DNA from: Solobacterium sp.
GTDB lineage: Bacteria; Bacillota_I; Bacilli_A; Erysipelotrichales; Erysipelotrichaceae
Direction: 5' to 3'
NCBI GenBank assembly: GCA_024680365.1
Contig: JAILCN010000026.1
Coordinates: 1 to 34,875, forward strand
Length of the DNA stretch: 34,875 nucleotides
The translations under genes were made by a program, and so were the position numbers. Shown piece by piece: positions 1-34,875 of this stretch (position 1 is its first letter; each line of letters opens with the position of its first letter). The notes beneath the pieces were generated by a model, which saw only the letters and a list, made by a program, of their open reading frames with translations, did no database searches and was not told the DNA's origin.

Positions 1-420
1 ATCCCGGAACCTGCAGAAGAACCGGAAACAGAAGCACCTGCTCCTGCGGAGCCGGAAGAAGTCCCGGAACCGGAAGAGAAAAAAGAACCAGCCAGATTCA
101 GGATCCTTCCTGAAGATCTGTTTGATGATCTTGAAGAAGAACCTGAACAACCAGAAGAGGCTGAAGAGCCAGAAGAACCTGCTGAAGAAGCAGAGAAGGA
201 GCCTGAAGTGACAGAGAAACCTGAAATGCCGGCAATGCCTGAAGAAACTGAAACTGTTGCGGAAACCGGTGAGAAACCGCACTGGATCCACGAAAAGATC
301 GAAGATGATTCCTATCTGGAAGGCTTCCGCTATGCCAGGGAATGCCGCTGCTCGGTCTGCGGATTTGAAGTGTCCTGGGAAAAGCCTGTCTGCCCGCGCT
401 GCCGTTCAAAGATGCAGTAA
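1..420 (+). CDS. Acidic Pro/Glu-rich protein with C-terminal zinc ribbon (3' part only)
   Basis: The frame is open from the first base of the window, so the N-terminus is missing; 139 codons are visible. Residues 1 to about 85 are almost entirely Glu, Pro and Ala (repeated EPE, EEPE, PEE), a low-complexity acidic linker. The last 50 residues form a compact domain ending in paired cysteines (CSVCG, then CPRC 17 residues on), the pattern of a four-cysteine zinc ribbon. A preceding ECRC adds one more possible ligand. Zinc-ribbon tails behind acidic linkers occur in many unrelated Bacillota proteins, so no function is assigned. It converges on the MATE gene; the hairpin between them favours minus-strand termination. 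Confidence 0.75.
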   Translation: MPEPAEEPETEAPAPAEPEEVPEPEEKKEPARFRILPEDLFDDLEEEPEQPEEAEEPEEPAEEAEKEPEVTEKPEMPAMPEETETVAETGEKPHWIHEKIEDDSYLEGFRYARECRCSVCGFEVSWEKPVCPRCRSKMQ

Positions 421-446
421 AAAAGACGCTTCAGAAGCGTCTTGCG
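416..446 (-). terminator. Rho-independent terminator of the MATE gene
   Basis: AAGACGCTTC (423-432) and GAAGCGTCTT (434-443) form a 10-bp inverted repeat around one A. Read on the minus strand, the stem is followed by a run of T (complement of the A-run 418-424). On the plus strand the trailing sequence is not T-rich, so it serves mainly the minus-strand gene that stops at 452. Confidence 0.8.
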
Positions 447-451
447 TAAAA

Positions 452-1810
452 CTATTCAACATTGAGACGGATGATCCAGTCCGTCTTTTTGATTTTCCAG
501 TAGCCCCAGATCGTTTTGATCAGATAATCTACACGCAGACTCAGATAGATAAAGAACGGATTGGCGTGCAGGACAAGCGCGGTGAAGAATCCGAGAGGGA
601 TATTCACGAGCCAGCAGGAGAGCAGGTCGATCCGGGTAAACGCTGCTGCCTGGCCGCCTCCTCTGAGGATGCCCTTGCACATGACCAGCTGCATGCATAA
701 GAAGAACACAGCGATGCTCGCGGAATACTTCAGGATGCCGGCAGTTTCGATCGCCTGCGGACTGACTTCAAAGAAGGATGTGATCACCGGTGCCAGAACC
801 TGCGTCAGAACAGCTCCGAAGATGCCGAGTACGAAGGCAATGTGGATCAGGTGATCGGAATAGAGGAGTGCCTGTTCCCTGTTTCCGGCCCCGATCGCGT
901 GACCGATGATGACGCTGGCACCCATGGAAATGCCGAACATGAACAGGGAAGAGATCGTCCAGATGTTGTGTACGATCGAATTGGCTGCGATATAGTACTC
1001 GCTGACGCGTCCGGTGATCATGGCGGCAGCTGAGACATTCAGGTTTCCGGTGACTTCTGTGATCAGGCTCGGCATACCCAGCCTGATGAAGTCGGAGCGC
1101 ATTTCCTTATCCATCTTCAGGAAGAGATCGGAAAAGCGGAAATGCAGCTTTTTGTCGATCATGAACATATACAGGAAGGAAATGATGAATTCCATCGTTC
1201 TTGCCATGACTGTGCCGACCGCTGCACCGGCTACGCCGAGTCTGGGCGCGCCGAGGTTTCCGAAGATAAACACCCAGTTGAAGAATACATTGGCGAAGCA
1301 GGCAAACAGCGAAGTGATCATGCCGAGGCGGTTGACGCCGGCGCTTCGCAGCAGAGTGACGATGATCTGACTGAAAGACTGAAACAGCAGACAGACGGAA
1401 AGAATGCGCAGATATGTGCCGCCGGTCTCAATGATGCCGGCATTGTTTGTATAGATCGAAGTGATCTGGGAAGGAAACAGGAAGGCCAGCGCAAAGAAGA
1501 CAATGTTGATCAGGACTGCAATGCGCAGACAGAAGGCGACCATGACTTTCACCTTGTCCGGACGTTTGTTGCCCCATGCCTGGGAACAGATGACCAGTGC
1601 CGCATTGCCAAGACCCATGAACACAGTCGCGTACAGATACGGAAACTGACTGCAGATATTGACGGAAGAAAGGGCAATGTCGCCGAGCTTTCCGACCATG
1701 ATCGTATCGATCAGGTTGACGAACATATTAATGACAGACTGCAGTGCAAGCGGCAGTGCGATGGCTGTCAGTTTAAAGAGAAACTCCCTGTCTCCGAAGT
1801 ATTTTTTCAT
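452..1810 (-). CDS. MATE family multidrug/organic cation efflux transporter
   Basis: 452 residues, the usual length for MATE (multi antimicrobial extrusion) proteins. The protein is hydrophobic with about 12 membrane segments. It opens with the typical N-terminal pattern (LPLALQSVINMFVNLIDTIMVGKLGD), has a GLGNAALVICSQ segment in the first half and the expected second MatE half (PSLITEVTGNLN, FGISMGASVIIGHAIGAGN). The family couples export of drugs or metabolites to Na+ or H+ influx; the substrate cannot be read from sequence. The ATG at 1810 is preceded by only a weak SD. It is divergent from the small ORF at 1975, and the gap carries two TTGG-N4-CCAA palindromes that could bind a shared regulator. 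Confidence 0.9.
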   Translation of the reverse strand: MKKYFGDREFLFKLTAIALPLALQSVINMFVNLIDTIMVGKLGDIALSSVNICSQFPYLYATVFMGLGNAALVICSQAWGNKRPDKVKVMVAFCLRIAVLINIVFFALAFLFPSQITSIYTNNAGIIETGGTYLRILSVCLLFQSFSQIIVTLLRSAGVNRLGMITSLFACFANVFFNWVFIFGNLGAPRLGVAGAAVGTVMARTMEFIISFLYMFMIDKKLHFRFSDLFLKMDKEMRSDFIRLGMPSLITEVTGNLNVSAAAMITGRVSEYYIAANSIVHNIWTISSLFMFGISMGASVIIGHAIGAGNREQALLYSDHLIHIAFVLGIFGAVLTQVLAPVITSFFEVSPQAIETAGILKYSASIAVFFLCMQLVMCKGILRGGGQAAAFTRIDLLSCWLVNIPLGFFTALVLHANPFFIYLSLRVDYLIKTIWGYWKIKKTDWIIRLNVE

Positions 1811-1882
1811 GCCTGTTTACCGTCCTGCCACTATCATAAATGAAAGAAGAATGAAAGAAAAACACAATGCACAATTTTTTAC

Positions 1883-1926
1883 TTGGAAAACCAACTTTTT
1901 TTAGAAGCAAAGTGTTGGATTTCCAA
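1883..1926. promoter_or_regulatory. Twin TTGG-N4-CCAA palindromes in a divergent promoter region
   Basis: TTGGAAAACCAA lies at 1883-1894 and TTGGATTTCCAA at 1915-1926, 32 bp apart start to start, about three helical turns. The second overlaps the putative -35 of the small ORF at 1975; the first lies upstream of the MATE start. This is a typical arrangement for a dimeric repressor or activator, but no regulator is known. Confidence 0.4.
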
Positions 1927-1946
1927 TCATTTCGGAATATTATAAT
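1915..1946 (+). promoter_or_regulatory. Promoter of the 35-codon ORF
   Basis: TTGGAT (1915-1920), a 17-bp spacer and TATTAT (1938-1943), overlapping a perfect TATAAT at 1941-1946. Transcription would start around 1950-1953, followed by a GGAGG SD at 1961-1965. Confidence 0.55.
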
Positions 1947-1974
1947 TGATGGGGATGTAAGGGAGGCAGTTTTT

Positions 1975-2082
1975 ATGGATGAGAGAAGCGGCACAGAACG
2001 GCAGATGCATGACAATTCAGGAAATGCTTCACCGCTTTCAGACGAGGAACTGACTGAGGTCATTGTTGAGATCAGGTTCTGA
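1975..2082 (+). CDS. Small acidic protein of 35 residues, unknown function
   Basis: The ORF begins MDERSGTERQ and ends LSDEELTEVIVEIRF. It is supported as a gene by its setting: a TATAAT promoter box at 1941-1946, a GGAGG SD nine bases before the ATG, and a strong terminator at 2097-2123 immediately after the stop, so it forms a complete transcription unit. It has no membrane segment or cysteine. The LSDEEL stretch resembles leader peptides of ribosomally made peptides, but there is no Gly-Gly and almost nothing follows, so that identity is not claimed. It is divergent from the MATE exporter and shares its regulatory gap. Confidence 0.55.
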   Translation: MDERSGTERQMHDNSGNASPLSDEELTEVIVEIRF

Positions 2083-2096
2083 AAGATAATTCTGAG

Positions 2097-2123
2097 CTGC
2101 TGTTGTTACAGCAGTTTTGTTTT
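2097..2123 (+). terminator. Rho-independent terminator after the small ORF
   Basis: CTGCTGT (2097-2103), loop TGTT and ACAGCAG (2108-2114) form a 7-bp stem followed by TTTTGTTTT. Confidence 0.75.
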
Positions 2124-2152
2124 GCGGCTTTTGATCAGAAACGGAGGCTTGT

Positions 2153-2299
2153 ATGATTTGCAGAAAATGCGGACGTTCCATTCCGGAACGGGCGGAGAAA
2201 TGCCCGTATTGCGGTACCAGGACAAAAAAAGGGTGGTCAAAGGAAGGCGAAAAGCTGATCTCGCCGATCACATCAATATTCAAAAAGAAGAGGAAATGA
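2153..2299 (+). CDS. Small zinc-ribbon protein (48 residues)
   Basis: It starts MICRKCGRSIPE and continues AEKCPYCGT, two CxxC knuckles 12 residues apart. This is the standard four-cysteine zinc ribbon of the small zinc-ribbon families, with a basic tail (FKKKRK). GGAGG at 2143-2147 lies five bases before the ATG. The stop is three bases before the HAD phosphatase start, and the phosphatase SD (GAGGAA) lies inside the last codons, so the two are translationally coupled. No separate promoter is visible after the terminator at 2097-2123, so expression may come from readthrough. The biochemical role is unknown. Confidence 0.7.
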   Translation: MICRKCGRSIPERAEKCPYCGTRTKKGWSKEGEKLISPITSIFKKKRK

Positions 2300-2302
2300 T
2301 CC

Positions 2303-3100
2303 ATGAAAGAAACGATCAGGCTGATCATGGCAGATGTTGACGGCACACTGCTCACCGACGAGAAGAAAATCACACTCAGGACAAGAGATGCCATTGCTTC
2401 TCTTGCGGCCAAAGGCATCCGGTTCGGCATCGCGACCGGCCGCTCTCCGTACGCAGTGCGCATGCTTGTGCATGACTGGGGCATCGCTGACTGCACTGAT
2501 CTGATCCTCGGCTTCAACGGCGGGGCTGTCTATGACACCGCGACCGGTGAGATGCAGGAGTTCTATCCGCTTTCCAGAGAGGGCAGGGAAGCCCTGATGG
2601 AAGATCTGAAAGGATTTGCCTGTGCGTTCGGCGTTTATGATCGTGAAGAATACCATGCGACAGTACGTGATGCGATAACAGAACGGACAGCCAATATGAA
2701 TCATTTCACGTTTGTGGAAGATGATCTGAAGCATTACGATACCGTCAACAAGGTGCTTGTGACGGCTGTGCCGGAAGAGATCGGCCGGATCCTGGCATAC
2801 TACAGCAGCCGGGAAAAACCGGAACTCTACGCTGTCAGCCAGAGCGGCAAAGACAGGCTGGAAGTCGTGAATCCCGAGCTGACGAAGTCAAAGGGAATGG
2901 CGATCCTGTGCCGGCAGCTGGGTCTCAGCAATGAAAATGTCCTGACCTTCGGGGATATGATGAATGACTATGAGATGATCCGCGACTATGTCGGTGTGGC
3001 GATGGGAAACGCGGATGAGCCGGTCAAAGAGGCAGCCCGCTATGTGACGGCGTCCAACAACGAAGACGGCATAGGCGTATTTATCGAAGAAAATCTGTGA
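2303..3100 (+). CDS. Cof-type HAD-IIB sugar-phosphate phosphatase
   Basis: 265 residues, normal for the family. The N-terminal motif DVDGTLL (residues 11-17) supplies the nucleophile and acid/base aspartates; the T in FGIATGRS is motif II; the lysine in LTKSKGMAI is motif III; GDMMNDYEM is motif IV. The type IIB cap occupies roughly residues 85-190. Family members dephosphorylate sugar phosphates, FMN or pyridoxal phosphate in the cytoplasm; the substrate cannot be deduced. It is co-translated with the zinc-ribbon protein and closed by a clear terminator. A second paralogue lies at 21627. Confidence 0.9.
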   Translation: MKETIRLIMADVDGTLLTDEKKITLRTRDAIASLAAKGIRFGIATGRSPYAVRMLVHDWGIADCTDLILGFNGGAVYDTATGEMQEFYPLSREGREALMEDLKGFACAFGVYDREEYHATVRDAITERTANMNHFTFVEDDLKHYDTVNKVLVTAVPEEIGRILAYYSSREKPELYAVSQSGKDRLEVVNPELTKSKGMAILCRQLGLSNENVLTFGDMMNDYEMIRDYVGVAMGNADEPVKEAARYVTASNNEDGIGVFIEENL

Positions 3101-3106
3101 TCTGTG

Positions 3107-3128
3107 AGGCATCCGCGGATGCCTTTTT
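3107..3128 (+). terminator. Rho-independent terminator after the HAD phosphatase
   Basis: AGGCATCC (3107-3114) pairs with GGATGCCT (3117-3124) across a two-base centre and runs into TTTTT. Confidence 0.85.
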
Positions 3129-3197
3129 CAGGTCCGGGAGACATGGTTGTTTTCGGGTTAAATACAAATGTGCATGATATGAAAACAAAGCAATTTG

Positions 3198-3211
3198 TGA
3201 AAATGTTTTCA
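3198..3211 (+). promoter_or_regulatory. cre-like palindrome (possible CcpA site) upstream of oppA
   Basis: TGAAAATGTTTTCA is an inverted repeat (TGAAAA/TTTTCA) and matches the Bacillus catabolite-responsive element consensus TGAAARCGYTTWCN at 13 of 14 positions; the central C is T. It lies about 65 bp upstream of the oppA -35. The presence of CcpA is inferred only from lineage. Confidence 0.45.
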
Positions 3212-3262
3212 TGTTGATTGAAAAATTCCACGAAAAAAATACAGAAATTTGTAAAGTTTTGC

Positions 3263-3290
3263 TTGAAAAGAAGAGTCCGTCTCTTATAAT
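3263..3290 (+). promoter_or_regulatory. SigA-type promoter of the opp operon
   Basis: TTGAAA (3263-3268), a 16-bp spacer and a perfect TATAAT (3285-3290). The start of transcription is expected near 3297, giving a leader of about 58 nt before the oppA ATG at 3355. Confidence 0.75.
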
Positions 3291-3308
3291 TGACTTATGT
3301 TTCCTAAG

Positions 3309-3337
3309 TGTTCACAAAATGTTCACAGGAAATGTTC
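3309..3337 (+). repeat. Tandem TGTTCACA boxes in the oppA leader
   Basis: TGTTCACA occurs at 3309-3316 and 3320-3327, with a partial copy (ATGTTCTG) from 3332. Spacing is 11-12 bases, one helical turn, just downstream of the transcription start. It could be an operator or a leader RNA element; no known regulator is assigned. Confidence 0.4.
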
Positions 3338-3354
3338 TGAAAAGGGAGGACAAT

Positions 3355-5028
3355 ATGAAATTCAAGAAATCCTTATGTGCACTGTTAGCTGCAGCGTTAC
3401 TGGCTGGCTGCAGCGGCGGAACACCAAGCGGTGGAAGCAGCGGAAGCGGCGGTTCCGGAGAACCTGCAGCTCCTAAGTCCATCACTGTCGCGATCACTGA
3501 TGACCTGAACACAATGGACCATCATGTCGCTACAGACGGACGTTCCTTCATCTTCCATTCACTCTGCATCGGCGGTCTCGCCGAACTCGACGCTGACGGA
3601 CAGCCTCAGCCTGACCTGGCTGAAAAGTGGGATGTCAGTGAAGACGGCAAAACCTACACATTCCATCTGAGAGACGGCATCAAGTGGTCCAACGGCGATC
3701 CTGTCACAGCAAACGACTTCGTTTACAGCTGGAGACGTCTGGTTGACCCTGCTCTCGCATCTGAATACAACTTCATTGTCAGCACGATCAACGTTACAAA
3801 CGCTGCAGCGTGCATCGACGGCTCCATGCCGCTCGACAAGCTCGGAGTTGAAGCAACAGACGATAAGACATTCGTTGTCCATCTGGATCTGCCCTGCGGA
3901 TTCCTGCTTGGTCTGATGGCTTTCCCGTCCTTCTTCCCTCTGAACCAGAAGTTCTTTGAAGCTCAGGGCGATCAGTACTCCCTGACGATCGACAACCTGC
4001 TCTTCTGCGGTCCGTACAAGATGACAACATGGCAGCCGGGTGCAGAATATGTCTTCACAAAGAACCCTGAATACTGGAATGCAGCAAACCAGGGCGACTA
4101 TGTTGACGAAGTTATCTTCAAGTTCGTTCCGGAAGCTCAGACAGCTGTTATGTCCTATAAGAACGGCGATGTTGATGTTGTTACTCTGACAAGTGAACTC
4201 GTTGAAGCAAACCAGAGCGATCCTGGCTACGTCTCCAGACTCCAGGGTTATGCATGGAGACTCAACCTCAACCAGAGCACATCCACGAAGGGTTTCGAAG
4301 GAAATACAAAGTTCCAGAACCTGAATCTCCGTAAGGCACTCGGCCTCTCCATCGACCGTGAAGCGATCGCAAAGGACGTTCTGAAAGACGGTTCCGTTGC
4401 TCTGGAAGGCTTCATCCCGAAGGAATTCGCTTATGGTCCGGATGGAACAGAATATCGTAAGGGCGTCGGCAACCTGCTGGCTTATGATGTAGCAGCTGCT
4501 GCTGAAGCATACGAACAGGCTAAGAAGGAACTCGGCGGCGACGTTACAGTTGAACTGCTGTATGAAGACTCCGAAGCTTCCAAGGCTGTCGCTGAAAACA
4601 TTCAGAGCATGTGGGTCAAGGCTCTGCCGGGAATCACAGTCAACCTCGCTTCCAAGACAAAGAAGGAAAGACTGGCTCTCATGAACAACCTCGAATATGA
4701 GATCGGTCTGACAAGATGGGGCCCGGACTATGCTGACCCTCAGACATATCTGGATCTGTTCAAGTCCAACCTGCCTGGATACAACAACTACTACTTCAAT
4801 GACGAATACGATGCATACCTCGACAAGGGCGAAACAGGCGCAGACGCTGCTGATGCAGCTGCACGCTGGGCTGACATGGTCGCTGCTGAAAAGATCATCG
4901 TTGAAGACTATGGCATCATCCCTGTTTACCAGAACGGCGGCGCGATGCTGATCAACCCGAAGGTCACAGGAATCGAATTCCACAGTGCCGGTGTTGACTC
5001 CTTCCGTCATGTGAAGAAAGCTGACTAA
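3355..5028 (+). CDS. oppA: Oligopeptide ABC transporter substrate-binding lipoprotein
   Basis: 557 residues. It starts at the ATG preceded by GGGAGGA (3344-3350). The N-terminus is a lipoprotein signal (MKFKKSLCALLAAALL) with lipobox LAGC, so the mature protein is anchored outside the membrane. A Gly/Ser linker follows. The SBP family 5 body shows its signature (AEKWDVSEDGKTYTFHLRDG, then KWSNGDPVTANDFVYSW) around residues 75-120, and the typical RKALGLSIDREAIAKDVL near residue 325. It captures peptides and hands them to OppBC. It has its own promoter, and the hairpin at 5058-5090 probably sets its level above that of the permease genes. The dipeptide homologue DppA is a less likely alternative. 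Confidence 0.92.
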   Translation: MKFKKSLCALLAAALLAGCSGGTPSGGSSGSGGSGEPAAPKSITVAITDDLNTMDHHVATDGRSFIFHSLCIGGLAELDADGQPQPDLAEKWDVSEDGKTYTFHLRDGIKWSNGDPVTANDFVYSWRRLVDPALASEYNFIVSTINVTNAAACIDGSMPLDKLGVEATDDKTFVVHLDLPCGFLLGLMAFPSFFPLNQKFFEAQGDQYSLTIDNLLFCGPYKMTTWQPGAEYVFTKNPEYWNAANQGDYVDEVIFKFVPEAQTAVMSYKNGDVDVVTLTSELVEANQSDPGYVSRLQGYAWRLNLNQSTSTKGFEGNTKFQNLNLRKALGLSIDREAIAKDVLKDGSVALEGFIPKEFAYGPDGTEYRKGVGNLLAYDVAAAAEAYEQAKKELGGDVTVELLYEDSEASKAVAENIQSMWVKALPGITVNLASKTKKERLALMNNLEYEIGLTRWGPDYADPQTYLDLFKSNLPGYNNYYFNDEYDAYLDKGETGADAADAAARWADMVAAEKIIVEDYGIIPVYQNGGAMLINPKVTGIEFHSAGVDSFRHVKKAD

Positions 5029-5057
5029 TTCTGTAACTTCTTAACTGAATGCAAACT

Positions 5058-5090
5058 ACGCAATAGAGCGGACCAACCGCTCTATTGCGT
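5058..5090 (+). terminator. Stable intercistronic hairpin between oppA and oppB
   Basis: ACGCAATAGAGCGG (5058-5071) and CCGCTCTATTGCGT (5077-5090) form a perfect 14-bp stem with loop ACCAA. Only TATTAT follows, not a full T-run, so it probably acts as a partial terminator or mRNA 3'-end stabiliser that raises oppA transcript over oppBCDF. Confidence 0.7.
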
Positions 5091-5144
5091 TATTATCAAT
5101 CTGCTTTGAACGCAAGTTCATCCCAAAAGAAAGGAAAACAGATC

Positions 5145-6077
5145 ATGAAAAAATACATCCTGAAGCGTGTATTGATCAGTCTGCTGACCCTGCTTGCCAT
5201 TCTTCTCGTACTTTTCCTTCTGCTGTCGTTCATGCCGGGTTCTCCGTTCAATGACGAAAAACTGACAGAAGCACAGAAAATTGCACTGTATGCGAAATAT
5301 GGACTGGATCAGCCGTTCTTTATACGATTTATCAAATACGTCATGGCTATGATGAAAGGCGACCTGGGTGTTTCCTATGTTATTAACAAGAACAAGCCGG
5401 TTGCTGAAATGCTGGCCGGACCGCTGGTTCTTTCGATCCGCATCGGTGCCAGAGGCATGCTGCTGGGTACTGCTGTAGGTCTGCTGCTGGGTATCGCGGC
5501 TGCTCTGAATCACAACAGCTGGGTCGACTCCCTCTGTTCCGTTGTTTCGATCGTCGGTGTCTCCGTTCCGTCCTATGTATTCGCGCTTCTGCTTGCGTAC
5601 TACGTGGGATTCAAGCTCGGATGGCTTCCGGTATTATACAGCTCCAAGGCTGTCGCCAAGAGTATGATCGGTCCGATGATCGCTCTTGCGATGAGCCCGA
5701 TGGCCAGCGTATCCCGTTTTACCCGTTCCGAAATGATCGATGTCCTGAATTCTGACTATGTGCAGCTTGTTCAGGCAAAAGGCGTCAGACAGAACAATCT
5801 GATCCTGCATCATGCCCTCCGCAACACCCTGATCCCGATCATCACGATCATGGGACCGATCCTCGTTAACCTGCTGACAGGTTCGATGGTCGTTGAAAAG
5901 GTATTCGGCGTTCCGGGCATCGGTACACTGATGGTCACCGCAATCGGTTCCAACGATTATAACGTTGTTATCATGTGCGCGTTCGTCTATTCGGCAATGT
6001 ACATTGTCATGATGCTGATCATTGATATCCTGTACGGCGTCATCGACCCGAGAATCCGTGTCGCAAAGGGGGACTGA
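5145..6077 (+). CDS. oppB: Oligopeptide ABC transporter permease, OppB type
   Basis: 310 residues, six predicted membrane segments. The first (KRVLISLLTLLAILLVLFLLLSFMPG) carries the usual OppB N-terminal pattern with MPGSPF just outside. The EAA loop that docks to the ATPases is seen as DYVQLVQAKGVRQNNLILHHALRN (about residues 203-226). The ATG at 5145 has AGAAAGGA nine bases upstream; an in-frame TTG further up lies inside the hairpin and is rejected. It forms the membrane pore with OppC. Confidence 0.92.
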   Translation: MKKYILKRVLISLLTLLAILLVLFLLLSFMPGSPFNDEKLTEAQKIALYAKYGLDQPFFIRFIKYVMAMMKGDLGVSYVINKNKPVAEMLAGPLVLSIRIGARGMLLGTAVGLLLGIAAALNHNSWVDSLCSVVSIVGVSVPSYVFALLLAYYVGFKLGWLPVLYSSKAVAKSMIGPMIALAMSPMASVSRFTRSEMIDVLNSDYVQLVQAKGVRQNNLILHHALRNTLIPIITIMGPILVNLLTGSMVVEKVFGVPGIGTLMVTAIGSNDYNVVIMCAFVYSAMYIVMMLIIDILYGVIDPRIRVAKGD

Positions 6078-6080
6078 CAA

Positions 6081-7124
6081 ATGAGTGAAATAACAAAGAA
6101 AACAGTTCCTGTTCTGACCGACGAGATCGTCGATGACTATTCGGCGGAAGATTTTGTCTTTGTCCAGCAGAACGAACGTCTGACCGACAAGGTCTATGAA
6201 GCGACATCCTATCTCAGAGATGTCTGGATCAATTTCTCCAAGAACAAAGGCGCTGTCGTCGGCATGATCATTATTTCCGTGATCATTCTCTTCGCGGTCG
6301 TCGGCCCGATGGTCTCCGGCTTCAGATATGATGACATCAATCTGGCGCACCAGAGCCTTCCGCCCCGTATTCCGGGACTGGAAAAGATCGGCCTGTTCAA
6401 TGGTTTTGAAAACGGTGTCAACGTCTATGAGAAGAAAGGCCTGATGGATGTATATTACTGGTTCGGAACAGACACCAACGGAAGAGACCTCTTCACCCGT
6501 GTCTGGGAAGGCACACGTATTTCCCTGAGCATCGCCCTGATCGCGGTCACTGTCGATATCATTATCGGCATGTCCTACGGTCTGATCTCCGGCTACTTCG
6601 GAGGCAAGGTCGATATGATCATGCAGAGAGCTGTCGAGATCCTCAACGGTATCCCGACCCTGATCCTGGTCACCCTGCTTGGCATGGTCCTGCCGCGAGG
6701 CATGACATCCATCATCGTTGCCCTGATGATCACCGGCTGGATCGGCATGTCGCGTATTTCACGCGCGGAAGTGCTGAAGCTGAAGGAATCTGAGTATATC
6801 CTGGCTTCCCGTACTCTCGGCGCGAAGAACTTCGCAATCATCTTCAAGGATATTCTTCCGAATATCTTCGGACAGCTGATCACAATGGCAATGTTCTCAG
6901 TACCGAGCGCGATCTTTACCGAAGCGTACCTGTCCTTCGTAGGTCTGGGTATTCCGGCACCGGCAGCTTCTCTTGGTACCCTGATCTCTGACGGATACAA
7001 GTCCATGACTGTGCATCCGTTCATGATCATCAGCGGTATCATCGTTCTGGCTCTGCTGATGCTCAGCTTCAACCTGTTCGCGGATGGTCTGCGTGACGCG
7101 TTTGACCCGAACCAGAAGCACTAA
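6081..7124 (+). CDS. oppC: Oligopeptide ABC transporter permease, OppC type
   Basis: 347 residues. A soluble N-terminus of about 50 residues precedes the first membrane span (GAVVGMIIISVIILFAVVGPMVSG), as in the OppC_N domain, followed by a periplasmic-side segment and the five-helix core. The motif WFGTDTNGRDLFTRVWEGTRISL is characteristic of OppC/DppC, and the EAA loop appears as ESEYILASRTLGAKNFAIIFKDILPN. It starts three bases after oppB, with GGGGG in the oppB tail as SD. It is the heterodimer partner of OppB. Confidence 0.92.
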   Translation: MSEITKKTVPVLTDEIVDDYSAEDFVFVQQNERLTDKVYEATSYLRDVWINFSKNKGAVVGMIIISVIILFAVVGPMVSGFRYDDINLAHQSLPPRIPGLEKIGLFNGFENGVNVYEKKGLMDVYYWFGTDTNGRDLFTRVWEGTRISLSIALIAVTVDIIIGMSYGLISGYFGGKVDMIMQRAVEILNGIPTLILVTLLGMVLPRGMTSIIVALMITGWIGMSRISRAEVLKLKESEYILASRTLGAKNFAIIFKDILPNIFGQLITMAMFSVPSAIFTEAYLSFVGLGIPAPAASLGTLISDGYKSMTVHPFMIISGIIVLALLMLSFNLFADGLRDAFDPNQKH

Positions 7125-7136
7125 GGAGGACGGAAC

Positions 7137-8276
7137 ATGACTGTATTTCAGAAAAAACCGAAAGATGAACGAGTTCTGTCTGTCCGCAACCTGAACATTT
7201 CCTTTGAGACAGCCAACGGCACTGTCAAAGCGATCCGGGGCGTCCGCATGGACCTTTACAGAGGTGAAACGATCGCCATCGTCGGTGAATCCGGCTCCGG
7301 CAAATCCGTCACCGTAAAGACCATCATGGGCATCCTCGCTTCCAACGGCAAAATTGACAGCGGCTCGATCATGTATACCTTCACCAATGAAAAGGGTGAA
7401 AAAGAAACTGTCGACATGACAAAACTGTCGCAGAAAGAGATCCGTTACAGATTCAACGGAAAACACATCGCTATGGTTTTCCAGGACCCGATGACTTCCC
7501 TCGATCCGACCATGACCATCGGCAAGCAGATCATGGAAGGAATGCTCCTGCATGAGAAGATCTCGAAGCAGGAAGCGAAAGAGAGAGCAATCAAGCTTCT
7601 GACGGATGTCGGCATCGAAAATCCTGACAAGCGTTTCAAGCAGTATCCGCATCAGCTTTCCGGCGGTATGCGTCAGCGTGTCGTTATTGCGATCGCGCTG
7701 TCCTGCAACCCGGACATCCTGATCTGCGACGAGCCTACGACCGCTCTTGACGTAACGATCCAGGCGAAGATCCTTGAACTCATCAAGAAGATCCAGGATG
7801 AAAAGCAGATCTCGGTCATTTACATTACCCACGACCTCGGCGTTGTTGCGAAAGTCGCTGACTATGTCGACGTCATGTATGCCGGACGCATTATTGAAAA
7901 AGGCAACATCAACGAAGTATTCTACGATCCCCGTCATCCGTATACATGGGGCCTGCTGGCTTCCATGCCGGATACAGATACGGATTCCAAGCGTCTGTTT
8001 GCGATCCCCGGTACGCCTCCCAACCTGCTTGAGGAGATCACCGGCGACGCGTTCGCGCCCCGCAATCCGTACGCGCTGGCGATCGACTACCAGGCTGAGC
8101 CTCCGATGTTCACCGTCGGCGGACAGCACAGAGTCGCTTCCTGGCTCTGCGATCCGAGAGCTCCGCAGATCGATCTGCCTGACCAGCTGAAAGACAGACT
8201 GGAAAGAATGCGTGCCGAAAACGAAGCGATCAACGCAGTAGCAGCTGAGATCCAGCAGAACAGGGAAGGAGTGTAA
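7137..8276 (+). CDS. oppD: Oligopeptide ABC transporter ATPase, OppD type
   Basis: 379 residues. Walker A GESGSGKS (about residues 51-58), Q-loop [13 protein letters not shown] signature LSGGMRQR, Walker [13 protein letters not shown] and switch His in YITHDLGVV are all intact. The C-terminal oligopeptide transport extension with [12 protein letters not shown] is present. It energises import together with OppF. The start has a perfect AAGGAGG. The last 60 residues, which in OppD homologues often carry Fe-S-linked cysteines, contain only one cysteine (SWLCDPRAP), so a cluster is not indicated. Confidence 0.93.
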
Positions 8277-8281
8277 GAAAT

Positions 8282-9241
8282 ATGACAACGATCGATTATA
8301 ATTCCGAACCTCTTCTCCATGTCGAAGGCCTCAAACAGCACTTCAAGATCACCCGTACCTACACGACCAAGGCAGTTGACGGCATCAGCTTCGACATCTA
8401 TTCCGGCGAGACATACGGACTTGTCGGTGAATCCGGATCCGGCAAATCAACGACCGGCCGGACACTGATCCGCCTGTATGAACCGACGGACGGCAAGATC
8501 ATCTTTGACGGACATGATATCTCCGGCAAGCTGACAAAAACTGACGAAGCCTACCTCCGCCAGAATATGCAGATGATCTTCCAGGATCCGATGGCATGTC
8601 TGAATCCCCGCAAAAAGGTCATGCAGATCATTGCCCAGGGTCTTGAGATCCATCATCTGTACAGCTCAAAGCAGGAACTGGAAGAAAAAGTCTATGCGAT
8701 CCTGGACAAGGTTGGTCTTTCCAGAGAGCACGCGACCCGTTATCCCCAGCAGTTCTCCGGCGGTCAGAGACAGCGTATCGGCATCGCCAGAGCGCTTGTC
8801 ATGAATCCGAAGCTTGTCATCGCTGACGAAGCGATCTCAGCCCTGGACGTTTCCATCCAGGCGCAGGTCGTCAACCTGATGCGTGACCTGCAGGATGAAC
8901 TGGGAACGACATATCTGTTCATTGCCCACGACCTTTCCATGGTCAAGTACATCTCTGACCGGATCGGCGTCATGCATCTGGGTCATATCGTTGAGACAGG
9001 AACGACAGATGAGATCTTCGAGAATCCGATCCATCCGTATACACGCTCACTGCTCTCCGCGATCCCGCACCCGAATCCGATCGTTGAAAAGGCAAGAATT
9101 GCCCTGACATACGACAAGGAAAAGGAAGGCGTCGACTACACAAAGGGAACGATTCACAACATGACGAAGACACACTATGTCCTCGGCACAGACGAAGAGT
9201 TCGCAAAGTGGCAGAAAGAAGCAGAAAACTTCAAGCTTTGA
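8282..9241 (+). CDS. oppF: Oligopeptide ABC transporter ATPase, OppF type
   Basis: 319 residues. Walker [14 protein letters not shown]-loop [14 protein letters not shown], signature [15 protein letters not shown], Walker [14 protein letters not shown], and H-loop [14 protein letters not shown] are visible. The Walker B proline usual in DEP is Ala here (DEA), outside the catalytic Asp-Glu pair. Second ATPase of the permease, last gene of the operon, five bases after oppD and closed by a terminator. Confidence 0.93.
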
Positions 9242-9248
9242 CAGTAAG

Positions 9249-9274
9249 GAAGAGACTTCGGTCTCTTCTTTCGT
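9249..9274 (+). terminator. Terminator of the opp operon
   Basis: GAAGAGAC (9249-9256) and GTCTCTTC (9261-9268) close an extra-stable UUCG tetraloop, followed by TTTCGTTT. A TATAAT at 9276-9281 directly follows and may start the cyclophilin transcript, although no -35 is recognisable. Confidence 0.85.
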
Positions 9275-9304
9275 TTATAATGAAGCAGAAACGAGGATCC
9301 ACGC

Positions 9305-9910
9305 ATGAAAAAAATACTGACTGCGCTGCTGGCTGTTCTGCTCTGTGCCAGCTGCGGGAAAAAGGCTCCGGAGGTCTCTCTGGACCCGAATTATAAGCAG
9401 GAAGATCCTTCCCTGATCCATCACGCAGAGATCACGGTAAAGGATATGGGCGTCATCAAAGTAGAGCTTGATGCCGGTGCCGCGCCGATCACGGTCGCTA
9501 ATTTTATCAAACTGGCGGAAAGCGGCTTCTATAACGGCCTGACATTCCACCGGGCGGTTGCGGATTTTATGATCCAGGGCGGCGATCCAAAAGGAAATGG
9601 GACCGGCGGCGCTGAAGAGATGATCAAAGGAGAATTTGCGGCCAATGATGTGGACAATCCCATCAGTCATCTAAAGGGCGTTGTTTCCATGGCAAGAAGA
9701 TCCATGGATTATGACAGCGCCAGCTCCCAGTTCTTCATCATGGTGGCGGACTATACGTCACTGGACGGCCAGTATGCGGCGTTCGGACACGTGACGGAAG
9801 GGCTTGAGATCGCTGAGAAGATCGCGAAGGAAGCGCAGCCGATCGACCGCAACGGCAGTCTGGCGCCTGACGAGCAGCCCGTCATTGAAAGCATTCAGAT
9901 CACAGATTAA
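9305..9910 (+). CDS. Cyclophilin-type peptidyl-prolyl cis-trans isomerase, lipoprotein
   Basis: 201 residues. The signal peptide MKKILTALLAVLL ends in lipobox CASC, so it is an exported lipoprotein. The cyclophilin core follows from about residue 38: GVIKVELDAGAAPITVANFIKLAESGFYNGLTFHRAVADFMIQGGDP contains the catalytic region (FHR, with Arg, and QGGDP), and then SSQFFIM. It probably assists folding of exported proteins at the outer face of the membrane. Bacillota also use PrsA (parvulin) for this; here the fold is clearly cyclophilin. TATAAT at 9276 and a GAGG SD support independent expression. Confidence 0.9.
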   Translation: MKKILTALLAVLLCASCGKKAPEVSLDPNYKQEDPSLIHHAEITVKDMGVIKVELDAGAAPITVANFIKLAESGFYNGLTFHRAVADFMIQGGDPKGNGTGGAEEMIKGEFAANDVDNPISHLKGVVSMARRSMDYDSASSQFFIMVADYTSLDGQYAAFGHVTEGLEIAEKIAKEAQPIDRNGSLAPDEQPVIESIQITD

Positions 9911-9943
9911 AGCCGGAGACGTTCAGTCCCCGGCTGTTTTCTG
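9911..9943 (+). terminator. Terminator after the cyclophilin gene
   Basis: AGCCGG-A-GAC (9911-9920) pairs with GTC-C-CCGGCT with one internal mismatch, followed by GTTTTCTG. It sits in the 36-bp gap between convergent genes. Confidence 0.6.
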
Positions 9944-9946
9944 TAT

Positions 9947-10825
9947 TCAGAGTTTTCGGAACGACGTGCTTCCGTCGCTTTTGTATTCGGCGATCCAGGC
10001 TTCTTCCGTACCGTCCGGCTGAATGAATTTGATCAGATTCTGACCGGCGGCATGATACCGGATCTCGATGATGTATACACCGTCTGTGTTCCGGACAGAC
10101 ACCTCGCTGACATTCGGCTGGCTGACTGTGACGGAAGTTTCTTCTGTGATCACAAGGCCATAGTCTTCCGCCGGATAAGCCACTGTCAGATTGACGTCCC
10201 GGCCGTTCATCAGCGGCCTTGCGAAGAAGAATGCTGCTGCCGCCAGCGCGATCACGCCGGCTGTGATCCTGCCGGTACGATCACGCAGAGTGCCGAAGAT
10301 CAGCACTGCCGCGATGATCAGGCAGGCAATGAAGCTGAGCAGGTGGTTCGGGAACTGTTTCAGGAGTTCGCACAGATAACCGCCGCCCATGATCATAAGG
10401 ATCACCAGCATCGGCGACAGGATCAGTGCTCCGATCCATCCGCCTTTCTTCACATACCAGCCGATGTAAGCCATCGGCAGGGTCGCGATCGTATACATGA
10501 ACCATGTTTTATAGTGAATGAACAAACCGAAGCCCATGGAATTGAAGGGGACCTGGATCAGGTAGACCAGCGGCTGGGAGATCAGGAAGAACACAAATGT
10601 CTTCAGAGCGGATTCCAGCGGCGTTTCGCAGTTCATCATGATGATCAGCGCAAACAGGATCCACCATTCCATGTAGACAGCAATGTCGTGGAAGGAACTT
10701 GTTTCCGGCACAAGCAGAGCCATCAGACAGGTATAGATCCCGGCTGCCAGAGCGAAGAGGATCACCTCCGCCCATGCCATTCTGATCTTGCCGAATAATC
10801 TGTTCAGGATACTCTTTTTTTTCAC
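9947..10825 (-). CDS. Polytopic membrane protein with C-terminal extracytoplasmic domain, unknown
   Basis: 292 residues. Residues 15-205 contain seven or so hydrophobic segments (AWAEVILFALAAGIYTCLMALLV; WWILFALIIMM; FVFFLISQPLVYLI; WIGALILSPMLVILMIMGGG; LLSFIACLIIAAVLIFG; GVIALAAAAFFFA). The last 80 residues are soluble and beta-rich (ITEETSVTVSQPNVSEVSVRNTDGVYIIEIRY), ending in SFRKL. No family is recognised. The start used is GTG at 10825; its SD is unclear, and Met16 (start of MAWAEV) is an alternative. Its 5' end is only 36 bp from the divergent aldehyde dehydrogenase, so the two promoters overlap. Confidence 0.7.
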   Translation of the reverse strand: MKKKSILNRLFGKIRMAWAEVILFALAAGIYTCLMALLVPETSSFHDIAVYMEWWILFALIIMMNCETPLESALKTFVFFLISQPLVYLIQVPFNSMGFGLFIHYKTWFMYTIATLPMAYIGWYVKKGGWIGALILSPMLVILMIMGGGYLCELLKQFPNHLLSFIACLIIAAVLIFGTLRDRTGRITAGVIALAAAAFFFARPLMNGRDVNLTVAYPAEDYGLVITEETSVTVSQPNVSEVSVRNTDGVYIIEIRYHAAGQNLIKFIQPDGTEEAWIAEYKSDGSTSFRKL

Positions 10826-10861
10826 CTCGTACTATGATTATGACATAGGAGTAACAGTTTT

Positions 10862-12271
10862 ATGGAAAAAATGATACAGACAATCGTCCAGTCGCAGAAA
10901 CAGTTTTTCCGCAGCGGAAAAACAATGGATCCAGCCTGGCGGAAAGACCAGCTCATCCGTCTGAAGATCGCTGTACAGACGCACCAGAAAGAGATGGAGG
11001 AAGCTTTATACAAGGATCTCGGCAGACATGAGACCGAAGCCTGGTTCTGTGATATCGGCACGATCATCCTCGAGGTCAATGAAATGATCAGAGGTCTGAA
11101 TAAATGGAACAGGCCGGAGATCCATTACAGCGGCATGCACTGCTTTCCCAGCATGATCACCAAAGTCTACGCTGTCCCGTACGGCGTGACGCTGATCATA
11201 AGCCCGTTCAACTTTCCGTTCCTGCTGGCGCTTGGAGCAGCCGCAGCAGCCATGACGGCGGGCAATACCGTCGTGATCAAAGCAAGTTCAAAATCCGTTC
11301 ACTGCACGGAAGTGCTGCAGAGAATGATCGCGGATACGTTCCCGCCGGAATATTTCACGGTGATCAGCGGCGGCCACGATGTCGCTGACCTGTGCCTGAA
11401 ACAGCCGTTTGACAAGATCTTCTATACCGGTTCTCCGGCGGTCGGCAGACATGTCCTTCACATGGCGGCTGACAATCTGACGTCTGTCGCGCTGGAGCTG
11501 GGCGGCGAGACCGGCAACTGGTGCGTGGTCCGCAGAGACGCCGATCTGCGCGACGCTGCCCGCAAGATCGCGTTCCTCAAGCTGTGCAACAGCGGCCAGA
11601 TCTGCATCAACATCAACCAGATCGCGGTCGATGAACAGATTGCGGAGGAGTTTCTGTCACTTCTGAAACAGGAGTTTGTCAGACAGATCACGGATGATCC
11701 GCTGAACAATGAGGAATATCCGTGTCTGATCACTTCCGCTGCGTATGAAAAATGTGCAAAAGAAGCGGATCAGTACAGAGACCGGATCATATTCGGCGGA
11801 CACGGCGATGCGGAGAAAAAGAAATATGAACCGACCATCATCTGGCCGGTCAGTAAAGACGAGAGCATCGTGCAGCACGAACTGTTCTCACCGCTGCTGC
11901 CTGTTGTTTCCTACCGTGATGAAGAGATCGCGGATCTGCTGGATACGATCGCGGAACGGGAACACGGTCTGGCGTTCTATCTCTTTACAAAAGATATCAG
12001 GGAAGGCGAAAAGATCATGCGTTCCCTGCAGTTCGGCGGCGGCTGCATCAACGAAGTCTGTCTGCATATGATGGTGAAGGGTGTCCCGTTCAACGGGACC
12101 GGACACTCCGGCATGGGAGCCTATCACGGCATCTGGGGATTCCGGGAATTCACCCATCCCTGCACAGTGCTGTTCGGCTCTTCGAAGTTCAACATGCCGC
12201 TGCGTGAACATCCGTACGGCGGAAAGAAAAACGCGTGGAAGAAAGCCATGGTAAAGCTGTTTGAGAGATGA
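10862..12271 (+). CDS. Aldehyde dehydrogenase (ALDH superfamily, class 3-like)
   Basis: 469 residues, the length of the short class-3 and fatty-aldehyde branch that lacks an N-terminal extension. Visible landmarks: SPFNFPFLLALGAAAAAMTAGNTVVIKAS (cofactor-binding region with the conserved Asn and Lys), FTGSPAVGRHV, the general-base motif ELGG with Glu, and catalytic Cys in NSGQIC. It oxidises aldehydes to acids with NAD(P)+; the substrate is unknown. The ATG at 10862 is preceded by AGGAGT. Its stop codon directly abuts the stop of the convergent gene at 12272. Confidence 0.9.
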   Translation: MEKMIQTIVQSQKQFFRSGKTMDPAWRKDQLIRLKIAVQTHQKEMEEALYKDLGRHETEAWFCDIGTIILEVNEMIRGLNKWNRPEIHYSGMHCFPSMITKVYAVPYGVTLIISPFNFPFLLALGAAAAAMTAGNTVVIKASSKSVHCTEVLQRMIADTFPPEYFTVISGGHDVADLCLKQPFDKIFYTGSPAVGRHVLHMAADNLTSVALELGGETGNWCVVRRDADLRDAARKIAFLKLCNSGQICININQIAVDEQIAEEFLSLLKQEFVRQITDDPLNNEEYPCLITSAAYEKCAKEADQYRDRIIFGGHGDAEKKKYEPTIIWPVSKDESIVQHELFSPLLPVVSYRDEEIADLLDTIAEREHGLAFYLFTKDIREGEKIMRSLQFGGGCINEVCLHMMVKGVPFNGTGHSGMGAYHGIWGFREFTHPCTVLFGSSKFNMPLREHPYGGKKNAWKKAMVKLFER

Positions 12272-12631
12272 TCATTCAAACCAGGGGCGGCTGACTGTTC
12301 TCCAGCCGCCTTTTGTTGTGAGGGTCAGAATACAGTCTTCTGTAATGATCATTTCGCTGGAAAGACAGCCGTCCATCGTGCTGGCAAACAGGCGCGCGGA
12401 AGGCTCTTCAAGTTCGAGCGTAATGGTTTCCCCGTTTCGGATGCGCATGCCGGCCTGATCCAGCACATCCATGCGGATGCGGCTGATGGGAAAGCCTGCG
12501 GCGCTCTGTTCACACAGGTCACCTTCCAGACCGTTCTGCTTCATGAACGCTTCCTTGTCAGACACAATGATCCAGTAAGGCATCAGCGCCGACGCCATTT
12601 TCTTCTTTCTGTGGATCTGAACTGTATACAT
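12272..12631 (-). CDS. Hypothetical protein, 119 residues
   Basis: No family is recognised. The protein starts [14 protein letters not shown] and contains several alternating hydrophobic stretches ([42 protein letters not shown]), suggesting a beta-rich cytoplasmic domain. There is no signal peptide or membrane segment. The start has a perfect GGAGG eight bases upstream. It lies just downstream of tRNA-Leu on the same strand, separated only by the tRNA terminator, so it may be expressed by readthrough. The plus-strand terminator of the aldehyde dehydrogenase is encoded within its last codons. Confidence 0.7.
12286..12314 (+). terminator. Terminator of the aldehyde dehydrogenase, inside the convergent gene
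   Basis: GGCGGCTG (12286-12293) pairs with CAGCCGCC (12303-12310), followed by TTTTG. It lies within the coding sequence of the minus-strand ORF at 12272-12631, since the two stop codons touch. Confidence 0.75.
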
Positions 12632-12646
12632 TGGTATTCCTCCGGT

Positions 12647-12682
12647 AAAAAGAAAACCTTTCCCGTTTCCAGGAAAGGTTTT
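12647..12682 (-). terminator. Terminator of tRNA-Leu
   Basis: AAAACCTTTCC (12653-12663) and GGAAAGGTTTT (12672-12682) form an 11-bp stem; read on the minus strand it is followed by TTTTCTTTTT. It stands between the tRNA and the 119-residue ORF. Confidence 0.8.
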
Positions 12683-12684
12683 TA

Positions 12685-12769
12685 TGGTGCACCAGACAAG
12701 ACTTGAACTTGCACGGGTTGCCCCATACGCCCCTCAAGCGTACGTGTCTGCCGATTCCACCACTGGTGC
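12685..12769 (-). tRNA. tRNA-Leu (anticodon GAG)
   Basis: An 85-nt class II tRNA on the minus strand. Acceptor strands GCACCAG and CTGGTGC pair fully, and discriminator A plus CCA is encoded. The anticodon arm is TACGC-TTGAGGG-GCGTA, giving anticodon GAG, which reads CUC and CUU leucine codons. The long variable arm (GGG-GCAA-CCC) is as expected for leucine. The T loop is TTCAAGT. Confidence 0.93.
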
Positions 12770-12781
12770 GTGTGCTTTAGT

Positions 12782-12809
12782 ATTATATCACTTGTATTCT
12801 GTTCGTCAA
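12782..12809 (-). promoter_or_regulatory. Promoter of tRNA-Leu
   Basis: On the minus strand TTGACG (12809-12804), a 16-bp spacer and TATAAT (12787-12782), about 13 bp before the tRNA 5' end. It is close to the SigA consensus and fits a highly expressed stable RNA. Confidence 0.85.
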
Positions 12810-12817
12810 TCAAATGG

Positions 12818-12846
12818 TTGTAATTTTTTACATGAAAATATATAAT
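12818..12846 (+). promoter_or_regulatory. Promoter of typA
   Basis: TTGTAA (12818-12823), 17 bp, TATAAT (12841-12846), back to back with the tRNA-Leu promoter. The leader is about 30 nt. Confidence 0.8.
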
Positions 12847-12884
12847 AGGCCCGTTTAAGGGCAAAAGAACGAAGGTGATGATGG

Positions 12885-14720
12885 ATGGATTATCAGAAGA
12901 TTATTAATATCGCGGTGATCGCGCACGTAGATGCCGGCAAGTCCACACTGGTTGACGCATTCCTGAAACAGAGTCATGTATTCAAGGACAATGAGAAAGT
13001 CGTCGACTGTATTATGGATTCCAACGATCTCGAACGGGAAAGAGGAATTACGATTTATTCCAAGAACTGTTCTGTTACATATAAGGATTATAAGATCAAT
13101 ATCGTCGATACGCCGGGTCACGCCGACTTCTCCTCGGAAGTTGAGCGGATCATCCGGACTGTCGATACCGTCATCCTGCTGGTTGACTCAGCGGAAGGAC
13201 CGATGCCGCAGACCCGCTTCGTTCTCCAGAAGTCTCTGGAGATCGGCCTTCGTCCGATCCTGATCATCAACAAGATGGACAAGCAGGATGCCCGGGCCAA
13301 CGAAGTCATCGATGAAGTATATGAGCTCTTCCTGGAACTCAATGCGGCAGATGACCAGCTGGATTTCCCGATCCTCTACGGCATCGCGAGAGAAGGCATC
13401 GTCCGCTATGAACCGGATGATACAAATACGGATATCATTCCGCTCTTTGAGACGATCATTCATCATACCCAGTCTTATCCGGATCTGATGGAAGAACCTG
13501 TCCAGATGCAGATCAGCGCCCTGGCGTACGATGACTATATCGGAAGACTCGGTATCGGACGTATTTACAAAGGCACTCTGAAGGAAGCGACGCAGTATCA
13601 GGTATGCAATGCCGACGGCTCCAGCCACACCGGCAAGACAAACCAGGTATTTGTTTACAAGGGACTCAGCCGCGTTGCGGTTCCCGAGATCCAGTGCGGT
13701 GAGATCTGCATGATCTCCGGCATTCCCGATATCAACATCGGTGATACGCTGTGCCCGGTCGGCACAAACGATCCGATGCCGATGATCAAGATCGAAGAAC
13801 CGACGCTGTCCATGAACTTCATGGTCAACGATTCCCCGTTTGCCGGTCAGACTGGTAAATACGTTACATCCCGCAACATCCGCGAACGTCTGGAAAAGGA
13901 ACTGGAAGTCAATGTCGGTCTCCGTGTTGAAGAAACAGATTCGACAGATACGTTCAAGGTCAGCGGCAGAGGCGAACTGCATCTGACGATCCTCCTGGAA
14001 CAGATGAGAAGAGAAGGCTATGAAGTCGCTGTCTCCCGTCCGGAAGTCATTCTGAAGAAGATCGACGGCGTGACCAGCGAACCGGTCGAGGAAGTCGTGA
14101 TCGACGTTCCGAACGAATACAGCGGTTCCGTGATCAGCGCTCTGAATGTGCGCAAGGGTCTGCTCAACGACATGGAAGATGTCGGCAGCTATACAAGGAT
14201 CACTTACATGGTCCCGACCAGAGGCCTGATCGGCTTCCGCTCCGACTTCATCAACATGACGCACGGCGAAGGCACGATGGTGCAGCGTCTGGCGGACTAC
14301 GAACCGTGGAAGGGAGATATCCCGCAGCGTGAAAACGGTGCTTTGATCTCCACTGAAACAGGCGGCGCGATGACATATTCTCTCTGGAACATTCAGGAGA
14401 GAGGCCAGCTGTTCATCGGTGCCCAGACACCGGTCTACGAAGGCATGATCATCGGTGTTTCCGCCAAGAACATGGACATGGGCGTCAATCCGATCAAGAA
14501 CAAGAAGATGACAGCGGTGCGTTCCACCGGCAACGACGAAGCGATGAAGCTTGTCCCGCCGCGCGTACTGACGCTGGAATCCGCGATCGAATTCATCAAC
14601 GACGACGAGCTCGTTGAGATCACCCCGACAGACATCCGCGTGCGCAAGAAGTATCTGACCGCTCTGGACAGAAGAAGACACGCGAGAGAACTTGGAAAGA
14701 TCGAAAGTGACGAAGAGTGA
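12885..14720 (+). CDS. typA: Ribosome-associated GTPase TypA/BipA
   Basis: 611 residues, matching the usual size of about 610. G1 AHVDAGKSTL, G2 region with RERGITI, G3 DTPGHADF, and G4 NKMDKQDA are intact. Domain II, the EF-G-like domains III and V (VEEVVIDVPNEYSGSVISALNVRKG) and the TypA-specific C-terminal region (ISTETGGAMTYSLWNIQERGQLFIGAQTPVYEGMIIG) follow. It is a translational GTPase that binds the ribosome at the EF-G site and assists 50S assembly, particularly in the cold or under stress in other bacteria. The start ATG has GAAGGTG seven bases upstream. It is monocistronic, with its own promoter and terminator. Confidence 0.96.
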   Translation: MDYQKIINIAVIAHVDAGKSTLVDAFLKQSHVFKDNEKVVDCIMDSNDLERERGITIYSKNCSVTYKDYKINIVDTPGHADFSSEVERIIRTVDTVILLVDSAEGPMPQTRFVLQKSLEIGLRPILIINKMDKQDARANEVIDEVYELFLELNAADDQLDFPILYGIAREGIVRYEPDDTNTDIIPLFETIIHHTQSYPDLMEEPVQMQISALAYDDYIGRLGIGRIYKGTLKEATQYQVCNADGSSHTGKTNQVFVYKGLSRVAVPEIQCGEICMISGIPDINIGDTLCPVGTNDPMPMIKIEEPTLSMNFMVNDSPFAGQTGKYVTSRNIRERLEKELEVNVGLRVEETDSTDTFKVSGRGELHLTILLEQMRREGYEVAVSRPEVILKKIDGVTSEPVEEVVIDVPNEYSGSVISALNVRKGLLNDMEDVGSYTRITYMVPTRGLIGFRSDFINMTHGEGTMVQRLADYEPWKGDIPQRENGALISTETGGAMTYSLWNIQERGQLFIGAQTPVYEGMIIGVSAKNMDMGVNPIKNKKMTAVRSTGNDEAMKLVPPRVLTLESAIEFINDDELVEITPTDIRVRKKYLTALDRRRHARELGKIESDEE

Positions 14721-14749
14721 GGAACAGGATACGCTGTTCCTCTTTTTCT
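14719..14749 (+). terminator. Terminator of typA
   Basis: GAGGAACAG (14719-14727) and CTGTTCCTC (14734-14742) with loop GATACG, then TTTTTCTT; the stem begins inside the stop codon. Confidence 0.85.
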
Positions 14750-14759
14750 TTGAAACCGT

Positions 14760-14765
14760 TATAAT
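14760..14765 (+). promoter_or_regulatory. Probable -10 box of the DJ-1/pepT operon
   Basis: TATAAT in a short gap right after the typA terminator, about 32 bp before the ATG at 14798, with AAGGAG in between. The -35 is not recognisable. Confidence 0.5.
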
Positions 14766-14797
14766 GGTTCTGTGCAAAAGGAAGGAGATTCATTTGT

Positions 14798-15367
14798 ATG
14801 AACAGATGCGCAATATTCCTCGCTGACGGCTTCGAAACATGCGAAGGCATGATCACTGTCGACATGCTCAGAAGAGCCCAGATCCCCGTCGATCTGATCT
14901 CGATGAACGATGATCTGAACGTAACGACATCCCACGGCATTCATCTGACAGCTGAAAAGGTGTTTTCCGAAACTGATCTGAAAGACTATGACGTACTGAT
15001 CCTTCCCGGCGGAAAGCTCGGCACAGCCAATCTGGAAAGCTGCGAGCCTCTTAAGGCTGCACTGAAGGAACATCTGGAGAGCGGAAAGCTGACCTGCGCA
15101 ATCTGTGCGGCACCGTCCATTCTCGGCCACATGGGACTGCTTGCCGGCAGGAAGTATACATGTTTCCCGACATTTGACAGCGAATACGGCGGTGAGTATC
15201 AGATGGAACTGGCAGTCACCGACGGCAATCTGATCACCGGCAGAGGCATGGGAGCGACGATCGAATTCGCCCGTCACATTCTGATGAAGCTCACCGATGA
15301 AGAAGTACTGGAAAAGGTTCAGAACGGGATCCAGTACGAACATACATTCCGCAGCCGGAAGGAATAA
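14798..15367 (+). CDS. DJ-1/PfpI family protein (YajL-like)
   Basis: 189 residues, a single DJ-1/PfpI domain. The conserved N-terminal Glu is in ADGFE (residue 12), and the nucleophile-elbow cysteine is in TCAICAAPSIL (about residue 105), the arrangement of DJ-1, YajL and ThiJ proteins. The C-terminal half has LITGRGMGATIEFARHIL, typical of the family. Proteins of this group act in oxidative and carbonyl stress as chaperones, or are proposed glyoxalase/deglycase enzymes, a disputed activity. It is the first gene of a five-gene operon and is followed by DUF1349 after 12 bases. Confidence 0.92.
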   Translation: MNRCAIFLADGFETCEGMITVDMLRRAQIPVDLISMNDDLNVTTSHGIHLTAEKVFSETDLKDYDVLILPGGKLGTANLESCEPLKAALKEHLESGKLTCAICAAPSILGHMGLLAGRKYTCFPTFDSEYGGEYQMELAVTDGNLITGRGMGATIEFARHILMKLTDEEVLEKVQNGIQYEHTFRSRKE

Positions 15368-15379
15368 CAGGAGAACCTG

Positions 15380-15946
15380 ATGAGACAGATCGATCTGAAA
15401 AATCTGAAATGGATCTGCCGGCCGCAGCGGTATGCGGAGATCGGCGGAAAGCTGATCCTGGAAACAGAACCGTTTACTGATCTGAGACCAGCCGGCAAAA
15501 GCGCGGAAGCGATCGAGCTTTCATTTTCGCCGGAAGGCAGCTTCTGCTTTACGATGCGGGTCGATTTTGACTATCAGGGGGTGTTTGATCAGTGCGGCAT
15601 GATCCTCTACAACGGAAAAGAGAGAAAAGCGCTGCTCGGCACCGAATGCATGGATGAAGAACTGACGCGTCTGCAGTGCACGGTATTCCACGGCGGAAAA
15701 GGGGACAGAAGCCTGCGCGATATCGGTTCAAAGATCCGTACGATGTATTACCGGACATGGTACAGAGGCGGAGCTGTGCGCATGCAGTACAGCTTCTCCG
15801 GGAAACGGTATTCGGATTTCCGGGAATTCCGGATCGATCCGAAGGAAACTGTATCGCTGGGCATCTTTGCCTGCAGTCCGGGAGATTCTTATTTTGACTG
15901 TACATTTTCAGGCATGAGCCTGCAGGAGGAGGAAAACAGACAATGA
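15380..15946 (+). CDS. DUF1349 domain protein (concanavalin-like fold)
   Basis: 188 residues. The middle and C-terminal portions match DUF1349: VDFDYQGVFDQCGMILYNG, then the tail GDSYFDCTFSGMSL that ends nearly all members. The family has a jelly-roll fold and is thought to bind carbohydrate or other ligands; the precise role is unknown. There is no signal peptide, so it is cytoplasmic. The stop overlaps the pepT start (ATGA), so it is translationally coupled with PepT. Confidence 0.8.
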   Translation: MRQIDLKNLKWICRPQRYAEIGGKLILETEPFTDLRPAGKSAEAIELSFSPEGSFCFTMRVDFDYQGVFDQCGMILYNGKERKALLGTECMDEELTRLQCTVFHGGKGDRSLRDIGSKIRTMYYRTWYRGGAVRMQYSFSGKRYSDFREFRIDPKETVSLGIFACSPGDSYFDCTFSGMSLQEEENRQ

Positions 15947-17169
15947 GTTCTGAAGAAAGACTGATCCGCTACTGCCGGATCGATACACAGTCGGATCCTG
16001 CTCACGAGGACGTGACGCCCTCGACCGCGAAGCAGTTCGATCTGGCAAGAGTTCTGGAAACGGAACTGAAAGAGCTGGGACTGGAAGATGTCACGCTCGA
16101 TGAACACTGCTATGTTTACGGCAGACTGCCGGCCAATACAGAGAAAAACGTGAAGACCGTCGGGTTTATTGCCCATATGGACACAGCTCCCGATTTCAGC
16201 GGGACCAATGTAAACCCGCGGATCATTGAGAACTTCGACGGCAATGACATTGCCCTGAATCCGGAAGTGACGCTGAAGATGGAAGACTTCCCGTGGATGC
16301 GTGAACTGAAGGGAAAGCGGCTGATGGTCACGGACGGCACGACACTGCTCGGCGCGGATGACAAAGCAGGCATCGTTTCGATCATGGAGGCGCTTGTCTG
16401 GCTGAAGGAACATCCCGAATTCAAACACGGCGCGATTTCTGTCGGCTTTACGCCGGATGAAGAGATCGGCAATGGTCCGAAGTACTTTGACGTGAAGAAA
16501 TTCAATGCGGATTTCGCCTATACGATGGACGGCGGAACGGTGCGCGAACTGGCGGATGAAACATTCAACGCAGCTTCTGCCCTGGTGACATTCAAAGGCT
16601 TCTCGATCCATCCGGGTGAAGCGAAGGACCGGATGATCAACGCAGCCCTGGCTGCGGTAAAGTTTGCGGCGATGCTGCCGGCGCACGAAGTGCCTGAACA
16701 CACGGAAGGCAGAGAAGGATTCATTCATCTGCACAACATGGAAGGCGACTGCGAAAGCGCAAAGCTGAGCTATATCCTCAGAGACCATGACGGCGCAAAG
16801 CTGGAGGAAAAGAAGGAGCTGATCCGGAAGACAGCGGACTACATCAACGCCATGTACGGCACGGAAGTCTGCACCTGCACACTCAGAGACTCCTACCGCA
16901 ACATGAAGGAAGTGCTCGATCAGCATCCTCAGGCAGTCGACACAGCCAGAGCAGTCATGGAAGAGCTTGGCCTGCAGGTGCTGAATACACCGGTCCGCGG
17001 CGGTACTGACGGATCACAGATCACATTCATGGGCCTGCCGTGTCCGAACCTCGGCTGCGGCGGCGGCAACTTCCACGGACGCTATGAATACTGCGTGATG
17101 GAAGAGCTGGAGATGGCGCGTGAAGTGATCCTCGGCATCATCCGCCATACAGCGGAGGCAGAGGCATGA
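15943..17169 (+). CDS. pepT: Peptidase T (tripeptide aminopeptidase)
   Basis: 408 residues, the normal PepT length. M20 metallopeptidase ligands are visible: H and D in IAHMDTAPDFSG, D in LGADDKAG, the EE pair in TPDEEIGNG, D in YTMDGG, and the final H in GCGGGNFHGRYE. PepT releases the N-terminal residue from tripeptides in the cytoplasm, so it is a natural downstream partner for the Opp peptide importer of this window. Start and stop each overlap the neighbouring genes by four bases. Confidence 0.95.
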   Translation: MSSEERLIRYCRIDTQSDPAHEDVTPSTAKQFDLARVLETELKELGLEDVTLDEHCYVYGRLPANTEKNVKTVGFIAHMDTAPDFSGTNVNPRIIENFDGNDIALNPEVTLKMEDFPWMRELKGKRLMVTDGTTLLGADDKAGIVSIMEALVWLKEHPEFKHGAISVGFTPDEEIGNGPKYFDVKKFNADFAYTMDGGTVRELADETFNAASALVTFKGFSIHPGEAKDRMINAALAAVKFAAMLPAHEVPEHTEGREGFIHLHNMEGDCESAKLSYILRDHDGAKLEEKKELIRKTADYINAMYGTEVCTCTLRDSYRNMKEVLDQHPQAVDTARAVMEELGLQVLNTPVRGGTDGSQITFMGLPCPNLGCGGGNFHGRYEYCVMEELEMAREVILGIIRHTAEAEA

Positions 17170-18089
17170 TCTATACATGCACAATGAACCCGTCACTGGA
17201 TTACTACCTGGAATTTCATGAAGAACTGTCAGCGGAGCGGACAAACCGTTCCTCGCTGGAATATTACGAAGCAGGCGGCAAGGGGATCAACGTTTCCATC
17301 GTGCTGAACAATCTCAGCATTCCTTCCCGGGCGCTCGGCTTTGTCGGCGGATTTACCAAAGATTTCTATATTTCCCTGCTGGCGAAATATGAATATATCC
17401 TGCCGAACTTTACATATATTGACGGACATACCCGCATCAATGTGAAATGCATCAGCGGCAGAGGCCTGGATCTCAATGCCACCGGACCGTATATCACCCA
17501 TGAAAATATGGAAAACCTGATGCGGAAGACGGAGCGTCTGGATGACGGCGATTATTTTGTGCTCGCCGGCGTCACCCAGGAATACCTGCAGGAAGATACG
17601 AAGAAGATGCTCCGGGATCTGATCTCCTGCGGCGTCAGAGTCGTTCTGGACACCAATCCGCTGCTGATGAAAGACATCCTGAAAGACGGGCCGTTCCTGA
17701 TCAAGACGACGCCGGAGGAACTGTGTGAACTGACCGGCATGCCCTGTGACGACAGAGACGGATGCATTGCGGCAGCGAAGAAAGTCCATGAAGACGGCTG
17801 TCAGTACGTGATCGTTCTGCGGGACGCTCATGACGCGCTGTTTGTCAGTGAAGAGGGTGGCTGGGAATGCGAAGTTACCCGTCCGGAACATGTGATCAAT
17901 ACGGTTGGCACCGGCGATTCGCTGGCTGCCGGATTCCTGATGAATTACATGCGCTCAAGAGATGCTCTGGACAGCTTCCGCTTCGCCGCTTCCTGCGGCA
18001 GCGCGACGGCGTATTCCAAAGGACTGGCGACCCGTGAAAAGATCGATGCTGTGTATGAAAACACAGCAGTCAGGAAGGTGGATGAATGA
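17166..18089 (+). CDS. PfkB-family sugar-phosphate kinase (1-phosphofructokinase-like)
   Basis: 307 residues. The PfkB signatures are the N-terminal AGGKGINVSIVLNNL and the C-terminal NTVGTGDSLAAGFL, the latter with the catalytic Asp and a GTGD in place of the more common GAGD. Overall organisation matches the 1-phosphofructokinase/tagatose-6-phosphate kinase group (IYTCTMNPSLDYY at the N-terminus). No PTS or fructose gene is adjacent, so the substrate is uncertain. Four-base overlaps join it to pepT and to the next gene. Confidence 0.88.
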   Translation: MIYTCTMNPSLDYYLEFHEELSAERTNRSSLEYYEAGGKGINVSIVLNNLSIPSRALGFVGGFTKDFYISLLAKYEYILPNFTYIDGHTRINVKCISGRGLDLNATGPYITHENMENLMRKTERLDDGDYFVLAGVTQEYLQEDTKKMLRDLISCGVRVVLDTNPLLMKDILKDGPFLIKTTPEELCELTGMPCDDRDGCIAAAKKVHEDGCQYVIVLRDAHDALFVSEEGGWECEVTRPEHVINTVGTGDSLAAGFLMNYMRSRDALDSFRFAASCGSATAYSKGLATREKIDAVYENTAVRKVDE

Positions 18090-18682
18090 AGAAATTATTA
18101 CTGACATGCCTTGCGGCTTCCATGGTGACACTGACCGGATGCAGAAAAGAAGAGAAGCTGACGATCACGAATCACGCGGAGATCATCAGCACGGCGGCGG
18201 ACATGAGTGAATACCGCTGGATCCAGGAACCGTATGCGGAATACCGCAAGATCAGTTTTGATGAGCTGAACGCGTTCTTTGACAAGAAGGCAAGCGGCAT
18301 CCTGTATCTCGGCTACGACGGCTGTCCGTACTGCGAACGGGCGATCGTTGAACTCAATGAAGTGTGCCGCAAATACAGCATCACGGTATATTATGCGGAG
18401 CTTGATCCGTATGTTTCCGAAGATGAATTCATGAGTGAAGAACAGTATCATATCCTGACGGATGAAAATCATATCGGTTCGATCCTGATGGACGGTGAGG
18501 GCGGTGAAAAAGCGCTGTATGTGCCGCTTGTGATCGGTGTAAAAGACGGAAAGATCACCGGATCCTTCACATCGCTGGTCGATAACTTTGAGATCACGTC
18601 TGACGATGCGCAGATGAATGAGTCGCAGAAAAAGGAACAGCAGAAAATTTACACAGACATTATCCGGAAGACGGCTGACTGA
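18086..18682 (+). CDS. Thioredoxin-fold lipoprotein with CPYC motif
   Basis: 198 residues. Lipoprotein signal MKKLLLTCLAASMVTLTGC with lipobox LTGC. A thioredoxin-like domain follows: ASGILYLGYDGCPYCERAIVELNEVCRKY holds a CPYC redox pair (about residues 85-88), and the cis-Pro region is VPLVIGVKDGKI. CPYC is the active site of glutaredoxins and also of bacteriocin-accessory-type proteins (PedC/BrcD), to which the LGYDGCPYC context is similar. It probably works outside the membrane as a thiol-disulfide oxidoreductase. It is the last gene of the operon, followed by a terminator. Confidence 0.8.
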   Translation: MKKLLLTCLAASMVTLTGCRKEEKLTITNHAEIISTAADMSEYRWIQEPYAEYRKISFDELNAFFDKKASGILYLGYDGCPYCERAIVELNEVCRKYSITVYYAELDPYVSEDEFMSEEQYHILTDENHIGSILMDGEGGEKALYVPLVIGVKDGKITGSFTSLVDNFEITSDDAQMNESQKKEQQKIYTDIIRKTAD

Positions 18683-18704
18683 CGCAGTTCAGCTGTCTTT
18701 TTCT
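18670..18704 (+). terminator. Terminator of the DJ-1/pepT operon
   Basis: GACGGCTGA (18670-18678) pairs with TCAGCTGTC (18689-18697) with one G-T pair, followed by TTTTTCTG. The stem overlaps the final codons. A TATAAT at 18718-18723 lies just downstream. Confidence 0.75.
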
Positions 18705-18750
18705 GTTCACTTGGGCATATAATGAAATCATACAGAACGAAGGTGACAGA

Positions 18751-19221
18751 ATGCGGTTTCCCTGGCAGAAATACGGCATCCTTGAGGGTGAGGAAATTGA
18801 TCTGAAAGAAGAGCGGATGATCCGTCCGACTTCCTTCAACGATAATGTACGGGAAGTCTTCTACGGCATTTTTCTGCATGGTCAGGATCAGAAGATCGGC
18901 GAATGCGATCTCAGAGTCGGGATGAATGACGAACTGTATTATGCAGGCAATATCGGATACAGGATCTATGAGCGCTGGCGCGGGCACAGCTACGCGCTGC
19001 AGGCGTGCCGGCTGCTGCTGCCGGAAGCATTCCATAAATACGGGATGGACGAGGTGATCATCACCTGTTCACCGGATAATATTCCTTCCCGCCGCACGCT
19101 GGAAAAGCTTTCCGGTACGTTCGTTGAAGAAACCGGCGTTCCCGCCTGGCACTGGCTGTACAGACGGGGAGAAACTGTCAAACGGATCTACAGATTCCGT
19201 GAAGGAACGCATGTTGTTTGA
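18751..19221 (+). CDS. GNAT family N-acetyltransferase
   Basis: 156 residues. The GNAT acetyl-CoA-binding segment is seen in IGYRIYERWRGHSYALQACRLLLPEAFHKYGMDEVIITCSPDNIPSRRTLEKL, in which the Q/RxxGxG/A element is relaxed to RWRGHSYA. The arrangement resembles RimJ/RimL-like acetyltransferases. Acceptor unknown. TATAAT at 18718-18723 and GAAGGTG before the ATG support independent expression. Its stop lies 12 bases before the cls start. Confidence 0.82.
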   Translation: MRFPWQKYGILEGEEIDLKEERMIRPTSFNDNVREVFYGIFLHGQDQKIGECDLRVGMNDELYYAGNIGYRIYERWRGHSYALQACRLLLPEAFHKYGMDEVIITCSPDNIPSRRTLEKLSGTFVEETGVPAWHWLYRRGETVKRIYRFREGTHVV

Positions 19222-19227
19222 TATAAT
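19219..19227 (+). promoter_or_regulatory. Extended -10 promoter of cls (leaderless start)
   Basis: TGATATAAT is an extended -10 (TGn plus TATAAT at 19222-19227). Only six bases separate it from the cls ATG, so transcription should begin at or next to the start codon. It overlaps the end of the acetyltransferase gene. Confidence 0.55.
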
Positions 19228-19233
19228 AACCAT

Positions 19234-20757
19234 ATGCGGAAAATACTGAAGTTACTGACATCAAGACTGATGATCATAGGACCTCTGATCCTGCTGCAGT
19301 TTGGACTGTTTGTTTCGGTCGTCTATCAGGCTTCGCTTTTCAATAAAGTGATACCGGTCGTGGAAGTACTGGCAGTGCTGGCAGTTCTGTTTATCATCAA
19401 CCGCCAGAGAGACCCGTATTCCAAACTTTCGTGGTGCTGCCTGATCCTGGGTCTGCCGGTCATCGGCCTGCCTCTGTACTTCCTGTCCGGCGAGCGTCAG
19501 GTACCGAAGAAGATCCAGAACGGTACGATCCTCGCAGATCAGAAGATGGCGGGACTGCTGGGGACCAGCCGTTCCGTGCGGGCAGAGGAGCGGATCGAGC
19601 CGGATATGCGGGCAACGTTCAGCTATGGGGAACGGTGCGGTTTTCCTGCCTATCAGAATACGACAGTCAGTTATTATGCAAGCGGTGAGGAATGGTTCCC
19701 GGATTACCTGGAAGCCCTCCGCAGCGCAAAGCATTACATATTCATAGAGTTCTTCATTCTGCGGGAAGGCTCCTGCTGGGAAGAAGTGCTTGCGATCCTG
19801 AAGCAGAAGATCGCGGAAGGTGTTGAGGTCAAGATCATCTACGATGATTTCGGCAGTGTGGAAATGCCGTGGCACTATGACAGAAAGCTGCAGGCAATGG
19901 GCATTGAAGCGCACCGCTTCAACCACCTGCGGCCGGCCTTCATCATTCAGATGAACAACCGTGACCACCGCAAGATCACGATCATCGACAACCGCGTGGC
20001 ATTCACCGGCGGCGTCAATCTGTCAGATGAATATGTCAACCGCATCCGCCGCTTCGGCTACTGGAAGGACAGCGCGCTGCGTCTGGAAGGGGAGGCAGTG
20101 TGGAGCCTGACCGTCATGTTCCTGGGACTTCTGACCCATGTCAGAGGGGCCGGCGGCAGTCCGATCGATTATGAGAAGTATCATATTGAACATCAGATCG
20201 CGCCAAGCAGCGGCTATGTTCAGCCGTATTCCGACAGCCCGACAGACGACGAGCTGGTTGCCCTGAACATGCATCTGAATATCGTCAATCATGCCAGGGA
20301 TTATGTATACATTGATTCACCGTATCTGATCCTGAATGAGACCATGAAGGACGCCCTGATCCTGGCTGCCAAAAACGGCGTGGATGTCAGGATCCTGACG
20401 CCGGGCATACCGGACAAGATCATCGTCAATCAGATGACCAAGGGAAACTATCTGCCGCTGCTGAAAGCAGGCGTGCGGATCTATGAATATACGCCGGGCT
20501 TCGATCACTGCAAAAACTTTGTCGCCGACGACAGAGCGGCGATCGTAGGAACGGCGAACACCGATTACCGGAGCTATTATCTGCATTTTGAAAACGGCGT
20601 CCTGCTGTATCAGAAAGGCGCGGTGATACAGATCCGGGAAGACTTTGAACAGTCGATCGAAAAATCGCGTGAGATCACGGTGGATGACGTAAACAGCACA
20701 TTCATTCTGGTGCGCCTGTTCAGGGCAGTGCTGACACTGTTTGTGCCGCTCGTATAA
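19234..20757 (+). CDS. cls: Cardiolipin synthase, phospholipase D superfamily
   Basis: 507 residues, standard for bacterial ClsA-type enzymes. Two N-terminal membrane segments (LMIIGPLILLQFGLFVSVVY; VIPVVEVLAVLAVLFII) precede two HKD catalytic motifs: DHRKITIID (around residue 247) and DHCKNFVADDRAAIVGTANTD (around residue 428). It condenses two phosphatidylglycerols to cardiolipin and glycerol at the membrane. There is no SD before the ATG; an extended -10 ends six bases upstream, suggesting a leaderless mRNA. It heads an operon with the patatin-like lipase and an HAD phosphatase. Confidence 0.93.
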   Translation: MRKILKLLTSRLMIIGPLILLQFGLFVSVVYQASLFNKVIPVVEVLAVLAVLFIINRQRDPYSKLSWCCLILGLPVIGLPLYFLSGERQVPKKIQNGTILADQKMAGLLGTSRSVRAEERIEPDMRATFSYGERCGFPAYQNTTVSYYASGEEWFPDYLEALRSAKHYIFIEFFILREGSCWEEVLAILKQKIAEGVEVKIIYDDFGSVEMPWHYDRKLQAMGIEAHRFNHLRPAFIIQMNNRDHRKITIIDNRVAFTGGVNLSDEYVNRIRRFGYWKDSALRLEGEAVWSLTVMFLGLLTHVRGAGGSPIDYEKYHIEHQIAPSSGYVQPYSDSPTDDELVALNMHLNIVNHARDYVYIDSPYLILNETMKDALILAAKNGVDVRILTPGIPDKIIVNQMTKGNYLPLLKAGVRIYEYTPGFDHCKNFVADDRAAIVGTANTDYRSYYLHFENGVLLYQKGAVIQIREDFEQSIEKSREITVDDVNSTFILVRLFRAVLTLFVPLV

Positions 20758-20766
20758 GGAGGAAAC

Positions 20767-21630
20767 ATGAAAGAGAAGATCGGACTTGTACTGGAAGGCG
20801 GAGGACTGCGCGGCGCATATACCGCAGGCGCTCTTGCCTGGCTGAATGACAATCACATTACATTTGATTATATGAACGGCATTTCTTCCGGCGCTGTGGC
20901 ACTTTGCTGCTACGCGGTCGGAAACAAGACGACGCCGTACAATCTGGCTGTCTTCTATGTCAACGCGCCGGATGTCGTCGGACTCAAGGCGCTGCAGAGT
21001 GAAGGTCACTATGTTGCCTACAAGAAAGTCTTCAATGAAGACCTTCTGAAGAAGGAACACCTTGATCTCAGCGGACTGAAAGGCAAGAATCTGGAAGTCG
21101 GCGCCTATGTGCTTGAACACGGCCAGACGGAATTCTTCGGACCCGAAGACATCGATCCCGAGCTGGTCCTGCTTCGGGGCACCTGCGCGCTTCCGGTCGC
21201 TTCCGCGATCGTTGAATATAAGGGCATGCATCTGCTGGACGGCGGCATTACAAAGATGATCCCGATCGAACGGGCAGTGGAAGTCGGCTGTACGAAGTTC
21301 CTCGTCATCACGACGAAGCCGGCGGACTATGTCCGCAAACCGGCAGCACCGGCAGTCCGGGCAATGATGAAAGTACTCTACCGGAAGTATCCTCAGGTTG
21401 AGAAGGATTATGTGGTCCGCCATATCAATTACTATAAGCAGATCAGTCTGATCAACGAACTCGTTGATGAAGGAAAGGCAGTGCTTGTTCTGCCGTCCAG
21501 GACGATCCAGGTCAGCCGTTTCAAAGGCACAGTGGAAAAAAGCGCCGAGCTGTATAATCTCGGCTACAAGGATATGGAAAACAGAAAGGAAGAGATCATG
21601 GCTTTCCTTTCGAAAGGAGAAGAAGAATGA
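20767..21630 (+). CDS. Patatin-like phospholipase
   Basis: 287 residues. Patatin landmarks are complete: oxyanion-hole GGGLRGAYTAG (residues 11-21), nucleophile elbow GISSG (Ser40), and catalytic Asp in LLDGGI (about residue 160). The C-terminal part (VEKDYVVRHINYYKQ) resembles the YjjU/RssA-like group. It is a serine acyl hydrolase, probably acting on phospholipids or lysophospholipids, which fits its place nine bases after cls. A perfect AAGGAGG precedes the ATG. Confidence 0.92.
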   Translation: MKEKIGLVLEGGGLRGAYTAGALAWLNDNHITFDYMNGISSGAVALCCYAVGNKTTPYNLAVFYVNAPDVVGLKALQSEGHYVAYKKVFNEDLLKKEHLDLSGLKGKNLEVGAYVLEHGQTEFFGPEDIDPELVLLRGTCALPVASAIVEYKGMHLLDGGITKMIPIERAVEVGCTKFLVITTKPADYVRKPAAPAVRAMMKVLYRKYPQVEKDYVVRHINYYKQISLINELVDEGKAVLVLPSRTIQVSRFKGTVEKSAELYNLGYKDMENRKEEIMAFLSKGEEE

Positions 21631-22448
21631 TCAGACTGATTGCCAGCGACCTCGACGGCACGATCATCGATGCCAGAGGACAGTGTCATCCCGACGTCGT
21701 AACAACTCTGCGCCGCGTACGGGCCATGGGCGTGAAATTCGCGATCTGCTCAGGCCGTCCGATCTCTTCCGTCCTGCCGCTTGTCGAGGGCTGGGGACTG
21801 GAAGGAAACTGTGACTACATTGTCGGCTCCAACGGCGGTGAAGTGCTTGAAGTTGCGACCGGCAAACATGTCAAAGCCTATACGCTTTCTCCGGAGCTGA
21901 TCTGTGAGATCCTGGATCTCTATGAGCCGCTCGGACTGCTGCCGACGCTGTACGGCGAAGGGGACGAGCTGTTTGTTCAGGACATTACGCCGCAGGCAGA
22001 GATCGTTGCAAAACGTCTCGGCATGCGGCTGACCAAGGCTGATATCCGCACCATCACAACGGAACCGCAGGTCAAGGAAATGATGATCCTGCCGCCGGAG
22101 AAGATGGCAATGGCGGAACAGTTCTATCAGGAACATAAAGATGAAAGATACATCGCCTTCAAGACAGCAGTCGATCTGTTTGAATTCAACCATCCGCTGC
22201 TTGCCAAGGATGTCGGCGTGCAGGTGATCGGCGCAATGATGCATATCGAACCGGATGAGATCATGGCATTCGGTGATACGACAAACGATCTGGATATGCT
22301 GAGATACGTGAAATACGGGATCGTCATGGCGAACGGAACGGATGACGCCAAGGCGCTTGCCTATGCGATCGCACCGTCTGTCGACGACGCCGGCTTCGCG
22401 AAGTATCTTGATGAATATCTGCAGACACCGGAACTGAAGCAGGAGTAG
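21627..22448 (+). CDS. Cof-type HAD-IIB phosphatase (second copy)
   Basis: 273 residues. Motif I SDLDGTIID (Asp9 and Asp11), motif II CSGRP, motif III around HPLLAKDVGVQ, and motif IV GDTTNDLDML are present with a type IIB cap between. It is a cytoplasmic phosphatase of undefined sugar-phosphate or cofactor substrates. It overlaps the patatin-like gene by four bases (ATGA), so it is translationally coupled. It is clearly diverged from the HAD protein at 2303, so not a recent duplicate. Confidence 0.9.
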   Translation: MIRLIASDLDGTIIDARGQCHPDVVTTLRRVRAMGVKFAICSGRPISSVLPLVEGWGLEGNCDYIVGSNGGEVLEVATGKHVKAYTLSPELICEILDLYEPLGLLPTLYGEGDELFVQDITPQAEIVAKRLGMRLTKADIRTITTEPQVKEMMILPPEKMAMAEQFYQEHKDERYIAFKTAVDLFEFNHPLLAKDVGVQVIGAMMHIEPDEIMAFGDTTNDLDMLRYVKYGIVMANGTDDAKALAYAIAPSVDDAGFAKYLDEYLQTPELKQE

Positions 22449-22462
22449 ATCCTGCTTTTTTT
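22438..22462 (+). terminator. Terminator of the cls operon
   Basis: AGCAGGA (22438-22444) and TCCTGCT (22450-22456) with loop GTAGA, then a run of seven T. The stem overlaps the stop codon. Confidence 0.85.
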
Positions 22463-22465
22463 CGC

Positions 22466-22492
22466 AGAGAAAAAGCTCCGTTAATCGGAGCT
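22466..22492 (-). terminator. Terminator of the minus-strand methyltransferase operon
   Basis: AGCTCCG (22474-22480) and CGGAGCT (22486-22492); on the minus strand the stem is followed by TTTTTCTCT. The loop contains the stop codon of the M15-like gene. Confidence 0.8.
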
Positions 22493-23752
22493 CTTCGGTT
22501 CTTCGGAAGGCGCAGGGGTATCTGTCTGCGGCGCAGGTGTTTCGGTGCTTTCCGGCTTTTCTTCTTTTTTCTGATCCGGATGGATCACGCCGTAGTTTGT
22601 CTTTGCCAGGATGTCTTCAGCCGGGATCAGAGTCTCATCATGCCAACCCTTCAGATACAGGCAGTAGTATTCATCATAGGTCAGCTTGCTTTCCGCGACC
22701 AGCACCGCCAGATCCTTGCCGATGTAGCGGTAGTGTCCCGGTTCATCTCTGAAGCCGGTGATCGCTGCCTTCTCCGTCGGATAGCGCTCGATCCAGCCGT
22801 AGCGGATACATGCCGTGCGCAGCCACGCTCTTGTATTGGAATCAGCGAATTTTACTTTCGTTTCATACGTTGACGATACATTGACGGCCATGCCGGTCTG
22901 ATGTTCGTTGAAGCCGGGCCGCAGCACTATGGTGTCTGCTTTTTCCTGTCCGCTCAGGCTGACCTGCTTGTCATACTGTGCTTTCTGGGTTTCATAGCTT
23001 GTATAGGAGTCAGCCATGAAGAAGGCTGTCTTGTTTTCAATTCCCGCTTCGCACATTTCCTTGAAGGAATCTGCGGCGATCTTTGCCAGCGACTGACCGG
23101 GCACTGCGTATTTGGAAGAAATGGCGGTCACGTCTTTTGGCGTATAGCTGTCTTTCAGATAATAGCTTTTATTCACCAGCATGATCACCGGATCAGTCGT
23201 GTCCGTTTCATATGTATACCGGTAGTTTCTGCGGTAACTGCCGCTCAGCGTGAAGGATTCGACAGAATTGGTATCCCGGTGGCTGATGCAGTCGGCAATA
23301 TACTTGGTCTCGTCCCACTGATAGTCAAACAGGAGGAGGGGAGTCATTTCCCAGAACCGGAGCTGTTTGTACAGATTCTGGAGCTGGTCAGACTCATAGC
23401 CGATGTCACTCAGACGGTTGTACAGCAGGAAGTCTGTCTCATCCAGTTCACGGTCTTCTTCACATGCCGCGTACAGGTCGATATATTCTGTCCGCAGCGT
23501 ATGTTTTTTGATATTGTCTGCCAGGACTCTGGAGTACCAGCCGTTTTTCAGGATCGTATCCGTCAGTCCGTATTCGCGGATGGCAGTGATCTCCTCACTG
23601 GTGTAGCCAAGTTCCTTCAGCTGCTTTGCTGTCTTCATGCGCGGCATGATCAGCAGCGCTGCCACCGCTGCAATGATCACAAACGGTGCCAGCACGATGC
23701 CCCAGCGGATCCTTCTGCGCGGTTTTCTTTTTCCGTTGTTCTTTCTGCTCAT
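22481..23752 (-). CDS. M15 (VanY/DacB-like) D,D-carboxypeptidase family protein with degenerate active site
   Basis: 423 residues. A basic cytoplasmic tail and one membrane anchor (WGIVLAPFVIIAAVAALLIM) lead to a helical region (to about residue 210), then a VanY-like M15 domain, then a Pro/Glu/Ser/Thr-rich tail. The domain is recognisable from NEHQTGMAV and HYRYIG. Family members cleave D-Ala from peptidoglycan stems with a Zn held by His, Asp and His. Here the Asp of EHQTGxxxD is Asn (codon AAT), SGYRS reads DSYTS, and EPWH reads EPGH. The catalytic Glu and both His are retained. It may be inactive or altered. It is the third gene of the minus-strand operon and overlaps the pseudouridine synthase by four bases. 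Confidence 0.8.
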   Translation of the reverse strand: MSRKNNGKRKPRRRIRWGIVLAPFVIIAAVAALLIMPRMKTAKQLKELGYTSEEITAIREYGLTDTILKNGWYSRVLADNIKKHTLRTEYIDLYAACEEDRELDETDFLLYNRLSDIGYESDQLQNLYKQLRFWEMTPLLLFDYQWDETKYIADCISHRDTNSVESFTLSGSYRRNYRYTYETDTTDPVIMLVNKSYYLKDSYTPKDVTAISSKYAVPGQSLAKIAADSFKEMCEAGIENKTAFFMADSYTSYETQKAQYDKQVSLSGQEKADTIVLRPGFNEHQTGMAVNVSSTYETKVKFADSNTRAWLRTACIRYGWIERYPTEKAAITGFRDEPGHYRYIGKDLAVLVAESKLTYDEYYCLYLKGWHDETLIPAEDILAKTNYGVIHPDQKKEEKPESTETPAPQTDTPAPSEEPKSSD

Positions 23753-24414
23753 ATCGTTATCCTAAACTGATTCCAGGGCGCTCTGTCCGGCGGCAGACTT
23801 TCCACCGTGACCGTTTCTTTTGTCGTCGGGTGGGGGAAGCTCAGCCGGAACGCGTGCAGGGCGATCTGTCCCTTCTGCGGTGCGGGATGATAGCGCTGAT
23901 CGTTTACCAGCGGCAGCCCGCGGCTGGCAAACTGAACGCGGATCTGGTGCGCCCGTCCGGTCTCCAGACGGATCTTTACCAGTGTCTTCCCGTTTCTGAC
24001 TTCGATCACCTCATAGGAGAGGGCACAGAACTTTCCGTGTTCTTTGTCCGTCACGCGGACTGTGTTTGTCTTCGGGTTTTTGATGAGATAGTCCGTCAGT
24101 CTGGCGCTCTTCTGTTCCGGTACGCCGTCCAGAACAGCCAGGTATTCCTTTGCCATGGCGTTCGTGCGGACGGATTCCGACAGCCGGGAAGCTGCCTTGG
24201 AAGTTTTTGCGAATACCATCGCGCCGCCGACCGGACGGTCCAGCCGGTGAACAAGCCCGCAGTAGACATTGCCGGGCTTATGATACGTTTCCTTCAGATA
24301 TGCTTTGCACATGGAAAGCAGGTCCGGATCTCTGGAATCATCTTCCATGACCGGCACATTGCAGGGCTTTTCCACGCACAAAAGATGGTTGTCTTCGTAC
24401 AGGACGCGGATCAT
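23749..24414 (-). CDS. RluA-family 23S rRNA/tRNA pseudouridine synthase
   Basis: 221 residues from the ATG at 24414. The catalytic motif HRLDRPVGGAMVFAKT holds the essential Asp. The N-terminus (IRVLYEDNHLLCVEKPCNVPV) and the C-terminal GRAHQIRVQFASRGLPLVND are family hallmarks. No S4 domain is present, as in the RluA/RluC-like short forms. The chosen ATG overlaps the upstream stop (ATGA) and has GGGAG at the right distance; ATGs at 24426 and 24444 are alternatives giving longer overlaps. It isomerises specific uridines in rRNA or tRNA; the site is not predictable. Confidence 0.9.
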   Translation of the reverse strand: MIRVLYEDNHLLCVEKPCNVPVMEDDSRDPDLLSMCKAYLKETYHKPGNVYCGLVHRLDRPVGGAMVFAKTSKAASRLSESVRTNAMAKEYLAVLDGVPEQKSARLTDYLIKNPKTNTVRVTDKEHGKFCALSYEVIEVRNGKTLVKIRLETGRAHQIRVQFASRGLPLVNDQRYHPAPQKGQIALHAFRLSFPHPTTKETVTVESLPPDRAPWNQFRITI

Positions 24415-25289
24415 CGGCGCTCCCATCTTCCGTAGATGCCGCACGGCAGCATCAGATCGCGGTCTCTGACCGGAATGGCGACTTCACCGGTCTCGATCAC
24501 GCCGTCCGGATGTTCGGGAAGGATCATGACTTTCATCAGGTCTTCAAGAACGATGGAGGAGAAACCGGTCGTATAGCTGTTGATCAGGAAGAACAGAGCG
24601 TTCTTGTCCAGGATATCCAGACAGGCTCTGATCAGTCCGGTGATCTCTTTTTCAAATTTCCACATCTCGCCGTTGGGGCCGCGTCCGTAGGAGGGCGGAT
24701 CCATCAGAATGCCGTGGTATGTACGGCCTCTGCGCTTTTCGCGCTCGACGAATTTCAGACAGTCATCGACGATGAAACGGATCTTTCTGTCATCCAGGTT
24801 TGAAAGATCTCTGTTTTCTTTTGCCCACTGTACCATGCCTTTGGCTGCGTCAACATGAACGACTTCCGCCGCTCCGGCAGCCGCGCATGCCATCGTGGCA
24901 GCGCCGGTATAGGCAAACAGGTTCAGGACACGGATCTCTTCGTGCGCATGGAAGCGGATCAGATCCGTCATCCAGTCCCAGTTGACAGCCTGTTCGGGAA
25001 ACAGACCGGTATGCTTGAATCCGGTCGGGGAAACCTTGAATGTCAGGCTTTTGTAATTGACGGTCCAGGATTCCGGAAGATCCTTCCGGTATTCCCATCT
25101 GCCGCCGCCTTTATTGGAGCGGTGATACACCGCGTCCGCTTTCTGCCAGGAACCGCTGTCTGTATCGGCCGGCCAGATCGCCTGAGGATCCGGGCGGCGC
25201 AGAACGATTCCTTTCCACTGTTCCAGTTTTTCACCGTTTCCTGCATCGATGCAGGTATAATCTTTCCATTGATCTGCTTTTCTTAACAT
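24411..25289 (-). CDS. Class I SAM-dependent rRNA methyltransferase (RlmI-like core)
   Basis: 292 residues from the ATG at 25289. The SAM-binding motif I is LNLFAYTGAATMACAAAGA, with motif II VVHVDAAKGMVQWAKEN, and the catalytic-region motif is MDPPSYGRG. These fit the RlmI/RlmK-type methyltransferase core (DUF519-like 23S rRNA modifiers), but the PUA domain is absent, so the target is unknown. The extended -10 TGCTATAAT ends seven bases before the ATG, so the mRNA is probably leaderless. An upstream in-frame start at 25385 would lie beyond this promoter and is rejected. It heads a three-gene operon. Confidence 0.85.
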   Translation of the reverse strand: MLRKADQWKDYTCIDAGNGEKLEQWKGIVLRRPDPQAIWPADTDSGSWQKADAVYHRSNKGGGRWEYRKDLPESWTVNYKSLTFKVSPTGFKHTGLFPEQAVNWDWMTDLIRFHAHEEIRVLNLFAYTGAATMACAAAGAAEVVHVDAAKGMVQWAKENRDLSNLDDRKIRFIVDDCLKFVEREKRRGRTYHGILMDPPSYGRGPNGEMWKFEKEITGLIRACLDILDKNALFFLINSYTTGFSSIVLEDLMKVMILPEHPDGVIETGEVAIPVRDRDLMLPCGIYGRWERR

Positions 25290-25296
25290 GTATCCT

Positions 25297-25305
25297 ATTA
25301 TAGCA
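25297..25305 (-). promoter_or_regulatory. Extended -10 promoter of the rRNA methyltransferase operon
   Basis: On the minus strand TGC-TATAAT (TATAAT at 25302-25297) is followed by AGGATAC and then the ATG at 25289, giving a seven-base gap and so a start of transcription at or near the start codon. Confidence 0.55.
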
Positions 25306-25365
25306 TGCAAGAGGGCGGATTGATCTTCCGGCGGGATGAAATGAGAGAAAAGAAACCGGATTCTT

Positions 25366-25374
25366 TGGTATACT
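25366..25374 (+). promoter_or_regulatory. Extended -10 promoter of pcrA-ligA
   Basis: TGGTATACT (TGn plus TATACT at 25369-25374), about 32 bp before the pcrA ATG, with GAGGG as SD in between. No convincing -35. Confidence 0.55.
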
Positions 25375-25406
25375 GATATGTACATTCAAAACAGTGAGGG
25401 AACGCA

Positions 25407-27578
25407 ATGATCGATGTTTCGCAGTTAAATGAAAACCAGAAAGAAGCAGTGCTGTCCGATCAGGACTATCTGCGCGTGATAGCAGGTGCCGGTTCCGGCA
25501 AGACCAGGGTGCTGACGATGCGGATCGCCCATCTGATCGAGGACGAGAAGGTGTGGCCGCATAAGATCCTGGCGATCACCTTTACCAACAAGGCTGCCAA
25601 TGAGATGAAAGAGCGCGTGCGCCGGATGATCGAGGAGGGGCCTTCCACACCATGGATCAGTACGATCCATTCCCTGTGCGTCAGGATCCTGCGGGAAGAT
25701 ATCACATGCATGGGATATCCCCGCAATTTCACGATCATGGACGCCGAAGACCAGAAAGCCGTGGTCAAAGAAGCGTACAAGGAAAAGAATATCGATGCCC
25801 AGACGATCTCCTACGGAGCCATGCTGGACTATATTTCCAACAATAAGGCAGAAGAGATCTCCGTGAAACAGGCATATGATCTTGCCGGCGGCTACCGGGA
25901 GGACAAGATGAAAGCGGAAGTCTATGAATACTATCTGAAGCGGCAGGAAGCGCTCTATGCGCTGGACTTTGACGATCTGATCCTGTGGACCGTCAGAATG
26001 TTCAAAAAGTATTCCGAAGTGCTGGCAAAGTGGCAGAAGCGCTTTGCGTATATTCTTGTCGATGAGTTCCAGGATATCGACCGGATCCAGTATCAGCTGA
26101 TCCGGCAGCTGACCGGTCCGTACAACAGTCTGTATGTTGTCGGCGATCCTGACCAGACCATCTATACATGGCGCGGCGCGGACGTGAATATCATCATGAA
26201 TTTCGTCAAAGACTATCCTGATGCCCAGACGATCATTCTCAATGAGAACTACCGTTCCACGGAAGCGATCCTGAACGGCGCCAACAGCGTGATCCGGAAC
26301 AACCGCAACCGGGTGGAGAAGGAACTGTATACCAACCGCCGCAGCGATGAGAAGATCACCCACTACGCGGCGCCGGCAGATGAATACCAGGCTTCCTGGA
26401 TCGCGGAACAGATCGCAAAGCTGAAGAGACAGGGCAAAGCATTCCGTGACATGGCCATCCTGTACCGTTCCAACTATCTTTCCCGTTCGCTGGAAAAAGC
26501 GATGGTGGAACGGCGCATCCCGTACATTATCTACGGCGGCATCCGGTTCTATGAGCGGCAGGAAGTCAAGGACGCGCTCTGCTATCTGCGCATGATCACG
26601 TCAGCTGACGATCTTGCGCTGACCAGGATCCTCAACAGACCGAGACGCGGCATCGGCCAGAAGACGATGGACACGCTGGTGCAGGCTTCCCGGGACAGAG
26701 GCATTTCCATGTATGAAGTCCTGAAGGACAACAATCTGTTCACCGGCCGCACGAAGACAGCGCTGGACCGCTTTGTGCAGATGGTCGAAGACTGGCGGAA
26801 GATCACGGAAGAAGGAAAGATGCCGGTGTACAGACTGTTTGAGACCGTCATGGAAGACAGCGGCTACCAGGCATGGCTGGAAGAAAACAAAGAAACAGAC
26901 CGGATCGAGAACCTGAAGGAACTGATCGACGATATCAAGGAATTTACCGAAGACAATCCGGAAGGCGGTCTGGACGAATATCTGCAGACGGTTGCCCTCT
27001 ATGGCGACCGGGAAGAAGTCATGAGTTCCGACTACCTGCAGATGATGACCGTGCACGCGGCGAAAGGTCTGGAATTTGATACCGTGTTTGTCACGGATCT
27101 CAATGAGGGGATCTTCCCGAATGAGAGGGCGATGAACGAAGGCAGAAGAGGCGTGGAAGAAGAACGCCGGCTTGCCTACGTGGCATTTACCAGAGCCAGG
27201 AACAAACTGTATCTGACCGAGGCAGGAGGCTTCAGCTTTATCCTGCAGAGAACGAGAACGACGTCACGCTTTATTGAAGAGATCGATGCCGAAAACATTG
27301 AGCATATCGGCGCTTCGGTAAACAATGCCGGCAGTGATGTCCGGCTCTCCCGGGCGCTGTTTGACCGGGATGATGAACCGCTCAGTGCGATCCGGATGGC
27401 TCCCAAACCGTCCGGCTTGAAGAAGGGTGATGCTGTGGTGCACGCGAAATTCGGCGAAGGCATCGTAGTCCGGCTGAAAGACGGCATGGCGGAGATCGCC
27501 TTCCCGTATCCGCACGGCGTCAAGAAGATCATGGCGAATCATCCGAGCCTGAAAAAGAAAGGGGACCTGAAGAGCTGA
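25407..27578 (+). CDS. pcrA: ATP-dependent DNA helicase PcrA (UvrD/Rep family, SF1A)
   Basis: 723 residues, the usual size. Q-motif LNENQKEAV; motif I GAGSGKT (residues 27-33); motif Ia ITFTNKAANEM; motif II VDEFQD; motif III GDPDQTIYTWRGAD; motif IV LNENYRS; motif V VHAAKGLEFD; motif VI RRLAYVAFTRARNKL. The C-terminal tail GLKKGDAVVHAKFGEGIVV is the PcrA Tudor-like domain that contacts RNA polymerase. It unwinds 3' to 5' in nucleotide excision repair, plasmid replication and removal of RecA or RNAP. It overlaps ligA by one base (TGATG), the conserved Gram-positive pairing. Confidence 0.95.
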   Translation: MIDVSQLNENQKEAVLSDQDYLRVIAGAGSGKTRVLTMRIAHLIEDEKVWPHKILAITFTNKAANEMKERVRRMIEEGPSTPWISTIHSLCVRILREDITCMGYPRNFTIMDAEDQKAVVKEAYKEKNIDAQTISYGAMLDYISNNKAEEISVKQAYDLAGGYREDKMKAEVYEYYLKRQEALYALDFDDLILWTVRMFKKYSEVLAKWQKRFAYILVDEFQDIDRIQYQLIRQLTGPYNSLYVVGDPDQTIYTWRGADVNIIMNFVKDYPDAQTIILNENYRSTEAILNGANSVIRNNRNRVEKELYTNRRSDEKITHYAAPADEYQASWIAEQIAKLKRQGKAFRDMAILYRSNYLSRSLEKAMVERRIPYIIYGGIRFYERQEVKDALCYLRMITSADDLALTRILNRPRRGIGQKTMDTLVQASRDRGISMYEVLKDNNLFTGRTKTALDRFVQMVEDWRKITEEGKMPVYRLFETVMEDSGYQAWLEENKETDRIENLKELIDDIKEFTEDNPEGGLDEYLQTVALYGDREEVMSSDYLQMMTVHAAKGLEFDTVFVTDLNEGIFPNERAMNEGRRGVEEERRLAYVAFTRARNKLYLTEAGGFSFILQRTRTTSRFIEEIDAENIEHIGASVNNAGSDVRLSRALFDRDDEPLSAIRMAPKPSGLKKGDAVVHAKFGEGIVVRLKDGMAEIAFPYPHGVKKIMANHPSLKKKGDLKS

Positions 27579-29551
27579 TGGAAGATAAAATCGAACTGAT
27601 GCGGCAGCTTTGCCGGCAGCTGAACGAAGCGGCGGACGCGTATTACAACGGCCGCGGCGAAGTCATGACGGACTATGAATGGGACGCTATGTTCGATCAG
27701 CTGAAGGCGCTCGAAGAAGAAACAGGAACGATCCTGGAAGACTCTCCGGTGCACCGCGTATCTGCGGATACGACAGCCGGCGCCAAAGAGGAACACGAAT
27801 TCGCGGCGCTTTCCCTTGCCAAGACAAAGAATCCCGAGGACCTGGTCAGATGGGCGGACGGCAGGAAGATCTGGATCTCCTGGAAGCTGGACGGCCTGAC
27901 CCTGGTCGCGACATACGACAGAGGAAAACTGATGAAGCTTGTCACCAGAGGCGACGGCCACATCGGAACCAATATTACGCATCTTGCTTCGGCGCTGATC
28001 GGCGTGCCGGCAAAGATCGCCGAACAGGGCCATCTTGTCATCCGCGGCGAAGCGGTCATTTCCTACGAGGACTTCGAAAAGTTCCGCATGGAGAGCGGCG
28101 AAGACTATGCCAACCCGCGCAATCTGGCATCCGGCTCGCTTTCTCTGAAAGACGTTGAAGAAGTACGGAAAAGAAACATCCGCTGGATCCCGTTCACGCT
28201 TGTTTATACTGAGCGGGACATCACGTCCTGGGGTGAACAGATGGCATTCCTGAAAGAACAGGGATTCTCAGCGGTTGAGAGCAGAGAGATCCTGGATCCG
28301 GACCGGGAAGCCATCAATGAAGCGATCGATGCGTTTACGGATCAGGTGACCAGCGGAAAGAATCCATATCCGGTGGACGGCCTTGTCATCTGCTATGACG
28401 ATACCGTCTACGCTTCCACAGGAAGCGTAACAGGCCATCACGCGACCAGAGCCGGCTATGCGTTCAAGTGGGCGGATACATCCGCGGAAACACAGCTGGA
28501 TCATATCGAGTGGTCCTGCGCTGCCTCCGCGATCACGCCGGTCGCCGTCTTTGAACCGGTGGAGCTGGAAGGCACGACTGTCAGGCGTGCGTCTTTGTGC
28601 AACATCAGTGAATGCGAGCGCCTCGGGATCGGAGCAAAGGGCACCGTGATCTCTGTCATCAAGGCAAACAAGATCATTCCCAAGGTCATCCATGTCCGCA
28701 AAAAGGAAGGGGAGCTGGAGATCCCGGCTGTCTGTCCGGTCTGCGGTTCTGAAACAAAGATCACCGTTTCTGAAGCGAGCGGAACGAAAACGCTGCGCTG
28801 CCTGAACCCGGACTGCACAGCAAAGCAGCTGAAGAAGTTTGTCCGCTTTGTATCCAAGCCGGGAATGGATATTGACGGCATTTCCGAAGCGACGCTGGCC
28901 CGCTTCATCAACGAAGGCTGGATCCGCAGCGCAGCGGATATCTTCCGCATTCCTGCCCATAAGGCAGAGATCGCGGAACTGGACGGCTTCGGTGAGAAGT
29001 CGGCAGCCAATATTGAAGCGTCCGTTGAAAAGGCCCGCAGTGTTTCCGAAGAGAAGCTGCTGTATGCGCTGAACATTCCGCTGATCGGTCAGGATGTTGC
29101 CCGCCGCCTGCTTTCCGCGTATTCCCTTGAGGAACTGCTGAAAACAGCGCAGGAATCAGACGATCCGGCTGTGTTCGCTTCCATCGACGGGATCGGACCG
29201 GAGAAATCCGGCGCCTTCACAGCCTGGGCAAAAGAGAAGAAGAACGCCGACGCTCTGCAGGATCTCCTGTCCGAGATCAGCGTCAGACGCGAAGAACGGG
29301 CAGCCCAGGGTGAGAAATGTGCCGGTCTCACATTTGTCGTGACCGGTGACGTCTTTACCTATAAGAACAGAAATGAACTGAAGGCATATATCGAATCACA
29401 GGGAGGCAAAGTGACCGGATCGGTATCAAAGAGCACGAATTATCTGATCAACAATGATGTGAATTCAACATCTTCCAAGAACCAGAAGGCACATCAGCTC
29501 AATGTACCCATCATCTCTGAAGCGGAATTCAATGAACGGTTTGGCGCCTGA
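27578..29551 (+). CDS. ligA: NAD+-dependent DNA ligase LigA, divergent subtype
   Basis: 657 residues. The Ia domain YYNGRGEVMTDYEWD, the AMP-accepting lysine in SWKLDG (Lys103), TRGDG, RGEA with ANPRNLASGSL, and a Cys4 zinc finger (CPVC then CLNPDC) are present. Helix-hairpin-helix repeats and a C-terminal BRCT domain (LTFVVTGDVFTYKNRNELKAYIESQGG) complete the architecture. Several motifs depart from the Escherichia/Bacillus form: EPKxDG reads SWKLDG, the QVGRTG region reads IEWSCAASA and AGDVIP reads KANKIIP. From memory, clostridial ligases of this divergent kind exist. It seals nicks during replication and repair. Confidence 0.92.
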   Translation: MEDKIELMRQLCRQLNEAADAYYNGRGEVMTDYEWDAMFDQLKALEEETGTILEDSPVHRVSADTTAGAKEEHEFAALSLAKTKNPEDLVRWADGRKIWISWKLDGLTLVATYDRGKLMKLVTRGDGHIGTNITHLASALIGVPAKIAEQGHLVIRGEAVISYEDFEKFRMESGEDYANPRNLASGSLSLKDVEEVRKRNIRWIPFTLVYTERDITSWGEQMAFLKEQGFSAVESREILDPDREAINEAIDAFTDQVTSGKNPYPVDGLVICYDDTVYASTGSVTGHHATRAGYAFKWADTSAETQLDHIEWSCAASAITPVAVFEPVELEGTTVRRASLCNISECERLGIGAKGTVISVIKANKIIPKVIHVRKKEGELEIPAVCPVCGSETKITVSEASGTKTLRCLNPDCTAKQLKKFVRFVSKPGMDIDGISEATLARFINEGWIRSAADIFRIPAHKAEIAELDGFGEKSAANIEASVEKARSVSEEKLLYALNIPLIGQDVARRLLSAYSLEELLKTAQESDDPAVFASIDGIGPEKSGAFTAWAKEKKNADALQDLLSEISVRREERAAQGEKCAGLTFVVTGDVFTYKNRNELKAYIESQGGKVTGSVSKSTNYLINNDVNSTSSKNQKAHQLNVPIISEAEFNERFGA

Positions 29552-29698
29552 TGAAGGCTGTCCGGTTGAAAAAAAGCCGGCAAGAAGATAGAATTGTCGG
29601 TGAACATGCTGTTTAGGAAATATTAAGAACCGGAATGGTACACCGTACTGGTCAACCGGCTTGAAACAGTATAGAATGTTCGGGTGGAGAGAAATACA

Positions 29699-30457
29699 AT
29701 GGCTCAGAAGACTAAGAGAAAAAGAAGAGGACATATTTACGGATTCGTATTCTGGCTGTGCCTGATTATTATCATCGCACCGTTCGCGGTGCTGGGATGG
29801 ATCATCTATTCCGCGATGCAGGATCAGGGCATGCCGGTCATGGGCAACCGCTATGACGGCGATCTGGATCCGGCGATCACAAGATCCATGCTGGAACAGG
29901 TGGAAAGCACGGTCAAAAATGTTCCAGGTATTGAAAAAGCATTCACCAGCATGCCGACGGCGACACTGCGCGTCTACGCAGACATCGCTGACGACGCAAA
30001 CGCTGAGGCTGCTTCCGCAAAGGCAAACGAGATCTATGCGGCGGTAGCGTCCGTACTGGATCCGAATGTTTATTTCACGCAGACAGATACAAAGAAGATG
30101 TATGACCTGGAGATCCATGTCTACAACTTCAACAAGGAACCGGAAACCAGAAATTATGCGGACATCGTTGCAGATCCGAAAGAAGACAGCTATGTCTATG
30201 TGATCGAGACAAAGACATCCGGCATGAGCGAACCTCGTCTGGATCTGGTGAGCGCACCGAAAGATGCGGAACTCGCAAAATCGCTGCGGGAAAGCGCTGC
30301 GGCAAGAGAAAAGAATGCCAGCCCGACTCCGACACCGGAAGGCGGCGACATAGAAGTCCCGGATGAGGATATTCCGGAAGGCGGAAGCGAAGACATCGAT
30401 ACCGGTGAAGAAGGCGGCGAGGGAGCCGGCGAACCGGATACAGGTCAGGGCGACTGA
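29699..30457 (+). CDS. Single-pass membrane protein with acidic C-terminal tail, unknown
   Basis: 252 residues from ATG 29699, seven bases after GGAGAG; an in-frame GTG at 29684 overlaps that SD and is less likely. A basic N-terminus (AQKTKRKRRGH) precedes one hydrophobic span (IYGFVFWLCLIIIIAPFAVLGWIIYSAM), so the rest is probably outside the cell. Residues 60-170 are a compact domain (TRSMLEQVESTVKNVPGIEKAFTSMPTATLRVYADIADD). The tail after 210 is low-complexity Glu/Gly/Asp/Pro. No family is recognised. It follows pcrA-ligA, where many Bacillota have the lipoprotein CamS; this protein has no lipobox and is not called CamS. Confidence 0.75.
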   Translation: MAQKTKRKRRGHIYGFVFWLCLIIIIAPFAVLGWIIYSAMQDQGMPVMGNRYDGDLDPAITRSMLEQVESTVKNVPGIEKAFTSMPTATLRVYADIADDANAEAASAKANEIYAAVASVLDPNVYFTQTDTKKMYDLEIHVYNFNKEPETRNYADIVADPKEDSYVYVIETKTSGMSEPRLDLVSAPKDAELAKSLRESAAAREKNASPTPTPEGGDIEVPDEDIPEGGSEDIDTGEEGGEGAGEPDTGQGD

Positions 30458-30472
30458 TCAGAAGAACAGGAG

Positions 30473-30495
30473 AAGGGGCATACACTGCCCCTTTT
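30473..30495 (+). terminator. Hairpin upstream of rlmD
   Basis: AAGGGGCA and TGCCCCTT form an 8-bp stem with loop TACAC, then TTG. It lies between an AGGAG (30468-30472) and the rlmD start codon. It could terminate the preceding transcript or, when folded, bring that SD close to the ATG at 30505. Confidence 0.6.
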
Positions 30496-30504
30496 GTGAA
30501 TATT

Positions 30505-31836
30505 ATGCAGAAGAACGAAACATATACAGTCACATGTGAAGGATATGCGGAAGATGGTTCCGGCGTGACAAGGATCGACGGCTTTGTCATTTTTGTACCG
30601 GGTCTTCTGCGTTCTGAGACTGCCGAGATCGGCATTACAGCAATGCGCAAAACATACGGGTATGGACGGATCGTGAAACTGATCACCCGATCTGAGCACC
30701 GGGCGGAACCGATCTGTTCCGTCAACAGACCGTGCGGAGGCTGCCAGCTTCAGCATATGGACGACAGCGAACAGAGATGGTTCAAGGAAGACAAGGTCAG
30801 GAACTGTTTCCGGATGAACGCGGGAATGGAGCCTGAGATCCTGCCGATCATCAAAGCGGAACCGTATACCAGTTACCGCAACAAGGTACAGGTGCCGGTG
30901 CAGCTCGTGAAAGGAAAAACAGCGATGGGCTTCTATCAGCCCCGCACGAATACCATCATTGAGTATGATGTCTGTCATGTACAGACAGAGCTTTCCAACC
31001 GGATCACAGCATATCTGAAGAAACAGTTTGAGAAACTGTCCTGCACGAAAGAGATCCGACATGTCCTGATCAAGCACGCACATCGGAGCGGTCAGGTCAT
31101 GGTCTGTCTGGTTGTCAGAAACTATCCCTTTCATCACAGCGAAGAACTGAAGGATGATCTGATCAGTACATTCCCGGAAATCAGAAGCCTGTCTGTCATT
31201 GTCAACCGCAGGGAAGACAACGTGATCCTCGACGGCAAAGGAACTGTCCTGTACGGTACGCCGTATATTGAAGAGCAGCTGCTGGGTAGCACGTTCCGCA
31301 TCAGCGCCAGATCTTTTTTCCAGATCAATCCGTACGCGACGGAGAAGCTGTACAGCACAGCGATCGATTTTGCCGGCCTGAGCGGCAAAGAAACTGTCAT
31401 CGATCTTTACTGCGGCACCGGAACGATCGGCATCCTTTGCGCAAAGAAAGCAAAGAAGGTCTATGGCATTGAGATCGTCGCGGACGCGGTGAAAGACGCA
31501 AGGATCAACGCGAAGATCAATGATGTGAACAACATTGACTTTCTTAACGCTGACGCCGGCAAAGGCGCCCAGACTGTCATCCGTTCCAAGATCAAAGCCG
31601 ATGTCGTGATCGTGGATCCGCCCCGCAAGGGATGTTCCAAAGATACACTGGATGCGATCGAAACCATTGCGCCTGATAAACTGGTGTATGTTTCCTGTGA
31701 TCCGGCAACCCTGGCCAGAGATGTTAAGATCATGGCAGAAAAAGGATATGTTCTTGAGAAGGTGCAGCCGGTGGACATGTTCCCGATGACAGTTCATGTG
31801 GAATCCATCGTGTCTATGAAGAGACAAGACTCGTAG
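30505..31836 (+). CDS. rlmD: 23S rRNA (uracil-5-)-methyltransferase RlmD, TrmA/RumA family
   Basis: 443 residues from the ATG at 30505; GTG 30496 is in frame three codons upstream. An N-terminal TRAM domain is followed by Fe-S ligands Cys71, Cys77 and Cys80 (CSVNRPCGGC) and a fourth Cys in EYDVCHV. The SAM-binding motif is DLYCGTGTIGI, and the catalytic segment DPPRKGC with YVSCDPATLARD supplies the nucleophilic Cys. The C-terminal DMFPMTVHVESI carries the general-base Glu. It makes m5U in 23S rRNA (747 or 1939). The last codons, HVESIVSMKRQDS, lie in a segment repeated at 34720, where HIESIACLKRKDS is encoded. Confidence 0.93.
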   Translation: MQKNETYTVTCEGYAEDGSGVTRIDGFVIFVPGLLRSETAEIGITAMRKTYGYGRIVKLITRSEHRAEPICSVNRPCGGCQLQHMDDSEQRWFKEDKVRNCFRMNAGMEPEILPIIKAEPYTSYRNKVQVPVQLVKGKTAMGFYQPRTNTIIEYDVCHVQTELSNRITAYLKKQFEKLSCTKEIRHVLIKHAHRSGQVMVCLVVRNYPFHHSEELKDDLISTFPEIRSLSVIVNRREDNVILDGKGTVLYGTPYIEEQLLGSTFRISARSFFQINPYATEKLYSTAIDFAGLSGKETVIDLYCGTGTIGILCAKKAKKVYGIEIVADAVKDARINAKINDVNNIDFLNADAGKGAQTVIRSKIKADVVIVDPPRKGCSKDTLDAIETIAPDKLVYVSCDPATLARDVKIMAEKGYVLEKVQPVDMFPMTVHVESIVSMKRQDS

Positions 31837-31956
31837 AGATTCTGTATTTTGAGCATTATTACGAGCATTTCACATTCGGAGAGACAGACTGGTCAAAGAG
31901 GGGAAAACGTCTTGAAAAGTATCTCCGGGTGGCCGTCGCCATAGAACTCGTGACAG
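31801..31956 (+). repeat. Direct repeat copy 1, at and beyond the rlmD stop codon
   Basis: It aligns without gaps to 34720-34875 (offset 2919). From TGAAGAG through CGGGTG (31817-31935) I count about 14 differences in roughly 118 bases. Identity drops both before and after that block. It covers the last rlmD codons and the intergenic sequence. Confidence 0.8.
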
Positions 31957-31982
31957 TAGGAACATGGATCGGGGACTTATAG
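31803..31982 (+). pseudogene. Fragment of an unrecognised reading frame, copy 1
   Basis: In the frame one base ahead of the rlmD stop, codons 31836-31979 give 48 residues beginning EILYF, containing HYYEHFTFGETDWSKRGKR and ending VGTWIGDL before TAG at 31980. The upstream part overlaps rlmD out of frame and has no ATG, GTG or TTG nearby, so it looks like a fragment. Its identity with copy 2 is concentrated at the protein level: most base changes are silent in this frame. The family is not recognised. Confidence 0.45.
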
Positions 31983-32005
31983 ACAACTGAATATTTTGAT
32001 CAATC

Positions 32006-32055
32006 ATGGACGTTTATGAACTGCATTTCAGCAGTGAACAAACGTCCATTTTGTG
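32006..32055 (+). terminator. Long bipartite hairpin terminator
   Basis: ATGGACGTTT (32006-32015) pairs with AAACGTCCAT (32040-32049), with a nested ACTGC/GCAGT stem inside and TTTT after. It ends the rlmD transcript before the accessory module. On the minus strand the flanks are A/T-mixed, so the plus orientation is favoured. Confidence 0.65.
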
Positions 32056-32080
32056 AAACAGAAAGACAAGAAAATACACG

Positions 32081-32109
32081 TTGGGTATGCGTTTATGTGA
32101 TGATATAAT
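32081..32109 (+). promoter_or_regulatory. Promoter of the HTH-DUF1016 module
   Basis: TTGGGT (32081-32086), 17 bp, TATAAT (32104-32109). The expected transcription start lies inside the palindrome at 32112-32126. Confidence 0.7.
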
Positions 32110-32111
32110 AT

Positions 32112-32126
32112 ATACACAATGTGTAT
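32112..32126. promoter_or_regulatory. Palindromic operator candidate ATACACA-A-TGTGTAT
   Basis: A perfect 7-bp inverted repeat around a single A, starting two bases after the -10 box and spanning the predicted start of transcription. A second smaller inverted repeat, GTATC-N6-GATAC, follows at 32123-32138. The position suits autorepression by the HTH protein encoded next. Confidence 0.5.
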
Positions 32127-32154
32127 CGCAACTGATACAAGAAGGAGGATACTC

Positions 32155-32361
32155 ATGGAATTTAAAGACAGAATTGTTGAACTGCGGGAAAGTACCGGGA
32201 TGACTCGAAAGGAATTCTGTGAGTATTTTCAGATACCGTACAGAACGATGACAGAATGGGAACGGGATAACCGCCATGCGCCGGATTATGTCCTGCGTTT
32301 GCTGGAATACTATGTCAGGATGGAAGGATTGATGAAAAATAAACAAGATTCGGAAAACTGA
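32155..32361 (+). CDS. Small XRE-like helix-turn-helix protein (68 residues)
   Basis: Start ATG at 32155 after AAGGAGG; an in-frame ATG at 32119 lies within the operator and lacks an SD. Residues 5-50 fit a HTH_3/XRE-like fold: IVELRESTGMTRKEFCEYFQIPYRTMTEWERDNRHAPDYVLRLLEYY, with the recognition helix around PYRTMTEWE. The size and simplicity suggest a DNA-binding regulator or antitoxin-like protein. It is followed 35 bases later by the DUF1016 gene, with no terminator between, so the two are probably co-transcribed and autoregulated through the palindrome at 32112. Confidence 0.8.
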   Translation: MEFKDRIVELRESTGMTRKEFCEYFQIPYRTMTEWERDNRHAPDYVLRLLEYYVRMEGLMKNKQDSEN

Positions 32362-32396
32362 ATATACTGTTTCGACATTATAGAAGGGCGGTTATT

Positions 32397-33620
32397 ATGA
32401 GCAGAAATGAAAGTGAAAAACCCAGAGCAGTACGCTCACATGATATTTCGACAGACAGAGAATATGTTCAATGGATTTATGAAGTCAAACAGCGTTTTCG
32501 CAGTGCGCAGATCAAAGCTGCTGTCAAAGTCAATTCTGAACAGCTGCTTTTCAACTGGCAGTTAGGACGGGATCTTGTTGTGCGCAAAGCTGAAGAAAAA
32601 TGGGGTTCCGGTATTGTTGAACAGGTAAGTCTTGATTTACAGGCTGCTTTCCCTGAGGCGAAAGGCTTCTCAGCCCGTAATCTTTGGTTTATGAAGCAGT
32701 GGTACTCATTCTATGCCTTAAAAAAGAATGTCGTGGAACTTATTGCTGAACTGGAAAAGAACATTGACTTAAGCGATAAAAAACTGAAGCAAGTTGCTTC
32801 AGAAATTCAAAGGGAAAAACTGAATCAAGTTGATTCAGAAATTGCTTTTCCTGCCATTTTTGCATATGTTCCATGGATGCATCATGTTCTCATTATTCAG
32901 AAGTGCAAATCAGTCGAGGGAGCGCTGTTCTACATTAAGCGGACAGTTGAGGAAGGATTAAGCCGAAATGCGTTGGATAATTGTATCCGTGCAGACATGT
33001 ACCACAAGATTGGTACTGCGGTAACAAACTTCAATAAACTTCTTCCTGAGCCCCAGAGCAAACTCGCCCAGGAACTCCTGAAAGAAAACTATGATCTTGG
33101 CTTCATCGGACTTCCTGAGGAATACGATGAAATTGCCCTGGAAGAGGCAATTGAACAGCGGATGACACGTTTTCTGCTTGAATTGGGAGAAGGCTGGGCG
33201 TTTGTCGGCAGACAGAAAGAAATCATTATTTCCGGAAAGACAAGAAAGATCGATCTGCTGTTTTATCATATTTATCTGCGCTGCTATGTTGTAATGGAAT
33301 TAAAGGTAAAGCCTTTTATTCCGGAATATGCGGGAAAACTGAATTTTTATGTGAATGCTGCAGATGCGTTTATCCGCAGGGATAGTGATAATCCGACAAT
33401 CGGTCTGCTGATCTGCAAGGATATGGACCGAACCGAAGTTCAGCTGGCATTTCAGGGGATTACAACACCGATGGGTGTCGCAACTTATGATAATGTCAGA
33501 ATCAAAGAGATTCAGGAACATCTGCCCACAGCAGAACAGATCAGGAAACAGATTGAAATGGCGGAAGAAGAATACAAGTTAAATCTTCTTGAAAAAAGAA
33601 TGGACAGTTCAGAAGAATAA
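32397..33620 (+). CDS. PDDEXK nuclease family protein, DUF1016/YhcG type
   Basis: 407 residues. The N-terminal DUF1016_N domain (QLLFNWQLGRDLV, WGSGIVEQVSLDLQAAFPEAKGFSARNLWFMKQWY) occupies about residues 25-115. A linker with a duplicated 12-residue unit (KLKQVASEI, KLNQVDSEI; residues about 128-149) follows. The C-terminal nuclease domain (230-370) has the PDDEXK set: Glu in the helix before, Asp in KIDLLFYH, and Glu/Lys in MELK, then PEYAGKLNFY. The protein is predicted to be a DNA nuclease of the restriction-endonuclease fold; family members are often found in defence or mobile contexts, but the target is unknown. No restriction-modification genes lie nearby. The gene is AT-richer than its neighbours. 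Confidence 0.88.
   Translation: MSRNESEKPRAVRSHDISTDREYVQWIYEVKQRFRSAQIKAAVKVNSEQLLFNWQLGRDLVVRKAEEKWGSGIVEQVSLDLQAAFPEAKGFSARNLWFMKQWYSFYALKKNVVELIAELEKNIDLSDKKLKQVASEIQREKLNQVDSEIAFPAIFAYVPWMHHVLIIQKCKSVEGALFYIKRTVEEGLSRNALDNCIRADMYHKIGTAVTNFNKLLPEPQSKLAQELLKENYDLGFIGLPEEYDEIALEEAIEQRMTRFLLELGEGWAFVGRQKEIIISGKTRKIDLLFYHIYLRCYVVMELKVKPFIPEYAGKLNFYVNAADAFIRRDSDNPTIGLLICKDMDRTEVQLAFQGITTPMGVATYDNVRIKEIQEHLPTAEQIRKQIEMAEEEYKLNLLEKRMDSSEE
32779..32843 (+). repeat. Duplicated 29-bp palindromic unit within the DUF1016 gene
   Basis: Units at 32779-32807 and 32815-32843 (period 36) are identical except at two bases. Each holds a 19-bp palindrome: CTGAAGCAAGTTGCTTCAG at 32784-32802 and CTGAATCAAGTTGATTCAG at 32820-32838. 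The two differences (G to T, C to A) are at paired positions, so both palindromes stay perfect around the central G. Confidence 0.85.
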
Positions 33621-33714
33621 AACTCTGTTTGGAAAATACAGGAAATGAATGATTCTACGATTCGTTTGTATATTTCATATCATTATCTGGCTAAGATATG
33701 ACCGGAGGTTTCTT

Positions 33715-34455
33715 ATGGATCAGAAAAGAATCGGTCAGTTTATAGCTGACCTCAGGAAACAGAAGAATATGACACAGGCTGAAGTTGCAGCACAACTTGG
33801 TGTTACAGACCGTGCTGTCAGCAAATGGGAAAATGGAAGAGGAATGCCTGATCCGTCATATATGTTGCCGTTATGTGATCTGCTGGGAATCACAGTAAAT
33901 GAGCTTCTGTCCGGAGAGAAAATCGCGGATCATGTTGATTATCAGGCAAAAGCAGATGAAAACTTCAAACAGATGATTACGGATCCTGTAAAGTTGAGCA
34001 ATGTACGTTTGTTATCGATCTCATGTGCTATTTCCGGATTATTCACGCTGATTTGGGGAATCAGACTTACCGATAACAATTTCGGAAAGATGCTGTGCGG
34101 TATCTGCGGCATTGTTGCATTAACATCCGGGTTATTGTCTTATTTAAATGTCAGGAAGGTTATTCCGGAATCAGAATTCAGGATCAATTATTTTATACAT
34201 AAGAAAACAGAAAAAGCGGATTGCATAAAACTCGAAAGAATAAAAGAGATCGGCATCTTTGAAATGTACGGAACGGATGGGTACAGGGGCTGGTCTTCCA
34301 GATCACTGGATGAGATTACAGACTATATTCAGAAAAACTGCAATCTTTCAAAAACGGATTTTGAAGTGTTTACATCACCCGTTCATTTGCCAGGTGCAGG
34401 TACTGTGTGGAGCCATTCTGATGAATATGAAACAGTAACATCTGACAAGGAATAG
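33715..34455 (+). CDS. XRE-family transcriptional regulator with two membrane segments
   Basis: 246 residues from ATG 33715 with GGAGG six bases before; an ATG at 33649 in frame has a weak SD and would add 22 uncharacteristic residues. Residues 3-60 are a classical HTH_3 (IGQFIADLRKQKNMTQAEVAAQLGVTDRAVSKWENGRGMPDPSYMLPLCDLLGITVNELLSGE). Two hydrophobic spans follow (LLSISCAISGLFTLIWGI; MLCGICGIVALTSGLLSYL). A soluble C-terminal domain of about 90 residues ends the protein. Membrane-bound XRE regulators of this layout are common in Bacillota. It follows the DUF1016 gene by 94 bases. Confidence 0.85.
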   Translation: MDQKRIGQFIADLRKQKNMTQAEVAAQLGVTDRAVSKWENGRGMPDPSYMLPLCDLLGITVNELLSGEKIADHVDYQAKADENFKQMITDPVKLSNVRLLSISCAISGLFTLIWGIRLTDNNFGKMLCGICGIVALTSGLLSYLNVRKVIPESEFRINYFIHKKTEKADCIKLERIKEIGIFEMYGTDGYRGWSSRSLDEITDYIQKNCNLSKTDFEVFTSPVHLPGAGTVWSHSDEYETVTSDKE

Positions 34456-34586
34456 AAGAGAAAATATCTTAAGTTCTGAAAGATACGGCAATATCTGAAC
34501 TGAAAAAGCATCGTTGAAAAAGTAAATACCTGCAGATATGATGACGATGGAAATGCAGATCCATACATGATCACATTTGTCTGTAA
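34456..34586 (+). other. Intergenic stretch with an imperfect hairpin
   Basis: No gene is supported here. AGTTC-(TGAA)-AGATA (34472-34485) pairs with TATCT-GAACT (34492-34501) across a bulge, without a T-run, so a weak terminator at best. The remainder, up to the TAA at 34584, shows no further structure. Confidence 0.35.
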
Positions 34587-34875
34587 GACCGGGTTCGAAG
34601 ACAGGAAAACGGAGAAGACTTCAAACCGCCAGGGAGGAATTCGGCAAAAAACAAATTGTCGCAACTTCCTCCAGACGATGTTACCGGTTTGTCGCAACAT
34701 AGTAGTGACGACACACATAGAATCCATCGCCTGCCTGAAGAGAAAAGACTCATAGAGATTCTGTATTTCAAGCATTATTACGAGCATTTCACCTTCGGCG
34801 AGACCGACTGGTCGAAGCGTGGAAAACGCCTCGAAAAGTACGTCCGGGTGTCTATAGTAATTGAACTCGTTACTG
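34587..34875 (+). CDS. Unrecognised reading frame, copy 2, cut by the window end
   Basis: Frame open from after TAA (34584-34586) to the last base, 96 codons. It contains LSQLPPDD and LSQHSSDD in tandem, then IHRLPEEKRLIEILYF and HYYEHFTFGETDWSKRGKR, the part shared with copy 1. No ATG, GTG or well-placed TTG start is visible: TTG 34656 lies 17 bases after GGGAGGA. The frame may be a gene fragment, a frameshifted gene, or one that uses an unusual start. Function unknown. Confidence 0.4.
34720..34875 (+). repeat. Direct repeat copy 2
   Basis: Gap-free match to 31801-31956. In the rlmD-equivalent frame it encodes HIESIACLKRKDS and then TAG, the counterpart of the RlmD C-terminus HVESIVSMKRQDS. 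The repeat continues to the window edge and may extend beyond. Confidence 0.8.

What the first reader, a model, noticed from the sequence alone, without database searches (positions are those of the whole stretch)
31801..34875. Accessory module bracketed by a diverged direct repeat of the rlmD 3' end
The segment from the last rlmD codons onward (31801-31956) recurs gap-free at 34720-34875. About 2.7 kb of AT-richer DNA lies between, carrying an HTH protein, a DUF1016 nuclease and a membrane HTH regulator. Integrative elements that target the 3' end of a gene leave such flanking copies, and RumA/TrmA-family genes (rum) are documented integration sites of streptococcal ICEs. No integrase is visible and the copies differ at roughly 12% of bases, so an old insertion with its integrase lost, or a dispersed multicopy repeat, are both possible.
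Basis: partly seen in the sequence, partly recalled or inferred. Interest (0 to 1): 0.7.

Follow-up and report, generated by a model that had tools for sequence, protein, structure and literature searches.

The report
Decayed mobile element behind rlmD gene
A 2.9 kb piece of foreign DNA carrying a candidate phage-defence nuclease sits exactly at the end of a ribosomal-RNA methyltransferase gene; it is the stripped-down remains of a known kind of mobile element, and the repeat that frames it is the displaced tail of that element's lost integrase gene.

Summary
The repeat is real: 31801-31956 and 34720-34875 match gap-free at 128/156 (82%, not about 88%). It is not a duplicated chromosomal target. 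It is the left end of a family of elements that insert in the 3' end of rlmD-family genes, and it encodes the displaced C-terminal tail of a large serine integrase (LSR). In this family the attachment site lies inside the integrase gene, so integration swaps the 3' ends of rlmD and the integrase. This mechanism was published for streptococcal rumA ICEs (PMC4701971). The module's right end (34507-34712) is the relic 3' end of that integrase. The module is therefore an integrase-less, CIME-like relic carrying HTH + DUF1016 nuclease (PADLOC PDC-S02) + HTH genes. A second related element starts at 34720, where the contig ends. The same module (98.5% identical) occurs in a related genome behind a different rlmD paralogue, with identity collapsing at both att cores. 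A relative pair shows an empty and an occupied rlmD site. Among 79 public loci with the tail, about 50 lie directly behind an rlmD-family gene. A complete genome holds two intact ICEs whose integrase reads in frame into the tail when circularised in silico. New member of a known kind.

The parts
30496..31836 (+). rlmD (rumA) target gene; its last codons (from about 31801) are supplied by the inserted element
   Evidence: NCBIfam TIGR00479 rumA, E 1.3e-118. The tail HVESIVSMKRQDS* replaces the tails seen at empty sites such as HVETVVLMLRKNT*.
31795..31810 (+). attL core region CATGTG|GAATCCATCG; exact crossover bases inferred, not shown
   Evidence: Identity between window and G035 changes here from 61.5% (last 100 nt of rlmD) to 94%.
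31801..31982 (+). Left end of element 1: displaced 3' end of the serine integrase gene (tail ...LVEILYFEHYYEHFTFGETDWSKRGKRLEKYLRVAVAIELVTVGTWIGDL*), -1 frame relative to rlmD, no start codon of its own
   Evidence: The same tail is the in-frame C-terminus of an unsplit LSR in L198; a related tail is in frame in two in-silico circles of a complete genome. W1/W2 differences by codon position 6/1/15. No ORF with its own start is listed for this frame.
32006..32049 (+). Hairpin followed by TTTT, likely terminator carried by the element's left end
   Evidence: Fold of 31975-32065: -24.2 kcal/mol, z -3.84. Similar hairpin sequence follows the tail in relatives.
32119..32361 (+). 80-aa small HTH-like protein (cargo)
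   Evidence: Weak HTH matches only, E 0.04-0.06 in Pfam.
32397..33620 (+). DUF1016/YhcG PDDEXK nuclease-domain protein, 407 aa (cargo; candidate phage-defence gene)
   Evidence: Pfam DUF1016_N and YhcG_C; PADLOC PDC-S02, E 5e-125.
33649..34455 (+). 268-aa XRE-type HTH regulator with a hydrophobic middle part (cargo); start may be 33715
   Evidence: HTH_3 E 2.6e-15.
34507..34712 (+). Right end of element 1: relic 3' end of a large serine integrase gene (SIVEKVNTCRYDDDGNADPYMITFVCKTG...), frame broken near 34650
   Evidence: The joined relic-tail query is 54% identical over 87 positions to an LSR ORF in G070 and 53% over 68 to one in G005 (70 genomes); 50% over 32 aa to an LSR C-terminus in L034.
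34689..34711 (+). Right arm TTGTCGCAACATAGTAGTGACGA, imperfect inverted repeat of left-end arms of the common type (TTGTAGCAACACTATAGTCTCGA)
   Evidence: Pattern search in relatives: 13 of 16 matches lie at element ends known; the reversed control pattern is scattered over other genomes.
34713..34730 (+). Junction att between element 1 and element 2 (core ACACATA|GAATCCATCG)
   Evidence: Identity to G035 falls from 96.6% before to 54.5% in the 40 nt after.
34720..34875 (+). Left end (integrase tail) of a second, related element in tandem; truncated by the contig end
   Evidence: 82% to copy 1; G035 has a second tail of a different subtype at the same place.

Best explanation
The segment is an integrase-less, CIME-like relic of an ICE or IME that used a single large serine integrase to insert into the 3' end of rlmD (rumA). 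The attachment site of such elements lies inside the 3' part of the integrase gene. Integration exchanges 3' ends: rlmD receives a short new tail plus terminator from the element's left end, and the integrase loses its last roughly 55-60 codons, which remain behind rlmD as the 'repeat'. Deletion then removed nearly all of the integrase and any transfer genes, leaving the left end, three cargo genes (HTH, DUF1016 nuclease, HTH) and the last codons of the integrase at the right end. A second related element sits in the distal site, which puts a second copy of the left-end tail at 34720. Shown by sequence: the repeat, the identity of the tail as an integrase C-terminus, the integrase relic, the sharp boundaries, and presence at two different rlmD paralogues. 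Inferred: the recombination steps, the exact crossover bases, the identity of the second element, and any defence function of the cargo.
For: Repeat verified. The same module is 98.5% identical (2867/2912) in G035 but behind the other rlmD paralogue; identity is 61.5% just before the left core and 54.5% in the 40 nt after the right core, while the two genomes' rlmD1 regions are only 68-70% identical. Empty versus occupied site: G007 has uninterrupted rlmD followed by a choloylglycine-hydrolase-like gene; G061 has a 6.5 kb insert of two tandem modules, then the displaced rlmD 3' end and the same gene, 98.3% over 1190 bp starting at the core. Of 79 public loci with the tail, about 50 have it exactly behind an rlmD-family 3' end and three have integrase sequence upstream. 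L198 has an integrase ORF running unbroken into the tail; L184 (G005:C89) has the matching integrase with a replaced end. In complete genome G065, two ICEs join in silico to give integrases of 671 and 672 aa that include the tail, against 626 aa in the integrated state of the first. The window's right end matches LSR C-termini. No PF07508 recombinase gene in the own assembly. The mechanism is published for streptococcal rumA ICEs (PMC4701971), and the CIME/accretion concept is reviewed in PMC5704250.
Against: The contig ends in copy 2, so the distal rlmD 3' end and the second element were not seen. No excision or circular form of this module was observed. Between window and G035 the left tail is more diverged (about 91%) than the cargo (DUF1016 99.7%), with mismatches concentrated in 31816-32002, so part of the history may be homologous recombination between elements with related ends. 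The own assembly is a draft with 7.55% estimated contamination.
Confidence: 0.9

Rival explanations
1. Cargo exchange by homologous recombination: the HTH-DUF1016-HTH block moved between resident elements by RecA-mediated crossover in the shared left-end tail and right-end integrase relic, not by integrase action.
For: The left tail differs more (about 91%) than the cargo between window and G035, with a break near 31968-32002.
Against: The shared block ends abruptly at the att core on the right, and the relic up to the core is 96.6% identical; on the left, identity also changes at the core. The two copies sit behind different rlmD paralogues. The ends themselves still need an integrase-made element, so this modifies the best explanation rather than replacing it.
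Confidence: 0.2
2. Dispersed multicopy repeat not connected to rlmD (for example a transposon end or REP-like element).
For: Many copies exist in the genus and beyond, and many lie at contig ends: 25 of 87 hits end within 60 bp of a contig end.
Against: Only three copies in the own genome. Copies are mostly placed at one codon position behind rlmD-family genes or at another element's right end. The sequence is the C-terminus of an integrase.
Confidence: 0.03
3. The tail is an independently expressed small protein with its own function, and the repeat marks that gene rather than integrase remains.
For: Protein-like conservation across distant relatives and substitutions biased to third codon positions.
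Against: No start codon in frame in the integrated window copy; the same reading frame continues from an integrase in L198 and in the two G065 circles, which explains the conservation.
Confidence: 0.05

Closest known systems
Streptococcal ICEs/dICEs and IMEs with a single serine integrase inserted in rumA (Ambroset et al. 2016, PMC4701971; IMEs in PMC5704250)
   Same: Target gene rumA/rlmD; att inside the integrase gene; reciprocal exchange of 3' ends with a frame change in both proteins; only a short shared core.
   Different: Here the host is a Solobacterium-like Erysipelotrichaceae draft genome, more than one rlmD-family paralogue is used, and the element has lost nearly all of the integrase and has no recognisable transfer genes.
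CIMEs (cis-mobilizable elements) and tandem accretion (Pavlovic 2004, Bellanger 2011 as cited in PMC5704250)
   Same: Integration and transfer genes lost, both ends kept, another element in tandem.
   Different: Mobilisation was not tested; the best-known CIMEs use tyrosine integrases (from memory).
PADLOC PDC-S02 / DUF1016 (YhcG) PDDEXK nuclease
   Same: The cargo protein matches over nearly its whole length.
   Different: PDC-S02 is a candidate defence family; no activity has been shown for this protein.
Myxococcus phage Mx8 (attP inside the integrase gene; described in PMC4701971)
   Same: Integration changes the integrase C-terminus.
   Different: Tyrosine integrase and unrelated element.

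Membership tests
rumA-targeting serine-integrase ICE/IME family | Insertion in the 3' part of an rlmD/rumA-family gene | tested here: met
   Window junction at 31801 in rlmD; about 50 of 79 loci with the tail lie behind an rlmD-family 3' end.
rumA-targeting serine-integrase ICE/IME family | att site inside the integrase gene; exchange of 3' ends with frame change | tested here: met
   Unsplit integrase-tail ORF in L198, circles in G065, integrase relic at the window's right end, tail in -1 frame behind rlmD.
rumA-targeting serine-integrase ICE/IME family | Encodes a complete serine integrase | tested here: not met
   Only about the last 65-70 codons remain (34507-34712); no PF07508 in the own assembly. 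So it is a relic, not an active ICE/IME.
rumA-targeting serine-integrase ICE/IME family | Relaxase / conjugation genes | tested here: not met
   Only three cargo genes between the ends.
CIME | Both att sites kept, integration and transfer genes lost | tested here: met
   attL side and right-end junction present; genes absent. The right-hand site is a junction with a second element, not a plain attR.
CIME | Can be mobilised in cis or trans by a related element | not testable with these tools
   Suggested only by the same deletion derivative at two different rlmD paralogues in two genomes.
PDC-S02 candidate defence gene | Full-length DUF1016_N + YhcG_C architecture | tested here: met
PDC-S02 candidate defence gene | Protects against phage | not testable with these tools
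   Needs an experiment.

The most novel reading that the evidence does not exclude
The conserved integrase tail is a state switch: the serine integrase has its full C-terminus only when the element is excised, and integrase-less cargo units that keep both ends keep spreading among rlmD-family genes by borrowing integrases of resident ICEs, building arrays of small cargo modules behind rlmD.
Probability: 0.15. Interest if true: 0.55.

Novelty: new member of a known kind. Interest (0 to 1): 0.27.

Why it matters
It explains a common source of confusion in draft gut genomes: contigs that stop just behind rlmD, and short conserved reading frames that overlap the end of rlmD. It identifies the rlmD-family 3' end as a hotspot that can carry candidate defence genes in Erysipelotrichaceae. 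It also gives natural pairs of integrases with and without the tail (L198 versus L184; G065 circle versus integrated), which makes the question raised by Ambroset et al., whether the two integrase forms differ in function, directly testable.

Tried and rejected
The LSR of 659 aa in L025 (DUF4368 type) was considered as the family's integrase and set aside: it lies inside the element next to a MobA/MobL relaxase, its C-terminus does not resemble the integrases that carry the att site, and it is probably a nested element. Tail against plasmids: no match. The DUF1016 protein gave no relative in viral contigs, only relatives below 60% identity on plasmids, and at E <= 1e-100 no relative in 395 sampled genomes of the class apart from the window's own. 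A tail-only small-protein reading was rejected for lack of a start codon. In the G041 locus the tail copies are interrupted by a transposase-like gene and were not used as evidence.

Full report
Observation. The two copies at 31801-31956 and 34720-34875 align without gaps at 128/156 positions, 82% identity. They are the top direct-repeat family of the region, and copy 2 matches with E = 2.4e-39 in a whole-genome search. GC falls from mostly 0.47-0.57 to about 0.38-0.44 at the boundary. The gene content is as described. The window is a complete contig that stops inside copy 2. The own genome has one more copy, also at a contig end, directly behind a second rlmD-family gene.

What the repeat is. 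Of 60 genomes searched (own and relatives), 12 carry the sequence. Its context is nearly always the same: the last codons of an rlmD-family gene, then a stretch readable in the -1 frame that ends in a stop and is followed by a hairpin. The window's stretch has no start codon of its own. It is conserved as protein across distant relatives, and differences between the two window copies fall at codon positions 1/2/3 as 6/1/15, so it has a coding history. The gene it belongs to is a large serine integrase. In L198 an integrase ORF runs unbroken into the tail. In complete genome G065, two ICEs carry a related tail at the left end and a serine integrase at the right end; joining right and left ends in silico gives integrases of 671 and 672 aa that include the tail, whereas the integrated form of the first is 626 aa and ends in sequence read from the displaced rlmD end. 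L184 has the same integrase type as L198 with its end replaced.

What the right end is. Window 34507-34712 reads SIVEKVNTCRYDDDGNADPYMITFVCKTG..., which matches the C-terminal region of serine integrases: a joined relic-tail query is 54% identical over 87 positions to an ORF in G070 and 53% over 68 to one in G005 in a search of 70 genomes, and the relic is 50% over 32 aa to L034 in a single comparison. The frame is broken near 34650. So the module keeps the last codons of an integrase whose remainder is gone. No PF07508 recombinase gene is found in the own draft assembly.

Evidence for insertion. The same three-gene module is in G035 behind the other rlmD paralogue, 98.5% identical over 2912 positions. 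Identity is 61.5% in the 100 nt before the left core and 54.5% in the 40 nt after the right core, while the rlmD1 regions of the two genomes are 68-70% identical. In a relative pair, G007 has an uninterrupted rlmD followed by a choloylglycine-hydrolase-like gene. G061 has rlmD, 6.5 kb of two tandem modules, the displaced rlmD 3' end, and the same gene region, 98.3% identical over 1190 bp starting at the core. In a scan of one genome for each of 84,980 species, 79 loci encode the tail. A motif test classed 57 of 87 tail hits as directly behind an rlmD-family 3' end (about 50 distinct loci), 5 hits in 3 loci behind integrase sequence, 22 as other, and 3 without upstream sequence. Several of the 'other' cases look by eye like rlmD ends or other elements' right ends, but they were not counted. 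Twenty-five hits end within 60 bp of a contig end. Named hosts include Solobacterium, Lachnospiraceae and Faecalicoccus, and the source organism is probably a Solobacterium-like member of the Erysipelotrichaceae (inference from the near relatives).

Mechanism. Published work on streptococcal ICEs in rumA describes this arrangement: a single serine integrase, short direct repeats with one end in rumA and the other in the integrase gene, and reciprocal exchange of the 3' parts with a frame change (PMC4701971). Tandem accretion of decayed elements that keep attL and attR but have lost integration and transfer genes (CIMEs) is reviewed in PMC5704250. The window fits a CIME-like relic plus the start of a second element. 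The DUF1016 protein matches the PADLOC candidate defence family PDC-S02 with E = 5e-125; its function here is not tested.

Limits. The distal boundary is outside the contig. Excision was not observed. The left tail is more diverged between window and G035 (about 91%) than the cargo (98.5-99.7%), with mismatches concentrated in 31816-32002, so homologous recombination between elements with related ends may have contributed. Because both copies of the module share the same integrase deletion, the module appears to have moved, or been exchanged, after losing the integrase; this is inference. The crossover bases were not determined. The motif test was written after the first loci had been seen, so its counts describe the pattern and are not an independent statistical test.

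Noticed in passing
G000:C70:71915-73018 and G000:C229:12887-14008: The own assembly has two rlmD2-like paralogues besides rlmD1 and a third, longer one, where most relatives show at most three genes in all. This may be a real extra copy or part of the 7.55% estimated contamination.
   Followed up: no
L110 (G060:C84) and L225 (Oribacterium): A different, longer tail family (...LSKLNDAKHHIEFEVSLEDL...VSNLYIAQVKRKHGIIEHENYNQ...FKMI) is read in frame with rlmD in L110, so insertion there lengthens the methyltransferase by roughly 90 residues. It may be another integrase lineage using the same target.
   Followed up: partly
L032 (G027:C24), 9526-9876 of the reverse complement: A longer tail (116 aa) ending in a possible helix-turn-helix (ILGLSYSTYYYHKKHIKRAKYRK).
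   Followed up: no
G065:C1, about 2034960-2091700 (L178, L179): A second copy of the ICE sits outside rlmD, in an apparent secondary site between genes on the opposite strand.
   Followed up: partly
window 31816-32002 versus L023: Mosaic divergence: the left tail differs several times more than the rest of the module between two otherwise near-identical copies.
   Followed up: partly
L025 (G005:C48) 1-9700: A larger element behind rlmD with RepA_N, ParA, a ParB-like protein, a DUF4368-type serine recombinase and a MobA/MobL relaxase; the recombinase and relaxase may be a nested mobilizable element.
   Followed up: partly
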